Shown here: positions 1 to 64,000 of the stretch, piece by piece | Layout of the letters: every line of letters starts with the position of its first letter | Numbering within the stretch: the stretch's first letter is position 1 | NCBI GenBank assembly: GCA_017416145.1 | Contig: JAFQDD010000003.1 | Coordinates: 1 to 64,000, forward strand | Direction: 5' to 3' | DNA length: 64,000 bases | Source: Spirochaetaceae bacterium | GTDB lineage: Bacteria; Spirochaetota; Spirochaetia; Treponematales; Treponemataceae | Program-made: the position numbers and the translations under genes | The notes under the pieces: generated by a model | Seen by the model: only the letters and a program-made list of their open reading frames with translations | Databases searched by the model: none | What the model was told of the DNA's origin: nothing

Positions 1-26
1 GCTGTGCTGTGCTGTGCTGTGCTGTG
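1..26. repeat. GCTGT pentanucleotide tandem repeat
   Basis: Five head-to-tail copies of GCTGT open the window and may continue to the left of it. No reading frame uses them here. Such pentamer tracts are slippage-prone; any role in phase variation would need the sequence upstream. Confidence 0.85.
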
Positions 27-271
27 AATTTTGACACGAAGAGAGAAAATATGTCAAGTAGATGTGAGAAAATTTGCTTTTTTCTGCATGCATTACAACA
101 CATATCAGATATTATAACACGGAAATTTGACTTTTGGGGAAAAATCGGTGGGAAATTTAAAAAAAATTAGGAAAGTGGAAAAAATCTAATTTTGCGTTAG
201 CAAAATCCAATCCGTGTGACAATTTATTCTTTCGTTCTTCAATTATTCTATCTAAAAGTTGTTTCCCAGTT

Positions 272-358
272 TCTGGGGGGCGTTGCGGGGGTATCCCCCG
301 CAGAAGGGGTAGCGGAAGACAGCTTGCTGGCTGGAGCGAGGGGAAGGCTTTCCCCTTC
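272..358. repeat. GC-rich palindromic intergenic element
   Basis: An abruptly GC-rich block in AT-rich DNA. It contains the palindrome TGCGGGGGTATCCCCCGCA at 284-302 and a second GGGG/CCCC arm pair near 340-355. The base composition and nested palindromes resemble the element at 41033-41129, so this is probably a dispersed REP-like repeat. It is not convincingly coding in any frame. Confidence 0.5.
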
Positions 359-390
359 TACATTACTAATCAACTTTCAATTGACACATC

Positions 391-545
391 CTAAAGTGTC
401 TCATCACGCAATAGAAAATCAATCAATCCCACATGATAAATTCCGTTTTCGTCATACCAAGGCATTAATTCATTCTTTTCTGCTATGATTATTTTGTTTA
501 TTTTAAATTTATTTGTATACACACAGATTTTTAAACTGAAAGTTG
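391..545 (-). pseudogene. possible 3' fragment of an unknown gene
   Basis: On the minus strand an open frame of about 50 codons ends at a TAG at 391. Its tail includes MPWYDENGIYHVGLIDFLL, which has a natural amino-acid composition unlike the shadow frames nearby. No start codon with a ribosome site is visible, so it reads like the last part of a gene whose beginning was lost. I do not recognise the family. The rest of the first 680 bases holds nothing else I can support. Confidence 0.25.
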
Positions 546-680
546 AAAATTACGTTTTTCAAATGACTAATGATGTCTGCTGGAGAATTGCGTTTCTTAT
601 GCTGGTGTCTTTTGTTATCTTTGCCAGTTAATTTGCATTTTCCAAATTTTGCAAGTAGACTTCTAGTTCAAAACTGCCCT

Positions 681-1319
681 CTACTCCCCGTGCATTCCCG
701 TAATGGAAAACTCTACCCACTCGGCGATGTTTGTGGCGTGGTCGCCGATGCGTTCAAAGTATTTGGCTATCATCAAAACGTCTATGGCGTATTCTCCGGA
801 ATCTGGGTTTTGGTGGATTATGCTGATGAGGTCGTTTTTTATTAGGCAAAAAAATTCGTCTATGATGTCGTCGTAAAGTTTGGCTTCTTTTGCCATTTCT
901 AAGTCTTTATTTACAAAGGCTTGAATGCTCAGTTTTACCATTCTGATTGTGGATTCTGCCATTCTTCCAATGCTCAAATAATTTTCTGAGTAAGTTGAAT
1001 CTAAGTTTGTGGCAAGTTCTACAATATTTTCTACCTGATTTCCAATTCGTTTCATATCGGTAATCATTTTTAAGGCACTGGATATTTGGCGTAAATCTTT
1101 TGCCACTGGTTGTTGTTGCAAAAGTAATTTCATACAGATTGATTCAATTTCTTTTTCGGAATCATCAATTTCTTTTCCGATTTCTGAAATTGTATTTTTA
1201 TCAACTTTTCCTTGAAAAAAACTTTCGGCACCCAATGTAATAATTTTTTCGCACATTACGCCCATGTATATCAATTTTTTGTTTAATAATTCTAATTGAG
1301 TATCAAATCTATTACGCAT
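681..1319 (-). CDS. phoU: phosphate-specific transport accessory protein PhoU
   Basis: A 212-residue all-helical protein of normal PhoU length. The N-terminal segment RFDTQLELLNKKLIYMG and the repeated E/D-rich metal-binding helices (including DMKRIGNQVENIVE, and FERIGDHATNIAE near the C-terminus) are diagnostic. PhoU is a cytoplasmic negative regulator that links the Pst transporter to the phosphate two-component system and limits uptake. It is the last gene of the pst operon and its ATG overlaps the pstB stop by one base (TAATG), which implies translational coupling. Confidence 0.95.
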   Translation of the reverse strand: MRNRFDTQLELLNKKLIYMGVMCEKIITLGAESFFQGKVDKNTISEIGKEIDDSEKEIESICMKLLLQQQPVAKDLRQISSALKMITDMKRIGNQVENIVELATNLDSTYSENYLSIGRMAESTIRMVKLSIQAFVNKDLEMAKEAKLYDDIIDEFFCLIKNDLISIIHQNPDSGEYAIDVLMIAKYFERIGDHATNIAEWVEFSITGMHGE

Positions 1320-2074
1320 TAACCAAATCTCCCTGTAATATAATCTTCTGTTCGTTTGTCTTCTGGAAATGAAAACATTTTTTCTGTGTCGGCGTATTCA
1401 ATCAATTCACCAAGCAAGAAAAATGCGGTTTTGTCAGAAACTCGGACAGCCTGTTGCATATTGTGAGTTACAATCACTATTGTAAGTTTTGTTTTTAACT
1501 CGCTAATTAAGTCTTCAATTTTTGATGTTGAAATTGGATCTAAAGCACTTGTAGGTTCGTCCATCAAAAGAATTTTTGGTTTTACCGCCAAAGCTCTTGC
1601 AATGCACAATCTTTGTTGTTGTCCTCCAGAAAGTCCTAAAGCTGATTTTTTTAATCTGTCTTTTACTTCATCCCAAATTGCTGCAAGTTTTAATGATTCT
1701 TCCACAATTTCGTCTAATTGAAGTTTGTTTTTTATTCCGTGAGTTCTAGGCCCGTAAGCAATATTGTCGTAAATGCTCATTGGAAAAGGATTTGGCTTTT
1801 GAAACACCATGCCAATTTCCCGCCGAAGTTGATTTACATCAATGCTTTCATCCAAAATATTTTGATTATCATAGATGATTGAACCTGTGATTTTTACTCC
1901 ATCAACTAAATCATTCATTCTGTTTAGTGATTTTAAGAAAGTTGATTTTCCACAGCCCGAAGGTCCAATAAATGCTGTAATTTGATTTTCTGGAATTTCC
2001 ATATTGATATTTTTTAAGGCCTGAAAATTTGAATACCACAAATTCATATCTTTTACTTCTAAAATATTTTTCAT
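1319..2074 (-). CDS. pstB: phosphate ABC transporter ATPase PstB
   Basis: A 251-residue ABC ATPase of the usual PstB size. The Walker A motif GPSGCGKST is near residue 37, the signature LSGGQQQR near 148, and the Walker B ILLMDEP near 170, followed by the PstB-type SALDPIST. It powers phosphate import through PstC/PstA at the inner face of the cytoplasmic membrane. The order S-C-A-B-PhoU and the tight spacing to both neighbours leave little doubt. Confidence 0.97.
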
Positions 2075-2095
2075 CCTTTTATTTCCTTAATTTCC

Positions 2096-2944
2096 TTATT
2101 TTCTTTTTTTAAGATTTTTTCCAATAATTTCTGCAACTGTGTTTATGATAAAAGTCAAAATCAGCAAAATCACAGCGATTGCAAAGGCAACTCCAAATTC
2201 ACCTTGTTCCTTTGCGTAAACATAAAGTGCCACTGTCAAAGTTGAACCAGATGATGTAAGGCCTTTTATAAATCCGTTTAGTGAATGAGCAAAACCAGCT
2301 GTAAAAAGCAATGCCGCAGATTCTCCAATAATTTTTCCAACCGAAAGAATTATTCCCGTTACAATTCCGTCAATACATTGGGGAATTACAACAGTTTTTA
2401 TAACTCGCCATTTTCCAGCACCCAATCCAAAAGCTCCTTCTCTGTAACTTTGGGGAACAGTTTTTAAGCTTTCTTGAATTGTTCTCATCATTGTGGGAAG
2501 ATTCATCACAACTAAAGTCATTGAACCTGCCAAAAGGGATGTTTTCATTTCTAAAAACTGACAAAAAAACAACATTCCCACCAAGCCATATATAATAGAA
2601 GGAATTCCAGAAAGACATTCTGATGCAAACTCAATGGCCGAAACTAGTTTTTTATTTTTTGCATATTCGTTTAAATAAATTGCCGCACCCAATCCAATTG
2701 GCAAAACAAAAATCAGGGTTGTAAAAATCACATAGATTGTGTTCAAAATATCTGGCAAAATCCCAATTCTTTCTGAAATATAACTAGGAACTGAAAACAG
2801 CAAATCAAAAGAAACTTCTGGAATGCCTTTGTACAAAATAAAACTCACCAAAGAAATTATAAAAACCACTGTAAAAATAATTGATACAATCATTAAGGTT
2901 TTTAATAGAAGATTATAAGTTGTTCGTCTAAAATCTTTTTTCAT
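2096..2944 (-). CDS. pstA: phosphate ABC transporter permease PstA
   Basis: A 282-residue permease with about six hydrophobic segments. It carries the binding-protein-dependent transport signature in GAFGLGAGKWRVIKTVVIPQ and a family-typical SGIPSIIYGLVGM. It forms the membrane channel together with PstC. It starts one base before the pstC stop codon ends, and pstB follows after 21 bases, so all three are co-translated from one mRNA. Confidence 0.95.
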   Translation of the reverse strand: MKKDFRRTTYNLLLKTLMIVSIIFTVVFIISLVSFILYKGIPEVSFDLLFSVPSYISERIGILPDILNTIYVIFTTLIFVLPIGLGAAIYLNEYAKNKKLVSAIEFASECLSGIPSIIYGLVGMLFFCQFLEMKTSLLAGSMTLVVMNLPTMMRTIQESLKTVPQSYREGAFGLGAGKWRVIKTVVIPQCIDGIVTGIILSVGKIIGESAALLFTAGFAHSLNGFIKGLTSSGSTLTVALYVYAKEQGEFGVAFAIAVILLILTFIINTVAEIIGKNLKKRK

Positions 2945-3817
2945 TTACTTACCACTTTGTTCTTTGTCTTTTTTCAAAAAGAAATTCAAAGCTGCATTTA
3001 TCATCATAATAAAAACAAACAAAACTAAGGCTATAGAAAATAATGCTTGTCGCTGTAAACCTGAAGAATATGACATTTCACTGGCAACTGCGGTTGTTAA
3101 AAATCTTACGCTTTCAAAAAGTTTTGGCATATTAGAAACATTTCCGCTTACCATCATTACAGCCATTGCTTCTCCAATTGCACGACCTACGCCCAAAACG
3201 ATACTTGCAATTATTCCACTTTTTGCAGCAGGAACAGAAACTCTAAAATATGTTTCAATTTTTGTTGCACCTAAAGCCAAAGATGCTTCTTCGTATTCTT
3301 TTGGAACAGCGTCTAAAGCATTTACGGAAACTTTTACGATTGAAGGATAAATCATAATGCTTAAAACGATGATTGCAGAAAATAAACTTGCTCCGTCTGA
3401 TAAATTAAAAGTGTTTCTAACAAAAGGAACTAAAACCAACATTCCCACAAGTCCGTAAACTACAGAAGGAATTCCTGCAAGTAAGTTTATTCCAGATAAA
3501 AAAATGTTTTTGTATTTTTGCGATGCAACTTTTGAAAGAAAAACCGCTGTAAAAAACGCTAAAGGTGTTCCAAACAAAATTGCTCCACAAGTTCCGTAAA
3601 CGCTTGTTAGAATAAAAGGCAAAATCCCGTATTGAGGATTTGCTCCAGTTGGATTCCAAGTTTTTCCAAATAAAAAGTTTTTTAACCCGATTTGTGAAAT
3701 TGCAGGCAGCCCAGAAATTATCAAGTAAATTGATATTACCAAAACTGCCGCAATTGTTATCAAACCAGCTATTAAAAAAATTCCGTGTATTAAGTTTTCA
3801 AAAAAATCTTTTTTCAT
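2945..3817 (-). CDS. pstC: phosphate ABC transporter permease PstC
   Basis: About 290 residues with six hydrophobic stretches, the permease loop EEASLALGATKIETYFR and GIPSVVYGLVGM. The frame is open 54 bases further upstream, but that extension overlaps pstS and begins with a hydrophilic, Cys-rich stretch. MKKDFFENLIHG at 3817 is the more natural start. There is no clear Shine-Dalgarno site there, so translation may depend on coupling to pstS, which stops 18 bases before. Confidence 0.93.
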   Translation of the reverse strand: MKKDFFENLIHGIFLIAGLITIAAVLVISIYLIISGLPAISQIGLKNFLFGKTWNPTGANPQYGILPFILTSVYGTCGAILFGTPLAFFTAVFLSKVASQKYKNIFLSGINLLAGIPSVVYGLVGMLVLVPFVRNTFNLSDGASLFSAIIVLSIMIYPSIVKVSVNALDAVPKEYEEASLALGATKIETYFRVSVPAAKSGIIASIVLGVGRAIGEAMAVMMVSGNVSNMPKLFESVRFLTTAVASEMSYSSGLQRQALFSIALVLFVFIMMINAALNFFLKKDKEQSGK

Positions 3818-3834
3818 AGTAGTTTGATATTTTG

Positions 3835-4635
3835 CTAATTTGCAGGAACAACTCCAGCTTTTTCTATCCATTTATTTGCATCAGAAGAAAGTGCAAAGTC
3901 AAAAAATTCTTGAGCCCATTTTGAAAGTGGCACATCTTTTTTTGTTACCATAACAAATGGACGCTGAATTTCATATGCCCCAGATTTTATTGTTTGATTG
4001 CTTGGAAGAATATTATTAATAGAAAGAAGTTTTACAGAATCTTTTACAGAAGCCACAGAAGCATATCCGATTGCAAAAGGATTTCCGCTCACAGTTGCAA
4101 TCACATCACCTGTAGAAGTTAATTCTTGGCGATATTTACATTTTCCAGAAGTTTTTGTAATGCTTTCAAAACCATCACGAGTTCCACTTCCAGCTTCTCG
4201 TCCAATTAAAACAATTTCAGAATCACTTCCGCCAATTTCTTTCCAATTTGTAATAACCCCAGTAAAAATCTTTTCTAATGTTTCAAGTTGCAAATTAGAA
4301 ATTGGATTTTCTTTATTCACGATAATTGCAATTCCGTCATAAGCCAAAATTGTTTCTGTAAGACCTTTTTCAATTTCTGATTGTTTCAAGTTTCTGCTAG
4401 AAAGCCCAATATCACATCGATTTTCCAAAACACTAGAAATCCCAGTTCCAGAACCAGTTGGATTATAAGTAAAATTCACACCCTTGTTATTTTCTGTAAA
4501 AACCTCACCCAAAATACCAATCACCTTTTCCATAGAAGTAGAACCGTCAGTAGAAACAGTGTTTGTGTTTTCTGTTTTGAAACACCCAGTTAGCAAAGTT
4601 AAAAATGCTAAAACCGCAAAAAAAGTTTTTTTCAT
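3835..4635 (-). CDS. pstS: phosphate-binding lipoprotein PstS
   Basis: A 266-residue periplasmic phosphate-binding protein. The start at 4635 is chosen because AAGGAG lies just upstream and because it gives a lipoprotein signal peptide, MKKTFFAVLAFLTLLTGC, with lipobox LTGC. Phosphate ligands are visible in STDGSTSMEK, PTGSGTGISS and REAGSGTRDGFES. It captures phosphate for PstCAB and is the first gene of the operon, below the Pho-box-like repeats. Confidence 0.95.
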   Translation of the reverse strand: MKKTFFAVLAFLTLLTGCFKTENTNTVSTDGSTSMEKVIGILGEVFTENNKGVNFTYNPTGSGTGISSVLENRCDIGLSSRNLKQSEIEKGLTETILAYDGIAIIVNKENPISNLQLETLEKIFTGVITNWKEIGGSDSEIVLIGREAGSGTRDGFESITKTSGKCKYRQELTSTGDVIATVSGNPFAIGYASVASVKDSVKLLSINNILPSNQTIKSGAYEIQRPFVMVTKKDVPLSKWAQEFFDFALSSDANKWIEKAGVVPAN

Positions 4636-4763
4636 TTTTTTTTCTCCTTGAAAAGTCAATAAGGAAATTGGATAGAAACTTCGTTGCCAGAACAATTTCC
4701 GATTTGACTTTTTTACGCTGTTTTTTGATTCATAAAGAATCTAACAAGAAGATAAGTGATGAG

Positions 4764-4823
4764 TGTAAAGATTGATTGAAGGGGATGTAAAATTTGTGTG
4801 AAGTTTTGGTTAGTTTTTGTTAA
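4764..4823 (-). promoter_or_regulatory. Pho-box-like array of hexamers upstream of pstS
   Basis: On the minus strand six TTNACA-like hexamers recur every 10-11 bp: TTAACA, CTAACC, TTCACA, TTTACA, TTCAAT and TTTACA. Direct repeats of TT(A/C/T)ACA at 11-bp phase are the known PhoP/PhoB binding pattern, placing pairs on one helix face. The block lies about 130-190 bp upstream of pstS. The regulator gene is not in the window, so binding is inferred. Confidence 0.55.
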
Positions 4824-5061
4824 TAATTTTGCATTGTGTTTTGTAAAAAGATTTTACAACAACCAAGAACCTGAGGCTAAGTTCTAACTCAATAGCCACA
4901 AAAATGTTCTACCCTTTGGAATCTCGAGAAATGCAACGTTGCCCTTTCTAAAACTACGGGAAGAAGACAAGTATTTTTGGAATGCATAGGAGAGACATAT
5001 TTTTCTGAAAAATTTTAATTACAAAAAAATACACCAAGTAATTACTTATTGTATTTCATTA
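4824..5061. other. intergenic region between pst operon and R-M genes
   Basis: Together with 4636-4763 this forms a gene-free stretch of about 430 bases. The part nearest pstS holds the phosphate promoter region. The part from 4850 to 5061 has somewhat higher GC and a mixed composition, but I found no continuous frame, hairpin with a T-run, or recognisable RNA in it. Confidence 0.4.
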
Positions 5062-6231
5062 TTATCCTATTAAATTATCAATAAATTCCTTTGCCACAGA
5101 TTCATCGATATTATTTTTGAAATTCTTTTCCCTCAATATTTTATCTAATTCTTCACCCACAAACTGAGTAACTCCTCTAGAATTTCTTCCAGCCCAAAGA
5201 AATTGTTTTACAGTTCCTAGTATAAGTTCCTTATGATAAACAGAACATAAAACTGTATTCATTATTCCGTTCTCATTAATACCGATAAAATATAAGAAAA
5301 AAAGCGAATTTTTCTCAGCCATTGTTTCAAGAAATTTATCAATATTATAAGCTTTAGGGTTTGACCCTAAATATACAACTTTAGTTTTAATATCTGTATA
5401 GGTATCACCATTATTAAAACTTACTCTATAATCACCTAAGCCATTTTTCGTATCATAAACTGGTAAATTATTTTCTTCTTTAGCTAATTCTTGCATTAAA
5501 ATCTTACGTTCTGTATCACTTGAAGTAACTAAAGCTTCAATCAACCGACCTCTTATATTTACATTTTCAATTCTTGAAGCAACTAATATGGATTCAGAAC
5601 ATTTTTTTACACGAGAATCTAAATCATCTAATAATTCATCATAACTTTTAGTTTTTACAAACTCTTTAGATCTTGTTATAGAGTTATAAATATTATTTTT
5701 AATTTCTTGATTAATATCATATTTTTTCCCCGTTGGAACGATACCAGACGTAGCTTCAACTAATCTCTGTAAATTATCTTCCCATGAAAAACCTTGATGA
5801 AAGGCAAACAATTTCTCAAAATTTTTTTCATTATTTTCTAAACCATGATATTCTCTTAATATATCACTTCCATTAAAGCTTCCTTTTATATTAGTCATTG
5901 AAAGTTGCTGAGAACTGTGACTAATCTTTGAAAGGAAGGTCGTATTTGCTAGAAAAATTTTATTATTATCAATTCCAGACACTAAAACTACAAAAAAAGG
6001 AATTCTATCGAATTTTTGTAATTTCGATAGAGATAAAACTGTATTACTAAAAGATTTTGTCTTTGTATAACTTATTCGAACTGCAAAACTACCACAATAA
6101 AAATCGCTTCTATCCAATGTTAATGAAAACTTATCCTGAATTTCTTTCTTTACTTTTGCCTTATCATTTTGTGGACAATCCGGAGAAACAATATAATCTA
6201 CAAAATCTTTTACAATTTTATTCAAGCTCAA
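5062..6231 (-). CDS. putative type II restriction endonuclease
   Basis: A 389-residue protein with no membrane segments. The C-terminal third has a plausible PD-(D/E)xK core: D267 in GLGDYRVSF, then D280-I-K282 in TYTDIKTKVV after a short loop, preceded by RGRLIEALV at 227-235. It lies directly downstream of a DNA adenine methyltransferase on the same strand, with a 71-base gap, the usual arrangement for a type II pair. It should cut the unmodified form of the sequence the neighbour methylates; the target is unknown. No specific endonuclease family is claimed. Confidence 0.7.
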   Translation of the reverse strand: MSLNKIVKDFVDYIVSPDCPQNDKAKVKKEIQDKFSLTLDRSDFYCGSFAVRISYTKTKSFSNTVLSLSKLQKFDRIPFFVVLVSGIDNNKIFLANTTFLSKISHSSQQLSMTNIKGSFNGSDILREYHGLENNEKNFEKLFAFHQGFSWEDNLQRLVEATSGIVPTGKKYDINQEIKNNIYNSITRSKEFVKTKSYDELLDDLDSRVKKCSESILVASRIENVNIRGRLIEALVTSSDTERKILMQELAKEENNLPVYDTKNGLGDYRVSFNNGDTYTDIKTKVVYLGSNPKAYNIDKFLETMAEKNSLFFLYFIGINENGIMNTVLCSVYHKELILGTVKQFLWAGRNSRGVTQFVGEELDKILREKNFKNNIDESVAKEFIDNLIG

Positions 6232-6302
6232 CTTCTAATCAAAAAGTAATGAGGTATTATCTTCCTTTGTAGCTGATACATTTTCTTTTTTAGAAACTTT
6301 TT

Positions 6303-7265
6303 TTATGGTTCTTCGCTCTTTTTTGATAATTTCTGTTGTAAACTCAAAGTATTACGTTCCCAAAAAACTCCATCGGAATAGCCTTGAATAGAGGGATCCG
6401 AATCTGCCATCTTCAGGCGTTTCTCTGCCCACATACAATATTCTTCATTTAATTCAATACCACAATATTTCCTATTTAATTTCTTAGCAACAACACTAGC
6501 AGTACCACTTCCTAAAAAGGGATCAAAAACTACATCACCTTCTTTGGAAGAAGCTAATATTAACTTTGCATATAGTTTTTCGCTTTTTTGTGTTGGATGA
6601 TCTGTATTTTCTGGCATAGACCAAAAGGGTATAGAAATATCGTCCCAAAAATTTGAAGGATAAGTTAATCTAAAATTTCCATCTTCTTCCTCATTCCAAT
6701 CTTTTGGTTTTCCATTTACTTTATAAGGAGCAAGAACCTTTCTTTTCATCATAACTGCTTCTACATCAAAATAATAATTATTTGGATCCTTTACTGCAAA
6801 CCAAATATCTTCCATCCCATTTTTCCAATTCGATTTTGCACCTCGACCCTTTTCACGTTGCCAAGTAATTCTGTTAATTATTGTTAGTTCCTTCTCAATG
6901 GCTCTTTGCAAAGAAGAAGTACATTTCCAATCTCCACACATATAAAGAGAGCCTGTTGGCTTTAATTTTTTACAAACCTCTGGGAACCATGTAGATAAGT
7001 ATTCATCGTAACTATTATCAGATCTAGAATTGAACTTCATACCATTGAAATTTTTAGTTAAATTGTAAGGAGGATCAATAATTATTAAATCTGCAAAATT
7101 ATCAGGAATGTACCTAAGCATTTTTAGAACATCACCATTGATTGTTTTATTAACTATATCTGTTGTAGATATTATATTTTTTTCTGATAATAGACATGCT
7201 CTTAACGGCTCAATTTCTTCTGGTTTAAGTGTTAGTGTTCTATTATTAGCGGCTCTTTCTTTCAT
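6303..7265 (-). CDS. site-specific DNA (adenine-N6) methyltransferase
   Basis: A 320-residue beta-class methyltransferase: the catalytic motif IV DPPYNL near residue 64 precedes the SAM-binding motif FDPFLGSGTA near residue 248. DPPY together with this order indicates N6-adenine methylation. The tail NRKYCGIELNEEYCMWAEKRL is typical for this fold. It is the first gene of a leftward pair with the putative endonuclease, so the host is methylated before the nuclease is made. No controller gene is visible. Confidence 0.9.
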   Translation of the reverse strand: MKERAANNRTLTLKPEEIEPLRACLLSEKNIISTTDIVNKTINGDVLKMLRYIPDNFADLIIIDPPYNLTKNFNGMKFNSRSDNSYDEYLSTWFPEVCKKLKPTGSLYMCGDWKCTSSLQRAIEKELTIINRITWQREKGRGAKSNWKNGMEDIWFAVKDPNNYYFDVEAVMMKRKVLAPYKVNGKPKDWNEEEDGNFRLTYPSNFWDDISIPFWSMPENTDHPTQKSEKLYAKLILASSKEGDVVFDPFLGSGTASVVAKKLNRKYCGIELNEEYCMWAEKRLKMADSDPSIQGYSDGVFWERNTLSLQQKLSKKSEEP

Positions 7266-7504
7266 TCCTCATTCCTCATTTTTATTATCAAACAACATAT
7301 CAAATTTATATTCTACCATCATTAAAAAAAACTTCTCCAAAATTTTATCATAAAATTTTAATATCTTCTATAGGTCTCATCCATTAAATTTTTCATAGTA
7401 TTTTATTTTGAGTAATAAATGACAAAACGACTGGAGTTTAATCTCCCCCATAGGAGCCCCATTGTGATAAAACCAAATTTTGAATTTCAAGAACGAAAAA
7501 AAAT

Positions 7505-7724
7505 TTACTTCAAAGAACGAACTTTTTCTTCTATTATATCAATCACTTTTATAAACTCTTCGTCGCTTTTTCCGGTGGGGTCATCAAGTTGCCAGTTGTC
7601 GTCAAAGTCTTTTCCAATGTAGGGGCAAGTCACGTTGCAGCCCATGGAAATTGCCACATCAACGGCAAGAATTGTGAACACAAATAAAAGCGATTTTCTT
7701 TTTGGGTGGATTATTTTGATTCAT
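7505..7724 (-). pseudogene. arsC: arsenate reductase (LMW phosphatase type), internally deleted
   Basis: The minus strand starts with ATG at 7724 and reads into KKKIAFICVHNSCR, the N-terminal catalytic P-loop (CX5R) of thioredoxin-coupled ArsC. It then jumps to VAISMGCNVTCPYIG and on through the end of the same family, ending at TAA 7505. About 60-70 central codons are missing and the junction is out of frame, giving a stop right after the P-loop. The ATG overlaps the tail sequence of the DUF5714 gene, showing the two were once adjacent in one operon. Confidence 0.75.
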
Positions 7725-7727
7725 TTT
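7710..7727. repeat. 18-bp direct repeat, left copy, flanking mazF module
   Basis: ATTATTTTGATTCATTTT, identical to 8338-8355. This copy holds the start of the arsC remnant; the other holds the last codons of the DUF5714 gene. The pair brackets the toxin-antitoxin insert. Confidence 0.85.
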
Positions 7728-8056
7728 AGTACATAATCAATTTGAGAATCAATTTGTGACAAAATTTCTTTAGGTAATGTTGAAATTTGTTCATCTAATC
7801 TAAATTTGTCTACAACAATTATTTGGTGAACAAGTGCTACAGAATCTTTTGAAAGATTTGAAAGAGATTTTGGAATAAAAACATTTCCAGCTAGATTTTT
7901 ATTTATTGTGTTTGATGTAAGGGGAACAACAATAGTAGTATTCAAGTTATTTAAATTTTCTTTATTGCTCTGAATAATAATTACAGGTCTTCTATAACCA
8001 GGCTCATTTCCAAATGGAATACCAAAATCTAACATATAAATATCACCACGTATCAT
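7721..8056 (-). CDS. MazF/PemK-family mRNA interferase toxin
   Basis: A 111-residue protein of the standard MazF length. The family signature is clear: MIRGDIYMLDF, then GNEPGYRRPVIIIQSN, and the conserved core TTIVVPLTS. MazF toxins cleave single-stranded RNA and stop growth when their antitoxin is degraded. Its ATG overlaps the end of the upstream small antitoxin gene, so the pair is co-translated. The last codons reach into the left 18-bp repeat that marks the edge of the insertion. Confidence 0.93.
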   Translation of the reverse strand: MIRGDIYMLDFGIPFGNEPGYRRPVIIIQSNKENLNNLNTTIVVPLTSNTINKNLAGNVFIPKSLSNLSKDSVALVHQIIVVDKFRLDEQISTLPKEILSQIDSQIDYVLK

Positions 8057-8222
8057 CTTTTATTGTCTCCCAAACTGTTTGCAAACTAGATTCTCTTACT
8101 TTTTCCAAAGATTTCGTTTCTTTATCTGCTTTTTGAATTAAAAATTCCAAATAATCAACTAATTCATTGTAATAAACTTCTGGAAGAGATTTGATTTGTG
8201 CTTCTAAAACGTCATAAGGCAT
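8043..8222 (-). CDS. antitoxin partner of MazF (DUF2281-like)
   Basis: A 59-residue ORF starting MPYDVLEAQIKSLPEVYYNE with an excellent ribosome site (AGGAGG, seven bases upstream). The helix-rich sequence with LPEVYYNELVDYLEFLIQK resembles the DUF2281 antitoxin type. Its stop overlaps the mazF start by 14 bases. It should neutralise the toxin by direct binding and repress the shared promoter, although no DNA-binding domain is obvious in so short a chain. Confidence 0.75.
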   Translation of the reverse strand: MPYDVLEAQIKSLPEVYYNELVDYLEFLIQKADKETKSLEKVRESSLQTVWETIKDDTW

Positions 8223-8337
8223 AGTAACCTCCTATAAAAAAAATAATAAAATAAACCAATACATTTATAATATAGCATGAATTTGAATAATTTGAAATGA
8301 TTAAAACTAGCATTTCAATTCAGATAACAGTATGAAA

Positions 8338-8355
8338 ATTATTTTGATTCATTTT
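8338..8355. repeat. 18-bp direct repeat, right copy
   Basis: ATTATTTTGATTCATTTT, the partner of 7710-7727. It encodes the C-terminal NESK-stop of the DUF5714 protein on the minus strand and marks the right border of the inserted mazF module. Confidence 0.85.
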
Positions 8356-8923
8356 GACCTCTATAAAACGGACAGTTTTCTTTTTTGCACTGTTGATTTT
8401 TTGATGAAAAACTACATTCGATTTTGTCTTTTTCAAGAACAATTCCAAAATGATTTATGTTTTCGTTTACAAAATCAATTGCCGCTTCCAAAGCTAAATA
8501 GCCATTTCTTTTACAACAACGAGGTCCGCCCACTTTTCCAAGTTTTTCCAATGCCTTGCTTGAATACAAAATGTGATTTCCCCAATCAAACTCAGAAAGG
8601 GGGCCTGTTTTTTCAATAATAGACAAACTTGCAGCCACAGAAGTAACAGCTCCACAAACTCCCCAATGGCCACACATTCCACCAGGCATTTTTTCTGCGC
8701 GATTACACAACTCCCAAAAACTTTCTTCCAAGTTGATTTTTCCACCTGCATTAAAAAAGGCGGTCAAAAAAGCAGCTCCATCAACAACATGATGAATTGG
8801 CCCGTGAATGGGAATCAAAACATCTTCGTTTTTTACAATCCGATTAAAAATCAAAATTGGATTTTTTTCTGTAGATTCTTTACAAATATTTAAAATTTTT
8901 TGTTGTATTTCTTTATCTGTCAT
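8339..8923 (-). CDS. DUF5714-type cysteine-rich protein
   Basis: A 194-residue soluble protein with many paired cysteines and histidines (HGPIHHVVDG, MPGGMCGHWGVCGAV, GGPRCCKRNGYLALE, and a C-terminal CKKENCPFY). This matches the DUF5714 family, whose function is not established. The cysteine pattern suggests metal or redox chemistry. It sits between a C_GCAxxG_C_C protein and the arsC remnant in an operon headed by an ArsR repressor, so a role in metalloid or thiol stress is a reasonable inference only. Confidence 0.75.
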   Translation of the reverse strand: MTDKEIQQKILNICKESTEKNPILIFNRIVKNEDVLIPIHGPIHHVVDGAAFLTAFFNAGGKINLEESFWELCNRAEKMPGGMCGHWGVCGAVTSVAASLSIIEKTGPLSEFDWGNHILYSSKALEKLGKVGGPRCCKRNGYLALEAAIDFVNENINHFGIVLEKDKIECSFSSKNQQCKKENCPFYRGQNESK

Positions 8924-8931
8924 ATTTCCCC

Positions 8932-9381
8932 CTACTCCCTAGAATTTTCTGCAATCACTTCTTCCAAAATTTCTACAACATCAGCAATAATTTTTGGACA
9001 CAGTGTTTTAAAAAGATTTTTCTCTGCGATTTTTGCTTTGCCTTCCTCTGTAGTTAAGTCAGCATTCAACATTTCTTTACATACAATGGAACCACATTTT
9101 TCTTTTACGCGATTTGTAAATTCAACTGAAATTCCATAGTTTTTTGATTTTTGTTCTTGATTTTCAGATTCAAAATGCCCAAACTTCAAACCCAAAACCA
9201 TCAAGGCCCCAGAAACCGCTCCACACATTTGCCCATTTCTAGCCCCGCCGCCAAAACTTGTTCCAAGACTCAAAGTTAGCTTTTCCGAAAGCCCAAAATC
9301 TTCTGCAAAGGCTGTTAAAACTGCCTGTGAACAATTAAAGTTTTTTCCATATAAATCTACTGCTTTTTCTGCTTTTGTCAT
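8932..9381 (-). CDS. C_GCAxxG_C_C family protein
   Basis: A 149-residue protein carrying the family's eponymous motif: C17 in YGKNFNCSQAVL, then GGGARNGQMCGAVSGALMVLG, and later KEKCGSIVCKE. The family is thought to be redox-active, sometimes fused to oxidoreductases. It overlaps nothing and lies 17 bases below arsR and 8 bases above the DUF5714 gene, so the three form one transcription unit. Confidence 0.88.
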   Translation of the reverse strand: MTKAEKAVDLYGKNFNCSQAVLTAFAEDFGLSEKLTLSLGTSFGGGARNGQMCGAVSGALMVLGLKFGHFESENQEQKSKNYGISVEFTNRVKEKCGSIVCKEMLNADLTTEEGKAKIAEKNLFKTLCPKIIADVVEILEEVIAENSRE

Positions 9382-9398
9382 TTGCTTCTCTCCTTCCC

Positions 9399-9677
9399 CT
9401 ACTCAACTTGATTTTCAATTTCTTCTATAAAATAACGAGCCTTTTCAAAGCCCTCTTTACACAACGAGTAATAAGTCCACTTTCCTTCCTTTCGGGCAAG
9501 AATTAAACCGCCGTCCACAAGAATTTTCATGTGATGAGAAAGAGTTGGCTGTGTGATATTCAGATTTTCCAACAATTTACAAGCACATTTTTCTCCATCT
9601 TTTAAAAATCTGATAATCTTGATTCTGTTTTCGTCACAAAATCCTTTAAAAATATCTGCAATTTGTTTTTCTGTCAT
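9399..9677 (-). CDS. ArsR-family metal/metalloid-responsive repressor
   Basis: A 92-residue winged-helix regulator. The start at 9677 follows AGGTGAA; the open frame upstream lacks a ribosome site. The sensor motif CACKLLE in the third helix corresponds to the ELCVC-type As(III) site. The recognition helix is in NITQPTLSHHMKIL. It heads the operon with the two cysteine-rich proteins and the arsC remnant, and should repress it until metalloid binds. Confidence 0.88.
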   Translation of the reverse strand: MTEKQIADIFKGFCDENRIKIIRFLKDGEKCACKLLENLNITQPTLSHHMKILVDGGLILARKEGKWTYYSLCKEGFEKARYFIEEIENQVE

Positions 9678-9690
9678 AATGTTCACCTTG

Positions 9691-9712
9691 ATATATTGAA
9701 GATTGTCTATAT
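9691..9712. promoter_or_regulatory. probable ArsR operator (imperfect palindrome)
   Basis: An imperfect 22-bp dyad with ATATA arms lies 14-35 bases upstream of the arsR start, where a -10/-35 region is expected. ArsR proteins bind AT-rich dyads at this position. The match is by position and symmetry only. Confidence 0.4.
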
Positions 9713-9783
9713 GAAAAAAGATAATGGATATATAGATGAATGTCAATATAAAAACTTGATTGAACAGTAAAAAAATTACATAA

Positions 9784-9864
9784 TCTTGTTCTTGTGTTCT
9801 GAGTCAAGAAGTAGTAGACTTACAAGAGTACTATGTCGGTACAAAAGATTTAGTTACACTATAA
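9784..9864 (+). pseudogene. Cas2-like C-terminal remnant, copy 1
   Basis: An open stretch ends VLSQEVVDLQEYYVGTKDLVTL followed by TAA at 9862. It matches the last 22 codons of the longer remnant at 16075-16221, with mostly synonymous or conservative differences, so it once coded for protein. The first 36-bp repeat starts 12 bases after its stop. Everything upstream of about 9784 is unrelated, so this is a truncated 3' end. Confidence 0.55.
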
Positions 9865-9876
9865 AAATGAGTGGAC

Positions 9877-9912
9877 ATAAAACGACCTGACCTTTTCGGG
9901 AGGTGATACAAC
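9877..9912 (+). repeat. 36-bp cassette repeat, copy 1
   Basis: Consensus form (CGACCTGACC left arm, CGGGAGGTGATACAAC right). It directly follows the first Cas2-like remnant and precedes the hydrolase cassette. Confidence 0.85.
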
Positions 9913-9995
9913 TAAACAAATTTAAATTTGACTGCTAGTTTGAATTTCCGATTATGTGAAAACTGGGTTTTATCTGCGATAAAGGGAGTAAATTC

Positions 9996-10688
9996 ATGAA
10001 GAAAACAAGAATTGAAATTAATCATATCCCTGCACTTGTGTGGGGAGAGAAATCAGATAAAGTGTATTTATGTGTACATGGAAAAATGTCTTCCAAGGAA
10101 TCTGCTGAAGGAATTGCAAATATAGCAGAGCAAAGAGGATATCAGACAATAAGTTTTGATTTACCTGGGCATGGGGAGCGCCAAAATGAGGATAAGCGAT
10201 GTGATATATGGAATGGAATACATGACCTTACGATAATAGGGGATTATGTTTTTACAAACTGGAAGGAAGTATCACTGTACGCCTGCAGTTTAGGTGCATA
10301 TTTTTGTCTAAATGCCTATAATACACGCAACATAAAGAAATGCCTCTTTCAATCGCCCATTTTGGATATGGAGTATTTGATTAAGCAGATGATGGTGTGG
10401 TTTGAGATATCAGAAGAACGCCTCGCAAGAGAAAAGGAGATTGAGACGCCCATTGATATGATGACCTGGGATTACTATCAGTATGTGAAAGAGCATCCTG
10501 TGCAAAAATGGAATATTGAAACCAATATTCTTTTTGCGGGGAGAGATACTTTGCAGTCATTGGGAATTGTGAAAGATTTTGTCCATAACTTTAACTGTGC
10601 ACTAACATTATCGGAAAATAGTGATCATCCTTTTATGGCAGAGGAAGATGGACCGATAGTTGAGCAATGGTTGCAGGATAACTTGTAA
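9996..10688 (+). CDS. alpha/beta hydrolase (cassette gene)
   Basis: A 230-residue alpha/beta-hydrolase fold protein. The oxyanion region is CVHGKMSSKES, the nucleophile elbow YACSLGAYF, the acid probably D in FAGRDTLQS, and the catalytic histidine in ENSDHPFMAEED. It has no signal peptide, so it is cytoplasmic; the substrate is unknown. A ribosome site (AAAGGGAG) precedes the ATG. It is the largest cassette ORF, stands alone between repeats 1 and 2, and has its own terminator. Its composition is less A-rich than its neighbours, which fits acquisition. Confidence 0.9.
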   Translation: MKKTRIEINHIPALVWGEKSDKVYLCVHGKMSSKESAEGIANIAEQRGYQTISFDLPGHGERQNEDKRCDIWNGIHDLTIIGDYVFTNWKEVSLYACSLGAYFCLNAYNTRNIKKCLFQSPILDMEYLIKQMMVWFEISEERLAREKEIETPIDMMTWDYYQYVKEHPVQKWNIETNILFAGRDTLQSLGIVKDFVHNFNCALTLSENSDHPFMAEEDGPIVEQWLQDNL

Positions 10689-10705
10689 TACAATTCCAAT
10701 TTGTC

Positions 10706-10734
10706 GAACAGTTGCTTTTTACAAGCAACTGTTC
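10706..10734 (+). terminator. hairpin after hydrolase cassette
   Basis: A perfect 12-bp stem, GAACAGTTGCTT paired with AAGCAACTGTTC around a five-base loop, begins 18 bases after the stop codon. The following T-run is short (TTTGAT), so termination may be weak. It ends just before repeat 2. Confidence 0.65.
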
Positions 10735-10738
10735 TTTG

Positions 10739-10774
10739 ATAAAACGACCTGACCTTTTCGGGAGGTGATACAAC
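10739..10774 (+). repeat. 36-bp cassette repeat, copy 2
   Basis: Identical to the consensus form. The next gene starts only 20 bases after it with a separate AGGAGGTGAA ribosome site; the conserved promoter seen before the related gene at 11378 is missing here. Confidence 0.85.
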
Positions 10775-10794
10775 TATATAGGAGGTGAAATATT

Positions 10795-11232
10795 ATGGAC
10801 AAATTGACGGAACAATATTTCAGAACAAAAATCAAAGAAATAAACGAGAAACTTGAAGGAAGCCACCTGCTTCAAGAAATGGCAAGAATTGCCACTGTTG
10901 GAAATTATGAAATATGTGTATACAGTGGCGAAGGTCCAACTCCTCATTTTCATTTTAAGAATGCAAAGACAGGCAAAGAAGGCTGCTTAAAAATATTAGA
11001 AAACGATTACTTCAAACATGGAAATTATCAAGCAAAGTTAAACTCAAAAGAAAGAAAAGAAATCTTTAATTTCTTAAAAGAAAATACAAAAAATAAAATT
11101 TATGCGGCAGGAACAACGAATTTTCAGATAATATGCAACGAATGGAACATAAATAATGATTCCAATCCAGTTCCTTTAGATTCAAAACTGCCAGATTACA
11201 CTGTATTGAAAAAGAAAGGCACTGGACACTAA
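10795..11232 (+). CDS. DUF4160-like small protein, PHFH type (cassette gene)
   Basis: A 145-residue soluble protein in two parts. The first ~35 residues, starting MDKLTEQYFRTKIKEINEKL and ending LLQEMA, are a charged helix shared almost word for word with the cassette proteins at 11378, 14066 and 15344. The rest has VGNYEICVYSGEGPTPHFHF, which fits the PHxHV core of DUF4160, a family often found beside toxin-antitoxin genes, with no known activity. It is followed by a 24-bp repeat and then the 36-bp repeat. Function is not assigned. Confidence 0.75.
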   Translation: MDKLTEQYFRTKIKEINEKLEGSHLLQEMARIATVGNYEICVYSGEGPTPHFHFKNAKTGKEGCLKILENDYFKHGNYQAKLNSKERKEIFNFLKENTKNKIYAAGTTNFQIICNEWNINNDSNPVPLDSKLPDYTVLKKKGTGH

Positions 11233-11233
11233 T

Positions 11234-11258
11234 CAAAGTGCGTGAGAGTATAATTCCG
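11234..11258 (+). repeat. 24-bp secondary cassette repeat, copy A
   Basis: AAAGTGCGTGAGAGTATAAT followed by TCCG, immediately after the stop codon of the DUF4160-like gene. It is a slightly diverged member of the family whose core is GGGGATAATTCCG. Confidence 0.6.
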
Positions 11259-11284
11259 AAAAATAATTTAATTGCTATGTTCGA

Positions 11285-11320
11285 ATAAAACGAACTGACC
11301 TTTTCGGGAGGTGATACAAC
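11285..11320 (+). repeat. 36-bp cassette repeat, copy 3
   Basis: One change from consensus in the left arm (CGAACTGACC). It lies 26 bases after the 24-bp repeat A. Confidence 0.85.
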
Positions 11321-11327
11321 ATTATTT

Positions 11328-11358
11328 TTGAAAATATTTGGTTAAAAAATGCTATAAT
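11328..11358 (+). promoter_or_regulatory. cassette promoter for the gene at 11378
   Basis: TTGAAA at 11328-11333 and an extended -10, TGC-TATAAT, at 11350-11358, with a 19-bp spacer. The same block occurs inverted at 15810-15840 before the related minus-strand gene, so it is a conserved, mobile promoter. Confidence 0.7.
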
Positions 11359-11377
11359 ATAAACGAGGTGAAGTATT

Positions 11378-11863
11378 ATGGATAAATTAACAGAGCAATA
11401 TTTTAGAGTTGCAATTTCAAAGATAAAAGAAAAACTTGAAGAAAAAAGAATTTATGAAAAAGAGTGCCTTCAAGAAATGTCCAGATTGGCAGCAAAGAAA
11501 AGTGGACTTCCTGTAGATTTATATATAGATGATTCTAAATCATACATCAGAGGCGGACATGCAAAAAGAATAAAGTTTCAAGCAAATTCAGATGATTCAA
11601 GAACTGAAAGTTTTTCTTCAATGACTTTTGATGGGAAGGTTGTGCCAGAAACATTTCCCAAAAAACACTCGATAAAAAGCAAAGAAATAGAAGAGATTTC
11701 TATTTTTGTAAAAAACAATGTTTTTGCATTAGAAAAGATTGCTGATAAAGAAATTGATTTTCAAGATTTTATGAATGTTATGATTAAGAAAACTGAATCT
11801 GCCACTGCAGATGAAATCTCCAAGCAAAAAGAGCAGGTAATCGAAATTATTGAAAAATCCTAA
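11378..11863 (+). CDS. constant N-terminus plus GGHAKRIKFQ domain (cassette gene)
   Basis: A 161-residue protein. It begins with the shared helix MDKLTEQYFRVAISKIKEKL and CLQEMS, but its body differs from the PHxH proteins: GLPVDLYIDDSKSYIRGGHA followed by KRIKFQ. That body is shared with the next cassette (GLPMNIWIDETSAYLNGGYA). The helix and the body therefore seem to be separable modules. AGGTGAA precedes the ATG and a strong promoter lies upstream. I do not recognise the function. Confidence 0.75.
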   Translation: MDKLTEQYFRVAISKIKEKLEEKRIYEKECLQEMSRLAAKKSGLPVDLYIDDSKSYIRGGHAKRIKFQANSDDSRTESFSSMTFDGKVVPETFPKKHSIKSKEIEEISIFVKNNVFALEKIADKEIDFQDFMNVMIKKTESATADEISKQKEQVIEIIEKS

Positions 11864-11886
11864 AAGTCCGAAAGGGGATAATTCCG
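11862..11886 (+). repeat. 24-bp secondary cassette repeat, copy B
   Basis: AAAAGTCCGAAAGGGGATAA followed by TTCCG, starting inside the stop codon of the preceding gene. It is eight bases from the next 36-bp repeat. Confidence 0.7.
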
Positions 11887-11894
11887 ATAATTAT

Positions 11895-11930
11895 ATAAAA
11901 CGACCTCCCGTTTTCGGAAGGTGATACAAC
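11895..11930 (+). repeat. 36-bp cassette repeat, copy 4
   Basis: A variant with the left arm CGACCTCCCG and right arm CGGAAGGTG, giving a longer hairpin with one mismatch. Confidence 0.85.
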
Positions 11931-11952
11931 CTAATATAATAATGGAAAAAAT

Positions 11953-12408
11953 ATGGAAGAATATAACGAACTATTTCAACAAATTTATGACAAAACCCAT
12001 TTAGAAGAAATGGCTATCTGTCGTCCAAATAAAACAGGACTTCCTATGAATATATGGATAGATGAAACAAGTGCTTACTTGAATGGTGGATATGCAAAAA
12101 GAATTAACTTCCAGATAAACAAAAATCCACTGTTTCAAACTAGTAATACTTGTCCTATGCTATTGGATGGAACTATACCAGAAAAAGCATTCGATGTGAT
12201 AAAAAATAATAAGGAGTATAATCTTACTAAAAATGATATTGAAATGGTAAGTAATTTTGTGAAGAACAATTCATACGCATTAAGTTTAATTGCTGACCAA
12301 AAAGTTTGGATAGATGATTTTTGGGGATTTTGTATAAAGGGTGGAGAAATTGCCAGTGAAGAAGAAATTGAATTATTAAAACAAAATTGTAATGCTGTCG
12401 TTCATTAA
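11953..12408 (+). CDS. GGYAKRINFQ-domain protein (cassette gene)
   Basis: A 151-residue protein related to the one at 11378 through GLPMNIWIDETSAYLNGGYA, KRINFQ and the later DIEMVSNFVKNNSYALSLIA. It lacks the full shared N-terminal helix, keeping only HLEEMA. No good ribosome site precedes 11953; a nearby ATG at 11942 is in another frame. The expected 36-bp repeat after it is missing: the array breaks at 12434, exactly where ATAAAAC would begin. A deleted second copy of this cassette is at 15980-16072. Confidence 0.7.
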   Translation: MEEYNELFQQIYDKTHLEEMAICRPNKTGLPMNIWIDETSAYLNGGYAKRINFQINKNPLFQTSNTCPMLLDGTIPEKAFDVIKNNKEYNLTKNDIEMVSNFVKNNSYALSLIADQKVWIDDFWGFCIKGGEIASEEEIELLKQNCNAVVH

Positions 12409-12631
12409 CACCTATTATAAAATATATTAGTCAATAGTCATGTGTTAAAATAACATAGGGTCAAAGTGGGCGTTACTCATCTTGGACCTTTTCAAAAATT
12501 CTACAATCCCTACAGCTAAACAAATATCCAAAATTTTCAGAAATAAACCAACTTTTTGGTAAAAATTTAGAAATATTCTTCCAAAATGCACCTATATTAT
12601 ATACAAAATTAATCCTACTGGGGGTACGAAG

Positions 12632-13126
12632 ATGATTAATTTTAAGGAATTAGACGATCTTTACACAGTGGATGTGGAGTCAGGTCTTTTCTGTTATTTA
12701 CACAGAAAAGATTCCTTGGTAAACTTTAGTGATGAATTGAAAGTTTCAGAGGCCTTTGAACTTGTAAAAAATAGAAAAATTGTAAAGGCCTTCTCTATAA
12801 GCTCTTCCTTTTCTAATCTCCAGGATTACGTTTATATTAGACAGTTAAATGAGGAAGCCAAAATTGTTGGGGGTGACACATTTGTGATGATGTTCACTCA
12901 TTTGGAAAATCTAGTTACAAAACAGCCAATCACTATTCCTGAAGATTTTACAAAAGTAGATCCTGAATACGTAGACTCCACAGTTGAAAGTATAAATAGG
13001 GTTTTCTGGCTCGCACCTGAATCAGAAGATTTAAAAGAGAAAACCTTTGTTGAAAATATGCGCAAACGCCTGAGGGATATGCTTAAATACAATACCACAA
13101 CAAAGGTAGAAGATCTTATTTCCTAG
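12632..13126 (+). CDS. SEAFE-family small protein (paralogue 1)
   Basis: A 164-residue soluble protein starting MINFKELDDLYTVDVESGL. It belongs to a local family with the proteins at 16396, 17053 and 23853, sharing the MI(N/D)F start and the VSEAFELVKN segment. A GGGGGT-type ribosome site precedes the ATG, and TATATT about 30 bases upstream may be its -10 box. No known domain is recognised. The charged C-terminus (MRKRLRDMLKYN) is unique to this copy. No 36-bp repeat follows it. Confidence 0.7.
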   Translation: MINFKELDDLYTVDVESGLFCYLHRKDSLVNFSDELKVSEAFELVKNRKIVKAFSISSSFSNLQDYVYIRQLNEEAKIVGGDTFVMMFTHLENLVTKQPITIPEDFTKVDPEYVDSTVESINRVFWLAPESEDLKEKTFVENMRKRLRDMLKYNTTTKVEDLIS

Positions 13127-13128
13127 CC

Positions 13129-13335
13129 TCAGAAGGCAAATACTTTTGCCATACTGCTCAAAATATCAAATAGATCGTTTGAATAAAAAATAGCACTTTT
13201 TTCCCACCAACGGTTGTTTGGATTCCATTGAAATTTTTGATTCTTTAAAAGAGATGTACATGTTTTAAAACCCATGTCATCCTCCTGAACTATGGAAGCT
13301 ACTTTTTTTCCGTTATTAAAACCTAAAGTTATCAT
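13129..13335 (-). CDS. small protein, unknown
   Basis: A 68-residue ORF read leftwards, starting MITLGFNNGKKVASIVQEDD after AAGGAA. The middle part QKFQWNPNNRWWEKSAIFYS has the look of a compact domain with exposed aromatics. It lies tail-to-tail with paralogue 1 and stops two bases after that gene ends. Function unknown; reality is moderately likely from composition and ribosome site. Confidence 0.5.
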   Translation of the reverse strand: MITLGFNNGKKVASIVQEDDMGFKTCTSLLKNQKFQWNPNNRWWEKSAIFYSNDLFDILSSMAKVFAF

Positions 13336-13459
13336 TTAAAAATTCCTTGCATAAAATATAGATTTTTTCTGAATTTTCCGTTATTTCAATAAGTTCTTTA
13401 CCTATATTATATATTATTATATATGAAAATGAGCTCCTGGTGGGCTCAAGGAGGAGAAT

Positions 13460-13630
13460 ATGGAAACAAAAGATAAACTTTTTGTAGCCGAATTGTTCCT
13501 GGCCCTTTTGGAGAAAGATGCCGTCAAAATGAATGACATTGTAAATTCTCTCAGAGAAGAAAAAGATGCTGAGGAAAGAATGGAAATTGAGGAAGCAAAG
13601 GCCCTTTTGAATAAATCTTCAAACACCTAG
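13460..13630 (+). CDS. small acidic helical protein
   Basis: A 56-codon ORF starting METKDKLFVAELFLALLEKD with a very strong ribosome site (AAGGAGGAGAAT). It is rich in Glu, Lys and Leu and would form one or two amphipathic helices. The size and acidity would suit an antitoxin or immunity peptide, but nothing in the sequence proves it. TATATTATTATATATG upstream supplies a promoter-like region. Confidence 0.6.
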   Translation: METKDKLFVAELFLALLEKDAVKMNDIVNSLREEKDAEERMEIEEAKALLNKSSNT

Positions 13631-13662
13631 GATTAAACTATATTATTCCAAAGGAGAAAACA

Positions 13663-13692
13663 ATGACTCAGTTTACAGAGGTTAGAAAATGA
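13663..13692 (+). CDS. nine-residue leader ORF (MTQFTEVRK)
   Basis: A tiny ORF with a good ribosome site (AAAGGAG) whose TGA overlaps the ATG of the next gene (AAATGATT). It may couple translation of the 122-residue protein, or be the vestige of a longer N-terminus after a frameshift. Confidence 0.4.
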   Translation: MTQFTEVRK

Positions 13693-14057
13693 TTTCACAG
13701 GATGCAAAAACTTTTTTGTTACAAGCAAATCAATTGCAAGAAAACTTTTCAAGGCTGATAACAGTCAATAATCTCCTTAAGGAAGCAAAAATAGATTTAT
13801 CCGCCCTTGATAAAAGACTTGGTCGTTACGATAATTATTTTGATAAAATGCTAGAGACCGCTCCAATTGATCAGGACTGGAATTTTATCCTCAAGCAACT
13901 TGAGGATAATGTAAACGAATTGAATACCTACTTTGGTTGGATTAACGATGTTGAAAGGTACGATATTCAAATAACTGAACAGGAGCTTCAAAGAATGATT
14001 CAGTATAGGAATACAATAAGGAATCAAATTCAGCAGATTCGGAATTATCCCCTCTGA
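13689..14057 (+). CDS. helical protein, unknown
   Basis: A 122-residue, strongly helical soluble protein with Q/N-rich stretches (QLQENFSRLITVNNLL, QYRNTIRNQIQQIRN). It overlaps a nine-codon leader ORF and its last codons run into a 24-bp secondary repeat (copy E, minus orientation). It meets the inverted cassettes at 14066 tail-to-tail, so this point is one edge of the inverted block. No family recognised. Confidence 0.6.
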   Translation: MISQDAKTFLLQANQLQENFSRLITVNNLLKEAKIDLSALDKRLGRYDNYFDKMLETAPIDQDWNFILKQLEDNVNELNTYFGWINDVERYDIQITEQELQRMIQYRNTIRNQIQQIRNYPL

Positions 14058-14063
14058 TACTTT
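14040..14063 (-). repeat. 24-bp secondary cassette repeat, copy E
   Basis: Read on the minus strand it is AAAGTATCAGAGGGGATAAT then TCC. It lies just after the stop of the minus-strand gene at 14066 and overlaps the end of the plus-strand gene. Confidence 0.6.
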
Positions 14064-14065
14064 GA

Positions 14066-14566
14066 TTAAATATACTGAGGTTCTTTTAATCCTTCATTAA
14101 CAACATCCTGTATATCTCGCCAAGTGGTTCTCATAGCATCCCAATTTGTTTTGTCGTTTTCAGATGCAGAACGAACAGGCTTTTTGTTTGCCCACTCTAC
14201 AATTTTATCGCCGTATTTTCCAAAATCCATATCATCTTCTTCAACTTTTTTCAAATCCTCTGCTGTTTTTGGAGGAGTCTCGGATACAATCTGAAAACGA
14301 CTATAAAATTTATGATCTATAGACCATACATGAGCGTGAGGAGGATTATGTTCCTTTTTTGAACCTTTGCTTTTTTTATCATTTCCTATTGTGCTGCCTA
14401 CAGTTACTATAATTTTATATCCATCTTCCTTTTTGCAATGAACAGCTCCCATTTCTTGTAAGCATTGAATTACTTCTGTTATTTTTGTTTTTATTTTTTT
14501 CTCTTCTAATTTAGTTTTTATGTTTTTGATTGTAGTTTTAAACCACTGTTCAGTTAATCTATCCAT
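14066..14566 (-). CDS. DUF4160-like protein, NPPHAHV type (cassette gene)
   Basis: About 166 residues. The start at 14566 (MDRLTEQWFKTTIKNIKTKL) is chosen because GGTGAG lies just upstream and because it matches the family N-terminus. The body contains HNPPHAHVWSIDHKF, the canonical DUF4160 PPHxHV core, and ends in WDAMRTTWRDIQDVV. It is followed on its own strand by 24-bp repeat E and preceded by repeat C, so it is a cassette in inverted orientation. Confidence 0.75.
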   Translation of the reverse strand: MDRLTEQWFKTTIKNIKTKLEEKKIKTKITEVIQCLQEMGAVHCKKEDGYKIIVTVGSTIGNDKKSKGSKKEHNPPHAHVWSIDHKFYSRFQIVSETPPKTAEDLKKVEEDDMDFGKYGDKIVEWANKKPVRSASENDKTNWDAMRTTWRDIQDVVNEGLKEPQYI

Positions 14567-14575
14567 AATACTCAC

Positions 14576-14599
14576 CGAAATTATCCCCTTACGTACTTT
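14576..14599 (-). repeat. 24-bp secondary cassette repeat, copy C
   Basis: On the minus strand AAAGTACGTAAGGGGATAAT then TTCG. It starts at the stop codon of the gene at 14598 and ends ten bases before the next ATG, so it also supplies the GGTGAG ribosome site region. Confidence 0.65.
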
Positions 14600-15167
14600 A
14601 ATCTACATCGTACAATTTATATTTTTCTACATAATCTACATTGTTTCTATTCATAGTTTCCATAAACTTTTCATCTAATTCAACAATATCTTTTACGGCT
14701 GCTAGCAAATGATTTACCAAATCCCTTGTCAAATTATAAATATTATTAAACTCAGGTTCTGCAGCTTTCTTTTTTATGTAGTTAATGGTATCATTATATA
14801 ATTCCCTAATATCACTAGCATTTGTAAGCAACTTATTCAAGTTATTATGCAAATAATCTGGATCTAAAGGAAAATCATCTTCAGCTGTAAGTATTTTTTG
14901 CAATTGATGTTCATATGCAGGAATGTTTTGTAGATAATTTTCCCAAGTTGTTCTAGATTGTTCTGTTAAAACTTTATATTCAGTGTTAAAAGCTTTGTTA
15001 ATTGCTTCATTTCTAGGAATGATTTTTAGGCTTGCCAATGCTGCCATTATTTTAAGTTCCAATTTTATCAAATCTTTTACGAAATTTGTTTCATCTGTAG
15101 ATTTTTTCTTTTCGTTTAATATATAATTCAAGCAATTTATTTCTTCTTTCATTTCATTTCTGTTCAT
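14598..15167 (-). CDS. helical protein, unknown (inverted cassette)
   Basis: About 189 residues, all-helical and mildly acidic, with no membrane segment. A start at 15167 (MNRNEMKEEINCLNY) is preferred because GGAGA lies eight bases upstream; the ATG at 15182 would have almost no leader behind a TATATTATAT box. The pattern of long helices with Leu/Ile spacing resembles the ORF at 18267 in style but not in sequence. It is followed by 24-bp repeat C. Confidence 0.6.
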   Translation of the reverse strand: MNRNEMKEEINCLNYILNEKKKSTDETNFVKDLIKLELKIMAALASLKIIPRNEAINKAFNTEYKVLTEQSRTTWENYLQNIPAYEHQLQKILTAEDDFPLDPDYLHNNLNKLLTNASDIRELYNDTINYIKKKAAEPEFNNIYNLTRDLVNHLLAAVKDIVELDEKFMETMNRNNVDYVEKYKLYDVD

Positions 15168-15302
15168 AGGATTCTTCTCCATATATAATATAGCTCAATT
15201 CTGACAAAAAATTTCAAATTTATGGAATATTCATATTCGTTACAAGCACTTATTGTTCTTGAAAAATGATTATTGAATTTCTTTTCCTCTAAATTCGCAT
15301 TT

Positions 15303-15326
15303 GGAATTATCCCCTGACGTACTTTT
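15303..15326 (-). repeat. 24-bp secondary cassette repeat, copy D
   Basis: On the minus strand AAAAGTACGTCAGGGGATAA then TTCC, 17 bases after the stop of the gene at 15344. It is the best-preserved copy with C and B. Confidence 0.65.
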
Positions 15327-15343
15327 GAAATAAATAAACTATT

Positions 15344-15790
15344 TTATCGATTATTGAGTGCATCCCAAACAATTTGAACAACAACCCAATTATTTACCCC
15401 TCGTTTATTATCCTTTTTTGACCATTCATAAATTGCTTTCTGATAATCTTCTGATACTTTAGGATTATCTTCAATGGCAACTATGTCTTCGGGAGATTTG
15501 GGTTGAAAGTCTGTAACTTTTACTCGAGTTATTAAATCATAATTATTATCTTTACCCGTTCTATCTATATGAGAAGCTGGAAATAAATGTAAATGAGGTT
15601 CTTCACCAGTATTTTTATATTCGCTAGTAATAACTTCTAGTCTCATACCATTTTTAAGTTCTTTACAAGCGTCTTTTCGGCAAACTGTCGCCATTTCTTG
15701 AAGAAGTTCTTCATTTATTCTTTTTCCTTCAAGTTTCTCGTTTATTTCTTTGATTTTTGTTCTGAAATATTGCCCCGTCAATTTGTCCAT
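15344..15790 (-). CDS. DUF4160-like protein, EEPHLHL type (inverted cassette)
   Basis: A 148-residue protein. The first 70 coding bases are nearly identical to those of the plus-strand gene at 10795 (MDKLTGQYFRTKIKEINEKL, then LLQEMA). The body GEEPHLHLFPASHIDRTG is a PHxH-type DUF4160-like core and the C-terminus VNNWVVVQIVWDAL parallels the 14066 protein. AGGTGAA and a conserved promoter lie upstream. It is read opposite to the 36-bp array. Confidence 0.75.
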   Translation of the reverse strand: MDKLTGQYFRTKIKEINEKLEGKRINEELLQEMATVCRKDACKELKNGMRLEVITSEYKNTGEEPHLHLFPASHIDRTGKDNNYDLITRVKVTDFQPKSPEDIVAIEDNPKVSEDYQKAIYEWSKKDNKRGVNNWVVVQIVWDALNNR

Positions 15791-15809
15791 AGTATTTCAC
15801 CTCGTTTAT

Positions 15810-15840
15810 ATTATAGCATTTTTTAACCAAATCTTTTCAA
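15810..15840 (-). promoter_or_regulatory. inverted copy of the conserved cassette promoter
   Basis: On the minus strand TTGAAA, 19 bases, then TGC-TATAAT, identical in layout to 11328-11358. The match extends about 80 bases into the coding start, forming an inverted repeat about 4.4 kb apart. Confidence 0.7.
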
Positions 15841-15943
15841 AAATAATCAATTTTTTTCTTTTGCACTAATTATATACATAAAACGAAGGTTATAAGAACT
15901 GCAATTCCTATAACCCTCTTCACAACCAAAAAAGAGATTTTAG

Positions 15944-15979
15944 ATAAAACAACCTGACCTTTTCGGGAGGTGATACAAC
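15944..15979 (+). repeat. 36-bp cassette repeat, copy 5
   Basis: Left arm CAACCTGACC, otherwise consensus. It marks the return to plus orientation after the inverted block. Confidence 0.85.
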
Positions 15980-16044
15980 CTAATATAATAAGTGAAGAAG
16001 AAATTGAATTATTAAAACAAAATTGTAATGCTGCCGTTCATTAA
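15980..16044 (+). pseudogene. deleted copy of the 11953 cassette
   Basis: The 12 bases after repeat 5 equal those after repeat 4 (CCTAATATAATA), then the sequence jumps to the last 17 codons of the 11953 gene (SEEEIELLKQNCNA, V, H, stop at 16042). About 400 bases of the ORF are missing. Homology continues through 16072, where ATAAAAC, the start of a 36-bp repeat, abuts the Cas2-like remnant. Confidence 0.8.
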
Positions 16045-16074
16045 CTACTATTATAAAAATATATTAGTCAATAA

Positions 16075-16221
16075 AACAGAATCAAAGAGTTTTTACCCAA
16101 AACAGGAACTGTAAGAATGTTAATCTTAACAGAAAATCAATTTTCTTCTTGCGTTCTGAGTCAAGAAGAAGTAGACTTACAAGAGTATCATGTTGGTGCG
16201 AAAGATTTAGTTACGCTATAA
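16075..16221 (+). pseudogene. Cas2-like C-terminal remnant, copy 2
   Basis: A 48-codon open stretch with no upstream start outside it. It reads LPKTGTVRMLILTENQF and, 25 residues later, ends KDLVTL. Type II Cas2 proteins end with the same layout: a P-K-x-G-x-V-x-x-L-x-x-TEKQF strand, a variable loop and (E/K)xLVxL. It therefore looks like the second half of a Cas2. The 5' half is gone and the join is exactly at a repeat-like ATAAAAC. Similarity is judged by eye; a profile search would settle it. Confidence 0.55.
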
Positions 16222-16241
16222 AAATGTGTGCTATACAGGTG

Positions 16242-16311
16242 GTCAAGGGCCGTTTCACTTAAACCCTTGACTCACCTTTGTTTCGGTTCTTCAAACATTG
16301 TAGAACCGAAA
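16242..16311 (+). other. two strong hairpins between Cas2 remnant and repeat 6
   Basis: Hairpin 1 pairs GTCAAGGG (16242-16249) with CCCTTGAC (16264-16271). Hairpin 2 pairs TTTCGGTTCT (16281-16290) with AGAACCGAAA (16302-16311) and runs into repeat 6. Neither has a proper T-run. They could be terminators or part of a structured leader RNA. Confidence 0.55.
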
Positions 16312-16346
16312 TAAAACGACCTGACCTTTTCGGGAGGTGATACACC
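16311..16346 (+). repeat. 36-bp cassette repeat, copy 6
   Basis: Consensus except for the last base (TACACC instead of TACAAC). Confidence 0.85.
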
Positions 16347-16395
16347 AACATTAACGAGTATAACCTATATTATTATGTGTAGGAGGAAGATAAGA

Positions 16396-16944
16396 ATGGT
16401 GGCAGAAAAACAAGTTTTTTACGATGATGAGAAAACAATTGAATTATTGGATAGATTAGTCAGCATTCAATTCCCATATGAATATGGAACAATTCACAGA
16501 GTAACACCTGATAGTGAAGTTTTTCGCATTGTTCCTAAATACAGTGCTTTAGGTCCCGGTAAAGATGGTTACAGATACACTGCTTCTGTAAAAGAAGCAT
16601 TTGAAATATTAAGAACTAACAGTAACTATAAACTTGATTGGTATACAGGACCTTGTGAATCTGTTCGTGATATAAAAATAAAATGGATGGTTTTGGATGC
16701 TTTAGGTCTTCCTTATATAAAACTTGGCGGTGAACTTGAGTCTGTTTACTGGGGAGCAAAAGAACCACTTGTTTATAGTGGCAACAGTAAAGAACAAGCT
16801 TGGGAATACTACGAAGCAAATGTAACTTTAGGTTTTGAAGAACCTAATGATGTTTACAAAAAGAAATGTGGTCCTGGTGATGCTTACCTTACATGGATTT
16901 CTGATTGCAGAAAACTTGCCGAAAAGCATCAGAAAAAAAGATAA
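16396..16944 (+). CDS. SEAFE-family protein (paralogue 2, cassette gene)
   Basis: A 182-residue soluble protein. The start at 16396 (MVAEKQVFYDDEKTIELL) is chosen because AGGAGG sits inside the longer open frame just upstream. Family markers are ASVKEAFEILR and WGAKEPLVYSGNSKEQAWEY, the latter shared with paralogues at 17053 (ESKEPVEYTGSN) and 23853 (GRKDPIQYNGTN). The promoter-like TATATTATTATG lies 20-35 bases upstream. No known fold is recognised. Confidence 0.75.
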   Translation: MVAEKQVFYDDEKTIELLDRLVSIQFPYEYGTIHRVTPDSEVFRIVPKYSALGPGKDGYRYTASVKEAFEILRTNSNYKLDWYTGPCESVRDIKIKWMVLDALGLPYIKLGGELESVYWGAKEPLVYSGNSKEQAWEYYEANVTLGFEEPNDVYKKKCGPGDAYLTWISDCRKLAEKHQKKR

Positions 16945-16969
16945 AAATCAGATAGCAATTTTATTTTCT

Positions 16970-17005
16970 ATAAAACGACCTGACCTTTTCGGGAGGTGAT
17001 ACACC
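16970..17005 (+). repeat. 36-bp cassette repeat, copy 7
   Basis: Same as copy 6, ending TACACC; 25 bases after the stop of paralogue 2. Confidence 0.85.
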
Positions 17006-17052
17006 AAAAGAACCTATATTATTAATCATAATACAGCTTATGAGGTACTAAT

Positions 17053-17478
17053 ATGATTGATTTTACGGAAATTGATAAAGAATTCAAAGTTGTTGTAGGA
17101 AAAGGACTTAGACCTTTTTTGATTTATAAAAAGAATTGGCAGTATGATGCAGGTTGTACTGTGTACACTGTTTCAGAGGCTTTCGAGAAAGTTAAAAATG
17201 GAGAAGGTGCTTTTTTTCCAAGTTACCAAATTGATTGTATGAGATTGTTCAATGGGCTTCAAAAAGAACTTGGAGATGATTATACAGAGTTTGATGTGAT
17301 TGCTGCTATAAATTGGGAATCAAAAGAACCTGTAGAGTATACAGGTTCAAATCCGATTATCCAAAACCAGTATGACTTGGCAAATGCAATTTTGGGTCTT
17401 AGAGATTGGCAGGATTTAGACATTAGCCCAAAATGGATTGAAGACTCAAAAACAGTTATAAAGACTTACTTTAACTAG
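17053..17478 (+). CDS. SEAFE-family protein (paralogue 3, cassette gene)
   Basis: A 141-residue protein starting MIDFTEIDKEFKVVVGKGLR. TVSEAFEKVKNGEGAFFPSY and the later LLxxL-type helix and ESKEPVEYTGSN align with the protein at 23853 over its full length. This is the compact form of the family, so 141-147 residues is probably the basic unit. TATATTATTAATCATAAT before it is promoter-like. Function unknown; several divergent copies in one array would suit immunity or effector-binding roles, which is inference. Confidence 0.75.
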   Translation: MIDFTEIDKEFKVVVGKGLRPFLIYKKNWQYDAGCTVYTVSEAFEKVKNGEGAFFPSYQIDCMRLFNGLQKELGDDYTEFDVIAAINWESKEPVEYTGSNPIIQNQYDLANAILGLRDWQDLDISPKWIEDSKTVIKTYFN

Positions 17479-17483
17479 ATTTA

Positions 17484-17519
17484 GTAAAACGACCTGACCT
17501 TTTCAGGAGGTGATACAAC
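17484..17519 (+). repeat. 36-bp cassette repeat, copy 8
   Basis: GTAAAAC start and one core change (TTTTCAGGAGG). It lies five bases after the stop of paralogue 3. Confidence 0.85.
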
Positions 17520-17548
17520 ATTATTATGTGTAAATGGAGGAACGAAAG

Positions 17549-18127
17549 ATGTACAGCAATTGTTTATTTGAAGCATTAAAAGCAAAAATCAAAGATCCAA
17601 AGAATGTACAGATTATATTCCTTAAAGGTGGTTTATTTGGTAAACGAGACCATTTTATGTGGATGAACAAAGATACTGTATTTCATGCCTACAATCCTAA
17701 AGGGAGCAACAATAACATTCTTTATAATGTTTCCTATAAAAAAGTTGATTTTGATGTATTCGAAGGATATGTTATAGATGCAATAAAAAAATTACCTTTA
17801 GAAACACAGCTTAAAATTGCAAAAAACTGGCATCTTAAATCAATTGAAATACCAGGTGTAGTACAATGGGCTAATTTTATAAAAGATGACGACCCTGAAT
17901 TTTCAAACATTCCAAAAACTGAAGATTTTTATTATTTGACAAAAATTCTTAGAAAAAAGCCGCTTATCAAAATATTTATTAACAGTACAATAAAAACTAT
18001 CGAGTTTGATAAACTGCTTAATTCTGAAGGTCCATTGCAATGGAAATATGTAACGCCTTTTGATAATGACTATACAGCAATTTATGGATGGTTAAGGAAC
18101 AGAAATACTTTTGTAGAGATGCAATAA
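17549..18127 (+). CDS. unknown cassette protein
   Basis: A 192-residue soluble protein starting MYSNCLFEALKAKIKDPKNV; the start is fixed by TGGAGGA just upstream, while the frame is open five codons earlier. KGGLFGKRDHFMWMNKDTVF could be the core of a compact enzyme-like fold with a Cys near the N-terminus and a His in the second motif, but I do not recognise the family. It has its own terminator, so it is a self-contained cassette. Confidence 0.65.
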   Translation: MYSNCLFEALKAKIKDPKNVQIIFLKGGLFGKRDHFMWMNKDTVFHAYNPKGSNNNILYNVSYKKVDFDVFEGYVIDAIKKLPLETQLKIAKNWHLKSIEIPGVVQWANFIKDDDPEFSNIPKTEDFYYLTKILRKKPLIKIFINSTIKTIEFDKLLNSEGPLQWKYVTPFDNDYTAIYGWLRNRNTFVEMQ

Positions 18128-18154
18128 TAATCTGTTCCGACCTTTCTTTATTGG

Positions 18155-18182
18155 ATATCCGTATTATCTACGATACGGATAT
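18155..18182 (+). terminator. terminator after the 17549 gene
   Basis: A perfect 10-bp stem ATATCCGTAT/ATACGGATAT with an eight-base loop, followed by TTTTCCCC, 28 bases after the stop. Confidence 0.7.
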
Positions 18183-18222
18183 TTTCCCCTTCTACATCAC
18201 CTGCATTATTTATTCTGTTTTG

Positions 18223-18258
18223 GTAAAACGACCTGACCATTTCGGAAGGTGATACACA
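18223..18258 (+). repeat. 36-bp cassette repeat, copy 9
   Basis: The most diverged full copy: GTAAAAC start, ACCATTTCGGAAGG core, end TACACA. Confidence 0.8.
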
Positions 18259-18266
18259 TATATGTG

Positions 18267-18764
18267 ATGAGACAAATTATGGATGACTTATACGAAAGAA
18301 TATCGAATACATTTAATGAATTAATAGAAAAAGAAGAAGAAAAATCAACTGCAATGGGCTTTGAAAAGCTTGTCAGCATGTTTGAAGATATAAGCGATAC
18401 ATTACAGTGTTTGATGATTCCGTTTACTTTGAGTTCTAAAACTGAAAGTGTATTGCAAGAAGCAGTAACTGACTATAAAGCATTTATCAAACAATATGGT
18501 CAATTGCTAAGATATATGAAAACATTCAATTCTGCCAGTCAAAACAAACCAATTGAGGATAACAATGGTTCTTTTGCCAAACGTCTTGATAATTGCATTA
18601 AAGATGTCGTTGATTTTTACAATCAAACAATGCTCAATGAAAAGAATACAAAGCAAGTTGAGCGTGTTCAAAAAGCATATTATGCTTACTTAATGTTAAG
18701 CAGAGTCTTGAATACAGCCATAAAAGTAAAACAACCTGACCTTTCGGAAGGTGATACAACATAA
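18267..18764 (+). CDS. helical protein whose end runs through repeat 10
   Basis: About 165 residues, entirely helical, soluble, acidic near the N-terminus (ELIEKEEEKS). The frame is also open from a GTG inside repeat 9; the AAGGTGAT of that repeat is the only ribosome-site-like sequence, about 13 bases before the ATG at 18267. The C-terminus VKQPDLSEGDTT is encoded by repeat 10 itself, so the original stop was probably lost when the repeat was joined. Function unknown. Confidence 0.6.
   Translation: MRQIMDDLYERISNTFNELIEKEEEKSTAMGFEKLVSMFEDISDTLQCLMIPFTLSSKTESVLQEAVTDYKAFIKQYGQLLRYMKTFNSASQNKPIEDNNGSFAKRLDNCIKDVVDFYNQTMLNEKNTKQVERVQKAYYAYLMLSRVLNTAIKVKQPDLSEGDTT
18726..18760 (+). repeat. 36-bp cassette repeat, copy 10 (35 bp)
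   Basis: One base shorter in the core (CCTTTCGGAAGG). It is translated as the tail of the preceding ORF. Confidence 0.8.
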
Positions 18765-18933
18765 AAGTATTTTTTTGAAAAAACAAAAGTACTTCGGTTT
18801 ACTTGAAAAAAATGCTTTACAGAATGAAAATCTGGTTATATTCTAAAGTTAGTTGACGAGATAAATCAACTAACAAAAACTTACAGAAGCTCGACTAGAA
18901 ATAGTTAAGCATATTTAGGAAAATCCTAAGGAG
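18761..18933 (+). ncRNA. gene-less cassette with several hairpins; candidate structured RNA
   Basis: This interval has no ORF above 14 codons. It contains a 9-bp stem GTTAGTTGA/TCAACTAAC near 18847-18873, a GAAA-capped stem in GACTAGAAATAGTT near 18892-18905, and TTAGGA-AAA-TCCTAA just before repeat 11. Three tidy hairpins in a row in the only non-coding cassette suggest an RNA product. It matches no RNA class I can name. Confidence 0.4.
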
Positions 18934-18969
18934 CTAAAACGACCTCCCGTTTTCGGGAGGTGATACACC
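18934..18969 (+). repeat. 36-bp cassette repeat, copy 11
   Basis: The perfect-hairpin variant: CGACCTCCCG and CGGGAGGTG around TTTT, ending TACACC. Confidence 0.85.
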
Positions 18970-19034
18970 TATATATGCGAAAATTTATTTACATATTTTA
19001 AGTATAGGTAGTAAAGCTACCAGGAGGTTTATAT

Positions 19035-19220
19035 ATGTGGAATACAATTAAAGTTATTATTGGAATAATAATTCTTGTATTAATTGGAATATTGATTTTC
19101 ATTATTTCGTCATCATTAGCGCCAGTGAATGCACAGGAAGTCGCTCATGGTGGAGTAGCCTTTCCAGTTATTGGTATTATTGTTCTAGGTATATGCTTAT
19201 TTTTAGATATTAAATCATAA
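19035..19220 (+). CDS. small two-segment membrane protein (cassette gene)
   Basis: A 61-residue protein with two hydrophobic helices: residues 5-27 (VIIGIIILVLIGILIFIISS) and about 42-58 (VAFPVIGIIVLGICLF), joined by a short loop. AGGAGG precedes the ATG at ideal spacing. It is the only ORF of the last full cassette. Size and topology would fit a membrane-active toxin, a holin-like protein or a small subunit; nothing more can be said. Confidence 0.65.
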   Translation: MWNTIKVIIGIIILVLIGILIFIISSSLAPVNAQEVAHGGVAFPVIGIIVLGICLFLDIKS

Positions 19221-19226
19221 GCTTGG

Positions 19227-19262
19227 GTAAAACGACCTCCCGTTTTCGGGAGGTGATACAAC
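19227..19262 (+). repeat. 36-bp cassette repeat, copy 12 (last)
   Basis: Perfect-hairpin variant with GTAAAAC start and TACAAC end. No further copy follows in the window. Confidence 0.85.
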
Positions 19263-19340
19263 ATAGTACGATTTATGCCATTTGACAACATCTTTTTCAA
19301 TTATTGCAATTTTTTTAATCCCTTGAAACAATATCTGAAT

Positions 19341-19445
19341 TCTCTTGAATTTTTCTACAAAATCTCTTGAATTTTTTCACCAAAACTCTTGAATTTTTCT
19401 GTAAAATCTCTTAAATTTTTTCACAAAATCTCTTGAATTTTTGTT
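19341..19445. repeat. 22-bp tandem repeat, about 4.7 units
   Basis: Units begin with (T/A)CTCTTGAATTTTT at 19341, 19363, 19385, 19407 and 19429, each followed by a C/A-containing tail and AAAA. The exact 22-bp spacing equals two helical turns. No frame stays open through it. It lies between the last cassette repeat and the transposon. Confidence 0.8.
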
Positions 19446-19463
19446 CTTAACATCTTGATGTTT

Positions 19464-19471
19464 TTTCAATT
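19464..19471. repeat. 8-bp target-site duplication, left
   Basis: TTTCAATT directly before the left inverted repeat, identical to 23745-23752. Confidence 0.9.
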
Positions 19472-19553
19472 GGCTCTGTACGGAAATTATATTGTTTTGC
19501 GTAAAAAAAAGACAAACCGTTTTAATACTTTGTATTTTATCAAAAAAACTTTT

Positions 19554-20696
19554 CTAAACTACATCTTCTAATTTATCACCATACGGTAAAGATTTAATAT
19601 AATTTTCCATGAACTTCCAATCTGGAACAAACCCTTCTTCAGAATATTTATGAGTTTCGTCTGTAAATGGTGTTCCATCTTCATTATGTAAAATTGGAAG
19701 TTTGACAATTATTTCATCTATATGAACCCTGTATTTTCTTCCATGAGAATATTTATATTTGTCTAAATCAAGTACTGTAACTAAAAATAGTGCATTTGAT
19801 TTAGTTAGTGCATCGTCATATCCAATAGAAATAGTTGTAGAACCTATAAAATCACTTTCTATATAATTTGTATATCCACATGAACCTTCACCATCACATA
19901 TAAATATTATTCCATGACCTTTTGTAACAAGTTCTGGTTCTAATGATACCGAACGCATAACTCCATTGTCTGTTTTTTTTGCTCCAATATAATTAATATC
20001 AGTACCATCTTCTAAATTTCCAGCATTACCACATTTACAGTTTTCTATTTCAAATAAACCAGCTTGTTGTCTTGTTCTTGAAATTTTAAAGTCTTTCCAG
20101 TTCTGTATGTCTAATTTGGCATTTTGATTCGCTTTGTTTTTTGTCGTTAAAGATTTATAATGCAATGACATCATATAATTTTCTATATAGTTCCAATCTG
20201 GAACATAACCTTCTTCTGAATATTTATGAGTTTCATCTATAAATGGAGTTTCATCTTCTTTATATAAAATTGGTAACTTTATATTAAAATCTCTGTTAAT
20301 ATGGGTGTTGAGTTCTCTACCGAAAGCATAATATTTAATTTTGCTTTCGTATCTAACAAGACTAGAAATAAACAAATTTATGCTATGTGTCATTTCTTTT
20401 GCTTTGGCTTCCATTACGGCAACATTCTGTCCTGTATAAAAAGGCTCTTCCTGAACAAAACAAGAACCAAGATAACTACCACCAAGTGCTACTGTTAGAA
20501 GTCCTGCTCTGTATGGAATAACATTTTCTACAAAATCTACTTTACCATCTACACCATTATTATAACTAACTCTCGACACAAAATTAACTTGTGGTTCTTC
20601 ATCTGTCATTTTATTCTTATCAAATTTATTACCCATTTTAATTGTATATAAATCCTTAAGATAAAAAGTTTTCCAATTTTCTGTTTTAAGACTCAT
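19554..20696 (-). CDS. specificity subunit of BcgI-like R-M system
   Basis: A 380-residue protein made of two similar halves, each a target-recognition domain followed by a conserved helix: ETHKYSEEGYVPDWNYIENY near residue 155 and ETHKYSEEGFVPDWKFMENY near 350. Two such halves read the two parts of a split recognition site. It overlaps the nuclease/methyltransferase gene by 11 bases, showing co-translation. It most resembles the B (S) subunit of BcgI-type systems rather than a classic HsdS because the partner carries its own nuclease domain. Confidence 0.85.
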   Translation of the reverse strand: MSLKTENWKTFYLKDLYTIKMGNKFDKNKMTDEEPQVNFVSRVSYNNGVDGKVDFVENVIPYRAGLLTVALGGSYLGSCFVQEEPFYTGQNVAVMEAKAKEMTHSINLFISSLVRYESKIKYYAFGRELNTHINRDFNIKLPILYKEDETPFIDETHKYSEEGYVPDWNYIENYMMSLHYKSLTTKNKANQNAKLDIQNWKDFKISRTRQQAGLFEIENCKCGNAGNLEDGTDINYIGAKKTDNGVMRSVSLEPELVTKGHGIIFICDGEGSCGYTNYIESDFIGSTTISIGYDDALTKSNALFLVTVLDLDKYKYSHGRKYRVHIDEIIVKLPILHNEDGTPFTDETHKYSEEGFVPDWKFMENYIKSLPYGDKLEDVV

Positions 20697-22614
20697 GTAT
20701 TTTACCCTCCTTCATCATATAAGCAAGGTAATTATTTAATGTCTGTTGAAAGTCTGCTTCTGTAAGTTTTGTATAATCTGTTTTCATGTATGCTTCGCAA
20801 AGCCATTCTGCATTACCATCTACAATAGCAACAGAAGATTTTCCATCAACTGCTTTTTTTGTTTCAAATAAATCCAACCATTCTTGTTCTATTGCTTTCC
20901 ACTTTGAATCTCCGTTAGAATCAAACTGTTCAATGCGACCTAAATTTTTCTTTTTCTTGAAACCATCTTCTTTACAATAGCCAAAGAATGTAGTTCTTGA
21001 AGTTCCATCTGGTTTAATGTGTGGTTGTCCTAATGTAAACAACATACAACAAGCAGAAACAGCAGCTCCAGGGTAAAAAATTTCAGCTGGTAGCGTAAAT
21101 ACTGCTTCTAAGGTATTATTTTCAAGCATTGCATTTTTTTCTTCTGTAATAATATTACTTGTTCCGATAGCCGCTGAAACAGGAAGCAAGACTGCTAATT
21201 TAACAGTTTTTATTGGTTGGTGATTTTGCTCTCTTTCTTCGTTCATTCTCTTAATTACATCAGACAAGAAATGGATAAATACCATTCCCTTTGTTGGGTC
21301 TTCTTTTCCATCTTTGGCAGAGGCTGCCCAATTTTTCTTATATTCAGATGGTATTCCAATAGGCTTCGCATTATAAGGTGGATTCATTAATATAATGTCT
21401 GGATTTGCTTGTCTAATAAAATCCTCACAGTCAAAACAACTTTTGAATTTAATATTTGAGTTTCCATCTCCATGAATAAGCATATTTGTTGTAGCAAGTC
21501 CATACGCTTTTTCTTCAATTTCAATACCAAAAATGTGTTGTTTCTTAACAGTTTCTTGAAGTTGTTTAGCTTCTTCTTCCGTTTTGCCTCTACGACAATC
21601 TGCAAGTTCTTTTACCATAGCTTGTACAAGAAACGAACCACTTCCACAGGTTGCGTCAAGAACAACCTTTGTTCTATCTACTTCTGTTAATCGACACATA
21701 AAATCTGTTATGTGGTCTGGTGTAAATGCTTGGTTCTTATCTGCTTTTCCTGTGTATTTATTAAAAGCAATAAAGAAAAGGTTTAATATATCCTGACCTT
21801 CTGAACTATCAGCATCAATGTATTTATAAATATCTGTAAGTATAGTGTCTAATATTTTAATCCAGTTTGCTGTTGTAAGTTTTCTTACTTTCTGGTCGTT
21901 TAAAACATTCTTCTGTAATAACTCAACCTTTTTTGTTTTATTCTCTGAACCATCAAGATGATTTGTAAGTGTAGATTCAATAGCGGCACGAATAGATTTT
22001 TCATCCATCATAGACCATACAGCATTTAAATCTTCTGTTAGCTTATCATCAATTTTTGTAGCACCTTTCTTTTCAACCATGCTTTTAAGGTACAAAAGAG
22101 TTGTTCCGACAAATTGACTTCTTAATCTTTCGTCTATGTCCATCTTATGTAATAGTTCATTCAAATCATAAGTATTCTTTAATACCTTTTCTCTGTCGTT
22201 CTGCTTACTGATATTGAATATCTTGGCATAATGTTCCATTGTATCAAGGACTGTTTCATCATTAAGCACATGACTATCATCTACAAAAGATTTCCATACC
22301 TTGATTTTATTGTTGTTAGTATTAGCAAGAATACAAATAACTTTCTTACCTTTATGTAATGCTCTTTCTTCTTCTAAATAATCTGCAAGTTGTTGTTCGT
22401 CTGATTTTACAAAATTCTGTTTTGTTTCTACAAGCACAACGACATCGTTCATCTCAAAACGAATATCTAATTTAAAATGATTAACAGGGTGTCCTACTGC
22501 TTTTTCAAGCGTTGCTTTAGAACCAGCTTCTTGAACATAGCTGTATTCTCCACCCTCTATATTTGCTGTATAATACTGTATTCCAATTTTATTTATAATA
22601 GAGGTTCTGTCCAT
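20686..22614 (-). CDS. fused nuclease-methyltransferase, BcgI A-subunit-like
   Basis: About 642 residues from MDRTSIINKIGIQYY; this start follows AAGGA at good spacing, while the frame is open 11 codons earlier. The N-terminal domain has a PD-(D/E)xK-type core, D50 in KLDIRFEM and E63-T-K65 in VLVETKQ. A helical linker leads to a gamma-class adenine methyltransferase with DATCGSGSFLVQA and catalytic NPPY near residue 410. Such a chain both cuts and methylates, with the downstream subunit giving specificity. No separate HsdR is present, which fits a type IIB/BcgI-like system. Confidence 0.85.
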   Translation of the reverse strand: MDRTSIINKIGIQYYTANIEGGEYSYVQEAGSKATLEKAVGHPVNHFKLDIRFEMNDVVVLVETKQNFVKSDEQQLADYLEEERALHKGKKVICILANTNNNKIKVWKSFVDDSHVLNDETVLDTMEHYAKIFNISKQNDREKVLKNTYDLNELLHKMDIDERLRSQFVGTTLLYLKSMVEKKGATKIDDKLTEDLNAVWSMMDEKSIRAAIESTLTNHLDGSENKTKKVELLQKNVLNDQKVRKLTTANWIKILDTILTDIYKYIDADSSEGQDILNLFFIAFNKYTGKADKNQAFTPDHITDFMCRLTEVDRTKVVLDATCGSGSFLVQAMVKELADCRRGKTEEEAKQLQETVKKQHIFGIEIEEKAYGLATTNMLIHGDGNSNIKFKSCFDCEDFIRQANPDIILMNPPYNAKPIGIPSEYKKNWAASAKDGKEDPTKGMVFIHFLSDVIKRMNEEREQNHQPIKTVKLAVLLPVSAAIGTSNIITEEKNAMLENNTLEAVFTLPAEIFYPGAAVSACCMLFTLGQPHIKPDGTSRTTFFGYCKEDGFKKKKNLGRIEQFDSNGDSKWKAIEQEWLDLFETKKAVDGKSSVAIVDGNAEWLCEAYMKTDYTKLTEADFQQTLNNYLAYMMKEGKIHES

Positions 22615-22649
22615 TTTAATTATTCCTTTATATTTCAAATTTTTCAATT

Positions 22650-23676
22650 TTATGCTATTATTGGCAATGCAGGTCTGTTTTTTATTTCCTTGCTCAATAT
22701 CTTTTTATCGGTTGTGAAAACATAAGACATAAAAATATTTTTCTTTTCAGTCCATGTTTCCTTACTATAATTTAAGATGTTATTCCATATTAAGTAGTTG
22801 TTCAAGTATTTTGTTGAAACACCCTTAAATCTTTGTATAAACATTTTTAACATACTGTGATAACTATTTATGTGTTGAAGGTGGTAAATCCCTTTCTTTG
22901 ATTTTCCAGATTTTAGTTGTATTAATTCAATGTTATTTGATTCTGCGAATTTTATACGAGAGTTCATATCATCAGTACAAAGAATAGAATGTTCTTCGAT
23001 TCTGTTATCAAATACATTATGAAGATTTAGAGTTGATACACGACCTAAATTTGAGACTTTTGCAATAGAGAGACCATTACGATTTATCGCACAAGGAACG
23101 CATACATTTTCATGCGACAGTCCTCTTATATGAGTTTGTTTTCCACGATGATGTGCTTCTCTTGGCATTACAAACTTACTATTTTGTGATTTCCCTTGTA
23201 CGAAATGAAAAAAAAGTTTCATCTCCTTCGATGATACAATCTAATTTTACAGATTCAGCCATATTTTGAAGAGCGTTTAGTATTTTATGTCTCCATTCAA
23301 ATGCAGTTGATTTATTTATTCCACATTTTTCAGCAGCTTTACGAATAGAATATCCTTCCATCATGCAATCAATATATTGATTCCAAACTAATAAATCTTT
23401 TTTTGTAGAAGAAACAATGGTATTTGTTGTTATGTTAAAAGTTTTTTTGCAATCAAGACAAAGATAACGCTGAACATTGTTTTTATGTCCATTTCTTTTT
23501 ATGTGATTAGATTTACAATGCGGACAAAAAGCACCAGAAGAAAATCTTTTTTCAGTAACATAATTAATTAAATTATTTTGCTTTGTTATTGTACTTGAAA
23601 TCATATCTTTTAATTTTTCTCTATCATTTTCAGAAAGAGTTTTTACTAAATCAAAAATATCATTCAATGTAGCCAT
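22650..23676 (-). pseudogene. IS1595/ISXO2-like transposase, split by a frameshift
   Basis: Frame 1 (23676 to 23179) has the N-terminal zinc ribbon CPHCKSNHIKRNG...YLCLDCKKTF, a helix-turn-helix YSIRKAAEKCGINKSTAFEW and the first catalytic motif EGDETFF. Frame 2 (23222 to 22650) continues with NSKFVMPREAHHRGKQTHIR, CTDDMNS and HLQHINSYHSMLK...FKGVSTKYLNNYLIW. The frames join by +1 in a run of seven T at about 23205-23215. It may be a dead gene, or expressed by slippage at the homopolymer, as the ends and duplication look intact. Confidence 0.85.
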
Positions 23677-23744
23677 AGATTACCTCCATAGCTACATAAT
23701 ATAATAGGTTTAAATTAAAAGCAACACTTTATCCGTACAGAGCC

Positions 23745-23752
23745 TTTCAATT
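23745..23752. repeat. 8-bp target-site duplication, right
   Basis: TTTCAATT directly after the right inverted repeat, matching 19464-19471. Confidence 0.9.
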
Positions 23753-23852
23753 TTACAAAAACCAGAACATTACCCTCTTTTCCTTTGCTTATTATTCATA
23801 AAAACTATACAAATCAAAAAAAACACACTACATTATAATATGGAAGACACAT

Positions 23853-24296
23853 ATGATAGATTTTTCAAAATACGATAAGGAATTTGTTGTGGGTGTGGAC
23901 ACTGGTTTTTGGCCACTTGTTATTTTCAAAAAAACTACTCCCATAACTCATACAGAAGAGTTGACAATTTCTGAAGCCTTTGAACGCTCAAAAAGAACAG
24001 GAGAAGCTTTTACTAGTGAGTATATGTTATCTGGTGCGAAACTTCTAAAAGAGTTAAACGATGAACTTGGAAGAGAAATTGATACTTATATGAATATTGC
24101 AATTCTGAATTATGGAAGAAAAGATCCAATACAGTACAATGGTACAAATAAGTATGTAAAATCTGCTACACATACTGCAAATCTTATTCTAGGTTTGGAG
24201 AAAAATGATTTGCAGGATGATGTAGATTTGATTGGAAAATCAAGTATCTGGTTAGCTGAAACATTAAAAGATGTTATCGAAGCACAAAAATATTAG
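23853..24296 (+). CDS. SEAFE-family protein (paralogue 4)
   Basis: A 147-residue protein starting MIDFSKYDKEFVVGVDTGFW. It aligns end to end with paralogue 3 at 17053, including ISEAFERSKRTGEAFTSEYM and NYGRKDPIQYNGTN. TATAAT at about 23836 and GGAAG precede the ATG. It sits beyond the transposon without a recognisable 36-bp repeat, so the cassette array probably once extended to here before the insertion and sequence loss. Confidence 0.75.
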   Translation: MIDFSKYDKEFVVGVDTGFWPLVIFKKTTPITHTEELTISEAFERSKRTGEAFTSEYMLSGAKLLKELNDELGREIDTYMNIAILNYGRKDPIQYNGTNKYVKSATHTANLILGLEKNDLQDDVDLIGKSSIWLAETLKDVIEAQKY

Positions 24297-24351
24297 TTAA
24301 AACCATATCCCCTTTTCCGAAGAGACCACCCTGCTACATTGATTTTTACTT

Positions 24352-25329
24352 TTAGTTTTCTTGCTTTGGTTTTATATTCACATCTCCATCTGAACAGTGA
24401 ACAACTTTTAACGGGGTTTCATCACGCCAAGTAGTTTGTTTTTTTATAGCACTCCATTGTTTTTTTGTTCCTTGAAACTGGATTTCCTCAAGATTTTCAC
24501 ATCCATTAAAAGCATCCCTTTCTATTATTTCTAAACTTGAAGGAATTTCTATACTTTTTAGAGCACTACAGTCAATAAAAGCTTCTACGCCAATTTTTTT
24601 TACGCCAAAAGGTATTTCCACATTTTCAAGACTTGTACACTTTGCAAATGTGTTAAATTCGATTTCCTTCAGATTTTTGGAAAGATAAACTGATTTCAGA
24701 TTTGCGTTAGAATCCAAGGCACCATATCCCAACTTTGTTACAGAATCTGGTATTTTTATAGATGTTAAGTCAGTTCCTGAAAATGCACGACCTTCAATAG
24801 TAGTTACATTTTTTGGAATCTCAATTGATTTTATTGATTCACAGTTATGAAAACAACGTATTGGAATAGTAGAAATATTTTTTGAAAGAACCACTTTTTT
24901 TAAATGCTTACAAGCTTCAAATGCAGCGTTTTCGAGAATTTTTACGCTATTAGGAATGGAAATAGATTTTATCTTCGTTTCTGCAAATGCAACTTCTTCT
25001 ATTTTTTCAAGTCCATCATTTAACTCGATAATTTCAAGAGATATACATTGCTTAAAAGCCCATCTTTTTATTATTTTGACATTTTTTGGAAGTATTATTT
25101 CTTTTAGTTTATCACAACCTTCAAAAGCTCTCTTTCCAATGACTTCAAGAGTTTCTGGAAATCTTACAGCTTCATGGTCAAAATGATCTAAAAAAGCTTC
25201 CTCCCCAATTTCTTTAATTCCATCAGGAATTTCAACTGTGGTTAAATAGGGATTACCAAATGTCAATTTTTCGTTTTCAATTTCAAAAAGTCTTTTTAAT
25301 TTATCTGTGTTTTGTTTTTCATTTTCCAT
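24352..25329 (-). CDS. BspA-like leucine-rich-repeat protein 1
   Basis: A 325-residue protein made almost wholly of 23-residue LRR_5 units (for example SIEIPKNVTTIEGRAFSGTD, SIKIPDSVTKLGYGALDSNA). No signal peptide or anchor is visible, so unlike secreted BspA it appears cytoplasmic, or uses an unknown export route. The C-terminal cap FQGTKKQWSAIKKQTTWRDE plus HCSDGDVNIKPK is shared with its neighbour. Such proteins expand and recombine easily through their repeats. AGGGGAAAC precedes the start. Confidence 0.88.
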   Translation of the reverse strand: MENEKQNTDKLKRLFEIENEKLTFGNPYLTTVEIPDGIKEIGEEAFLDHFDHEAVRFPETLEVIGKRAFEGCDKLKEIILPKNVKIIKRWAFKQCISLEIIELNDGLEKIEEVAFAETKIKSISIPNSVKILENAAFEACKHLKKVVLSKNISTIPIRCFHNCESIKSIEIPKNVTTIEGRAFSGTDLTSIKIPDSVTKLGYGALDSNANLKSVYLSKNLKEIEFNTFAKCTSLENVEIPFGVKKIGVEAFIDCSALKSIEIPSSLEIIERDAFNGCENLEEIQFQGTKKQWSAIKKQTTWRDETPLKVVHCSDGDVNIKPKQEN

Positions 25330-25388
25330 TTATCAAGTTTCCCCTAATTGTCGAATCACCTTCTTGGAAGTAATTTTATACATAATAT

Positions 25389-25448
25389 TTTGTACATTTA
25401 TTGTAATTCAAAGTATTTAAAAACAATAAATGTACAAAGAATTCTTTA
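25389..25448 (-). terminator. long hairpin after LRR protein 2
   Basis: A 16-bp perfect stem TTTGTACATTTATTGT/ACAATAAATGTACAAA with a 28-base loop touches the stop codon of the minus-strand gene at 25446. It is AT-rich with no strong T-run, so it may stabilise the mRNA end as much as terminate. Confidence 0.5.
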
Positions 25449-26549
25449 TAGTTTTGGTTTTATATTCACATCTCCATCTGAACAGTGAACAACTTTTATC
25501 GGGGTGTAATCACGCCAAGTAGTTTGTTTTTTTATAGCTCCCCATTGTTTTTTTGTTCCTTGAAACTCAATTTCCTCAAGGCACTCACAATCACAAAAAG
25601 CCTTAGTTCTAATTTCTGTAAGACTTTGTGGAAGAATAACCTTTGAAAGTTTTGGGCAATAACAAAATGATTCTTTATCAAGTATCTTAACACCGTCTTT
25701 TATTTCTACCTTTTCTAAAGACTCACATTCTAAAAATGCTCGAAATTCAACTATTTCTACACTTGAAGGAATTTCTATACTTTTAAGATTTTCACACGCA
25801 ACAAATGCAAGATTACCAATTTTCTTTACACCCAAAGGTATTTCCACATGTTCAAGACTACGACAGCTATCAAATGTTTCGTGTTCGATTTCTTTCAGAT
25901 TTTTTGATAGGTAAACTGATTTCAGATTTACATTACCACACAATGCTCCATATCCCAATTTTGTTACGGAATCAGGTATTTTTATAGATGTTAAGTTGGC
26001 TAATGAAAATGCACGACCTTCAATAGTAGTAACACTTTCTGGAATCTCAATTGATTTTAGGGATTTACAGTGATGAAAACAACGTATTGGAATAGTAGAA
26101 ATATTTTTTGAAAGAATTATTTTCTCTAAATTGTTGCAAGATTCAAAGGCATCGTGTTCAATAATTTTTACGCTATCAGGAATACGAATAGATTTTATCT
26201 TCGTTCCTGCAAACGCAACTTCCTCTATTTTTTCAAGTCCATCATTTAATTCGATAACTTCAAGAGAATAGCAACGTGAAAATGCCCAATAGTTTATTGT
26301 TTTGACATTTTTTGGAAGTTTTATTTCTTTTAGTGCAGAACAATCTTCAAAAGCTCCCTTTTCAATAATTTCAAGAGATTCTGGAAATTTGACATATTCA
26401 AGATTTTTACATTCACTAAAAGCATTTTTTCCAATTTCTGTAATTCCTTCAGGAATTTCAACAGAAGTTAAATCATCACGAAGAAATTTTATCAATTTTC
26501 CGTTTTCAATTTGAAAAATTTCTTCTCCAGCTTGTTTTTCATTTGCCAT
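25446..26549 (-). CDS. BspA-like leucine-rich-repeat protein 2
   Basis: About 367 residues; the start MANEKQAGEEIFQIENG at 26549 follows AGGAGA. It is a tandem duplicate of protein 1 with two extra LRR_5 units near the C-terminus (KVEIKDGVKILDKESFCYCP). Many repeat units are nearly identical between the two genes, which invites recombination between them. There is no signal peptide. In host-associated spirochaetes LRR_5 proteins are linked to binding partners outside the cell, but location here is uncertain. Confidence 0.88.
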   Translation of the reverse strand: MANEKQAGEEIFQIENGKLIKFLRDDLTSVEIPEGITEIGKNAFSECKNLEYVKFPESLEIIEKGAFEDCSALKEIKLPKNVKTINYWAFSRCYSLEVIELNDGLEKIEEVAFAGTKIKSIRIPDSVKIIEHDAFESCNNLEKIILSKNISTIPIRCFHHCKSLKSIEIPESVTTIEGRAFSLANLTSIKIPDSVTKLGYGALCGNVNLKSVYLSKNLKEIEHETFDSCRSLEHVEIPLGVKKIGNLAFVACENLKSIEIPSSVEIVEFRAFLECESLEKVEIKDGVKILDKESFCYCPKLSKVILPQSLTEIRTKAFCDCECLEEIEFQGTKKQWGAIKKQTTWRDYTPIKVVHCSDGDVNIKPKL

Positions 26550-26582
26550 TTTAAGTCTCCTATTATTAGTATCATCTTCCAA

Positions 26583-26923
26583 AAAAAGATTTTTTTACTG
26601 ATTTTTAGCGTAATTACAACTTTTTTGCTGACAAGTTCCAGTATAAGTCTAGTTTTTCTAAAACGCAATAATTATTTGATACACAAACAATATAGTGTTT
26701 TTTTGATATTTGTATCGTTTTTAAAGTGAATATTAGGCATTTTCATTTTACGATTTAGATAAAAATAGATTTTTTTTATAATAATTTTTTATAATTTTTG
26801 ATTTTTTTGTAAATTTTTTGAGGCTTGGTAACTATAATATTATTATTCAAACATTGTTTAAAAAAAACACAAAATCTGTAAATTCGTCGTGGAACAACAG
26901 GATAAAGGAAAGAGGTAGCAAAT
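26583..26923. other. AT-rich intergenic stretch
   Basis: About 340 bases, very AT-rich, with long T-runs. CTATAATATTATT at 26831-26843 could be a promoter for the membrane protein at 26924. I see no RNA, repeat or conserved frame here. Confidence 0.4.
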
Positions 26924-27361
26924 ATGAAAAGAGCCTTAAAGCATATTTTTTGCATAACAACTACGATTTGGTTTTTCCTAATATTTTGCGAAATAATTCA
27001 GTCAGCTGAAAGTTTCAGTCTTGCAAACACTTACAATATTTTAATATCTCACATTTTTGAACTACCAGTAATAGCAATGGAAGTAGCACTGTATTATGTA
27101 ATGTTTGTAGTAATTGGAACTGGCATTGTTGGAACAATTTTTATTTTAGGTGCAAGTATAATTCTTACAGCACTTTTTGGCTCAGTGCTTGTCGAAGCTG
27201 GTTTAATCGGTATAATTATTACACTTATTCTTGGTCTTCCAGTAATCCCCATGATGCATGTTACACAAATCATTGGCATAGAAACCTATGTGATTTTTGG
27301 AATTGTTTTAAGTTTATACTATATAATATTTTGCGTATTTGGATCACTTAGAAAAAACTGA
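26924..27361 (+). CDS. small multi-span membrane protein
   Basis: A 145-residue hydrophobic protein with about four membrane segments: residues 8-26, 45-70, 72-95 and 115-140. AAAGGAAAGAGG precedes the ATG. It has no charged catalytic motifs and no recognised family. A 39-residue membrane peptide gene follows on the same strand, so the two may be one unit. Confidence 0.65.
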   Translation: MKRALKHIFCITTTIWFFLIFCEIIQSAESFSLANTYNILISHIFELPVIAMEVALYYVMFVVIGTGIVGTIFILGASIILTALFGSVLVEAGLIGIIITLILGLPVIPMMHVTQIIGIETYVIFGIVLSLYYIIFCVFGSLRKN

Positions 27362-27488
27362 CTCCGAAAAAAAATTAGATAACTCTGTGCATTTTTTACA
27401 ATGGCAAAATTTTTAACCCAAAACTAACAATACTCTAATCCAAAACTAACATTATCCAAATAAAATGCCTCACCATAGGAGGATAATT

Positions 27489-27608
27489 ATGGAAATTTTA
27501 GGTAATATTTGGGAAATTGTAAAAACATTTTTCTTAGCTATTGCAGGAATGGGCGGAATGTGTTTCATCGTTGCACTTCTAGGCGGATTATTAGAAAAAT
27601 TTGAATAA
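27489..27608 (+). CDS. 39-residue membrane peptide
   Basis: MEILGNIWEIVKTFFLAIAG begins a short ORF with one long hydrophobic helix (residues 10-33, glycine-rich) and a charged end LEKFE. AGGAGGATAATT places a strong ribosome site at ideal distance, which is the main support. The size suits a small regulatory or toxin-like membrane peptide. Confidence 0.6.
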   Translation: MEILGNIWEIVKTFFLAIAGMGGMCFIVALLGGLLEKFE

Positions 27609-27636
27609 CAAGACTTAATATTAAATAAAAATATAT

Positions 27637-27683
27637 TCTAACATAGCAAGGATATTTTATTTTTGTATCTTTGCTATGTTAGA
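27637..27683. terminator. bidirectional terminator
   Basis: An 18-bp stem, TCTAACATAGCAAGGATA with TATCTTTGCTATGTTAGA (one G/T position), and an 11-base T-rich loop. It lies between a plus-strand unit ending at 27608 and a minus-strand unit ending at 27724, serving both. Confidence 0.8.
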
Positions 27684-27723
27684 AACCTTTTCTGTTATGT
27701 TTTTTTTCTTTTATGAATAATTT

Positions 27724-28236
27724 TCAATAACTCATTGCTTCTACAAAATTGATTGGAAACTTTCTTAAATATACTTTTATTGTTGAAATAAAATCACAAA
27801 TTGAATTTCCTATCAATTTAATAAATCGGCAACCACATTCTTCAGAAAGTTTTTGTAATCGTTTATTTACTTTTTTTGCAATATCATTTTCTTCATTTAA
27901 CGAAATGATATACAAAGTGCAATTTTTGCAATTTTGATTTATTTTATACAAAAACCATTCATATTTGGAAATAAAATCATCAATATCTAATTTTTCATTT
28001 TTAATTTCTTCTTCGCCTATTGAAATAAAAAGTTTTGAAGGCTGTAAATTGGAAATCATTTCCACACATTTTTCCAAATCTTCAATTTTTAGTTTTGGCA
28101 CACTTTCATTATAAATTGAAAATGAAGTTATATCTCTCAAATAATCATACAAATCCATATTTGCAAGTTTTGTAGAACCCAAAAATACAATTTGTCCCAA
28201 TTTGAGATTTTGTTTTGATTCCATAATTTTTTTCAT
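27724..28236 (-). CDS. SGNH-hydrolase-like protein, probably inactive
   Basis: About 170 residues from MKKIMESKQNLKLGQ, with GGAGG seven bases upstream. IVFLGSTKLANM sits where GDSL/SGNH hydrolases have the catalytic FxGDS block, and LQPSKLFISIGEEEI where they have the Asn-containing block III. The Ser, Gly and Asn of the active site are replaced, so if the fold is right it has become a binding or structural protein. It follows a PQ-loop-like membrane protein, divergent from a LysR regulator. Confidence 0.5.
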   Translation of the reverse strand: MKKIMESKQNLKLGQIVFLGSTKLANMDLYDYLRDITSFSIYNESVPKLKIEDLEKCVEMISNLQPSKLFISIGEEEIKNEKLDIDDFISKYEWFLYKINQNCKNCTLYIISLNEENDIAKKVNKRLQKLSEECGCRFIKLIGNSICDFISTIKVYLRKFPINFVEAMSY

Positions 28237-28284
28237 TTTTTCCTCCAATTTTTTTCAAAAATAGATCTGCTCAAAACAAAGCGT

Positions 28285-28563
28285 TTAAACTAACTTTAAT
28301 TTTTTGTCATAACTTTTATTTACAAAGTAAACAACTAAATTCATACACACCACAACTAAATTGATAATGTAAATTACCAACACATAATTCATTGTTCCGC
28401 TCATCAATTTTGCACTTATTCCAGCTAAATATCCCAAAATAATTAAAGCTGTAAATCTAAAACTCATATTTTTGGCCGAATGAGCTTTTATGTTTTTTAT
28501 CAAGGATATAGGCCAAGATAATCCAAAGCAAACTAGCATTGTTGCTTCTAAAAAGTTGTTCAT
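28285..28563 (-). CDS. PQ-loop/SemiSWEET-like small membrane protein
   Basis: A 92-residue protein with three hydrophobic helices, around residues 8-22, 38-56 and 62-82. The first carries GLSWPISLIKNIKAHSAK, similar to the proline-containing turn of PQ-loop/SemiSWEET half transporters. Proteins of this group dimerise to form small-molecule permeases. It is the first gene of a leftward pair that diverges from a LysR gene, which probably controls it. Confidence 0.6.
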   Translation of the reverse strand: MNNFLEATMLVCFGLSWPISLIKNIKAHSAKNMSFRFTALIILGYLAGISAKLMSGTMNYVLVIYIINLVVVCMNLVVYFVNKSYDKKLKLV

Positions 28564-28694
28564 AGTTTTTCCTCTTGTTTGTGTTTTATTGAGAAAACTA
28601 TATACAAAATAATAAATAATGTATAATATATTATTACAATAGTTTTAATACATTTTATCTTATATATTAAAAGAGGATTTATAACTTTAATATT

Positions 28695-29591
28695 ATGGAA
28701 TTAACACAATTAAGATATTTTTTAAAAGTTGCAGAACTTCAACACATCACTCGAGCTTCAGAAGAATTGCACATTGCACAACCTGCCCTAACTCAGACTA
28801 TTCACAGATTGGAAAAAGAATTGGAAATTCCACTTTTTGGAATGAAAGGCCGAAATATTGTTTTAACAGAATACGGAAGGTATTTTTACGAAAAACTAAA
28901 ACCACTTTTAACTGGGATTTTTGATTTGCCAGAGCAACTTCAAACTATGGCAAAAATGGAAAATTCCACAATTCATTTAAATGTTTTAGCGGCTTCTAGT
29001 TTGGTTACACGGGCAATTATCGAATATAAAAAAATTGATGATGAAGTGCATTTTCAAGTTAGTCAAAACGAAACAGATGATTTATGTGATATTGTTGTTA
29101 CTACAAAACTTTTCTACAATCAATCTTTACAAAATCAAGATGAAGTTTTTGTCTGCAATGAAGAAATTTTTTTGATTGTGCCAAATAATGAAAGATTTCA
29201 AAACATAAATGAAATATCGCTGGAAGAAGTAAAAAATGAAGATTTTATATCACTTTCTGGAGCAAAACATTTTAGAGCCATTTGCGACAAGTTTTGCAAA
29301 AAAGAACATATTCATCCAAATATCGTTTTTGAAAGTGATAGTCCAATTGCTGTAAAAAATATGATTTCGGCAAATATTGGGATTGGTTTTTGGCCATCAT
29401 TTTCATGGGAACAAATTGATACCAAAAATGTAAAACTTCTAAAGATTGCAAATACAAACTGCACAAGAGACATTTTGGTAACATACAAAAACAACAAAAC
29501 CGACGACCAAAAAACTAGAAAATTCTACAATTTTTTAATTGATTTTATTGAAAAAGAAAAAAATGAGTTTGGGAAAGGAAGAATTTTGTAA
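28695..29591 (+). CDS. LysR-family transcriptional regulator
   Basis: A 298-residue regulator of standard LysR length. The N-terminal winged helix is textbook: LTQLRYFLKVAELQHITRAS then LHIAQPALTQTIHRLEKEL. The C-terminal effector-binding domain follows from about residue 90. It is divergent from the PQ-loop/SGNH-like pair, with 131 bases between, the normal layout for a LysR target. TTTAATATT is close to the ATG, with little or no leader. Confidence 0.92.
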   Translation: MELTQLRYFLKVAELQHITRASEELHIAQPALTQTIHRLEKELEIPLFGMKGRNIVLTEYGRYFYEKLKPLLTGIFDLPEQLQTMAKMENSTIHLNVLAASSLVTRAIIEYKKIDDEVHFQVSQNETDDLCDIVVTTKLFYNQSLQNQDEVFVCNEEIFLIVPNNERFQNINEISLEEVKNEDFISLSGAKHFRAICDKFCKKEHIHPNIVFESDSPIAVKNMISANIGIGFWPSFSWEQIDTKNVKLLKIANTNCTRDILVTYKNNKTDDQKTRKFYNFLIDFIEKEKNEFGKGRIL

Positions 29592-29609
29592 GATTTGTAA
29601 GGTCAACTT

Positions 29610-29650
29610 TCAGCGACAAATCTAAAGTTGGATTTTAGATTTGTCGCTGA
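29610..29650 (+). terminator. terminator after lysR
   Basis: A perfect 17-bp stem TCAGCGACAAATCTAAA/TTTAGATTTGTCGCTGA with a seven-base loop, followed by GTTATTTTAT. Confidence 0.85.
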
Positions 29651-29695
29651 GTTATTTTATAGACTATGAACTTTTTTTTGTTGGTAAAGTATGTT

Positions 29696-30424
29696 TTATC
29701 TCACATATCCACCAAAGCACCAGCCTGTTAAACCTTTTGGAATTAGTTTTCCTTCAGAATCTTTAGTATCATTCATTATTTCTATTTGAATCCAATTTGA
29801 TTCTATATCATCTACAATTTCTAGTTTTCCAATAGATTTTACTTTTACTATTGTTCCTTCAGGCATTGTTGCCAATATTTCACTATTTTTTTCTTCGTTT
29901 AATCTTAATCGTAAATTTTCAACAACAACAAATTCGTTTATAACACTTTGAAGGTTTATATCAACACCATTATTTATTGTTGAATCTGAAATCTTTTCAA
30001 AGAAAATAGTTTTTGAACGGATGATTGTTTCATCAAACTCATTTAACATATTATTAAATTTCGATTCTGTACGGGTTACGTTTGAATACAATTTATCACC
30101 AATAAAATATATCTTGGTTTCTATTCCACCACTACCTTTATCTGCACCACCCATAATAGCTGGAAAATTGGGACCAGATTTTAACAATTTGGAAATTTTA
30201 ATAAAATTAATCGTTTGGGATAAGAATAAATTTTCAGAATAAACTATACAAATATCATCTTTGTAATATTTTAAAATAATTTTGTAATCAGTTTGTTTGG
30301 TTTTATCTATATATGTACCTTGATATTTATTTATAAACTCGCTTTTTTCTAAAGTATAGTCTTGTGAAAAAATGTTTAATGAAGTCATTAAAAATACACA
30401 AATCAAAAAAATGTATTTTTTCAT
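29696..30424 (-). CDS. secreted protein with C-terminal SH3b domain
   Basis: A 242-residue protein with a cleavable signal peptide MKKYIFLICVFLMTSLNIFS ending near SQD. The middle, about residues 25-150, is a beta-rich region of unknown family. Residues 168-242 form a bacterial SH3 domain (VVENLRLRLNEEKNSEILAT then GWCFGGYV), which often binds peptidoglycan. It is monocistronic and probably periplasmic. Confidence 0.7.
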   Translation of the reverse strand: MKKYIFLICVFLMTSLNIFSQDYTLEKSEFINKYQGTYIDKTKQTDYKIILKYYKDDICIVYSENLFLSQTINFIKISKLLKSGPNFPAIMGGADKGSGGIETKIYFIGDKLYSNVTRTESKFNNMLNEFDETIIRSKTIFFEKISDSTINNGVDINLQSVINEFVVVENLRLRLNEEKNSEILATMPEGTIVKVKSIGKLEIVDDIESNWIQIEIMNDTKDSEGKLIPKGLTGWCFGGYVR

Positions 30425-30470
30425 ATTAGCCTCTTTTGGTTGATTTGTGTACAGTTTATATCACATTTGA

Positions 30471-31292
30471 TTATAATTTACCACTAGCCCCACAACAAAA
30501 CTCATACACCACATTGTTAAAATCTTTGGCTTCTTCGTAAAGGGCGTGGCCGTATTCTTCGTAAGTTTTTAATTTTGCATTTGGGATTTTTGAAACAATT
30601 TCTTCACTTGCCCCGTAGGTTACAATTTTGTCTTGCTTTCCTCCAATTACCAAAGTTGGGCAAGTGATTTTTTCTAGTTCGTCGTAGGCGTTGTGAGTTG
30701 TACAAGCTTTTGAAAAAGTGATAAATCTGTCAAAGTTTTTTGGGGAACCGATTTTTGAAATCATGTTCAGCATCAATTTGTTTTTGCGTAAATATTGGTC
30801 GCTGTAAGAATGAAGAGCAGAATCTTTCATAATGGCGGCATAATCTTTTTGTTCGGCAGATTTTATCCAAGCATGGCATCGTTCTTTTACAACATCATTT
30901 GGACGGGAAAGTGTTACGGTTAAAACAAGGCGTTCTACAAATTCTGGAAAATCAATTGCCAAATATTGAGCAATCATTCCGCCCATAGAAACTCCCACCA
31001 CAGAAGTTTTTTCAACGCCGACAGAACGCAAAACTTTGTGCATATCAAAAGCCATTTGCCGTGTGTTGTAATTTTCAGGAACATTGTTTTTTCGGCTCAT
31101 AACATAAACGGTAAAATCTTTTGCAAAAAGCCTGTACATAAACGCAAAGGGAATTGCCAAACCTTTTGCAGTTTTTAAGCCGTCCCCAACCCCGGGAATT
31201 ATCACAAGATTTTTTTTGCCTTTTCCAAAACTAATAAAATCTGTTGTGTCTCCCTCAATTGTCACTCTGTGATTTTTTGCGTTGTAAAACAT
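30471..31292 (-). CDS. alpha/beta hydrolase
   Basis: About 273 residues from MFYNAKNHRVTIEG, preceded by AAGGAA; the open frame extends 11 codons further but without a ribosome site. The fold is clear: IIPGVGDG oxyanion region, nucleophile elbow VVGVSMGGMIAQ, acid in GGKQDKIV and catalytic histidine in EEYGHALYEEA. It is cytoplasmic, of the esterase/haloperoxidase-like type; the substrate is unknown. Confidence 0.88.
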   Translation of the reverse strand: MFYNAKNHRVTIEGDTTDFISFGKGKKNLVIIPGVGDGLKTAKGLAIPFAFMYRLFAKDFTVYVMSRKNNVPENYNTRQMAFDMHKVLRSVGVEKTSVVGVSMGGMIAQYLAIDFPEFVERLVLTVTLSRPNDVVKERCHAWIKSAEQKDYAAIMKDSALHSYSDQYLRKNKLMLNMISKIGSPKNFDRFITFSKACTTHNAYDELEKITCPTLVIGGKQDKIVTYGASEEIVSKIPNAKLKTYEEYGHALYEEAKDFNNVVYEFCCGASGKL

Positions 31293-31308
31293 AATGAGTT
31301 CCTTGCAT

Positions 31309-31431
31309 TTATTTTTTTTTATCATATCTTAACCGATAATCACAAAAATAATCACCGTCTCCCAAGGCTTTAGTTCTTGTATATTCGATGTGTTTAAATC
31401 CTGTCATTTGACCTTTAGATAATTTAAATCC
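31309..31431 (-). pseudogene. 3' fragment, possibly ATC-hydrolase family
   Basis: Minus-strand codons immediately after the yoeB stop read MTGFKHIEYTRTKALGDGDY then FCDYRLRYDKKK and a TAA. The block RTKALGDGDYFCDYR looks like the C-terminus of L-2-amino-thiazoline-4-carboxylic acid hydrolase-type proteins (RTxxLAxGxxxCDF). The rest of the gene is absent, apparently replaced by the toxin-antitoxin pair. The family call is tentative. Confidence 0.4.
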
Positions 31432-31690
31432 TTATTGATGATAATGCGTTCCACACTGAACAATCTCGATAATTTCACCATCAATTCTATATACGATTCG
31501 ATTATAATCATCAATGCGGCGGCTCCAATATCCTGCAAGATTTCCCTTTAATGGTTCAGGTTTTCCGATTCCTTCATAGCCACCACGTTCAATGTCTTTT
31601 AGAAGTGCATTCGCTTTTTTTAGAAGTTTTTTATCATTCTGAAGATTAAGATAATCTTCCCATGCTTGATCGTGCCATATTTTTTTTCAT
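31432..31690 (-). pseudogene. YoeB/Txe-type mRNA interferase toxin, frameshifted start
   Basis: From IWHDQAWEDYLNLQNDKKLL through RGGYEGIGKPEPLKGNLAGY, WSRRIDDYNRIVYRI and CGTHYHQ this is a complete YoeB, including the catalytic Glu, Arg and terminal His. The ATG at 31690 is followed by eight A; seven would keep the frame (MKKIWHDQ). As written no start codon leads into the toxin frame. It may be silenced, a sequence error, or rescued by slippage on the A-run. The intact relB antitoxin precedes it. Confidence 0.8.
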
Positions 31691-31691
31691 T

Positions 31692-31946
31692 CTACACCTC
31701 AATCAAATCATGCTCAGAACAATTAACACCATTTTTCATATCTGCAATACGGGATTCTAGCAATTTTTGATTTTCTTCGCTGTAAAATGGGTCTTCGTTT
31801 GAAATGTCAAAAGGGATTCTGTGCTCTCGGATTACTTTTTTTGCAAATAAATTAAAAGCTCCAGAAATGGAAAGGCCTACATCTTTACAAAATTTTTCAA
31901 ATTCTTTTTTTGTTTCATTGTCCATTCTTACGCTAACATTCATCAT
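31692..31946 (-). CDS. RelB/DinJ-family antitoxin
   Basis: An 84-residue ribbon-helix-helix protein: MMNVSVRMDNETKKEFEKFC then GLSISGAFNLFAKKVIREHR, the classic RelB/DinJ start. The C-terminus holds the toxin-binding segment. TTGGAGGACAAT fixes the start at 31946. The stop overlaps the toxin's ribosome region. It should repress its own promoter as a dimer and, if the toxin is dead, may persist as an orphan that guards against related toxins. Confidence 0.9.
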   Translation of the reverse strand: MMNVSVRMDNETKKEFEKFCKDVGLSISGAFNLFAKKVIREHRIPFDISNEDPFYSEENQKLLESRIADMKNGVNCSEHDLIEV

Positions 31947-32105
31947 ATTGTCCTCCAAAGTAAGTAATTTTAAGTAAGATTAAATCAAAATAAGTTAAAA
32001 TAAGTTATTATTACTTAATATATAATCTATATCAGTATTTTGTCAAGAGTTTTTTTTCTCTGCACTCACCTATATTTTCTCATCTTTTTCATTTATAATA
32101 ATTCT

Positions 32106-32699
32106 ATGAAAGTTTTTGTTGTTTATTGTCATCCTTCAGAAGATTCTTTTACTCGCCATGTGCGGGACAATTTTATTCAAGGGATTTTGGATTCTGGAAA
32201 CGAATATGTTTTATCAGATTTGTACAAAATGGATTTTAAAACTGATATGACAGAGGCCGAATATCTTAGAGACGCTTATTACAATGAAAAACCAGCTTTG
32301 GCTTTTGATGTTTTGGCTGAACAGGCAAAAATCAATTCTTGTGATGGTATAGCTTTTATTTATCCTGTGTTTTGGACAGAAGCACCTGCAAAACTTGTTG
32401 GCTGGTTTGACAGAGTGTGGACTTTTGGCTTTGCTTACGGTACAAAACGTATGAAACTTTTAGACAAGGCTTTGATTTTAGCCACCACAGGAAACACAAA
32501 AGAACACTTAGAAGAATTCGGACTTTTGTACAGCATGAAAAAAGTGATGCTAGAAGACCGACTTTTTGAAAAAGTTAAAAAAAGCGATTTTATCGTTTTT
32601 GACGGAATGAGCCGAGAGCTAGAATCAAGAACAGCAAACTGGGAAAAACATTTACAAGAAGCCTACAATCAAGGGAAAGAGTTTTTTGATAAAGGATGA
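32106..32699 (+). CDS. flavodoxin-fold NAD(P)H dehydrogenase (quinone)-like
   Basis: A 197-residue protein from MKVFVVYCHPSEDSFTRHV. The FMN/FAD-binding pattern FIYPVFWTEAPAKLVGWFDR and WTFGFAYG identify the MdaB/NQO1-like group, which reduces quinones or other small acceptors by two electrons. TATAATAATTCT lies five bases before the ATG and no Shine-Dalgarno is present, so the mRNA is probably leaderless. Confidence 0.88.
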   Translation: MKVFVVYCHPSEDSFTRHVRDNFIQGILDSGNEYVLSDLYKMDFKTDMTEAEYLRDAYYNEKPALAFDVLAEQAKINSCDGIAFIYPVFWTEAPAKLVGWFDRVWTFGFAYGTKRMKLLDKALILATTGNTKEHLEEFGLLYSMKKVMLEDRLFEKVKKSDFIVFDGMSRELESRTANWEKHLQEAYNQGKEFFDKG

Positions 32700-32706
32700 T
32701 ACAATA

Positions 32707-33357
32707 ATGAATAAAAAATTGGCTCTTTTTCACATATTTTTATTTACGAATGTTTCTTTGGGAATAATCATTTTTGTTTTTTGGGCATCTAATTTAGAAT
32801 GGAATAACAAAATTGCAAATATACTTTTTCCCTTTATAGTTTTTATTTTTTCAATCTTTACAATAAAATACTCAAAAAAGCATTTTGAAAAAAAGCATAA
32901 ACATAAAATGACTTACTCTAGCATTCTTTCCTTTATCGTTTCTGGATTTTATTTTTTATATTACGCCTTTTGTCTCACTTTTGGACTACTTTTTTTTCTT
33001 TTTAGTATTAGCGAAGAACAAGACAAAGTTCTAATTCAACGAATTTCTTCACCAAACGAAATTCGTTATTGTGAAACTTTTTTTTATCCTGTGGGAGCAT
33101 ATTCTGGAGGAACTGGACGAATAAAAACATATTGTATAAATAAGTTTTTTCCACTGGTTCGAAAAGAAGTTTACACAGAATCAAAATCCTATTTTCCTTA
33201 TGGAGACGTCACTCTGCCATATAATTTTGTTAATTGGGAAGATGATAAAACAATTTTGGTTTACGATTCACTAAAAATCGATGTTTCAAAAACAGAGTTT
33301 TACATCAAAAATGTTATATTTAATCTTATTTTTCCTAAATCAAAAAAACTAAGCTAA
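32707..33357 (+). CDS. membrane protein with extracytoplasmic tail
   Basis: About 216 residues from MNKKLALFHIFLFTNVSLG. Three to four hydrophobic helices fill the first 110 residues; the rest (from about SEEQDKVLIQRISSPN) is soluble with aromatic beta-strand patterns. The start is set by AAAGGATG just before. It overlaps nothing but follows the reductase by seven bases, so they are likely co-transcribed. Family not recognised. Confidence 0.65.
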   Translation: MNKKLALFHIFLFTNVSLGIIIFVFWASNLEWNNKIANILFPFIVFIFSIFTIKYSKKHFEKKHKHKMTYSSILSFIVSGFYFLYYAFCLTFGLLFFLFSISEEQDKVLIQRISSPNEIRYCETFFYPVGAYSGGTGRIKTYCINKFFPLVRKEVYTESKSYFPYGDVTLPYNFVNWEDDKTILVYDSLKIDVSKTEFYIKNVIFNLIFPKSKKLS

Positions 33358-33396
33358 AAAACTATACAAATCCCAAAAACATACTATAATATTTTT

Positions 33397-34935
33397 ATGT
33401 TGAATCAATTTTGGCGGTATAATTCTCAAGACAATAATTATGTTGTTTCTAACTCAGAACCAATGTCCGTTTTTCCCACCATTGTTCGTCCAAAGGAAAA
33501 AATCGTATATTGCAGAAATTGTCATCGTTGGGAATATATTTTAAGTTTTAAAGATAATACGCTAAAAACTCAATGCGGAAGAATCTATTCTGGCCCTTTT
33601 GCCTTGGAAAATTCAATCATCAATTACGGTTACAACATTCTTAATATCAACAATACTTATAAAATCAACATAAAATCTCAAAGTGTGGAAATTGGAAATC
33701 ATCGTCGTTTTGAAGATAATTTTACCCTAGATTTAACAAAAAAAATCCTCTACAAAGAAAATAAACCCGTCTACGAAAGCATTGATGTTAGGAAAAATCT
33801 TTGTCCTGAAATCACTAATCAAATTATGGACGAAATGGGAGGTCAATACAAACAACAATATGGAATTGCACCCAGTGTTGCAAGTAAATTAAAGGGTTTT
33901 AGTTTGCTCATTGGATACATGGTTTCTCCTTTCAATATAAACTTTTACAAAATCTCCCAACATTGGGGATTAAATCCTTATGATGAAAATTTTATTTCCC
34001 TTTCCTCTGGAAATAGTCCAAGTGCAGAGCGGGAAATGTTTGAATGTTTAAATATCAAACCATCAAAATCCATTAGAAAACTATATCAAGAAATCCCTCA
34101 ATCAGTTATTACTTATGCAGCTTTATTAGATTTAGGATTTTCTGATGTTAATCTTTTGATGAAAGCCGCAAAATCACTTTCATTTTATGTATTTTTTAAA
34201 CTCGCTATGATAAGTTTTACTGGTGGCGAAGCAAATTATGACTTTAGAATTCCACTTAAAGAATATGTAGCAAATTTAATTGAAATCACAAATAATCAAA
34301 AAGCTGTTTTTAATTCTATTGAAAGAACAGTTTCTTTTTTCATTGAAAATCATAATAATTTATCTGTTGTTGCAGACGGAATAAATATGTATTACAACGC
34401 AAGAGAAAATTTATCTAACAAAGAAAAAAAAGATATTATGCACGAAGGCTTTAATCAATACACCCATGATTTTCTTGTTAGAAGACTAGGAGCATTAGCT
34501 CCTTTCTCAAATAAAAAAATCCTAAACAAACATTTTGAGCTTGATTCAAATATTTTAAGATTAGAATACAAAACTGGTGATGATTATATAAATATCAAAA
34601 ATAACAAGGGCGAAGTTGAAACTGTTCCTGTAAAAGATGAAGACAGATACTGTTTTTATATTCCAAAATGCACCAATGATTTAAAAACCATTGGAAGTGA
34701 AATGCACAATTGTGTTGGCTGGGGTGGATATGGAAAATCCATGGACAAGGGAGAATGTATAATTGTTTATGCGTTACATAAGAATAAATTTAGAATCTGT
34801 ATAGAACTTTCTCCAGGATTTTATATTCGACAAGCCTTAGGACCTCATAATCAACCTCTAGAAGGAGATGATTACGCTGCATTTTATGAATGGTGCAAAG
34901 AAAAGGGCATTCAACGCAAAAAAGCATTTAGATAA
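33397..34935 (+). CDS. PcfJ-like protein
   Basis: A 512-residue protein. The N-terminal half contains a zinc-binding-like CRNCHRWEYILSF; the C-terminal region, YCFYIPKCTNDLKTIGSEMH then NCVGWGGYGKSMDKGECIIV, is the conserved core of PcfJ-domain proteins, known from conjugative plasmids and many chromosomes without a defined activity. ACTATAATATTTTT ends right at the ATG, so a leaderless transcript is likely. It stands alone. Confidence 0.7.
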   Translation: MLNQFWRYNSQDNNYVVSNSEPMSVFPTIVRPKEKIVYCRNCHRWEYILSFKDNTLKTQCGRIYSGPFALENSIINYGYNILNINNTYKINIKSQSVEIGNHRRFEDNFTLDLTKKILYKENKPVYESIDVRKNLCPEITNQIMDEMGGQYKQQYGIAPSVASKLKGFSLLIGYMVSPFNINFYKISQHWGLNPYDENFISLSSGNSPSAEREMFECLNIKPSKSIRKLYQEIPQSVITYAALLDLGFSDVNLLMKAAKSLSFYVFFKLAMISFTGGEANYDFRIPLKEYVANLIEITNNQKAVFNSIERTVSFFIENHNNLSVVADGINMYYNARENLSNKEKKDIMHEGFNQYTHDFLVRRLGALAPFSNKKILNKHFELDSNILRLEYKTGDDYINIKNNKGEVETVPVKDEDRYCFYIPKCTNDLKTIGSEMHNCVGWGGYGKSMDKGECIIVYALHKNKFRICIELSPGFYIRQALGPHNQPLEGDDYAAFYEWCKEKGIQRKKAFR

Positions 34936-34992
34936 AATGAATAATTTTTCTCGATATTGCGAAGAATTCACAATCTTTGTATACTCCCTTTT

Positions 34993-35640
34993 ATGAAAAC
35001 CAATTCACAAATTGCGGCACTTTTCGACCTTGACGGAGTAATTTTAGACACAGAAAGCCAATACACAATTTTTTGGGAACAGGTTGGCTTAGATTATCTT
35101 GGGAAAGCTGGTTTTGGAACTTTAATAAAAGGTCAAACCTTGGTAAACATTTTTCAAAATCATTTTCCAGACAAAAGCACTCACGAAAAAATCACAAAAG
35201 CTTTGTACGAATTTGAAGCAAATATGTCTCTCCCCTATATTTCTGGGGCAAAGGAGTTTATTCTCTCTCTAAAAAAAGCTGGAGTAAAACTTGCGGTTGT
35301 TACAAGTTCAAATCAAGAAAAAATGGAAAACGTATACAAAAAGATTCCAGATTTCACTTCCCTTTTTGACAAAATTCTCACAGCAGAAATGTTTGCAAAA
35401 GGAAAACCTGCTCCAGATTGTTATCTTTTGGGAGCAAAACTTTTCCAACTTGATATAAAAAACTGTGTGGTTTTTGAAGATTCTTTCCACGGATTAGAAG
35501 CTGGTCGTGCAGCTGGGATGAAAGTTGTAGGTCTTGCCACCACAAATCCAAAAGAAAAAATCGCCCATTTAGCAGACATTATAATAGAAGATTTTACACA
35601 ATTTGATATTGAGAAAATGCTAAAACTTTTGGAAAGTTAG
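34993..35640 (+). CDS. HAD-superfamily phosphatase (beta-PGM-like)
   Basis: About 215 residues from MKTNSQIAALFDLDGVILDT. The four HAD motifs are visible: DLDGVILDT (nucleophile and acid Asp), VVTSSN (Thr/Ser), KGKPAPDCYLLGA (Lys) and VVFEDSFHGLEAG (acidic pair). An all-alpha cap lies between motifs 1 and 2, as in subfamily IA. It probably removes phosphate from a small sugar or nucleotide phosphate; the substrate is unknown. Confidence 0.92.
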   Translation: MKTNSQIAALFDLDGVILDTESQYTIFWEQVGLDYLGKAGFGTLIKGQTLVNIFQNHFPDKSTHEKITKALYEFEANMSLPYISGAKEFILSLKKAGVKLAVVTSSNQEKMENVYKKIPDFTSLFDKILTAEMFAKGKPAPDCYLLGAKLFQLDIKNCVVFEDSFHGLEAGRAAGMKVVGLATTNPKEKIAHLADIIIEDFTQFDIEKMLKLLES

Positions 35641-35698
35641 TAATTCTTAGACATTTTGTTCATGCCTTTGACTCACCTGTTTTTTAGTCGGACTTTTA

Positions 35699-36184
35699 CT
35701 AAGAAAGGCTTAAGTCAACGAAAGTAGCGTTACAAGCTTTTGCCAAATCTTCTGGATTTATGATAATTTGGATCCCTCTTTGGCCGCCGCTTATACAAAT
35801 TTTTTCTTGCAAAGTGGCAAGTTCGTCTATAAAAGTTGGAAATTGTCTTTTCATTCCAAGAGGCGAACATCCACCTCGAACGTAGCCAGTTAATCCAAGC
35901 AATTCTTCTGGCTTTACAGGATTTATTTCTTTGCATCCAGCGGCGGTTCTTGCTTTTTTCAAGTTTATTTCGTTATCTGCACTTTGACAAAACACAAAAA
36001 GCTCTTTTTTATCGCTACGCATCACAATGGTTTTAAAAACCTGCTCCGGATTTAACCCAAGTTTTTCCGCAGTCCGAGCCGCAGCACCCTTTGCAACTTC
36101 GTGGTCTGTGTTATCTTCATATTCTCTAACTTCGTAAGGGATTTTTAATCCGTCCAAAATCCGCATAGCATTTGTCTTTTTCAT
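35699..36184 (-). CDS. ybaK: Cys-tRNA(Pro)/Cys-tRNA(Cys) deacylase YbaK/EbsC
   Basis: A 161-residue editing enzyme. It has MKKTNAMRILDGLKIPYEVR at the start, the catalytic-lysine region VFKTIVMRSDKKELFVF and the diagnostic GYVRGGCSPLGMK. YbaK hydrolyses mischarged Cys-tRNA(Pro) in trans after ProRS errors. Length and motifs are complete. It is read opposite to both neighbours. Confidence 0.95.
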   Translation of the reverse strand: MKKTNAMRILDGLKIPYEVREYEDNTDHEVAKGAAARTAEKLGLNPEQVFKTIVMRSDKKELFVFCQSADNEINLKKARTAAGCKEINPVKPEELLGLTGYVRGGCSPLGMKRQFPTFIDELATLQEKICISGGQRGIQIIINPEDLAKACNATFVDLSLS

Positions 36185-36308
36185 ACTATGATTCTATCAA
36201 ATTTTTTAAGATTAAACACTCATTTTCAAAAAAAATATCTTTAACAAAGAAAAAAAGTGAAATAAATCAAAAAATATGTTACACTTCATATATTAACGGA
36301 AATAAAAA

Positions 36309-37589
36309 ATGAACCCTATTTATTGTGTTTTAATTTCAATATGTACTCTTTCAATGCTAACCATGGTTTTAATGGCAAAAGCAAATACAACCCTTTCTCC
36401 AAAAGCCAAATTTTGGTTTATTATAACCTTTCTTGGAATTGCCCTTGGAATGTGTGCAGAATTAACACGGGAATTTCTTGAATTTTATCCAATTTCAAAT
36501 ACATTATACAAAATCATTACTCTATTAGAGTTTATTATTACTCCGATGTTACCTATTCCACTTTCCCTCGCTTGTGGAATCAAAAAAACTGTAATTCCTG
36601 TTTCAATTTTAATGGGATTTCATGGATTACTAGAAATTATTCTATTAAACACAGGTTTGATTTTTTCTGTTTCAGGGAATAGTGTTTATCACCGGGGTGA
36701 TTTTTACATTATTTATATTATTTCTTACATAATTTCATTGATTTATCTAATTATTGTTTATTTCTTTATTTCAAAAAGATTTAAAAATCGAAATTCCTTT
36801 GTTCTAATCGCATCTTTAATTGTAATTTTTACAGGAATCATTCCTTCATTATTAGACAGAAATGTAAAAACTGCATACCTCGGTATGAGTTTTATGGCTG
36901 TAATTCTTTATGGATATTATAATGAATTAACACAACAAGATTTATCTGACGAAATTGCTTTTCAACATGAAAAAATTAAGACAATGCAATCAAAAACAAT
37001 TATGGGAATTGCAAACCTTATAGAAAGTCGAGACAGCAACACAGGAACTCACGTAAAAAATACTTCAAGCTATGTAAGTACGTTAGCAAAAGCGGCCAAA
37101 AGTGCAGGAATTTACCCCGAAATCATAACGGAGGAATTTGTAAATCTTGTAGAAAACGCAGCTCCTCTTCACGATATCGGAAAAATTGCTATTCCAGATT
37201 GTATTCTTTGTAAACCTGACAAACTTACAACAGAAGAATTTGAGCAAATCAAAATCCACTCAACAGAAGGTGGAAAAATGATTCTCAAGATTTTAGAAGA
37301 CACAACTGATGAAAAATACATAAAAATTGCATACGAAGTTGCAACATATCATCATGAAAAGTGGGATGGTACTGGTTATCCAGAAGGTCTTGTAGGCGAA
37401 GAAATTCCCGTTAGTGCAAGAATTATGGCGATTGCAGATGTGTACGACGCTCTAACAATGGAACGAGTTTACAAAAAGCCTTTCTCTACAAAAAAAGCCT
37501 TAGAAATTATTTCAAATGACGCTGGAAAGCATTTTGATCCTATTCTTGCTCCACTTTTTGTAGAAGTTATGCACTCAATTTGGCTTTAG
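36309..37589 (+). CDS. membrane HD-GYP cyclic-di-GMP phosphodiesterase
   Basis: A 426-residue protein. About seven membrane helices form the N-terminal half (histidine-kinase-like 7TM sensor region). From about residue 230 a HD-GYP domain follows: GIANLIESRDSNTGTHVKNT, the HD pair in AAPLHDIGKIAIPD, HHEKWDGTGYPEGL and MAIADVYDALT. All metal-ligand residues are present, so it should degrade c-di-GMP in response to a membrane signal. The promoter is close to the start. Confidence 0.93.
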   Translation: MNPIYCVLISICTLSMLTMVLMAKANTTLSPKAKFWFIITFLGIALGMCAELTREFLEFYPISNTLYKIITLLEFIITPMLPIPLSLACGIKKTVIPVSILMGFHGLLEIILLNTGLIFSVSGNSVYHRGDFYIIYIISYIISLIYLIIVYFFISKRFKNRNSFVLIASLIVIFTGIIPSLLDRNVKTAYLGMSFMAVILYGYYNELTQQDLSDEIAFQHEKIKTMQSKTIMGIANLIESRDSNTGTHVKNTSSYVSTLAKAAKSAGIYPEIITEEFVNLVENAAPLHDIGKIAIPDCILCKPDKLTTEEFEQIKIHSTEGGKMILKILEDTTDEKYIKIAYEVATYHHEKWDGTGYPEGLVGEEIPVSARIMAIADVYDALTMERVYKKPFSTKKALEIISNDAGKHFDPILAPLFVEVMHSIWL

Positions 37590-37662
37590 CTAACTTTTAT
37601 TGAAATCCTTTCCCTCAAAATAATAACTTTTCTTTCATTGCATTTTACGCTAAAATCATTTT

Positions 37663-39546
37663 ATGGAAACTTTAATTACTGGGATTCTTGCCCACGTTGA
37701 CGCTGGAAAAACAACTCTTTCAGAAGCTCTTTTGTTTCAAAGTGGAGCAATTCGGAAATTTGGGCGGGTGGATTCAAAAGATTCATTTTTAGACAATTTT
37801 TCAATCGAGCGTGAACGGGGAATTACAGTTTTTTCAAAAGAAGCTATTTTAAATGATAAAATCACTTTAATAGACACTCCAGGGCATGTGGATTTTAGTG
37901 CGGAAATGGAACGGTCTTTGCAAGTTTTAGATGCAGCCATTTTGCTAATAAACGCAGGAGACGGAATTCAATCTCACACAAAAACTCTTTGGCAGCTTCT
38001 AAAAAAACACAAAATCCCCACATTAGTTTTCGTAAACAAAATGGATATGCCAGACAGAAATCCAGCTTTGATTTTAGAGGAATTACAAAATCAATTTTCA
38101 GGGAATATTTTGGATTTTTCCATAGCAACAAAAGAAGAAATTGCTTCCTGTGATGAAATTCTTTTAGAAGAATATTTAGAAACCAACGATATTTCCATAT
38201 TCAATATTCAAAAGGCTATTTCCAACAGAAAAATTTTTCCCTGCCTTTTTGGTTCGGCTTTAAAATTGGAAGGAATTGAAAATCTATTAAAAACTTTGGA
38301 AGAATATTTTGTTCCAGGTCAGGTTAAAAATCAATTTAGTGCTACAGTTTACAAAATTTCACGAGACAAGCAAAACAATCGGCTAACTCATTTAAAAATC
38401 AATGGTGGGATTTTAAAAGTTAAAGACAACTTGGGGGAAGAAAAAGTAAACGAGATTCGGCTTTATTCTGGGGAAAAATTTGAATCGGTAAAAGAAGTAA
38501 AAGCTGGAAATATTTGCACTGTAACTGGCTTAAAAAATTCAAAAGCAGGAATGATTTTTGGTGAATCTGAAAATCAATTTGATTTTTCCATTGAAGGTGT
38601 TTTGATTTATTCTGTCATTCTTCCGCCTACTCTCGATGTTCCTAAGGCTTTGGGAATTTTTCGTGAATTAGAAGATGAGCTACCTGAAATTAAGGTAACT
38701 TTTTCAGAAGAAAACAAGGAAATAAAAGTTGTTTTGATGGGCGAAATCCAAACTCAAATTATTCAACAGCTGGTAAAAAATCGTTACGGAATTGATATTA
38801 GTTTTGGGGATGGAAAAATCGCTTACAAGGAAACTATAGAATCTCCTGTTATTGGAGTTGGTCACTACGAGCCTTTGCGTCATTACGCAGAAGTTCATTT
38901 GCAATTAAACCCATTGCCTTTAGGAAGCGGACTACATTTTGTAAGTAAACTTTCTGTTGACGAATTAGACACAAACTGGCAAAGGTTGATTTTAACCCAT
39001 TTAAAAGAAAAAACCCATATTGGTGTTTTAACTGGAAGTCCAATTACAGATATGGAAATAAAAGTTGTGGCAGGTCGAGCTCACTTAAAACATACTGAAG
39101 GCGGCGATTTTAGACAATCAACCTACCGAGCAATTCGTCACGGTTTGATGATGGGAAAATCTATACTTTTAGAACCAATTTATTCTTTCAATATTTCTGT
39201 GCCAGATTTGTGCATTGGTAGAGTTATGAATGATATTGAAAAAATGAAGGGAACTTGTACTTTGGATAATTCAAAAGATGGATTTTCAACTTTGTCTGGA
39301 AAAGTTCCCGTTTCCACAATGAAAAACTACATAAATGAGCTTCGAGTTTTTACAAAAGGTCAAGGCACAATGACTTTAACCCACGCAGGATACGAAAAAT
39401 GCCACAATCAAGAAGAAGTTGTTGCAGAAATTGGCTACAATCCAAATGGAGATTTAGAAAATCCAGCCTCAAGTGTTTTTTGTGCAAAGGGTGCTGGTTT
39501 CGTTGTGCCTTGGGAAGAGGTAAATCACTACAAACACATAAAATAA
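37663..39546 (+). CDS. TetM-like translation-factor GTPase
   Basis: A 627-residue GTPase with EF-G-like domains: G1 AHVDAGKTT, switch region RGITV, G3 DTPGHVDF, G4 NKMD. The C-terminal domain IV has LKHTEGGDFRQSTYRAIRHG in place of the tip sequence SPVSTPADF used by TetM/TetO to remove tetracycline. It therefore belongs to the ribosome-protection-like group without proven tetracycline resistance. It would act on the ribosome. AAATCATTTT precedes the ATG, with no ribosome site. Confidence 0.85.
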   Translation: METLITGILAHVDAGKTTLSEALLFQSGAIRKFGRVDSKDSFLDNFSIERERGITVFSKEAILNDKITLIDTPGHVDFSAEMERSLQVLDAAILLINAGDGIQSHTKTLWQLLKKHKIPTLVFVNKMDMPDRNPALILEELQNQFSGNILDFSIATKEEIASCDEILLEEYLETNDISIFNIQKAISNRKIFPCLFGSALKLEGIENLLKTLEEYFVPGQVKNQFSATVYKISRDKQNNRLTHLKINGGILKVKDNLGEEKVNEIRLYSGEKFESVKEVKAGNICTVTGLKNSKAGMIFGESENQFDFSIEGVLIYSVILPPTLDVPKALGIFRELEDELPEIKVTFSEENKEIKVVLMGEIQTQIIQQLVKNRYGIDISFGDGKIAYKETIESPVIGVGHYEPLRHYAEVHLQLNPLPLGSGLHFVSKLSVDELDTNWQRLILTHLKEKTHIGVLTGSPITDMEIKVVAGRAHLKHTEGGDFRQSTYRAIRHGLMMGKSILLEPIYSFNISVPDLCIGRVMNDIEKMKGTCTLDNSKDGFSTLSGKVPVSTMKNYINELRVFTKGQGTMTLTHAGYEKCHNQEEVVAEIGYNPNGDLENPASSVFCAKGAGFVVPWEEVNHYKHIK

Positions 39547-39728
39547 TTGACAGAAAATAAGGATGCTTATATGGCAATGCTTGATAAAAGTGATGAAGAA
39601 CTTCGCCAAGGAAAAGTAGTTATCAAAACTATGAAAGAATTGGAAACAATGGCAACTGAATAAACAAAATCATTCTTGAAAAAGACAAAATCACTGTAAA
39701 AGCTTGTGGAGGTCATTACGAGGACTAA
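39547..39728 (+). pseudogene. remnants of a toxin-antitoxin pair
   Basis: Directly after the GTPase stop, in frame, is the C-terminal half of an antitoxin (MLDKSDEELRQGKVVIKTMK, stop at 39661). A second frame ends KDKITVKACGGHYED at 39728, which is the conserved C-terminus of a Txe/YoeB toxin. Both lack their N-terminal parts, so a YoeB-type locus has been deleted down to two tails. Confidence 0.6.
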
Positions 39729-39809
39729 TGTTAAATTTCAAATTTAATGACTTATTGCTGTATTTTTGATATTATCCTAGCATCACTTTTACAAAAAGGA
39801 AGACAGAAA

Positions 39810-40322
39810 ATGTTACCAATTTTAGAAACTGAAAGATTAATTTTACGTCCTCTAACAGAAGATGACTATTTAGATTGTTTTAAATGGTGTGGGGATCCTC
39901 GCGTAAATGAATACATGATTTACACTCTTTATAAAAATGCAGAAGATGTAAAAGAATGGCTTAAAACAGTAAACACTGATGAAAAACATATTGATTACGG
40001 ATTTGTGCTAAAGGAAAGTGGGAAACTCATCGGCAGTGGCGGAATATATTATCACGAAGAAAGTGATATTTGGAGTATTGGCTACAATCTAGCTTTTGAC
40101 GCATGGGGAAAAGGTTATACAACTGAAGCAATTTCTAAAATCATTGAATATGCAAAAAATCGTTTTAATATTAAAGAGATTTACGGAACTTTTGCAGTAG
40201 ACAACATTGGCTCCCGTCGTGTTATGGAAAAACTTGGAATGACATACCTTGAAGACACCGAATATTCTAAATTTGACGGTAGCCGAACTTATAAAGCAAA
40301 AAATTACAAAAAAGTGTTTTGA
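39810..40322 (+). CDS. GNAT acetyltransferase (RimJ/RimL-like)
   Basis: A 170-residue N-acetyltransferase from MLPILETERLILRPLTEDDY, preceded by AAAAGGAAGA. IGYNLAFDAWGKGYTTEAIS holds the acetyl-CoA-binding loop (xxGxG/A), and NIGSRRVMEKLGM the C-terminal signature. RimJ/RimL relatives acetylate N-termini of ribosomal proteins or small amines; the target here is unknown. Confidence 0.9.
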   Translation: MLPILETERLILRPLTEDDYLDCFKWCGDPRVNEYMIYTLYKNAEDVKEWLKTVNTDEKHIDYGFVLKESGKLIGSGGIYYHEESDIWSIGYNLAFDAWGKGYTTEAISKIIEYAKNRFNIKEIYGTFAVDNIGSRRVMEKLGMTYLEDTEYSKFDGSRTYKAKNYKKVF

Positions 40323-40391
40323 TAGAAATTCAGAATTTAGGTAGTTAAAAAATAACATAATGATACGAAAAATAACACAAAAGGATAAATT

Positions 40392-40934
40392 ATGCTTTAT
40401 TTAAAACCAGCAAACTTTGAAGATTTGGACGCAGAATACGAATATGTAAAAGAAATGCCTATTGATGAAAATGGTTTTGAAAATCCTTGTTTTGGTATTT
40501 CCAAAGAAGATTTTGAAAAAAATGCTCTACCTCAAATGATAAATTATTCAAAAGGAATTGATTTACCAGAAGGATTTGTACCAGAAACTTTTTTCTTTTT
40601 GTGGAAGAAAGAAAATGAAAAAACAGAAATTGTTGGTCAGTTTAGAGTGCGCCATCATCTAATTCCCGCTTTACGGGATGGAGCGGGTCACATTGGTTAC
40701 CAAATAAAAAAAGAACATCGTGGAAAAGGTTTTGGAACAGAAGGATTGCGTCTTACAATAATTGAAGCAAAGAAAATCCTTGCCCAATATGGCGAAACAG
40801 AAATTTATTTACGCTGCAACAGAACAAATCCTGCAAGTCTTGCCTGTATGATAAAAAACGGAGCCACAATTCATCATCAAGATGAAATAAAATATTACAC
40901 TCGCATAAAACTTGATTCTGTCAACATTATTTAA
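40392..40934 (+). CDS. GNAT acetyltransferase
   Basis: A 180-residue protein. The acetyl-CoA loop is in YQIKKEHRGKGFGTEGLRLT and the C-terminal motif in CNRTNPASLACMIKNGATIH. It differs from its neighbour enough that the pair is not a recent duplication. AAAGGATAAATT precedes the ATG. Substrate unknown. Confidence 0.88.
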   Translation: MLYLKPANFEDLDAEYEYVKEMPIDENGFENPCFGISKEDFEKNALPQMINYSKGIDLPEGFVPETFFFLWKKENEKTEIVGQFRVRHHLIPALRDGAGHIGYQIKKEHRGKGFGTEGLRLTIIEAKKILAQYGETEIYLRCNRTNPASLACMIKNGATIHHQDEIKYYTRIKLDSVNII

Positions 40935-41032
40935 TAATAATAGTTATTCATTTGTATAGATAGCTAAATAGCCAAAAGAGATAATCACTAGTAACAAAAA
41001 TAAAAAAAAAGAAAAACATAAGTTTGGGGTTT

Positions 41033-41129
41033 CCAAAGGGGATTCCCCTTTGGTCGTTGCCAGGAAAGGTTGGGGGTTTGGGGGGGAAGGAAAAACTACG
41101 CATCGAAAAAGTTCGGTTTTCCTTCCCCC
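41033..41129. repeat. GC-rich palindromic intergenic element
   Basis: Two hairpins: arms CCAAAGGGGA/TCCCCTTTGG at 41033-41053, and GGGGGAAGGAAAA/TTTTCCTTCCCCC at 41082-41129. The G-rich spacer GGTTGGGGGTTTGGGGGGG is also striking. It resembles 272-358 in style. The rest of the 454-base gap (40935-41388) is AT-rich and otherwise empty, with a likely promoter before 41389. Confidence 0.6.
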
Positions 41130-41388
41130 AAATAGTTTACCAGCTTTTCAAAGCTGACTCCTCCCAAAGTATTGGGAAAATGTGTTATTATCATTTCCTA
41201 ACTATTTTATAACATTTTTGAAAATGTTTGACAGCATAAAACTTGATTCTTAACAAAAAAATTATTATATTTATCTTATTCATAATTTTATCAAAATATG
41301 TTAATAAACAACACAAAATGTTAAAACATTCAACAGTTTACAAAATTTAACATATTTTTAACATTTATTTATTAGAAAAAGTTTATCT

Positions 41389-43110
41389 ATGATTTTTGCT
41401 AAAAATAATAATTCAAAAAGAAAATTTCAGTTTTTCTTTGCTTTTTTTATCTCACTATTTTCCAATTTCTCGGCTCAAGTTCTAAATGACAGCCAATTAT
41501 TAAAATCAGATAATTGGATTTATGAAGCCTTGGAAACTCTCAGTCTAGAAGCTAAAAATCCAATTTTTCTAGACACGAGTCCGATTTCCGTTGGGGAACT
41601 AAAGTTTTATCTTTCTCAAATCGAATCACAACTTGATTTTGAAAATCTATCTGAAGGAAAAGAAAAATTATATCTCCAAATAAAAGAATATTTATATACC
41701 ACAAAATATTTAGGTAAAAACTCAAATCTAAAGATTTTTCCAGAAGATTCTGCTGCAAAAATTTCTATAAGCACAAAAATTAATCCAGAAATTTATCTTA
41801 GATCAAACAAAGAAATTTCTCCCAACCTAAATTATTATTACGATGATTGGTTTTTATCCTTTCCTGCCATCGCCGGAATTGCGGAAAACGTCGCCTTGGA
41901 AATTGATTTATTTTTTGGAAAAGATTATGAATCATCAATAAATCCAGATTCCATCTCAAATATTCCCAATTCTGATAGCGAAAGAGAATTTGAATATCCT
42001 GTTTTTGCTTATGGAAATGTGGGAAATAATTTCGGTAATTGGGGATTTTCTGCCACAGTGGGAAAAGAAGGTTTTGCAATCGGGGATACAAAACTTGGTT
42101 CAATAATATACAATTCTACTTTTGAAACAGACGCTTATTCCGTTTTATCTGCATATTCTTCAAATTTCAAATACAATCTTATCTTTTCCCAAGTTGATTC
42201 AAAGAAATTTTTATATTTCCACAATTTTAATATTAAGTTGTTTCAGTTTATAAAAATCGGCTTTACAGAAGGTGGACTACGAAACGGACCTGTAGAATTG
42301 CGTTTTTTGAATCCAGCAATGTTTGTTCACTCTTTTTATTCTGCCAAAGATTATGAAAAATATGAAGGCAACAAAAATTACTGCTCATATATGGGAATTA
42401 CCCTTGATATTTTCCCAATTAAAAATTTGCGACTTTACGCTCTTTGGGCACAAACAGAGTTACAAACTTCTGGCGAACTAAAAAACCAACATTCAAAAAT
42501 GGTTCCGGACGGATACGGTCTACAAACGGGAATTGATTTTTTATTACCTTCAAAAACAGACGGCTTTTACAAATTTAATATTGAAGGATTGTACACAACA
42601 CCATATTTATATGTAAAACAAAGTCCAGAATGGTCTATGGTTAAACTCGAAAAAAAATACGGTCAATCAACAGACAAAGCTAGTTGGCTCGGAACACCTT
42701 TTGGACCTGACTCTTTCGCTTTATCTTGCAGTTTCGGCTACGAAAAACCTCAAAAATCTTCAATTGAACTTCAAAATCTTTTTTTAATGAAAGGGCAAAT
42801 CGGATTAAATACGCTTTTAGAAACAACTACAATTGATGGGAAAAAATATCCATCATATTATCCAATTACAGCTTACGAGCTTGGAGTTTTAGACGAAAAA
42901 GATGCAATTTCCAAAGCACGTCACAAAGGTCTAAGTGGAACTATCCAATATAGAAATGATTTATCTCTTTCTGGCGAATATTATTTTTTTGATTTTTTCA
43001 AAGTTGCTGCAGAGGGAACTTATAGTATGATATTTAACAACAACCACGAAAAAGGTAATTTTCAACAAGGTTTTGAATTAAAACTAGTTTGCGGATTTAA
43101 TCTTTTCTAA
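41389..43110 (+). CDS. putative outer-membrane beta-barrel protein (Wzi-like)
   Basis: A 573-residue protein with an N-terminal signal peptide (FQFFFAFFISLFSNFSAQ). After a helical region to about residue 110, the remainder alternates polar and aromatic residues in short strands and ends in a strand closing with F (KLVCGFNLF), as outer-membrane barrels do. RFLNPAMFVHSFYSAKDYEK resembles capsule-assembly Wzi-type proteins. The barrel assignment is fairly safe; the Wzi link is tentative. Confidence 0.6.
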   Translation: MIFAKNNNSKRKFQFFFAFFISLFSNFSAQVLNDSQLLKSDNWIYEALETLSLEAKNPIFLDTSPISVGELKFYLSQIESQLDFENLSEGKEKLYLQIKEYLYTTKYLGKNSNLKIFPEDSAAKISISTKINPEIYLRSNKEISPNLNYYYDDWFLSFPAIAGIAENVALEIDLFFGKDYESSINPDSISNIPNSDSEREFEYPVFAYGNVGNNFGNWGFSATVGKEGFAIGDTKLGSIIYNSTFETDAYSVLSAYSSNFKYNLIFSQVDSKKFLYFHNFNIKLFQFIKIGFTEGGLRNGPVELRFLNPAMFVHSFYSAKDYEKYEGNKNYCSYMGITLDIFPIKNLRLYALWAQTELQTSGELKNQHSKMVPDGYGLQTGIDFLLPSKTDGFYKFNIEGLYTTPYLYVKQSPEWSMVKLEKKYGQSTDKASWLGTPFGPDSFALSCSFGYEKPQKSSIELQNLFLMKGQIGLNTLLETTTIDGKKYPSYYPITAYELGVLDEKDAISKARHKGLSGTIQYRNDLSLSGEYYFFDFFKVAAEGTYSMIFNNNHEKGNFQQGFELKLVCGFNLF

Positions 43111-43130
43111 AAATAATATATAATTTTTCT

Positions 43131-44063
43131 ATGAATCAAGAAAGCAACTATTTTACATCAATATCAAACGCAATCACCACATTATTCGGTGAAAATGTGC
43201 AAATTGAACGTGGTTTTCCTGTTCAAGGTGGCGACATAAACAAATCCTACGGAATCCAACTTTCTAACGGAAATCTACTTTTTATGAAATCCAATGAAAA
43301 ATCCAAAGTGGATTTTTTTGTAAAAGAAGCCCACAACCTAAAAGCTATCGCAAAAACGAACACAATCGCCACTCCAAAAATCCTAGGATTTGGTACAGAA
43401 GATGGAGAAGAAGTTGGTTATTCTTTTTTGTTACTTGATTTTGTAGAACTTGGTAATCTTGATGCTGATTTTTGGGAAAAGTTTGCTGAAAATCTTGGAA
43501 ATATGCATAAATCAACAACGGAAGCCTTTATATCAAAAGAAGATTTGGCTGAAGGAAAAATATTTGGTTTTTATGAGGATAACTACATCGGAAAAACAAA
43601 ACAAATAAATAGTCCAAAAGCAACTTGGATTGATTTTTTCAGAGAAAATAGGCTTGATCCCCAATTCAAAATGGCAGAAAAGTATTTTTCAACAGAAGAT
43701 TCCAAACTCATAGACAAACTTTTAGACAACTTAGCGGATTTCCTAATTGAACCACGTTCTCCAAGTCTTTTACACGGAGATTTATGGGCTGGGAACGTAA
43801 TGTGCGACACAAAACCCCAAGCTATGTTAATTGATCCAGCTTGTTACGTTGGACATCCAGAAGCAGATATAGCTATGACAGAGTTGTTCGGCGGATTTAG
43901 TGATAGATTTTATGCTGCATATAAAAATACTGGACTTTTGCAACCCCAATACGAAGAACGACGAGATTTATACAATTTATATCACTTGCTCAATCATCTA
44001 AATATGTTTGGTGAAAGTTATCTTCCAGCTGTAAAATCAATTTTAGAAAAATATGTTGGATAA
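43131..44063 (+). CDS. fructosamine kinase family protein
   Basis: A 310-residue kinase of the fructosamine-3-kinase/APH-like fold. It has VQGGDINKSYGIQLSNG (nucleotide loop), the catalytic LLHGDLWAGNVM (HGDLWxGN) and metal-binding IDPACYVGHPEADIAMTEL, all diagnostic. It phosphorylates ketoamines formed by protein glycation, leading to repair. ATATAATTTTTCT is adjacent to the ATG, consistent with a leaderless mRNA. Confidence 0.93.
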   Translation: MNQESNYFTSISNAITTLFGENVQIERGFPVQGGDINKSYGIQLSNGNLLFMKSNEKSKVDFFVKEAHNLKAIAKTNTIATPKILGFGTEDGEEVGYSFLLLDFVELGNLDADFWEKFAENLGNMHKSTTEAFISKEDLAEGKIFGFYEDNYIGKTKQINSPKATWIDFFRENRLDPQFKMAEKYFSTEDSKLIDKLLDNLADFLIEPRSPSLLHGDLWAGNVMCDTKPQAMLIDPACYVGHPEADIAMTELFGGFSDRFYAAYKNTGLLQPQYEERRDLYNLYHLLNHLNMFGESYLPAVKSILEKYVG

Positions 44064-44064
44064 A

Positions 44065-45108
44065 CTATAAATCCTCAATTCGTAGCTTTCGTTCGTGAAG
44101 AAGCAATCCAATAATCTTTGCAGCAGAGACCAAAATATCCATATCAGTATTTTGCCAAATTCGTGGATCTTTGATATCCACACGCAAAAATCCATAAGTT
44201 TCTTTACAACAAGAAATTTCACAACAAAATGATGAATGAATTTTTTGAGCCTTTAATTCATCATAGAATTCTTTTTCATTATTTGATAGTAAATGTTTAA
44301 TTTGATTTACATAAAATATACCAGTGGAAGGATTTTTATTTGAACAAAAAAATCTTTCTGTTATAGGCTTAATCATTTTTTGTGGTGCCAACTGATGTAG
44401 TTTTTGAAAATAAACTTTTCCAGCACTTTGAATACACATATAATCTAGCATAAAATAAGCACTTAAAAAACTAAAAAGATTTTCGATGCCATCTTTTAAA
44501 CTTGGTGAAGAAGACAAAAGTTTTATCACGTTTGAATGTAAAAACATTGAACTGAGAGTTTTGTCATTTTCCGTTTTTAAAACAATATTTGCATGTTTTT
44601 CTGGTAAATAAATGATAAAGCAATTACGACCTTTCATTTTTCCACGGTACAAAGCTTTATCCGCAAAACTAAACAATTGTTCATAAACTGTAGCATTTTC
44701 AGGAAAACGAGAAACCCCCATAGTAATTGTTACAGAAAGCCAAGGATAATCTGTAAAAGAACATTCAGCAACTTTTGCTATGGTACGATGACATTCATTC
44801 CAGATTTCATCATATTCGGTAATATTCGGATAAATTATGATAAATTCATCGCCACCAAAACGTCCAATAAATCCTCGTTTTGTTACTAATTCATTTAGTT
44901 CCTGAGCAATTTTTTCAAGAACAATATCTCCAACCAAATGCCCATAACTATCGTTCACATATTTAAAATTATCAATATCAACCAAGGCCATTGAAAAAGG
45001 GATTTTTTCTGCAATCAAATAGTGAACATACTCAACTATTATTTCGCGAGAAAAAACTTTTGTTAGAGTATCAACTGCATTTTCTTTATTTTCAAAAAAA
45101 TTTTCCAT
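44065..45108 (-). CDS. diguanylate cyclase (GGDEF) with GAF-like C-terminus
   Basis: A 347-residue soluble protein. The GGDEF domain is unusually at the N-terminus (about residues 10-170), with intact RFGGDEFIIIYPN and the substrate residues DIDNFKYVNDSYGH, so it should make c-di-GMP from two GTP. The C-terminal half (about 190-345) has a GAF-like pattern with several cysteines (SFCCEISCCKETYGF), perhaps a redox- or metal-sensing input. It converges on the fructosamine kinase gene with one base between. Confidence 0.88.
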   Translation of the reverse strand: MENFFENKENAVDTLTKVFSREIIVEYVHYLIAEKIPFSMALVDIDNFKYVNDSYGHLVGDIVLEKIAQELNELVTKRGFIGRFGGDEFIIIYPNITEYDEIWNECHRTIAKVAECSFTDYPWLSVTITMGVSRFPENATVYEQLFSFADKALYRGKMKGRNCFIIYLPEKHANIVLKTENDKTLSSMFLHSNVIKLLSSSPSLKDGIENLFSFLSAYFMLDYMCIQSAGKVYFQKLHQLAPQKMIKPITERFFCSNKNPSTGIFYVNQIKHLLSNNEKEFYDELKAQKIHSSFCCEISCCKETYGFLRVDIKDPRIWQNTDMDILVSAAKIIGLLLHERKLRIEDL

Positions 45109-45152
45109 AATCGCACCTACTTAGTTTTCTGAAGTACCATAATTCTGCATAA

Positions 45153-47081
45153 CTAATTTTTAGATATATTATTCTTTAGGATATTAATCGTTTCCGCCAC
45201 TGGAAGCGGTCTTGAGAAATAATATCCTTGTAAATATTCCACACCAATTTCGTTTAACAGTTCTTTTTGCTCTTCAGTTTCAACTCCTTCTGCCAAAACA
45301 ACCATATCCAAATCTTTAATCATTGCAACAGTATGTTTCAATGAAACAAAAGCCTTCGGATTTGAATCACATGCCCAAACCATAGATTTATCAATTTTTA
45401 CTATGGAATACGGATATTGCATAATATTTGACTGATTACTATAACCAGTTCCAAAATCATCCAATGAAAAGTTAATTCCCCTTTCATTAAAAAATTTCAT
45501 AATTTTATCTAAACTATCACTTGTATTATCGGCAGTTGTTTCTGTAATCTCAAAGTCAATTAATTTATGAGGAATACGATATTTATCGATAATATTCATC
45601 AAACGAATATTTATATTTTCCTGCATACATTGAACAACCGACAAATTCACGTGAATTGTGCTTATTCCATAATCCTCTGGATGATATTCTTCGATAAAAG
45701 AACAAACCTTTTCTAATACAATTTCACCAATAGCCAAAATATCACCATTTTTCTCAGCAATGGGAATAAACTCATCTGGTGGCACAAAACCAATATTTTC
45801 ATCGATTAAGCGAACCAACGCTTCCATTTTTGTATAACGATTTTCCGACAAAGAATAAATTGGCTGATAATAAACTTGAAAAGAAGCTTCATCAATTGCT
45901 TTTGAAATTGCTTGAATTATTTCGATTTCTCGGCGACGTTTTTCCAAAATATCCGTAGAAGCAAAAACAACACTATTTTTTGTATTTTGTTTCGCTTCTT
46001 TTAATGAAAAATCAATTATATCAAAAACATCATTAACTGTGGCGATATTTTTTGAACTTTGCAAACAGCAAATGTATGACCAAAGATTAACATTAACATT
46101 TATATTGTTAAAATTGAAAGCCTGATTAAATCTGTTAATAATTTTATTTGTAATTATATTAAAATCAATATGCTTTGAAAAAACTATAGCAAATTGGCGA
46201 TTTGATATTCTGTAAACCCCATTTGTTTTTCCAAAGGAAAGCAAAAATGCTGCGATTTGTCTCAATAAAACATTTCCATTATGTAATCCAAATTTTTCGT
46301 TAATATAACTCAATCCTTCAACTTGGACACAAATTATTGAATATCTTTCTTTTTTGAATATTCGACTATTTATGGTTTTCTTAAAAAGATTACGATTGTA
46401 AACACCGGTTTGCACATCCATATATTCCAAAGGATTTTGCATTGTTAAATATATAAAAAACATTGCAAAAGCAATACCAATTTCTTGTAACAAATATTCT
46501 CCAAAAAACAACTGAAGAATATTTAGGATAATACATTCTGCAGAATATAGATAAACACAAAGTCTTTGCGGAATCCCAAGAACTTTATTATTTCGTATTA
46601 CGATTCCACAACTTAATATAATATAATAAATTGCAATCGTATATGTAAAAAACTGTCCTTGTCCCCTTTGATACACTCCGTTTTCATCAATTTTAAAACA
46701 GGCATCTGTAAGAGGGGTAGACACAATCAATATTAAATTGAAAATGTATGGGAGAAAAATTAGTGCAAACCATTTTCCCTTAATTTTACCAGTTTCATAA
46801 ACCAAAGAATAAGCAAACAAACAATACAAACATGGTACAAGATTTTGAACTACAAAATGACTAAGATTTACAATGTAATTTATTATTATTTCATCTTTTG
46901 TACAAAAACTACAAGTTATAGCAGACAAAATATCTGTAACCACAGAGCAAAGGGAAACAATAAGTAATTTTTTATATACTCGATTTGAAAAAGTGTTTAA
47001 ATGATTAAAAGTTGAATATACAATTAAAACAACCAGAATTAAGGCAAAAGCTACAATATCATAATGTATAATCCACTGCAT
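45153..47081 (-). CDS. membrane EAL phosphodiesterase with degenerate GGDEF
   Basis: A 642-residue protein. About seven membrane helices (residues 5-215) are followed by a GGDEF-like domain in which the signature is replaced (RISNRQFAIVF), so cyclase activity is lost. The EAL domain begins near residue 385 (FQVYYQPIYSLSENRYTKME with ALVR, i.e. intact EALVR), with DDFGTGYSN and AEGVETEEQ retained. It should hydrolyse c-di-GMP. It lies in tandem with the cyclase gene. Confidence 0.9.
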   Translation of the reverse strand: MQWIIHYDIVAFALILVVLIVYSTFNHLNTFSNRVYKKLLIVSLCSVVTDILSAITCSFCTKDEIIINYIVNLSHFVVQNLVPCLYCLFAYSLVYETGKIKGKWFALIFLPYIFNLILIVSTPLTDACFKIDENGVYQRGQGQFFTYTIAIYYIILSCGIVIRNNKVLGIPQRLCVYLYSAECIILNILQLFFGEYLLQEIGIAFAMFFIYLTMQNPLEYMDVQTGVYNRNLFKKTINSRIFKKERYSIICVQVEGLSYINEKFGLHNGNVLLRQIAAFLLSFGKTNGVYRISNRQFAIVFSKHIDFNIITNKIINRFNQAFNFNNINVNVNLWSYICCLQSSKNIATVNDVFDIIDFSLKEAKQNTKNSVVFASTDILEKRRREIEIIQAISKAIDEASFQVYYQPIYSLSENRYTKMEALVRLIDENIGFVPPDEFIPIAEKNGDILAIGEIVLEKVCSFIEEYHPEDYGISTIHVNLSVVQCMQENINIRLMNIIDKYRIPHKLIDFEITETTADNTSDSLDKIMKFFNERGINFSLDDFGTGYSNQSNIMQYPYSIVKIDKSMVWACDSNPKAFVSLKHTVAMIKDLDMVVLAEGVETEEQKELLNEIGVEYLQGYYFSRPLPVAETINILKNNISKN

Positions 47082-47165
47082 AATAACTCCATAATCTTCA
47101 CAAAATTATATCACATATAGGAAAATCCATTATGTTTTTTTTACAATCAATCAAGTAATTTTACG

Positions 47166-47202
47166 AAAAAAAAGGCAAACTCCAATAAAATGAAGTCTGC
47201 CC
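47166..47202 (-). terminator. carB terminator
   Basis: On the minus strand GGCAGACT pairs with AGTTTGCC (one G-U pair) and is followed by eight T, 20 bases after the carB stop. Confidence 0.8.
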
Positions 47203-47224
47203 TATTTCGCACAAAATATTTGTA

Positions 47225-50200
47225 TTATTTAATCATTCCGTGGTATTCTTGAAGGGATTTAACTCCACCTTCTCCACCATGTCCGTTTTTAACACTAGCA
47301 ATACCTTGTACAGCTGCTTTTGCTCCTGCCAAAGTTGTAATGTAAGCAACTTTGTATTTTAGACAAGCTTTGCGGATAGTTTTTCTATCTTCTGCGTAAT
47401 TGCGTTTTGCTTTTGGTGTGTTAATTACAAGGCAAACTTCTTTGTTCATAATTGAGTCTAGAACGTCTGGGCGACCAGCACCAATTTTGTTTACAACATC
47501 ACATTTGATTCCGTGAGCATTGTAGAAGTCTGCTGTTCCGTCTGTAGCAAGAAGTGTAAAGCCAAGTTGTTGCAAAGTTTTTCCGATAAACAATACTGTG
47601 TCTTTTTCGTTTTCTTTATCGCTTAAAGAAATAAGCACTTTTTTGTTTTCCCAAGCAGTTGGAGCGTGTGGTAAATCTGCCCCAGCAGCTTCTTGAGATT
47701 TATAGAAACTCAAAGCAAAGTCTTCAGCCATTCCCAAAACTTCACCAGTTGAACGCATTTCTGGTCCAAGAATTGGGTCAACACCTGGGAAACGAGCCCA
47801 AGGTAAAACAGCTTCTTTTGAACCGTAGTATGGAATTACCTTGTCTTTTAATCCAAGATTTTCTAAAGATTCACCAAGCATCAAACGAGTTGCAAGACGA
47901 GCCATTTGTGTATTACAAACTTTAGAAACAAGAGGAACTGTTCTAGAAGCACGAGGATTTGCTTCGATTACATAAACTTTTCCATCTTCAATTGCGTATT
48001 GCATATTCATCAAACCGCAAACTTTTAAGTTTTCTGCAATTTTGCGAGTATATTCTTTGATTGTATCAAGATTTTCCTGACTAATGCTAACTGGTGGAAT
48101 TACACAAGCAGAGTCACCTGAGTGAACACCTGCCAATTCAACGTGTTCCATTACAGAAGGAATGTAAACTTCTTTTCCGTCAGACAAAGCATCAGATTCA
48201 CATTCCAAAGCGTTTTTCAAGAAACGGTCAATCAAAAGTGGTCTGTCTGGAGTAACACCTACAGCTTTTGCAACATATTCTTTAAGAGTTGCTTCGTCGT
48301 AAATTACTTCCATTCCACGACCGCCCAAAACAAATGAAGGACGAATCATAATTGGATAACCAATTTTGTCTGCACAAGCTTTTGCTTCTTCAAAATCAAT
48401 TGCCATTCCACTTTCTGGCATTGGAATTTCAAGTTTTTCCATCATGTGGCGGAAAATATCACGGTCTTCGGCAGCATCAATGCTATCAATTGAAGTTCCA
48501 AGAACATTTACACCGTTTTCTTGAAGTTCACGAGCAATATTTAATGGAGTTTGTCCACCAAACTGAACAATAACACCCATTGGTTTTTCTTTTTCGTAGA
48601 TTTGAAGAACATCTTCTGTTGTAACAGGTTCAAAGTAAAGTTTGTCAGATGTGTCGTAGTCTGTAGAAACTGTTTCTGGGTTACAGTTTACAATGATTGT
48701 TTCATAACCCATTTCTTTAAGTTGCATTGCAGCATGACAACAACAATAGTCAAATTCAATACCTTGACCAATTCTGTTTGGACCACCACCCAAAACCATA
48801 ATTTTCTTAGGATTTGTAGAAGCAGTTGATTTATCTTCGCAGTTGTATGTTGAATAGTAGTAATTTGCATTTTCTACACCGCTAACTGGAACAGCAAGCC
48901 ATCCTTCTTTAATTCCAAGTTCTTCACGTTTTTTACGAATATCTTTTTCTGCAACTTTAAGGATTTTAGAAAGATATTTATCACTAAATCCGTCTTTTTT
49001 AGCTTTAATTAAAAGTTCATCACTTGGAAGACGACCCATTGTCTTAAGCATTTCTTCTTCAAGTTCAACAAGTTCTTTCATTTCTTGTAGGAAATGAATT
49101 TTTACATGAGTTAAAGAATTTAATTTCTCTAAAGAAACACCTTTTCTTATAGCTTCATATAACTGGAAATAGCGTTCAGAACTTGCAGTTTTAAGCATTT
49201 CACAAAGTTCTTCTGCAGATTTTTTATTAAAATCTTTAGCAAAACCAAGTCCTGAGCGACCGTTTTCAAGACCACGAATTGCTTTTTGGAAAGTTTCTTT
49301 GAAAGTTTTACCAATGGCCATAACTTCACCAACAGCTTTCATTGAAGTTCCAAGACTGTCTTCTACACCACGGAATTTTTCAAAAGCCCAACGAGCAAAT
49401 TTTAATACAACATAATCTCCATCTGGAGCTCCACCTGGAGTATATTTATCAAGAGTTCCATCACGCCAGTAAGGAATTTCATCCAAAGTTAAACCGCTTG
49501 CCAATTTTGCAGAAATCAAAGCAATTGGGAAACCTGTTGCTTTTGAAGCAAGAGCAGAAGAACGGCTTGTACGAGGGTTAATTTCAATAATAACAATTCT
49601 GTCTGTTTTGCGATTGTATGCAAACTGAACGTTTGTTCCACCAATAACACCAATGCTTTCTACAATTTTGAAGGCTTGTTCACGAAGTCTATTTTGCAAA
49701 GATTCTTCAATTGTTAAGAAAGGAGCTGCACAGAAAGAATCTCCAGTGTGAACACCAACTGCATCAATATTTTCAATAAAACAAATTGCAACCATTTGAT
49801 TTTTAGAATCACGAACAACTTCAACTTCAAGTTCTTCCCATCCTAAAATAGATTCTTCAATCAAACATTGGCGTGTCATAGATAAATCAAGACCGTTTGC
49901 TACAATTGTACGAAGTTCTTCAACATTGTAACAGAAACCACCACCTTGACCACCCATTGTAAAGGCAGGACGAACTACCAAAGGGAAACCAATTTGTTCA
50001 GCAATCTTTTCTGCTTCTTCAACAGTGTGACAAATTCCAGAACGAGGAGTATCAATTCCAAGTTTTTGCATAGTTGCTTTAAAGATTTCACGGTCTTCAC
50101 CTTTTTCAATAGCTTCAAGGTCAACACCAATAACTTTTACGCCATATTTATCCAAAACTCCAGCTTTGTTTAATTCACAAGCCATGTTAAGACCTGTTTG

Positions 50201-50476
50201 TCCACCCAAGTTTGGAAGAAGAGCATCTGGTCGTTCTTTTTCAATAATTTGAGCAATACGTTCAACATTCAAAGGTTCAATATAAGTAGCATCTGCCATT
50301 ACTGGGTCTGTCATAATTGTTGCAGGGTTTGAGTTTACAAGAACAATTTTGTATCCTTGTTCACGCAAAGCCTTACAAGCCTGAGTTCCCGAATAGTCAA
50401 ATTCACAAGCCTGACCAATAACAATCGGACCTGAACCAATAATCATTACCTTGTTGATGTCTTCTCTTTTTGGCAT
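47225..50476 (-). CDS. carB: carbamoyl-phosphate synthase large subunit
   Basis: A full-length CarB of 1083 residues. It contains two ATP-grasp synthetase halves (first from GSGPIVIGQACEFDYSG, second from GGGPNRIGQGIEFDYCC) and a C-terminal MGS-type regulatory domain from about residue 950 (KVLISLSDKENEKDTVLFIG). It makes carbamoyl phosphate for pyrimidines and arginine with ammonia supplied by CarA. No carA is adjacent, so the small subunit must be encoded elsewhere. AGGAG precedes the start. Confidence 0.97.
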   Translation of the reverse strand: MPKREDINKVMIIGSGPIVIGQACEFDYSGTQACKALREQGYKIVLVNSNPATIMTDPVMADATYIEPLNVERIAQIIEKERPDALLPNLGGQTGLNMACELNKAGVLDKYGVKVIGVDLEAIEKGEDREIFKATMQKLGIDTPRSGICHTVEEAEKIAEQIGFPLVVRPAFTMGGQGGGFCYNVEELRTIVANGLDLSMTRQCLIEESILGWEELEVEVVRDSKNQMVAICFIENIDAVGVHTGDSFCAAPFLTIEESLQNRLREQAFKIVESIGVIGGTNVQFAYNRKTDRIVIIEINPRTSRSSALASKATGFPIALISAKLASGLTLDEIPYWRDGTLDKYTPGGAPDGDYVVLKFARWAFEKFRGVEDSLGTSMKAVGEVMAIGKTFKETFQKAIRGLENGRSGLGFAKDFNKKSAEELCEMLKTASSERYFQLYEAIRKGVSLEKLNSLTHVKIHFLQEMKELVELEEEMLKTMGRLPSDELLIKAKKDGFSDKYLSKILKVAEKDIRKKREELGIKEGWLAVPVSGVENANYYYSTYNCEDKSTASTNPKKIMVLGGGPNRIGQGIEFDYCCCHAAMQLKEMGYETIIVNCNPETVSTDYDTSDKLYFEPVTTEDVLQIYEKEKPMGVIVQFGGQTPLNIARELQENGVNVLGTSIDSIDAAEDRDIFRHMMEKLEIPMPESGMAIDFEEAKACADKIGYPIMIRPSFVLGGRGMEVIYDEATLKEYVAKAVGVTPDRPLLIDRFLKNALECESDALSDGKEVYIPSVMEHVELAGVHSGDSACVIPPVSISQENLDTIKEYTRKIAENLKVCGLMNMQYAIEDGKVYVIEANPRASRTVPLVSKVCNTQMARLATRLMLGESLENLGLKDKVIPYYGSKEAVLPWARFPGVDPILGPEMRSTGEVLGMAEDFALSFYKSQEAAGADLPHAPTAWENKKVLISLSDKENEKDTVLFIGKTLQQLGFTLLATDGTADFYNAHGIKCDVVNKIGAGRPDVLDSIMNKEVCLVINTPKAKRNYAEDRKTIRKACLKYKVAYITTLAGAKAAVQGIASVKNGHGGEGGVKSLQEYHGMIK

Positions 50477-50511
50477 TCTATACTCCTATAAAAATAATTT
50501 ACCCAAAAAAA

Positions 50512-50535
50512 AACTGACCTTAAAAAAAGCCAGTT
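50512..50535 (-). promoter_or_regulatory. possible leader terminator upstream of carB
   Basis: On the minus strand AACTG...CAGTT with a T-rich loop is followed by a run of nine T, about 20 bases before the carB ribosome site. It looks like a small attenuator, but the stem is only five to seven pairs. The rest of 50477-50785 is AT-rich with no gene. Confidence 0.3.
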
Positions 50536-50785
50536 CTAAAAATTCAATAAATTGCAATTTAAAAAATAATTATATGAAGTTGAAATTTTGTTTTGCATAG
50601 AAAACAGAGAGTTCAATTTTTCTTTAACAATAATTTTTTCAGCTATCATACTGAAATCAAACTATACCAAATTTTTTAATTTTGTACTAGTGTTTTTTTA
50701 AAAACTTGCAAAGATTTCTAAGATTTTCATACGATTGCAATTTTTCCCCTTTGTATAAACAAATAAAGTAACTTCTGAGTTATTT

Positions 50786-50825
50786 AAAAGAAAAGTGTAC
50801 CTATTTCTAGATACACTTTTCTTTT
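50786..50825 (-). terminator. terminator after the ComFB gene
   Basis: A perfect 14-bp stem AAAAGAAAAGTGTA/TACACTTTTCTTTT with a 12-base loop, 15 bases beyond the minus-strand stop. It can act in both directions. Confidence 0.75.
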
Positions 50826-50839
50826 TCAATTTCTATCTA

Positions 50840-51553
50840 TCAATCATCCATTGAATTATCAAAACCTACTGGAAATAGATAAAAATCTTGAACTTTTAAT
50901 GAATAAGTTGAATTTAGAGCTCGTTGTGGTTGTGAATCACTTACCAATGGTACTGAAAAATCATAAGAAATTGTTTCAAAACCATCAGCAGAAACTTCGA
51001 TTGTAAAGTTGAAAACTTGGTTTTCCCCAGATTTCTCTGCACAGATTGGTTTTACCCAAAATGAAAATACACCTTTTGTTAGTGCAGAAGTTGTATTTGG
51101 ATTTTGCCAAGTATAATCCACCATCTCACAAAGCTCATTATTTTGTTTTAGAACAACTTTTGCTCCTGCAATTGGCTCAAAAGTTCCACCATCATAAACT
51201 GCTCCAATAAAAGTTGGGAAATTGTATGCTGGATTTTCAGAATTGTCAGTATTTTTATTATTTTTTTGTGCGTGATAAGGTCTTCTTGCGTTGGAAATTG
51301 CTTGAATTCCTTCGATAACCAAAGCGTCAATATCAGCTTTTAATTGAGTATCATCTGTACTAACATTGTGGGAAACACCTCTTCCAGAAACAACGTATTT
51401 TGGAGGGATTCTGTTTAATACATAACTTGCTGTATCAAGCCGACAATGTTCGCAATCACATGAGAGCCAAGAAACATTTTGGTTTTTCATTTGATCGTAA
51501 AAATCGTTTACATGTTTAAAAACCTTTTCTTCCATTAAATTGTGTACATTCAT
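50840..51553 (-). CDS. ComFB-domain protein with C-terminal beta-sandwich
   Basis: A 237-residue protein. Residues 1-98 are a ComFB domain: NLMEEKVFKHVNDFYDQM, the cysteine motif CDCEHCRLDTASYVLNRIPP and RYVVS-like KYVVSGRG. Recent work on cyanobacteria and Bacillus shows ComFB proteins bind cyclic dinucleotides. Residues about 125-225 look like a carboxypeptidase-regulatory/CnaB-like sandwich (AVYDGGTFEPIAGAKVVLKQ). The fusion is uncommon in my experience. It lies among several c-di-GMP enzymes, so a receptor role is plausible. Confidence 0.8.
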   Translation of the reverse strand: MNVHNLMEEKVFKHVNDFYDQMKNQNVSWLSCDCEHCRLDTASYVLNRIPPKYVVSGRGVSHNVSTDDTQLKADIDALVIEGIQAISNARRPYHAQKNNKNTDNSENPAYNFPTFIGAVYDGGTFEPIAGAKVVLKQNNELCEMVDYTWQNPNTTSALTKGVFSFWVKPICAEKSGENQVFNFTIEVSADGFETISYDFSVPLVSDSQPQRALNSTYSLKVQDFYLFPVGFDNSMDD

Positions 51554-51625
51554 TTGGGCACCTAACCTTTAATTTTCAGATATTTTTTCATTGTGTTTAA
51601 TCTCACAATGTGATATTTTATTTAT

Positions 51626-52276
51626 ATGATTTATAGAATAAAAAGTAACCTAAAATCATTTTGCCACTCATCTTTGTTCCTTTTGATTTTTTGTTTAGTA
51701 TCTTGTACAAAATTAACTTCTCCAGAAGAAATCTATACTATTGATGATACAGACACAATCCGTTATGAAACCAATAACAGAATCGAAAATACAACTTGGA
51801 CAGAAGAAATCCATAAATCAAAATTGGTAGAAAAAAACGTAAAAAGCAATTCTAAAGTAGACATATTTTATTCTGAAGTAAAAATAAGCCAAAATATTGG
51901 CGAACAAACAGAAAACCCCATATATCCAAAAATAGAAGATTTTTGCTCTTTAGACCTTTCTAATATAGATTTTAACACAAAACTTGAAATAACAAAACTT
52001 ATAAATAAAATAAAAGAAGAAAATATTACGAAATCAGACTTTTTATTGGGATATCAGCACGAAAAAATCCTTTTTGACTACGAATTTTCCAAACATTCTA
52101 AAATTTTAGGTTATTTTTTAGGTTCTCCTTTGGAACAATCTGAAAATCACATTTTTATTCCTGTTCAATTTTTGTTTGAGGACGGGAAATTAAACAGCAA
52201 AATTTATTTAGAAAAAAAAGATAACACATTTAAAATTAAGCAAATAGTTTTTGGAGAATTTATCAGTGACCAATAA
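51626..52276 (+). CDS. lipoprotein, unknown
   Basis: A 216-residue protein with a lipoprotein signal peptide: SLFLLIFCLVSC with the lipobox Cys near residue 27. The mature part is Lys/Glu-rich with a folded C-terminal half (LGYQHEKILFDYEFSKHSKI, LGSPLEQSENHIFIPVQF). TGATATTTTATTTAT sits directly before the ATG. The next gene overlaps its end, so the two form a unit. No family recognised. Confidence 0.7.
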   Translation: MIYRIKSNLKSFCHSSLFLLIFCLVSCTKLTSPEEIYTIDDTDTIRYETNNRIENTTWTEEIHKSKLVEKNVKSNSKVDIFYSEVKISQNIGEQTENPIYPKIEDFCSLDLSNIDFNTKLEITKLINKIKEENITKSDFLLGYQHEKILFDYEFSKHSKILGYFLGSPLEQSENHIFIPVQFLFEDGKLNSKIYLEKKDNTFKIKQIVFGEFISDQ

Positions 52277-53393
52277 AATTTTAGGGGTTGAACGAGATGT
52301 TGTCTTAATGTCTCTCTATTCTTATCACACAAATTTGATATTAAGTTCAAAAGATGATAAACCTAAAATTATTTCTCCACAAAATTTTAGCATTCCTGCA
52401 CAGAATCTAATTTTCATTTCTAAAAACTTTTTTCTCTCAACCCTTCCAAATTACGAAGAAAATACTGAAATTACTGTATGTTTTTTTTATCAAGGGCGAG
52501 GGATTTTTTTCAAAACTGTTCCTAAAACTGCCACAACTGGATACGGACTGATTATTCCGCAGATTTTGTACAAACAACATGATAAAAATCAAAAACAAGA
52601 TTATCAAGTTACAGGGAAACTTTTTTATACTGGAAAAGAAGAAAAAGGACGATTTCTCTCCTGTTTTTCAAACTCAAAATATCCTTTATTCACTCCATTT
52701 TTGTGGCAATATTTTTCAGAAGCGGAATTATTTGCTTCGGCTAAATTATTGTTTGAAATCGCTAGAGTGGAAATTTGTAGCAAAGATGCTGATTTGGAAA
52801 AATGTTTTACATCACAACAAAAAATTTTGTATCTTCCTGAGGGAAAACTTCCAAACAAAGTGTACTTTCCCTACGAAGCCACTTTTACATCGCAAGATTC
52901 TTTTGATGTTTATATGGATTTTGGAAAAGAAGTTTATATTCCAATTTTAGACAAATCAAAAGGCGAAAAAATTCCCCACTCAATTTGCAACATTGTACAG
53001 GATTCTGTAACTATTTCTCCTTTGGAAATTGAGGATTCTGTCTCTTCTTTTCCAATTTGCAGATTTTTGGCAGCCGACAATGAGGAAGTTGAAATTATCC
53101 AAGGACGAGCGGCTCCTCTAGAAATCCTTTATATCAATGATGGAATGGTTATTTTAGGTTTGAAACAGGGGGATTTTCCCCTACAACGAGGCAACGAATA
53201 TCCTTTATCCTTGTTTATAAATTTACCAATTGGAAAACGAGAAGTTTTTCTTACAGTTTTTGTTTCTCGAGTTTTTGAATATTCTGGAAACAATAACAAA
53301 ACTAGAACAGCCGCTGTTTGTCGATATACTTCAATCAAAGAAGAAGATAGACGGTTTTTATTTGAAAAACTTTACAATTCTCGATATATGTAA
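52266..53393 (+). CDS. large unknown protein with PilZ-like C-terminus
   Basis: About 375 residues. A GTG start at 52266 is preferred because GGAG lies nine bases upstream and overlaps the end of the lipoprotein gene. There is no signal peptide. The last ~90 residues, INLPIGKREVFLTVFVSRVF to RYTSIKEEDRRFLFEKLYNS, follow the strand pattern and closing helix of PilZ domains, but the RxxxR motif is not evident. It may be a YcgR-like adaptor that no longer binds c-di-GMP. Confidence 0.5.
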   Translation: MTNKILGVERDVVLMSLYSYHTNLILSSKDDKPKIISPQNFSIPAQNLIFISKNFFLSTLPNYEENTEITVCFFYQGRGIFFKTVPKTATTGYGLIIPQILYKQHDKNQKQDYQVTGKLFYTGKEEKGRFLSCFSNSKYPLFTPFLWQYFSEAELFASAKLLFEIARVEICSKDADLEKCFTSQQKILYLPEGKLPNKVYFPYEATFTSQDSFDVYMDFGKEVYIPILDKSKGEKIPHSICNIVQDSVTISPLEIEDSVSSFPICRFLAADNEEVEIIQGRAAPLEILYINDGMVILGLKQGDFPLQRGNEYPLSLFINLPIGKREVFLTVFVSRVFEYSGNNNKTRTAAVCRYTSIKEEDRRFLFEKLYNSRYM

Positions 53394-53399
53394 AATCTT

Positions 53400-53885
53400 T
53401 TATTTATTTTGGTGTTTTTTTTGTTGATTTCTTTTCAAGGCTCTTTCTTTTGCAAGTCGATTTAAGATTTTTGCCATAGAAGAAGCAACAGCTATCCCAA
53501 TAGCAATAGCTCCTGCGGCAGTTAAAGTTGAAAATCCTGTAGACAAGGCATTTTCCATATTTCCACTAACGGCAGCTTCCATAGTTTGAAACATTCCGCC
53601 CCCGGGAACCAAAGGGAAAAGTCCTGGTAAAAGATAAACGGTTGCAGGATTTTTGAAAATAACTGCAAAAATTTCAGAAAGAAGTGCTACTACAAAAGCT
53701 CCAGCAAAATATGCCACCGCCAACGAAGGCGAAGTATTTTTTATCACTAGATAAACAAACCAGCCAAAAGAAGCTACAATTCCTGCACGAACTATATCAT
53801 ATTTACTTGTATTAAAAACGATTGCAGAACCAACTGTTGCTCCAAAGGAAGCTATAACTGAAATTGTAATCTCTAAAGCACTCAT
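53400..53885 (-). CDS. threonine/serine exporter, ThrE C-terminal half
   Basis: A 161-residue membrane protein with about five helices and the conserved YLLPGLFPLVPGGGMFQTME loop of the ThrE_2 family. It works together with the upstream gene, four bases away, which encodes the ThrE N-terminal half; in other bacteria the two are fused. The pair should export threonine/serine or other small amino acids. Confidence 0.9.
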   Translation of the reverse strand: MSALEITISVIASFGATVGSAIVFNTSKYDIVRAGIVASFGWFVYLVIKNTSPSLAVAYFAGAFVVALLSEIFAVIFKNPATVYLLPGLFPLVPGGGMFQTMEAAVSGNMENALSTGFSTLTAAGAIAIGIAVASSMAKILNRLAKERALKRNQQKKHQNK

Positions 53886-53889
53886 AAAA

Positions 53890-54672
53890 TTACCCTATTA
53901 TTTTTGACATTATCATAAAAACAGTTACAGCACCTGTAGAAAGACCTGCAGCTGTCATAAAAGCGTCCATAATTCTAGCGGTTCCAGAAACTAAATCACC
54001 AGAAATAATATCTCGTATTCCGTTTACTATTGCCAAGCCTGGAACAACTTGCATCAAAGTGGCAATCATTACAACAAAGGTTGAAACATCAAATCCCACA
54101 TTTTTTCCAATTGTTCCAACTAACCAAGCAAAAATTGCAATAAATCCTCCAGAAAACATTGATGTAACAAAACTTCCTAATGGAAAATGACTTACTCCAA
54201 GCAGTGCAATTCTCAAAATTAAGCCAATAACAAAGGAAAAAACAGCTTCTAGAAAATGTCCCCCTAGCATAAAAGCAAAACAAAAGGAATTTAGGGCGGC
54301 TCCCAAACAAACCAGCCAATTCGAATTTACTGGAGCTTTTTCGATTCTGTCCAAAAGAGCTTCCACTTGTTTTAAGTCTGAGATAAATTGACGACGCTCA
54401 AGTCTACGGGCAAGATTTGAAACTTGTGATACTTTTTGAAGATTTACAGAAGATTTTGTCACACGGCGAATGGCAGAATGATAATGGTCATCATCATCTG
54501 TATATGAAAACATAATAACTGTGGGAGTTACAAAAGCTGAAGCAGTTTTCGCACCAAGAGCTTTTGCAACGTGTACTATTGTTTCTTCAGTTCGATAAGT
54601 TTCACCACCATTTTCCAAAACTATACATCCAGACCTTAGTGCAATTTTTATCATATCTTCACAAGTAATCAT
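53890..54672 (-). CDS. threonine/serine exporter, ThrE N-terminal half
   Basis: About 260 residues from MITCEDMIKIALRSGCIVLE. The soluble first part has GGETYRTEETIVHVAKALGA, diagnostic of ThrE; about five membrane helices follow. The ATG at 54672 lacks a ribosome site but has TATTAT close by, so it is probably leaderless; an upstream in-frame GTG is less likely. First gene of the exporter pair. Confidence 0.9.
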   Translation of the reverse strand: MITCEDMIKIALRSGCIVLENGGETYRTEETIVHVAKALGAKTASAFVTPTVIMFSYTDDDDHYHSAIRRVTKSSVNLQKVSQVSNLARRLERRQFISDLKQVEALLDRIEKAPVNSNWLVCLGAALNSFCFAFMLGGHFLEAVFSFVIGLILRIALLGVSHFPLGSFVTSMFSGGFIAIFAWLVGTIGKNVGFDVSTFVVMIATLMQVVPGLAIVNGIRDIISGDLVSGTARIMDAFMTAAGLSTGAVTVFMIMSKIIG

Positions 54673-54752
54673 ATTTGAAATATAATAGAAATTATTCACA
54701 ATTACTAGATATAAATCTAGAACATATAAAAATTTAATTATATAATATTATT

Positions 54753-56165
54753 ATGAGTAGAATAAATTTAGAAAAAAGTGCTATAGAATGTTTAGAAGAA
54801 TGGTTGGATTCATATCTTAATTTTGAGAGAACGCCAAAAAAAGGAATCTTTTGGCTAGATACAATTAAGTTTTTGTGTAATCGTTTCAACAATCCAGAAA
54901 AAAGTTATAAATCAGTACATATTGCAGGGTCGAAAGGCAAAGGCTCTGTTTCCACAATGTTAAGTTCTATTATCAAAGAATATGTGGGAAGTTGCGGATT
55001 GTATACATCTCCACATATTTTGTCCTTAAGCGAAAGAATTACAAATGCACAAAATCCTTTTGATGAAAAAATTTATGAAGAAGCATTAAAAGAACTAGTT
55101 TATAAAGTAGAATCAATTATTCCAGAACAACTACCAAATAAAAGAGAAATCACTTGGTTTGAGCTAATAACTTTGTACGGATTTTTATGCTTTAGAAAAG
55201 CTAATCTTTCATGGGCAGTTTTTGAAACTGGACTTGGTGGACGTTTGGATTCTACAAATATTCTTACACCAGAACTTTCTGTAATCACTCCTATTGAGCT
55301 TGAACACACAGAGTTTTTAGGTGATACAATCGAGAAAATTGCCTTTGAAAAAGCAGGAATAATAAAGGATTCTGTACCAGTTTGCGTTTCTTTTCAATCA
55401 GAAGCAGCAAAAAAAGTACTAGAAGCAAAAGCAAAAGAAACTAATTCCGCAATTTATTTTATTGAAGATTATCTTTCAAAAATTGAATATTTATATCCAA
55501 AAATCAATGAAAGCTTTGATTCTAACAAAATGGAAATCCAACTAACTTTTAACAAGTTTTTTTCACGACCAATTAAAGCAAAATTAGCCTTAATTGGAAA
55601 AATTCAAGCCGAAAATGCAGCTTTGGCCGCCTTATGCGCAAAAATTTTGTTTAAAGATATTTCAGAGGAAATTATCGAAAAAGGTTTGGAAAATGCTTTT
55701 CTTCCAGGACGCTTCGAGATTTTGGAAAATCCCTATAATTCTGGAAAAAAAATAGTTTTAGACGGAGCACATACTGTAAACAGCATTTTTGGAACAATAG
55801 ATTCTTTTGGAAAGATTTTCCAAGATAAATCCAACCTTGTTTTTGCAGCCGCTGCGGACAAGAATGTTCAACATATTGCAAAAGAATTGATAGAATGTCA
55901 ATTATTTGAAAAAGCCTATTTAACAAAGCCAGGTTCTGTAAAACAAAGTGATTTATCTTTGGTAAAAGAAGCATTTCAAGAAAAAGCTACAAATCAGTTT
56001 TCTTTTGTAACAGATGAGGATTATGGAAAGATTTTGGAATCAGCGATTTTAGAATCTGGAAAAGAAAACAGACATCTTTTGATAACTGGCTCATTTTATT
56101 TGATTGCAGAGGCAAAAAAAGTTCTCTGTGCAATTTCATCTAAAAATTCTTCTGATAATGAATAG
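54753..56165 (+). CDS. folC: folylpolyglutamate/dihydrofolate synthase
   Basis: A 470-residue Mur-ligase-fold enzyme. It has the ATP loop HIAGSKGKGSVS, the folate region YTSPHILSLSERI, ETGLGGRLDSTN and VITPIELEHTEFLGDT. It adds glutamate to folates (and perhaps glutamate to dihydropteroate). The last 70 bases overlap the convergent pseudouridine synthase gene. TTATATAATATTATT is next to the ATG, indicating a leaderless message. Confidence 0.93.
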   Translation: MSRINLEKSAIECLEEWLDSYLNFERTPKKGIFWLDTIKFLCNRFNNPEKSYKSVHIAGSKGKGSVSTMLSSIIKEYVGSCGLYTSPHILSLSERITNAQNPFDEKIYEEALKELVYKVESIIPEQLPNKREITWFELITLYGFLCFRKANLSWAVFETGLGGRLDSTNILTPELSVITPIELEHTEFLGDTIEKIAFEKAGIIKDSVPVCVSFQSEAAKKVLEAKAKETNSAIYFIEDYLSKIEYLYPKINESFDSNKMEIQLTFNKFFSRPIKAKLALIGKIQAENAALAALCAKILFKDISEEIIEKGLENAFLPGRFEILENPYNSGKKIVLDGAHTVNSIFGTIDSFGKIFQDKSNLVFAAAADKNVQHIAKELIECQLFEKAYLTKPGSVKQSDLSLVKEAFQEKATNQFSFVTDEDYGKILESAILESGKENRHLLITGSFYLIAEAKKVLCAISSKNSSDNE

Positions 56166-56836
56166 TTTTTCCCCAAAAAACTAATTTCTGATGCAAAAAA
56201 AAGCATATTTTTTTCATCAGAAAATTGTGGATTGTAAATTTTATCCCCAAAAACTGGCATTTTTTCACTAGCAAGATGACTTCTTACTTGGTGGCGAAAT
56301 CCAGAAAAGATTTGACATTTGATTTTGTAGAGTTTTAGATTATCCTTTTTCAAAAACTCTTTGATAGCAACAATTTTTGTAGAATAAATCCTATTTCCAC
56401 ATTTTTTTTGATTCGCTCTTGTTTCTGATTTTGGATCGAAAATCGGCTTTACACTAGCTCCCTTTTCCCCAAAAGCTCGGAAATAACTTGATATTGTTTT
56501 CCCTTCTAAATCAGAATCAATTTCACAAGAAGTAGCAGAATATGCTGTATAAGTTTTTGCAAAGCGATTTTCAACTTGCTCTTGATTTATAGCATCATAG
56601 AATTCTTGATTTTTTGCAAAAAGTAGAATTCCAGCAGTATCTGTATCCAACCGATGAAGAAGTCCTCCATCATTTTGATTTTTCCCCTTCACTTTTGCAA
56701 CTTCTGGAAAATCTTTTGCTATAAGTTCATAACAAGAATTTGGAGTTTTTCCAATGCAAGATGGTACAGAGGAATTTTTGAAAACCACAAGATAATCATC
56801 AGTTTCTGCCAAAACAGAATAGGGCTTATTTTCCAT
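56096..56836 (-). CDS. RluA-family pseudouridine synthase
   Basis: A 246-residue RNA pseudouridine synthase. The catalytic Asp is in LLHRLDTDTAGILLFAKN, and the C-terminal motif in GFRHQVRSHLASEKMPVFGD. There is no S4 domain. It overlaps the start side of the RluD-like gene by 11 bases and folC by 70 at its 3' end. The substrate uridine is unknown. Confidence 0.9.
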   Translation of the reverse strand: MENKPYSVLAETDDYLVVFKNSSVPSCIGKTPNSCYELIAKDFPEVAKVKGKNQNDGGLLHRLDTDTAGILLFAKNQEFYDAINQEQVENRFAKTYTAYSATSCEIDSDLEGKTISSYFRAFGEKGASVKPIFDPKSETRANQKKCGNRIYSTKIVAIKEFLKKDNLKLYKIKCQIFSGFRHQVRSHLASEKMPVFGDKIYNPQFSDEKNMLFFASEISFLGKNYSLSEEFLDEIAQRTFFASAIK

Positions 56837-57800
56837 TAAAGAACTCCCATTTTTTGTACTTTTGCTTCAATGAAAATAAAATCTTTTTAAATCGTTTCGG
56901 AACTGGAGCTACGAAAAACTTTTTTTCGCCAGAAGGTATTTTTATTCCCAAAACTCTCGCGTGTAACATTAGTGTTGCATCTGGAAAGTTGGTATCTTTT
57001 CTCGTATAAATTGGATCGCCTAAAATCGGACAACCTATGTGTTTCAAGTGGACTCTGATTTGATGAGTTCTTCCAGTGTGAAGTTTTAATTTCATCAAAG
57101 AGTATTCCCCGTAAACTCCAAGACAAGTATAATCTGTATGTGCAAATTTTCCCTTGGTTTTATCCTCTGTGGCAATAAATTTCTTTCGATTGTGGGAATC
57201 TCTAACAATTTGAGTTTTTATTTCCCCTCTACCTCGAGGAGGTTTTCCTTTTACGATGGCAATATATTCTTTGTAAACCTTTCGCTTATAAAACTTTGAT
57301 TGAAGCCACTCTTCTGCTTCACGTGTTTTCCCTGTAATTATTACTCCAGAAGTATCCTTATCCAAACGATGAACGATTCCCGGTCTATTATTGTTTTTTG
57401 TAATTGTCTGTAAACTTTCAGACGGTTCAGCATTTTTCGGAGAATTGTTTAACCAATGGAAAAGCAAAGCATTTACCAAAGTTCCAGTCCAATTTCCAGC
57501 CCCAGGATGAGTTACCATTCCTTGAGATTTATTGATTACTGTAACATCATCATCCTCATACAAAATATCCAAAGGTATGTTTTCTGGTAAAACATCTTCT
57601 TGAACAGGGTCTTCAAATTGGATTTCTACAATTTCTCCGCCTTTCAATTTACAAGATAATTTTACATCTTTGTTATTTACTTTTATGGACTTTACACCTT
57701 GTTTTAGTCGAGATCGAGTAATATTTTGATTTGCCGCAACATAAGAATCAAGCCTTTCTGGTTGACTTAAACTGGAAACAGAAAACTGTAATAAATCCAT
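56826..57800 (-). CDS. RluD-like 23S rRNA pseudouridine synthase
   Basis: A 324-residue protein. An S4 RNA-binding domain occupies about residues 12-75 (ERLDSYVAANQNITRSRLKQ), followed by the RluA/RluD catalytic core with GIVHRLDKDTSGVIITGK and HTGRTHQIRVHLKHIGCPIL. RluD members modify the helix 69 loop of 23S rRNA. It is the first of the two overlapping synthase genes. Confidence 0.92.
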   Translation of the reverse strand: MDLLQFSVSSLSQPERLDSYVAANQNITRSRLKQGVKSIKVNNKDVKLSCKLKGGEIVEIQFEDPVQEDVLPENIPLDILYEDDDVTVINKSQGMVTHPGAGNWTGTLVNALLFHWLNNSPKNAEPSESLQTITKNNNRPGIVHRLDKDTSGVIITGKTREAEEWLQSKFYKRKVYKEYIAIVKGKPPRGRGEIKTQIVRDSHNRKKFIATEDKTKGKFAHTDYTCLGVYGEYSLMKLKLHTGRTHQIRVHLKHIGCPILGDPIYTRKDTNFPDATLMLHARVLGIKIPSGEKKFFVAPVPKRFKKILFSLKQKYKKWEFFNGK

Positions 57801-58243
57801 TACTGAATTTCCTCTAAGATTACAGCTTGATTTTGTTCTTCTTGTGCTTGAATTTGTTTTTTTTCTGATTTTTTATCTTTTACGACAGAAACCACATAAT
57901 CCGTAACACCAATTAACAAACTAATTCCAAGACTTGTAAAAAATATGCCGTATTGTTCATCTGTGGTAAATCCAGATTTATCTTTTTCCAAAGGATTTGG
58001 AATACCGTCTGCAAAATTGTTTTTCATTCCCTTAAACAAAGAATAAGCAAAAGTAGTAGACATTGTTGTAAAAGGCAAAGAACCAAGAGTAACAATTTCT
58101 GAGCGACGTAGATTTTTTAGCCAAGAAGGAGTTTCTTTTCCTTCTCTATATTCATCAATTTTTACAGAAGGTTCATTTGCAAACAAGGAAAATGAAAGAG
58201 TAAAAATCAATAAAAATGCTAAAAATCTTGAAAACTTAGACAT
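57800..58243 (-). CDS. secreted or membrane protein, unknown
   Basis: A 147-residue protein. The start [20 protein letters not shown] at 58243 follows GGAG and gives a signal peptide ending near LFANEP. A hydrophobic stretch near residues 95-115 ([20 protein letters not shown]) may be a membrane helix, then a charged tail [18 protein letters not shown]. Similar small proteins between yggS and rlu genes occur in treponemes, to my knowledge, but have no assigned role. Confidence 0.65.
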
Positions 58244-58958
58244 ATTGTCTTGCTCCAAAAATTGCAGTTCCAATTCGCACAATTGTAGAACCCTCTTCTA
58301 TGGCAATCTCAAAGTCAGAGGACATTCCCATAGAAAGTTCTGTCAAAGGTAGCTCTTTGTATTGAGATTTTAATTTTTCTGATAATGTAGCAAGTTGTCT
58401 AAAGGACTGGCGAATAAGGTTTTTATCCTCGGTAAGTGGAGCCATTGTCATAAAACCATCACATTGAATACCAAGTTTTTTATTTTCTCCAGCCAATTCC
58501 AAAGCCCTTTCCAATTCTCCAATATCTGTAAAACCAGATTTTGATTCCTCTCCAGTATGAACCTCAAACAAAAGTTTCAAAACCTTAGAATTTTCCATCT
58601 TTGATTTTTGTTTGATAATTTCTTGCAACAATTCGATTCTATCAACAGACTGAATACAAGAAACAATTGGCAAAATCTGTTTTACCTTATTTCTCTGAAG
58701 ACTACCAATTAAGTGAAGCTCAGTTTTTTCCCATTTTTCTAAAATACTTGGAAACTTTCCACAAGCTTCCTGTACCCGATTTTCCCCAAACAAAAATTGA
58801 TTTGCTTCCAAGGCTTCAATCACAGCTTCTGCTGGATGAAATTTACTTACAGCCATCAAAGCCACAGATTCTGGATTTCGCCCAGCTTTTATTGCAGCAT
58901 TTTGGATAGTTTCTTTAATTTTTAATATATTATCTTTGATTGAAAAATTTTCAGCCAT
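58236..58958 (-). CDS. YggS-family PLP homeostasis protein
   Basis: A 240-residue single-domain PLP-binding protein. The Schiff-base lysine is in [19 protein letters not shown], and FGENRVQEA and the C-terminal [19 protein letters not shown] with VRIG complete the family signature. It buffers pyridoxal phosphate rather than catalysing a reaction. It ends eight bases inside the next gene and starts directly after rsmA, so they are one operon. Confidence 0.95.
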
Positions 58959-59825
58959 TTATTTTTCCTGTGAATAAAAATCAAAATACACATCAGAAAG
59001 TCTTAATATTTGTTCAATATCAAGTTTTTCAGCTCGGATAGAAAAGTCAATATTTGCCTTTGACAAAATAGCTTCTGTTTCTTCTGAACTATTTGTTATA
59101 GAATTTAAGTTGTTTTTTATAGTTTTTCTCCGTTGCATAAATATTGCTCGTAAAACTTTCATAAAAGTTTTTGGCTCTTTGCAGCAAGGGAAGTTTTCTT
59201 TTTTGACCATAAGAACCGAACGAGATTCTACATTTGGTTTTGGCCAAAAGCAACCACCAGATAAATCTGTAATATTTGAAATATCATAAGCCCACTGACA
59301 CAAAACAGAAAATGATGAATAATCTTCTGTTCCAGGTTTTGCTGCCATACGCATAGCAACTTCTTTTTGAACAGTTATCACAGCCCGAGGAAAGCGAACT
59401 CCCTCAGAAATCATATCCGCCACAATGGCAGCCGCCACGTTGTAAGGAAGATTCCCAAAAAATCTATCTGGTAACCCATTTTCTTTGTAATAATTTTTCC
59501 AAGTTTTTAGCACATCCCCTTCTACTAGAGAGAAATTTTGGTTTCCATCAAATATTTCTTTTAAAACTCCTGCAAATCCTCTATCAATTTCAAAAGCTGT
59601 TAGTTTACCACCTCGTTCAACAATTTCAGAAGTCATACAGCCAAGTCCAGGACCAACTTCCCAAACTGTAGTATTTTCATCGACTTTTAGAGAATCCACC
59701 AAAAGTTTTCTTGCTTGGCTATTTATCAAAAAATTCTGACCAAATTTTTTTTGCATTGCCATCCCTCGTTCATCAAGAAAATTTTTCAATGCAACTGGCG
59801 AATCATAATTTATTTTTAGTGCCAT
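58959..59825 (-). CDS. rsmA: 16S rRNA dimethyladenosine transferase RsmA
   Basis: A 288-residue KsgA-type enzyme. KKFGQNFLINSQARKLLVDS, SAM motif VWEVGPGLGCMTSE and catalytic GNLPYNV are intact. It methylates the two adjacent adenines near the 3' end of 16S rRNA late in small-subunit assembly; loss gives kasugamycin resistance. It lies in a leftward operon with yggS and the synthases below, and a ComEC-like gene above. Confidence 0.96.
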   Translation of the reverse strand: MALKINYDSPVALKNFLDERGMAMQKKFGQNFLINSQARKLLVDSLKVDENTTVWEVGPGLGCMTSEIVERGGKLTAFEIDRGFAGVLKEIFDGNQNFSLVEGDVLKTWKNYYKENGLPDRFFGNLPYNVAAAIVADMISEGVRFPRAVITVQKEVAMRMAAKPGTEDYSSFSVLCQWAYDISNITDLSGGCFWPKPNVESRSVLMVKKENFPCCKEPKTFMKVLRAIFMQRRKTIKNNLNSITNSSEETEAILSKANIDFSIRAEKLDIEQILRLSDVYFDFYSQEK

Positions 59826-59842
59826 AAAAATCCTTTATAAAC

Positions 59843-61144
59843 TTATATTGAAATCTGGATAATCGGAAACTTCGCAAAAAAGTTTACTATCCACGTTAGT
59901 ATTACATAAATCACAGACATTATACAACCAATTGGAGATAAAAGAAAAGGGATAATCAAAGATAAAATCAAAGCAAATATTCCAAAAGACAAAAAAATTG
60001 AAGCTAAAGGACTTACTACCACAGAAGCAATTACTCCAAAAGGAGAATAAGTTCCAAAACCTACAAGACAAATTGGAGAAGTGATAAGTTGAGCTCCAAG
60101 AGATGATGAAATATCACTAGATAATTTTTTGGGGAAAATCTTGCAAAACAAAGGTAAAAATAATTTTTGACCAAAATCCAAACCGATTAAAGCACAATAT
60201 GACAAAATAAATCCATAATTATATATATGACTAGGAAATATTGAAATTTGAATCAAAAAACTTAAGGACAAAATCCCCAAAAGATTTGTTTTAATATCTA
60301 ATTTTTTGAAAACCGAGCCTAAAATCATACAAAGTAAAGCTCGAAACAAACTTGGGGAAAGTCCAGCAAACCATACAAAAATCATCACTATAATTAGGGA
60401 AATCATTTGGGATTTCTTTTTGGTGATTTTGTTTGGAAGGGAAGCAAAAATTGATAAATGCATTCCTGATAAAGCCAAAACATGAGCCAAACCAGCATTA
60501 TTAAATGATTTTTGCACTTCTTCAGAAGTGTATTCCCTAGAACCAGAAAGCAAAGCCAATAACAAACCGCCACATTCTCCCCAATTATAAAGGATTCTCT
60601 TCAACATTAAACGAGAATAAGCTCGGTAAAAATTAATTTTCGACTTATATCCGTGGGAAACAACTTCTTCTACATAAAAAGCCGGAGAACCATCTTCCCT
60701 TTCTAAATAACTGACTTTTGAAACAAGAGAAATCCCATTTTCAATAATGGGAAACTGGCTTTGAAAACCGTATGTTTGTTCTAAATCAACAGTAGGCAGA
60801 CTTTTTTCCTGTACTGTAGATTTTCGTGTTTTTGCAACTGTGTTCAGTTTTCCAGGATAATAAGCTTCTACTATTTCACTTGGAATATACAGCGAAACTT
60901 CTCCTCTGGCAGAGCTAGAAAAACCTTCCTTTGAAAAGACATAATTTGGAGAAAAAACGACTGAATAAGTCTTTCCAGAACTTGATTTTACTGGGTTAGA
61001 CATGACAGTCCCCGATAAAATCTCCACATCAGAGTTTTTTAGCAAAGTAAAAAAGGGTTTACTAGTTTTTGGTGTAATAATTCCAGTATAAAAAAGAAAA
61101 ATACACAGCAAAGAGGCAATAATTGTTGGTGAAAAATGTTTCAA
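59843..61144 (-). CDS. ComEC/Rec2-family membrane protein
   Basis: A 433-residue polytopic membrane protein. An N-terminal hydrophobic start is followed by a soluble DUF4131-like part (to about residue 200) and the ComEC channel core with LAHVLALSGMHLSIFASL and FAGLSPSLFRALLCMIL. It lacks the C-terminal metallo-beta-lactamase domain of full ComEC (700-800 residues), a short form also seen in other spirochaetes. In competent bacteria ComEC moves single-stranded DNA across the inner membrane; competence here is not shown. Confidence 0.85.
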   Translation of the reverse strand: MKHFSPTIIASLLCIFLFYTGIITPKTSKPFFTLLKNSDVEILSGTVMSNPVKSSSGKTYSVVFSPNYVFSKEGFSSSARGEVSLYIPSEIVEAYYPGKLNTVAKTRKSTVQEKSLPTVDLEQTYGFQSQFPIIENGISLVSKVSYLEREDGSPAFYVEEVVSHGYKSKINFYRAYSRLMLKRILYNWGECGGLLLALLSGSREYTSEEVQKSFNNAGLAHVLALSGMHLSIFASLPNKITKKKSQMISLIIVMIFVWFAGLSPSLFRALLCMILGSVFKKLDIKTNLLGILSLSFLIQISIFPSHIYNYGFILSYCALIGLDFGQKLFLPLFCKIFPKKLSSDISSSLGAQLITSPICLVGFGTYSPFGVIASVVVSPLASIFLSFGIFALILSLIIPFLLSPIGCIMSVIYVILTWIVNFFAKFPIIQISI

Positions 61145-62305
61145 TTAAAATTTTAGTCCTGCAAGTGCCACACGGGAAGCCTCGATAATTTCCTCTGAAT
61201 AAGACAAATATCCCACATAAAGAAGATTATCAAATGCAGTTTTGTTACCAAGGTTTCCAAGTGCGTTAATAACAGCAAGTACTACCGACTCGCTGCAGGA
61301 AATACCTTGTTCTGTTTGACTATTAAAATAAGCCAAATAATCTGACAAAATTGAACTTGCTTTTGATGTTGCCAATTCTTCCACACAGGAAATAATTTCG
61401 ATATAGTCATCTTCAGCTAAAGATTCATTTTCGTATTCAGATCGAGCAAAATTGAAAAAACTTACTACCAAATCAGCCGAACGAGTCCAACCAACTCGTC
61501 TAAGTTCTCTAATCGCAGAAAGTTGAAAATCAATTAACTCATTTTTTTGATTAGTATCTCCTATATAAATAATAGATACCTGCAATGCTTTTTCTGCAAT
61601 TTCTGCCCGTAAAAAGTCAGAATTTTTTTCATTATTTAGCACAATTTTAAGAGCAAGATGTTTTTCAGATAAAGAACCCTTTTCGATAATAGAAACCATA
61701 TCAGTTTTGTATCTTTCAACAAATCCTGATATTACATTTTCAGACTGTTTTCTAACGGATTCTGGAACATTTGTAGAAGCAGCATATTTAAATAATACTG
61801 GAAAAAATGAAGAATCATCAATTTGTTCCATTGTAGAAATCAACAATTCCATTGGTTCTTCTTGGGGATTTTCCAACAATGAAAAACCATAATCCTTTAG
61901 TAAAATATTTATCTTTGAATCATTGATTTGCAATTTTGATATAGAATTCAAAATCGAATTTCTAATTATTTCTGAATCATACAATGGAAACAAATCAATA
62001 AAAAATTGTGAAACCTTGCTTTTATCAACCTTGTCCAAATTTTCCACTGTAATTTTTGCCAACTGAATCATTGAATCATCAGTTTTTAAAATATCTCCGT
62101 AATTTACCACAAAATCCATAGAAGATAAAAATATTTCTTCAAGATTTTCTTCCATTGTGGCAGCTTCACTTATTACTTGAATTTTATCTTGCAAATTTCC
62201 ACGATAAAATGTTTTTTTTAGAATCATAATCTGTTCATCTTGAGAATTTGCAAAAATCATCATAGGAATTAGTATAATTAAAATTGATAAAAAGTTTTTT
62301 TTCAT
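61145..62305 (-). CDS. secreted HEAT-repeat-like protein
   Basis: A 386-residue protein with a signal peptide MKKNFLSILIILIPMMIFAN. The remainder is a chain of helical pairs typical of HEAT/ARM repeats (for example EKHLALKIVLNNEKNSDFLR, VVLAVINALGNLGNKTAFDN). Such repeats form protein-binding solenoids in the periplasm. Its start overlaps the end of the PilZ gene by four bases, so the two are translated together. Confidence 0.75.
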   Translation of the reverse strand: MKKNFLSILIILIPMMIFANSQDEQIMILKKTFYRGNLQDKIQVISEAATMEENLEEIFLSSMDFVVNYGDILKTDDSMIQLAKITVENLDKVDKSKVSQFFIDLFPLYDSEIIRNSILNSISKLQINDSKINILLKDYGFSLLENPQEEPMELLISTMEQIDDSSFFPVLFKYAASTNVPESVRKQSENVISGFVERYKTDMVSIIEKGSLSEKHLALKIVLNNEKNSDFLRAEIAEKALQVSIIYIGDTNQKNELIDFQLSAIRELRRVGWTRSADLVVSFFNFARSEYENESLAEDDYIEIISCVEELATSKASSILSDYLAYFNSQTEQGISCSESVVLAVINALGNLGNKTAFDNLLYVGYLSYSEEIIEASRVALAGLKF

Positions 62306-63507
62306 TTTTGCTCCAAATTTTTTGAAACTGAAGATTCTTCTTTTAAGAAATCTTCAAAACTTTGTGTTTGCAAAGAATCTTCTCCATCCTTGGAAGATTC
62401 CACCTTTTGATTTGTATTTGTAGTTCCATTTTTTTCAGAAACTGGTTCTGTAATTTCTTCCTTTTCTGAAGAAGCATCACTTTCTGCTTGAGACATAGCC
62501 TCAAAAGCATCTTTTTCTTCTTGAGGAATAACATTATAAACATAAGTTAAGATTTCATTTTTCATTTTTTGAGGCAAAGTTACACATTCAAAATGCAAAC
62601 GAGATTGATTTGAATTTTGGTTATATTCTACAGCTCGAACCACGCCAAACATTACAATGTATTCTTCACCTAGTTGAAATTGAATCTTAATTTTTATGTT
62701 TTTTTGCCCTTTTCCTCCAATACGAATCAAAGCTCCGTCTTCGGACAAATCTTCTATTAAACATTTTAATCCGCTAGAAGTTTCAATTGCTGTTTGGCTC
62801 ATAGTTTCAGAATTTACAATATAAAGCTGCCCAATAATGTTACAGGCACATCGCACAGATTTTCGTTTTTGAGAGCGAATCAGATTTTCCGTGTGTTCCA
62901 ATTGCAAAACTGAAGCACCGTTAAAAGCTCCAGCATCTTTGACGATTGTATCAAAAACATATCCAGCATCTCCGGCTCTTTGAAGATAAACACTAACAGA
63001 TTTTCCAACCCATTCAGTGGCCGAAAGCAAAATCACATTTTTTTGTAGTGGCAAAGTTATTACCAAATCTCGACCAACATTTACAACTTTTGAAGAAAAA
63101 ACACCAAAACCTTTCAAAACAATTCTAATTTTTTGACCAGACTTTAAAGATTTTGTTGATTTCATTGAATGACTATTTTTTGGGTCCAACTCAACCTTGG
63201 TTCGATAATTGTATAATTTTTCTACAAATTTTTGAATTTTTGGATCATTTTCCACGTGACGCTCTTGTGCATCCTTTAAAATAAAAGCAATGCAGTTATT
63301 TAATGCAGGAACTGATAAAAATAATGAAACCGGTTCTGGAATATTTGCAAAGGAAGCAGCTTGATAAAGTAAATAAATTTCTTTTGCCTTAAAACCAGAA
63401 TCCAATCCTGTTGAAAAAAACTTTATAAAATCACTTTTGTGATACAAAAATCTCACAAAAATAATTAAAAGTAAGACAAAAATTATGAAAAAAACTGCAC
63501 CAATCAA
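62302..63507 (-). CDS. membrane-anchored PilZ c-di-GMP receptor
   Basis: A 401-residue protein. One N-terminal membrane helix (AVFFIIFVLLLIIFVRFLYH) is followed by a YcgR-like N-domain and then a PilZ domain from about residue 205: RKSVR (the RxxxR motif) and DLSEDGALIRIGG (DxSxxG) are both intact, so it should bind c-di-GMP. The tail from about residue 340 is Ser/Glu-rich and disordered. Spirochaete PilZ proteins affect motility and virulence; that role is inferred from family knowledge. Confidence 0.9.
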   Translation of the reverse strand: MIGAVFFIIFVLLLIIFVRFLYHKSDFIKFFSTGLDSGFKAKEIYLLYQAASFANIPEPVSLFLSVPALNNCIAFILKDAQERHVENDPKIQKFVEKLYNYRTKVELDPKNSHSMKSTKSLKSGQKIRIVLKGFGVFSSKVVNVGRDLVITLPLQKNVILLSATEWVGKSVSVYLQRAGDAGYVFDTIVKDAGAFNGASVLQLEHTENLIRSQKRKSVRCACNIIGQLYIVNSETMSQTAIETSSGLKCLIEDLSEDGALIRIGGKGQKNIKIKIQFQLGEEYIVMFGVVRAVEYNQNSNQSRLHFECVTLPQKMKNEILTYVYNVIPQEEKDAFEAMSQAESDASSEKEEITEPVSEKNGTTNTNQKVESSKDGEDSLQTQSFEDFLKEESSVSKNLEQK

Positions 63508-63575
63508 AACAAACCCTCTATATTTTTAAAATCAATTGATTATTTTATATTATTATAGCATATTATTTTAGGAAT

Positions 63576-64000
63576 ATGTATTATTTTGCAGAACTTTTTG
63601 TAATTTTAACATTTTTTATTTTACCACCAATTTTTTCAACTACGCCCTCAGCAGGTTTTATTCAATTCACTTTTTATCAGATTCTAATATATGGATTTTT
63701 GGGAATTTATTGTTTAATTCGAGGGAAAAATCTTGTAACAGAAAACACTTTTTTTTCTCGAGAAAATACAAAAAAAATCTCAATAAAACATCTTCTTGCA
63801 TTATCAATAATTATCTTAATATTCTTATTTTCAAACGGATATTTATGGAAAATAATTGCAGGATTAAATCAAGAAAAAATTCAACTTCAAAAATCAGTTT
63901 TCTATCAACTTTTTCAAATCTTTGGGATTTTGGTTTATGCCTTTTACGAAGAAACGATGTATCGATATTTTTTGCCAACTTCCATCGGGAAAAATCTTAG
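63576..64000 (+). CDS. CPBP-family intramembrane metalloprotease, partial
   Basis: The first 141 codons of a gene cut by the window edge, starting MYYFAELFVILTFFILPPIF. About four membrane helices lead to YAFYEETMYRYFLPTSIG, the EExxxR motif I of CAAX-protease/bacteriocin-processing (CPBP) enzymes. The remaining active-site motifs lie beyond 64000. A TAGGA-like site or a close TATTTT box precedes the ATG. Divergent from the PilZ gene. Confidence 0.75.
   Translation, partial: MYYFAELFVILTFFILPPIFSTTPSAGFIQFTFYQILIYGFLGIYCLIRGKNLVTENTFFSRENTKKISIKHLLALSIIILIFLFSNGYLWKIIAGLNQEKIQLQKSVFYQLFQIFGILVYAFYEETMYRYFLPTSIGKNL

Follow-up and report, generated by a model that had tools for sequence, protein, structure and literature searches.

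Why should the truncated end of one cas2-like gene stand twice in front of 36-bp repeats, with gene-sized stretches of DNA between the repeats that follow? The question is raised by the window, by which we mean the whole 64,000-nucleotide stretch of Spirochaetaceae DNA that was analysed. CRISPR adaptation is known to supply an effector with short memory spacers, and arrays of gene cassettes are familiar from integrons; in the present case, a CRISPR integrase seems to do the integron's work. A sequence-only reading had proposed that the two fragments are the ends of a type II Cas2 and that the cassette array either sits where a CRISPR-Cas locus was or spread together with its cas2-proximal end. 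Its interpretation is partly supported, as the assignment to type II Cas2 and the co-spread of the leader end were upheld and the former CRISPR-Cas site was not. In our view, the fragments are probably the 3' end, and with it the leader, of a Cas9-less Cas1-Cas2 module of type II derivation, a CRISPR adaptation module that has become a platform for gene capture in the manner of an integron. The relevant features of the window are the following.

9784..9864, plus strand: cas2 3' end, copy A, 26 codons and stop, putative leader of array A (translation, alignments)
9865..9876, plus: remainder of the putative array A leader, aaatgtgtagct in diverged form (17-leader alignment)
9877..9912, plus: 36-bp repeat A1, leader-proximal (repeat match)
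9913..10738, plus: cassette A1, 826 bp; ORF 9996-10688, alpha/beta-hydrolase-like (below curated cut-offs)
10739..10774, plus: 36-bp repeat A2 (repeat match)
10775..11284, plus: cassette A2, 510 bp; ORF 10795-11232 (match to G161:C27)
11285..11320, plus: 36-bp repeat A3 (repeat match)
11321..11894, plus: cassette A3, 574 bp; ORF 11378-11863 (match to G161:C27)
11895..11930, plus: 36-bp repeat A4 (repeat match)
11931..12434, plus: cassette A4; ORF 11953-12408; no recognisable repeat 3' of the cassette
15944..15979, plus: 36-bp repeat, then a copy of the cassette A4 tail (15991-16058, 96% to 12355-12422)
16075..16221, plus: cas2 3' end, copy B, 48 codons and stop, putative leader of array B (translation, profile, alignments)
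16222..16232, plus: remainder of the putative array B leader (by comparison)
16233..16310/16312, no strand assigned: dispersed element of about 80 bp between leader B and repeat B1 (treponeme genome matches)
16311..16346, plus: 36-bp repeat B1 (repeat match)
16347..16969, plus: cassette B1, 623 bp; ORF 16375-16944 (189 aa)
16970..17005, plus: 36-bp repeat B2 (repeat match)
17006..17483, plus: cassette B2, 478 bp; ORF 17053-17478 (141 aa)
17484..17519, plus: 36-bp repeat B3 (repeat match)
17520..18222, plus: cassette B3, 703 bp; ORF 17534-18127 (197 aa)
18223..18258, plus: 36-bp repeat B4, 5 mismatches (repeat match)
18259..18933, plus: cassette B4; ORF 18249-18764; degenerate repeat core at 18733-18760
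18934..18969, plus: 36-bp repeat B5 (repeat match)
18970..19226, plus: cassette B5, 257 bp; ORF 19035-19220 (61 aa)
19227..19262, plus: 36-bp repeat B6, the array's last (repeat match)

The two cas2 ends were borne out in their frames, translations and mutual identity. Copy B translates as NRIKEFLPKTGTVRMLILTENQFSSCVLSQEEVDLQEYHVGAKDLVTL, the translation of copy A terminates in ...SCVLSQEVVDLQEYYVGTKDLVTL, and the copies share 88% identity over 92 nt at the DNA level and 84% over 25 residues of protein. The first 36-bp repeat begins 12 nt 3' of the copy A stop and 89 nt 3' of the copy B stop, which agrees with the 12 and about 90 bases given earlier if copies 1 and 2 were numbered in coordinate order. 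The 48-residue piece is 67-75% identical to the Cas2 ends of relatives (E 1e-15 to 1e-17), a match that is evidently not due to chance. Against the Cas2 profile TIGR01573, the piece alone scores 13 bits (E = 0.09, profile positions 53-84), below the curated cut-off of 24.5 bits, and its identity as Cas2 therefore rests on the relatives. Among these, the 101-residue Cas2 of a rumen Spirochaetes assembly (G074:C159, locus L034) matches the 48 residues at 73% identity and reaches 44 bits, so the window fragment is a piece of a cas2 gene and no working Cas2. The profile search suggested by the sequence-only reading accordingly failed for the fragment itself and succeeded for the intact Cas2 of this relative. 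The same reading had anticipated a match to Cas2 residues 55-100 with a 36-bp repeat downstream in the relative; copy B corresponds to residues 54-101, copy A to about residues 78-101, and a related 36-bp repeat directly follows the intact cas2. Judged by these alignments, the window fragments are confirmed as 3' ends of one type II-like cas2.

Within the window, 11 repeats match the consensus, ten with at most two mismatches and one with five, in addition to the degenerate copy near 18733. Contig C10 of this genome carries a second array, with six repeats, and the genome's array repeats number 17-18 in all on two contigs, the most among 269 family members searched. C1-type repeats occur in 32 of these 269 and the reversed control pattern in none. 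An intact cognate cas1-cas2 is absent from the window's genome, where only a type I-C-like Cas1/Cas2 (C9) and a VapD-like Cas2 match (C19) were found; the former belongs to an ordinary cas1-cas2 adjoining a repeat array (G000:C9:104431-107697, L001). Because neither a cognate cas1 nor an intact cas2 is present, the arrays of this genome are probably frozen; both are orphans and may be relics.

Several other features surround these arrays. The element of about 80 bp (16233-16312) recurs in many treponeme genomes, at times in several copies per genome, is MITE-like, and has apparently inserted between leader B and the first repeat. The 4-kb inter-repeat stretch 11931-15943 has no recognisable repeats; on its minus strand, 14066-14575 and 15344-15790 are inverted paralogues of the genes in cassettes A2 and A3 (10795 and 11378), and 13678-14038 is 91% identical to G272. 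Tandem repeats of 22 bp (19295-19470) separate the array end from a locus for type I restriction-modification (hsdS 19554-20696, hsdM 20686-22647), and two minus-strand ORFs at 24352-26582 contain long internal repeats that are nearly identical to each other (86-89% over 157-300 nt).

The complete unit can be recognized in relatives in which both cas1 and cas2 are intact. In L034, cas2 overlaps the gene of a 311-residue type II Cas1 (232.8 bits against TIGR03639, above the type II Cas1 cut-off of 120), the first repeat begins 12 bp after the cas2 stop, and there are nine 36-bp repeats, eight of them identical and the last with one mismatch, separated by gaps of 195-875 bp. In the uncultured Spirochaetaceae RUG14523 (G258, L106), a pair of identical repeats, 429 bp apart, stands after cas1-cas2, and its 36-bp repeat is identical to that of L034 and likewise starts 12 bp after cas2. 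Upstream of its cas1 are host genes and no cas9, nor does its genome contain a cas9 over the curated cut-off, which argues against the proposal that the array sits where a CRISPR-Cas locus was. Nor did the idea of cassettes in place of a former CRISPR array hold, as the 36-bp repeats with gene-size spacers appear to be the module's own. In a second group (C2: G096, G223, G152, G127 and G228), Cas1 is 46-49% identical, the 36-bp repeat is different, and the gaps range from 186 to 1,765 bp. Across these modules, spacers range from 186 to about 1,900 bp and none is near 30 bp. No cas9 passes the curated cut-off in G258, all five C2 genomes, G074, G166, G172, G177 or the window's genome G000 (11 genomes), and G061 and G012 encode one on another contig with its own cas1.

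These modules also appear to share a common ancestry. In a tree of 35 Cas1s, the long-spacer Cas1s, including the partial and long-branched one of a Campylobacter coli plasmid, whose exact position is unsure, form a single clade, set off by a branch with 100/100 support from 27 ordinary type II Cas1s of the same family. Each of the 35 Cas1s retains the catalytic residues E150, H205 and E220, and the module with these residues conserved is found in three lineages. Between the three groups, the repeats are alike at 15-22 of 36 positions (most pairs p < 0.01), compared with 8-14 positions for one ordinary treponeme type II repeat, and the repeats of the three groups are evidently homologous. A phylum sample outside the family yielded Cas1s at 28-34% identity only, viral contigs contained no relatives of the Cas1/Cas2 queries and no exact repeat, and phage records contained distant type II Cas1 and Cas2 only.

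If the modules are intact in relatives, what is it that survives in the window? When 17 first repeats, drawn from 12 genomes or records, are aligned without gaps, they have in common the last cas2 codons, the stop and about 12-15 additional bases, with the consensus cactATAAaaatgtgtagtt. The cas1/cas2 genes of most of these arrays are cut at differing points or internally deleted and the cas2 end is kept. Since this end persists before the arrays despite the loss of the rest, the truncated cas2 ends of the window would be array leaders, and the last cas2 codons with the following 12-15 bp or so presumably serve as the entry site. This bears out the earlier suggestion that the array spread with its cas2-proximal end. 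The last bases of the G166 leader were apparently lost by recombination between the stop region and the repeat start.

Comparisons between arrays suggest how spacers come and go. G127 and G223 have a common leader and two common spacers (270 and 934 bp), and G127 has an extra leader-proximal 186-bp spacer with its own repeat copy. With two genomes, this difference could be either a gain or a loss by recombination between repeats. The common spacers are 100% identical as opposed to 96% in the flank, and thus either transfer or an assembly error is needed, these being metagenome-assembled genomes. G152 and G223 are 99.99% identical over a 10,280-bp stretch that extends to the end of the first repeat, beyond which their spacers differ. 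The 186-bp spacer comes from the interior of flgK and matches G094 at 98%. The 270-bp spacer comes from the interior of a cyclophilin-like gene and matches G085 at 92%, as compared with 76% for G127's own copy; in both, identity to the donor ends at the spacer edges and the donor stretch is without a repeat. Similarly, cassette A2 of the window is 92% identical to a repeat-free chromosomal gene locus in G161, which is a treponeme but belongs to a different genus, with the homology starting at the repeat edge, and 448 bp of cassette A3 are 96% identical to the same contig. The traced spacers are of chromosomal origin, corresponding to uninterrupted genes of other treponemes (92-98%) with exact edges. 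As far as can be read from the sequences themselves, the Cas1-Cas2-leader-repeat-long-spacer architecture, the catalytic residues and the difference by one leader-proximal unit are evident. Searches found no donor of the first G152 spacer, an ABC-permease-like piece, and only relatives at about 82% for the C. coli cassette. In the pooled arrays, repeats farther from the leader are not significantly more decayed (rho 0.09, p 0.51), which counts against our explanation. In G012, the stretch after the third repeat begins with a C-terminal piece of a true intI (G012:C27:72954-73202, L042), which is suggestive of capture of part of an integron integrase gene.

The contents of the cassettes in the window's genome are mostly products without a known family, apart from the alpha/beta-hydrolase-like protein listed above, and no defence families were found among them; one spacer of L034 encodes a barstar-like protein. 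The AlphaFold model of the product of 11378-11863 is too weak (pLDDT 64.5). Sigma-70-like promoters in the array are not in excess over shuffled sequence, and the repeat end TGATACAAC could be imagined as a candidate extended -10.

The layout is also present in cultured isolates. Plasmid pTS1 of Treponema saccharophilum carries a truncated cas2, leader, repeat, 1,339 bp and a repeat, and Lachnospira eligens ATCC 27750 has cas2, leader, repeat, 676 bp and a decayed repeat. The 1,339-bp spacer includes a complete gene for tRNA-Glu (L190:8356-8429). The C. coli plasmid p13786 has a 5'-truncated cas1, cas2, leader, repeat, a 1,458-bp spacer and an identical repeat; this spacer (L187:4897-6426) contains a whole acetyltransferase (GNAT) gene and aph(2'')-Ii, and aph(3')-IIIa lies after the array. 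The paper describing p13786 reports cas1 and cas2 beside tet(O), takes them as CRISPR immunity, and calls the plasmid's aph(3')-IIIa partial (PMC10800408).

Based upon these observations, the following mechanism can be envisaged. Cas1-Cas2 would insert linear pieces of other bacteria's DNA of about 0.2-1.9 kb between the leader and the first repeat, with the 36-bp repeat duplicated at each insertion. In this manner, an array of gene-size spacers would grow, from which whole genes could be kept and expressed, integron-like but by means of a CRISPR integrase. The S. pyogenes Cas1-Cas2 integrates unprocessed substrates by itself, the trimming to about 30 bp being the task of Cas9 (PMC8034620). 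Cas1-Cas2 without Cas9 would insert whatever it gets, and the absence of Cas9 trimming may account for the spacer length. We infer that Cas1-Cas2 itself performs the insertion, and the retained genes presumably benefit the host. In the window's genome, cas1 and most of cas2 would have been lost, leaving orphan arrays, leaders and mostly intact same-strand genes.

Could an established system explain the arrays equally well? An integron with IntI and attC, as in Treponema denticola, with the cas2 ends as bystanders, would have a similar layout of repeats and one small same-strand ORF per cassette; treponemes do carry IntI integrons, with attC of 63-132 bp (PMC3607928), and true IntI genes are present in G096, G127, G177 and G228. 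Yet nothing in the window's genome reaches the integron integrase cut-off (265 bits; best match 75), its 11 window repeats with 20-bp flanks contain no GTTRRRY/RYYYAAC on either strand, and the 36-bp repeats stand at a conserved cas2 end in 17 arrays. With both the IntI and the attC core-site tests having failed, the classical integron was rejected, and we consider it highly improbable. Only slightly less remote is an ordinary type II CRISPR-Cas remnant in which the gene-size gaps are later insertions between old repeats. Such an origin would suit the type II kind of Cas1 and Cas2 as well as the decay of many cas1-cas2 copies, but it is difficult to reconcile with the eight identical repeats of L034, with spacer edges that match gene pieces exactly, or with intact arrays that hold long spacers only. 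Moreover, none of the 57 inter-repeat gaps in 18 arrays is <=60 bp, the shortest being 186 bp and one of the others, of 7,699 bp in G012, possibly not a single spacer. A 24-mer recurring at 55-80 bp spacing, the mark of normal short-spacer arrays, is present in most ordinary type II loci of the same family and absent from every long-spacer locus tested. A classical CRISPR array with lost spacers was rejected on the gap lengths and the lack of this periodicity.

The other two alternatives accept more of the observations. The cas2-like ends might be coding remnants only, which hitch-hike before the repeats while the true leader lies elsewhere; the conserved part is indeed still partly coding, which mixes coding with leader conservation. 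However, on contig C10 of the window's genome (L103:8006-8460), the remnant is reduced to about nine cas2 codons (YVGAKNLVTL) fused in frame to an IS1595 transposase, and these codons with the following bases directly precede the first repeat. Taken together with the differing truncation points that spare the same end in most of the 17 arrays, this makes hitch-hiking unlikely. The most serious competitor, still doubtful in our estimation, grants that Cas1-Cas2 builds the arrays and holds that the spacers are functionless accidental captures of a module that became loose after the loss of Cas9 and is decaying. In accord with it, about 30 of the 32 genomes with C1-type repeats, many of them drafts, show no intact cas1-cas2. 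Furthermore, C2 spacers are often fragments, including internal gene pieces, without preferred orientation (of 9 spacers, 2 with an ORF in the array direction versus 5 opposite), which counts against our explanation and weakens the case for host benefit in this group. Against accidental capture stand the C1 arrays, in which 31 of 43 spacers carry a significant ORF in the array direction versus 12 in the other (8 both), and the window's genome, in which 13/13 bounded spacers tested do so. Due to this predominance, the retention of useful genes in C1 arrays is likely. The persistence of the module in three lineages with its catalytic residues conserved and the whole acetyltransferase and aph(2'')-Ii genes of the C. 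coli spacer further argue against mere accident. Among these possibilities, the Cas9-less Cas1-Cas2 module acting as a gene-capture platform remains our preferred explanation.

If correct, Cas1-Cas2 captures gene-length DNA in nature, and the control of spacer length becomes directly testable. It would also constitute a further route of gene transfer in gut and rumen bacteria, one whose cargo in C. coli already includes an aminoglycoside-resistance gene, and would offer a basis for an integrase able to write long DNA into arrays. It seems reasonably likely, with somewhat less assurance than the nature of the module itself, that these loci represent a third kind of bacterial gene-capture platform, in which a Cas9-free Cas1-Cas2 stores gene-length DNA and moves genes, including a resistance gene, between species and phyla (Spirochaetota, Bacillota and a Campylobacter plasmid). 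A search of open PMC text returned no earlier description of such a system.

Among known systems, the closest is the type II adaptation module (TIGR03639 Cas1 and TIGR01573 Cas2; E. faecalis Cas1, PDB 5xvn), which has the same overlapping cas1-cas2 order, the same catalytic Glu/His/Glu, partly palindromic 36-bp repeats and a leader beside the first repeat. The present modules differ in that no Cas9 passes the cut-off, the spacers are gene-sized, those that could be traced are from chromosomal genes of other bacteria, and the putative leader lies inside the cas2 3' end. Both cas9 and regular spacers of about 30 bp, which define type II CRISPR-Cas, are absent here (11 genomes; 57 gaps). With integrons, including that of T. 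denticola, they have in common small same-strand genes between repeats beside an integrase gene and, in C. coli, a resistance gene among the cassettes. Unlike integrons, the presumed integrase is Cas1-Cas2, its genes and the cassettes have a common orientation, the repeats are without attC core sites, and each unit carries a full 36-bp repeat copy. Because the defining tests of both integrons and type II CRISPR-Cas fail, the system is set apart from each. Casposons likewise employ a Cas1-family enzyme to move long DNA, as is presumed here, whereas these loci include Cas2, form a fixed array with repeats, have no polymerase gene that was seen beside cas1 and, in G258, are flanked by host genes. 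Lastly, stand-alone Cas1-Cas2 or RT-Cas1 adaptation modules occur beside CRISPR arrays (PMC6452270) and are similar in having adaptation genes without a linked effector, whereas the modules described here carry gene-length spacers and no reverse transcriptase gene was noticed beside the intact loci.

What the first reader, a model, noticed from the sequence alone, without database searches (positions are those of the whole stretch)
19472..23744. IS1595-family transposon carrying a complete BcgI-like restriction-modification pair
Seen: perfect 13-bp inverted repeats, perfect 8-bp duplication TTTCAATT, a transposase, and two passenger genes with overlapping ends. The larger passenger has a D50/E63-T-K65 nuclease core plus an NPPY methyltransferase, and the smaller has two target-recognition domains. 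Known: IS1595 relatives can carry passengers. Inference: an R-M system that moves as one small transposon, spreading selfishly or as portable defence.
Basis: partly seen in the sequence, partly recalled or inferred. Interest (0 to 1): 0.75.

Follow-up and report, generated by a model that had tools for sequence, protein, structure and literature searches.

The report
Transposon carrying a restriction-modification system
A small jumping element of a known family carries a two-gene DNA restriction-modification (anti-phage) system as cargo; relatives of the same transposon family, two of them inside phage genomes, carry other restriction systems, although the jumping enzyme in this copy looks broken.

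Summary
Window 19472-23744 (4,273 bp) is bounded by perfect 13-bp inverted repeats (GGCTCTGTACGGA) and a perfect 8-bp target duplication (TTTCAATT). It holds an IS1595-family transposase and two overlapping genes: an RM subunit (PD-(D/E)xK nuclease plus N6-adenine methyltransferase) and a two-domain specificity subunit, the layout of BcgI/BsaXI-type (Type IIB) enzymes. The closest named relatives are ISSag10/ISCco2 (57% identical transposase); ISSag10 carries lnu(C). Most relatives examined carry cargo, and restriction systems recur: a phage contig with the same terminus, a 78%-identical transposase end and an EcoRI-type methylase plus GmrSD/HNH nuclease; a second phage with a transposase-less, duplication-flanked element holding a Type IIG-like enzyme; ISCaje5 with a methylase, nuclease-like ORF and controller-like HTH; an H. 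pylori plasmid copy between AlwI and a methylase. Close relatives of the R-M pair elsewhere lack this transposon, so the pairing is a capture. This is a new, phage-reaching variant of a known kind: a passenger-bearing IS1595 transposon. Activity is untested.

The parts
19464..19471 (.). left copy of 8-bp target duplication TTTCAATT
   Evidence: sequence
19472..19484 (+). left terminal inverted repeat GGCTCTGTACGGA (outer part of a 27-nt, 78% complementary repeat)
19554..20696 (-). gene B: specificity (S) subunit, 380 aa, two internally duplicated target-recognition halves
   Evidence: Pfam Methylase_S 4e-20; PADLOC Specificity_II 2e-30; N half vs C half 33% over 188 aa, E 3e-28
20686..22614 (-). 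gene A: RM subunit, 642 aa from ATG 22614; PD-(D/E)xK nuclease (D50, E63, K65), helical connector, N6-adenine methyltransferase (NPPY 411-414)
   Evidence: Pfam N6_Mtase 1e-24; PADLOC REase_MTase_IIG 1e-43; invariant residues; fold matches M subunits and BsaXI
22615..22649 (-). 35-nt gap between transposase stop and gene A start, with a ribosome-binding-like AAAGGA; similar 34-nt leader in the phage element L060
22650..23676 (-). IS1595-family transposase, split in two ORFs (23179-23676 and 22650-23222) by two frameshifts about 35 nt apart at homopolymer runs
   Evidence: NCBIfam transpos_IS1595 3e-28 and 8e-18 for the two parts; frames compared with intact relatives
23732..23744 (-). right terminal inverted repeat GGCTCTGTACGGA
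23745..23752 (.). right copy of target duplication TTTCAATT

Best explanation
This is a single-unit IS1595-family transposon of the ISSag10 branch. Its transposase recognises the GGCTCTGTACGGA ends, and it inserted into AT-rich DNA with an 8-bp duplication (shown by sequence). Downstream of the transposase, in the same direction, it captured a two-gene R-M system: subunit A cuts and methylates adenine, and subunit B supplies two target-recognition domains for a split target (inferred from domains, conserved residues and fold). The system most likely methylates the host genome at a bipartite motif and cuts unmethylated DNA such as phage. That protects the host and also penalises loss of the element. 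This copy was mobile, but its transposase is now probably inactive, so it would move only with a transposase supplied in trans (inferred).
For: IR/TSD anatomy and simulation. IS1595 profile hits. ISSag10 and ISCco2 57% identical; ISSag10 has the same ends-plus-8-bp-TSD layout. R-M domains. Catalytic residues invariant in relatives. Fold matches M subunits and BsaXI: Foldseek E 4e-10, VIA-align Z 19.5 over 378 residues, rmsd 3.9. Both R-M frames are open while the transposase is not. Cargo swap in same-ended or same-family elements.
Against: No empty site could be found, because genus relatives lack the flanks. No activity data. The AlphaFold model is middling (mean pLDDT 69) and the VIA-align hits barely cover the nuclease domain. 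The frameshifts lie at homopolymers and may be sequencing errors, in which case the element is still autonomous.
Confidence: 0.86

Rival explanations
1. The element is a dead relic: the transposase is truly inactivated and the R-M pair is now a fixed chromosomal system with no remaining mobility.
For: Two frameshifts in the transposase; single copy in the genome.
Against: A- and B-gene frames, IRs and TSD are all intact; both shifts lie at homopolymers, where assembly errors concentrate; an intact 59%-identical transposase sits on own contig C23, but its element has different ends (GGCTATGTCCGTA).
Confidence: 0.45
2. The cargo is not Type IIB but another RM+S arrangement (for example one-sided cutting), or a methyltransferase with an inert nuclease.
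For: Best sequence and structure matches are Type I M subunits; the side of cutting cannot be read from sequence.
Against: Nuclease residues D50, E63 and K65 are invariant across relatives; RM and S gene layout as in BsaXI/BcgI (PMC11997821); no helicase/translocase gene in the element.
Confidence: 0.3
3. The R-M pair only happens to lie between two repeats that look like transposon ends.
For: Close relatives of A and B (60-80%) occur elsewhere without this transposase, one between lysS-like and other chromosomal genes.
Against: The pair lies inside perfect ends and a perfect target duplication together with the matching transposase; chance about 0.005 per window before the transposase is considered.
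Confidence: 0.03

Closest known systems
ISSag10 / MTnSag1 (IS1595 family; lnu(C) cargo) and tISCpe8 (lnu(P))
   Same: Transposase about 57% identical; GGCTCTGT ends; 8-bp TSD; cargo directly downstream of the transposase (PMC5704250).
   Different: Cargo is a lincosamide-resistance gene; 1.7-2.0 kb; MTnSag1 and tISCpe8 are mobilizable by Tn916 (PMC5704250), untested here.
ISCaje5 (Campylobacter coli plasmid NZ_CP082875)
   Same: IS1595 element with perfect 8-bp TSD and R-M-type cargo: N6/N4 methylase, nuclease-like 188-aa ORF, controller-like HTH.
   Different: Transposase only 42% identical; the methylase and other cargo genes are of unrelated families.
BsaXI / BcgI Type IIB R-M enzymes
   Same: Separate RM and S genes; N-terminal PD-(D/E)xK nuclease; two TRDs (PMC11997821).
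   Different: Low sequence identity (13-17% to BsaXI); cutting on both sides not shown; those enzymes are not described as transposon cargo in the papers read.
IS-linked or composite-transposon R-M systems (PaeR7I movement with IS1/IS5; R-M genes flanked by two IS copies)
   Same: R-M genes associated with IS elements (PMC3031569).
   Different: Here one IS unit with its own ends encloses the R-M genes; there is no second IS copy.

Membership tests
IS1595 family transposon | transposase of the IS1595/ISXO2 type with zinc-ribbon N-terminus | tested here: met
   NF033547 3e-28 and 8e-18 on the two halves, NF050000 6e-15, PF12762 above its cut-off
IS1595 family transposon | terminal inverted repeats of the family type (GGC...) and 8-bp target duplication | tested here: met
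   same layout in ISSag10, ISCaje5 and other relatives
IS1595 family transposon able to move on its own | intact transposase reading frame | tested here: not met
   two frameshifts relative to relatives; sequencing error not excluded. This bears on present activity, not on family membership
ISSag10-type passenger transposon | cargo immediately downstream of and co-directional with the transposase, inside the ends | tested here: met
   gap about 35 nt here, 34 nt in L060, about 24 nt in ISSag10, about 29 nt in ISCaje5
ISSag10-type passenger transposon | mobilization by a conjugative element | not tested
   no oriT search done
Type IIB (BcgI/BsaXI) R-M | RM fusion subunit with PD-(D/E)xK nuclease and N6-adenine methyltransferase | tested here: met
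   by domains, invariant residues and fold:
Type IIB (BcgI/BsaXI) R-M | separate S subunit with two target-recognition domains | tested here: met
Type IIB (BcgI/BsaXI) R-M | cleavage on both sides of a bipartite site | not testable with these tools
   needs enzyme
Composite transposon | two flanking IS copies | tested here: not met
   ends are single 13-bp repeats, one transposase, no further copy of the ends in the genome

The most novel reading that the evidence does not exclude
IS1595 transposons of the ISSag10/ISCaje5 branches are a recurrent vehicle for whole R-M systems. They repeatedly capture unrelated systems directly behind the transposase and move them between bacterial chromosomes, plasmids and phage genomes, in some cases as transposase-less cassettes.
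Probability: 0.4. Interest if true: 0.62.

Novelty: new variant of a known kind. Interest (0 to 1): 0.47.

Why it matters
[quoted passage not shown] A compact transposon family that repeatedly picks up complete systems and inserts in phage genomes would give a concrete, testable route. It would also link antibiotic-resistance cargo (lnu(C)) and anti-phage cargo on the same kind of element.

Tried and rejected
Composite transposon: rejected, single copy of the ends and one transposase. Programmed frameshift of the transposase at the 8-T run: considered, then rejected as the simple reading, because two shifts are needed and the conserved ISYKGNHK stretch is in a third frame. Empty-site search in seven genus genomes: flanking DNA absent. 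A search of 393 genomes of the phylum for the extended end pattern found only this genome. Viral contigs for gene A: none. A broader end pattern in viral contigs gave only the same two phages. A second order-wide genome search returned the same set of matches as the first. Genomes holding close A-gene relatives carry no transposase of this branch. Phage-host link for the L068 phage: a 78%-identical relative of its enzyme lies in a same-family genome, but another phage protein gave only about 35% matches, so the host stays open. The PDB sequence search of B gave nothing. VIA-align aligned the nuclease domain of A only with DrdV among the rows shown.

Full report
Observation. The window at 19472-23744 carries perfect 13-bp inverted ends (GGCTCTGTACGGA) flanked by a perfect 8-bp direct repeat, TTTCAATT. 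A pair of perfect 13-bp ends directly bounded by a perfect 8-bp repeat occurs once in the window and once in total in 200 simulated windows. The end sequence occurs nowhere else in the 2.9-Mb genome.

Transposase. Two overlapping ORFs match the two halves of the IS1595 transposase profile. Against intact relatives (own contig C23, 59%; a family member, 53%; ISSag10 and ISCco2, 57%) the frame changes twice within about 35 nt. The conserved ISYKGNHK stretch lies in the third frame between the two ORFs. Both changes lie at homopolymer runs. Either the copy is inactive or the assembly has errors there. Searches used a simple read-through of the two ORFs.

Cargo. Gene A really starts at ATG 22614: its relatives begin there, and numbering from it gives D50, E63, T64 and K65, all invariant in 11 relatives, as is NPPY. 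A matches N6_Mtase and Type IIG RM profiles, and B matches Methylase_S and Type II specificity profiles. B is an internal duplication, 33% over 188 aa, E 3e-28. AlphaFold (mean pLDDT 69) places A with Type I M subunits and with the Type IIB enzyme BsaXI. In BsaXI the catalytic set is E, D, E-x-K in the N-terminal domain (PMC11997821), a pattern A also shows. The A and B genes overlap by 11 nt, and A starts 35 nt after the transposase stop.

Is the pairing fixed? No. Relatives of A at 60-80% identity lie next to B relatives in Eubacteriales, Elusimicrobia, Synergistaceae, Bacilli, Alphaproteobacteria and Adlercreutzia, without this transposase nearby or elsewhere in the genomes tested. In some the two are one chain. 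The R-M pair therefore travels by other means too; the transposon captured it.

What do relatives of the transposon carry? Elements with the same or similar ends were examined. (1) An IMG/VR phage contig (L060/L069) ends inside a transposase whose last 50 residues are 78% identical. After a 34-nt leader follow an EcoRI-type methylase (PF13651, 2e-67) and a GmrSD_N-HNH nuclease (PF03235, PF01844; PADLOC Type II REase 1e-26), then the exact GGCTCTGTACGGA end. The same contig carries phage-type genes: a ParB-like protein (phrog_2159) and a PAPS-reductase-type gene (phrog_2302). (2) A 73.6-kb IMG/VR phage contig (L068 6850-9467) has ends with 3 and 0 mismatches and an exact 8-bp duplication ATTAAAAA around a single 824-aa gene and no transposase. 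That gene has invariant D46, E60-x-K62 and an NPxY-type motif (N393, P395, Y396) in an alignment of 14, and its model best matches the enzymes DrdV and BpuSI, so it is a single-chain R-M enzyme candidate. (3) ISCaje5 in a C. coli plasmid has an 8-bp duplication ATTAATTT and contains a methylase, a nuclease-like 188-aa protein and a controller-like HTH; the nuclease reading of the 188-aa protein rests on its DAK-type motif, seen by eye. (4) On an H. pylori plasmid an IS1595 transposase lies between RE_AlwI and a D12 methylase; a family-like left end is present, and no matching right end was found. Other cargo: lnu(C), a leucine-rich repeat protein in the element on own contig C23, a DinB-like protein, a P-loop kinase-like protein and a TraX-like protein (both judged by eye). 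So cargo is usual in this group and R-M is one recurrent kind. In a transposase tree R-M cargo appears in two separate branches, with unrelated systems.

Mechanism. Most likely the transposase acts on the ends and the cargo rides along, probably read from the transposase side because it lies directly downstream. The R-M pair methylates a split adenine motif and cuts unmodified DNA. Shown: anatomy, target duplication, conserved residues, cargo variety. Inferred: methylation, cutting, defence or stabilising effect, loss of autonomy.

Known or new. Passenger-bearing IS1595 elements are known (MTnSag1, tISCpe8; PMC5704250). R-M systems on IS elements or composite transposons are known (PMC3031569). 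R-M systems are reported nearly absent from phages other than prophages (PMC4176335). I found no paper describing R-M cargo in IS1595 elements; the search covered open-access full text only, and ISfinder was not available. The sample is small and was partly found by searching from this finding, so the recurrence is suggestive, not a measured enrichment.

Noticed in passing
window 9879-19260: A repeated hairpin-like element (TAAAACGACCTCCCGTTTTCGGGAGGTGATACA and variants, at least 8 copies) separates single small same-strand ORFs, like a gene-cassette array; another array lies on own contig C10 near 146-149 kb. No integron integrase passed the TIGR02249 cut-off.
   Followed up: partly
window 19317-19448: About six 22-nt direct repeats (AATCTCTTGAATTTTTTCACAA) lie just left of the transposon; similar sequence at C9:103248 and C19:36067.
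   Followed up: no
L061 5426-8076 (own contig C23): A second IS1595 element with intact transposase (IR GGCTATGTCCGTA, duplication TAGTTTAA) carrying a 173-aa protein and an LRR_5 protein as cargo.
   Followed up: partly
L068 6850-9467: Transposase-less, duplication-flanked cassette in a phage genome with a single Type IIG-like R-M gene; that protein family has many relatives in large phage contigs and no PADLOC or PHROG match.
   Followed up: yes
L027, L028, L031, L066: Relatives in which the A and B parts are fused in one chain.
   Followed up: no
L131 1649-5282: H. pylori plasmid pY95: IS1595 transposase between RE_AlwI and a D12 methylase; no matching right end found, an IS200/IS605 transposase gene begins there.
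   Followed up: partly
L075 6001-7037: Phage-borne ISSag10-like transposase also split into two frames.
   Followed up: no
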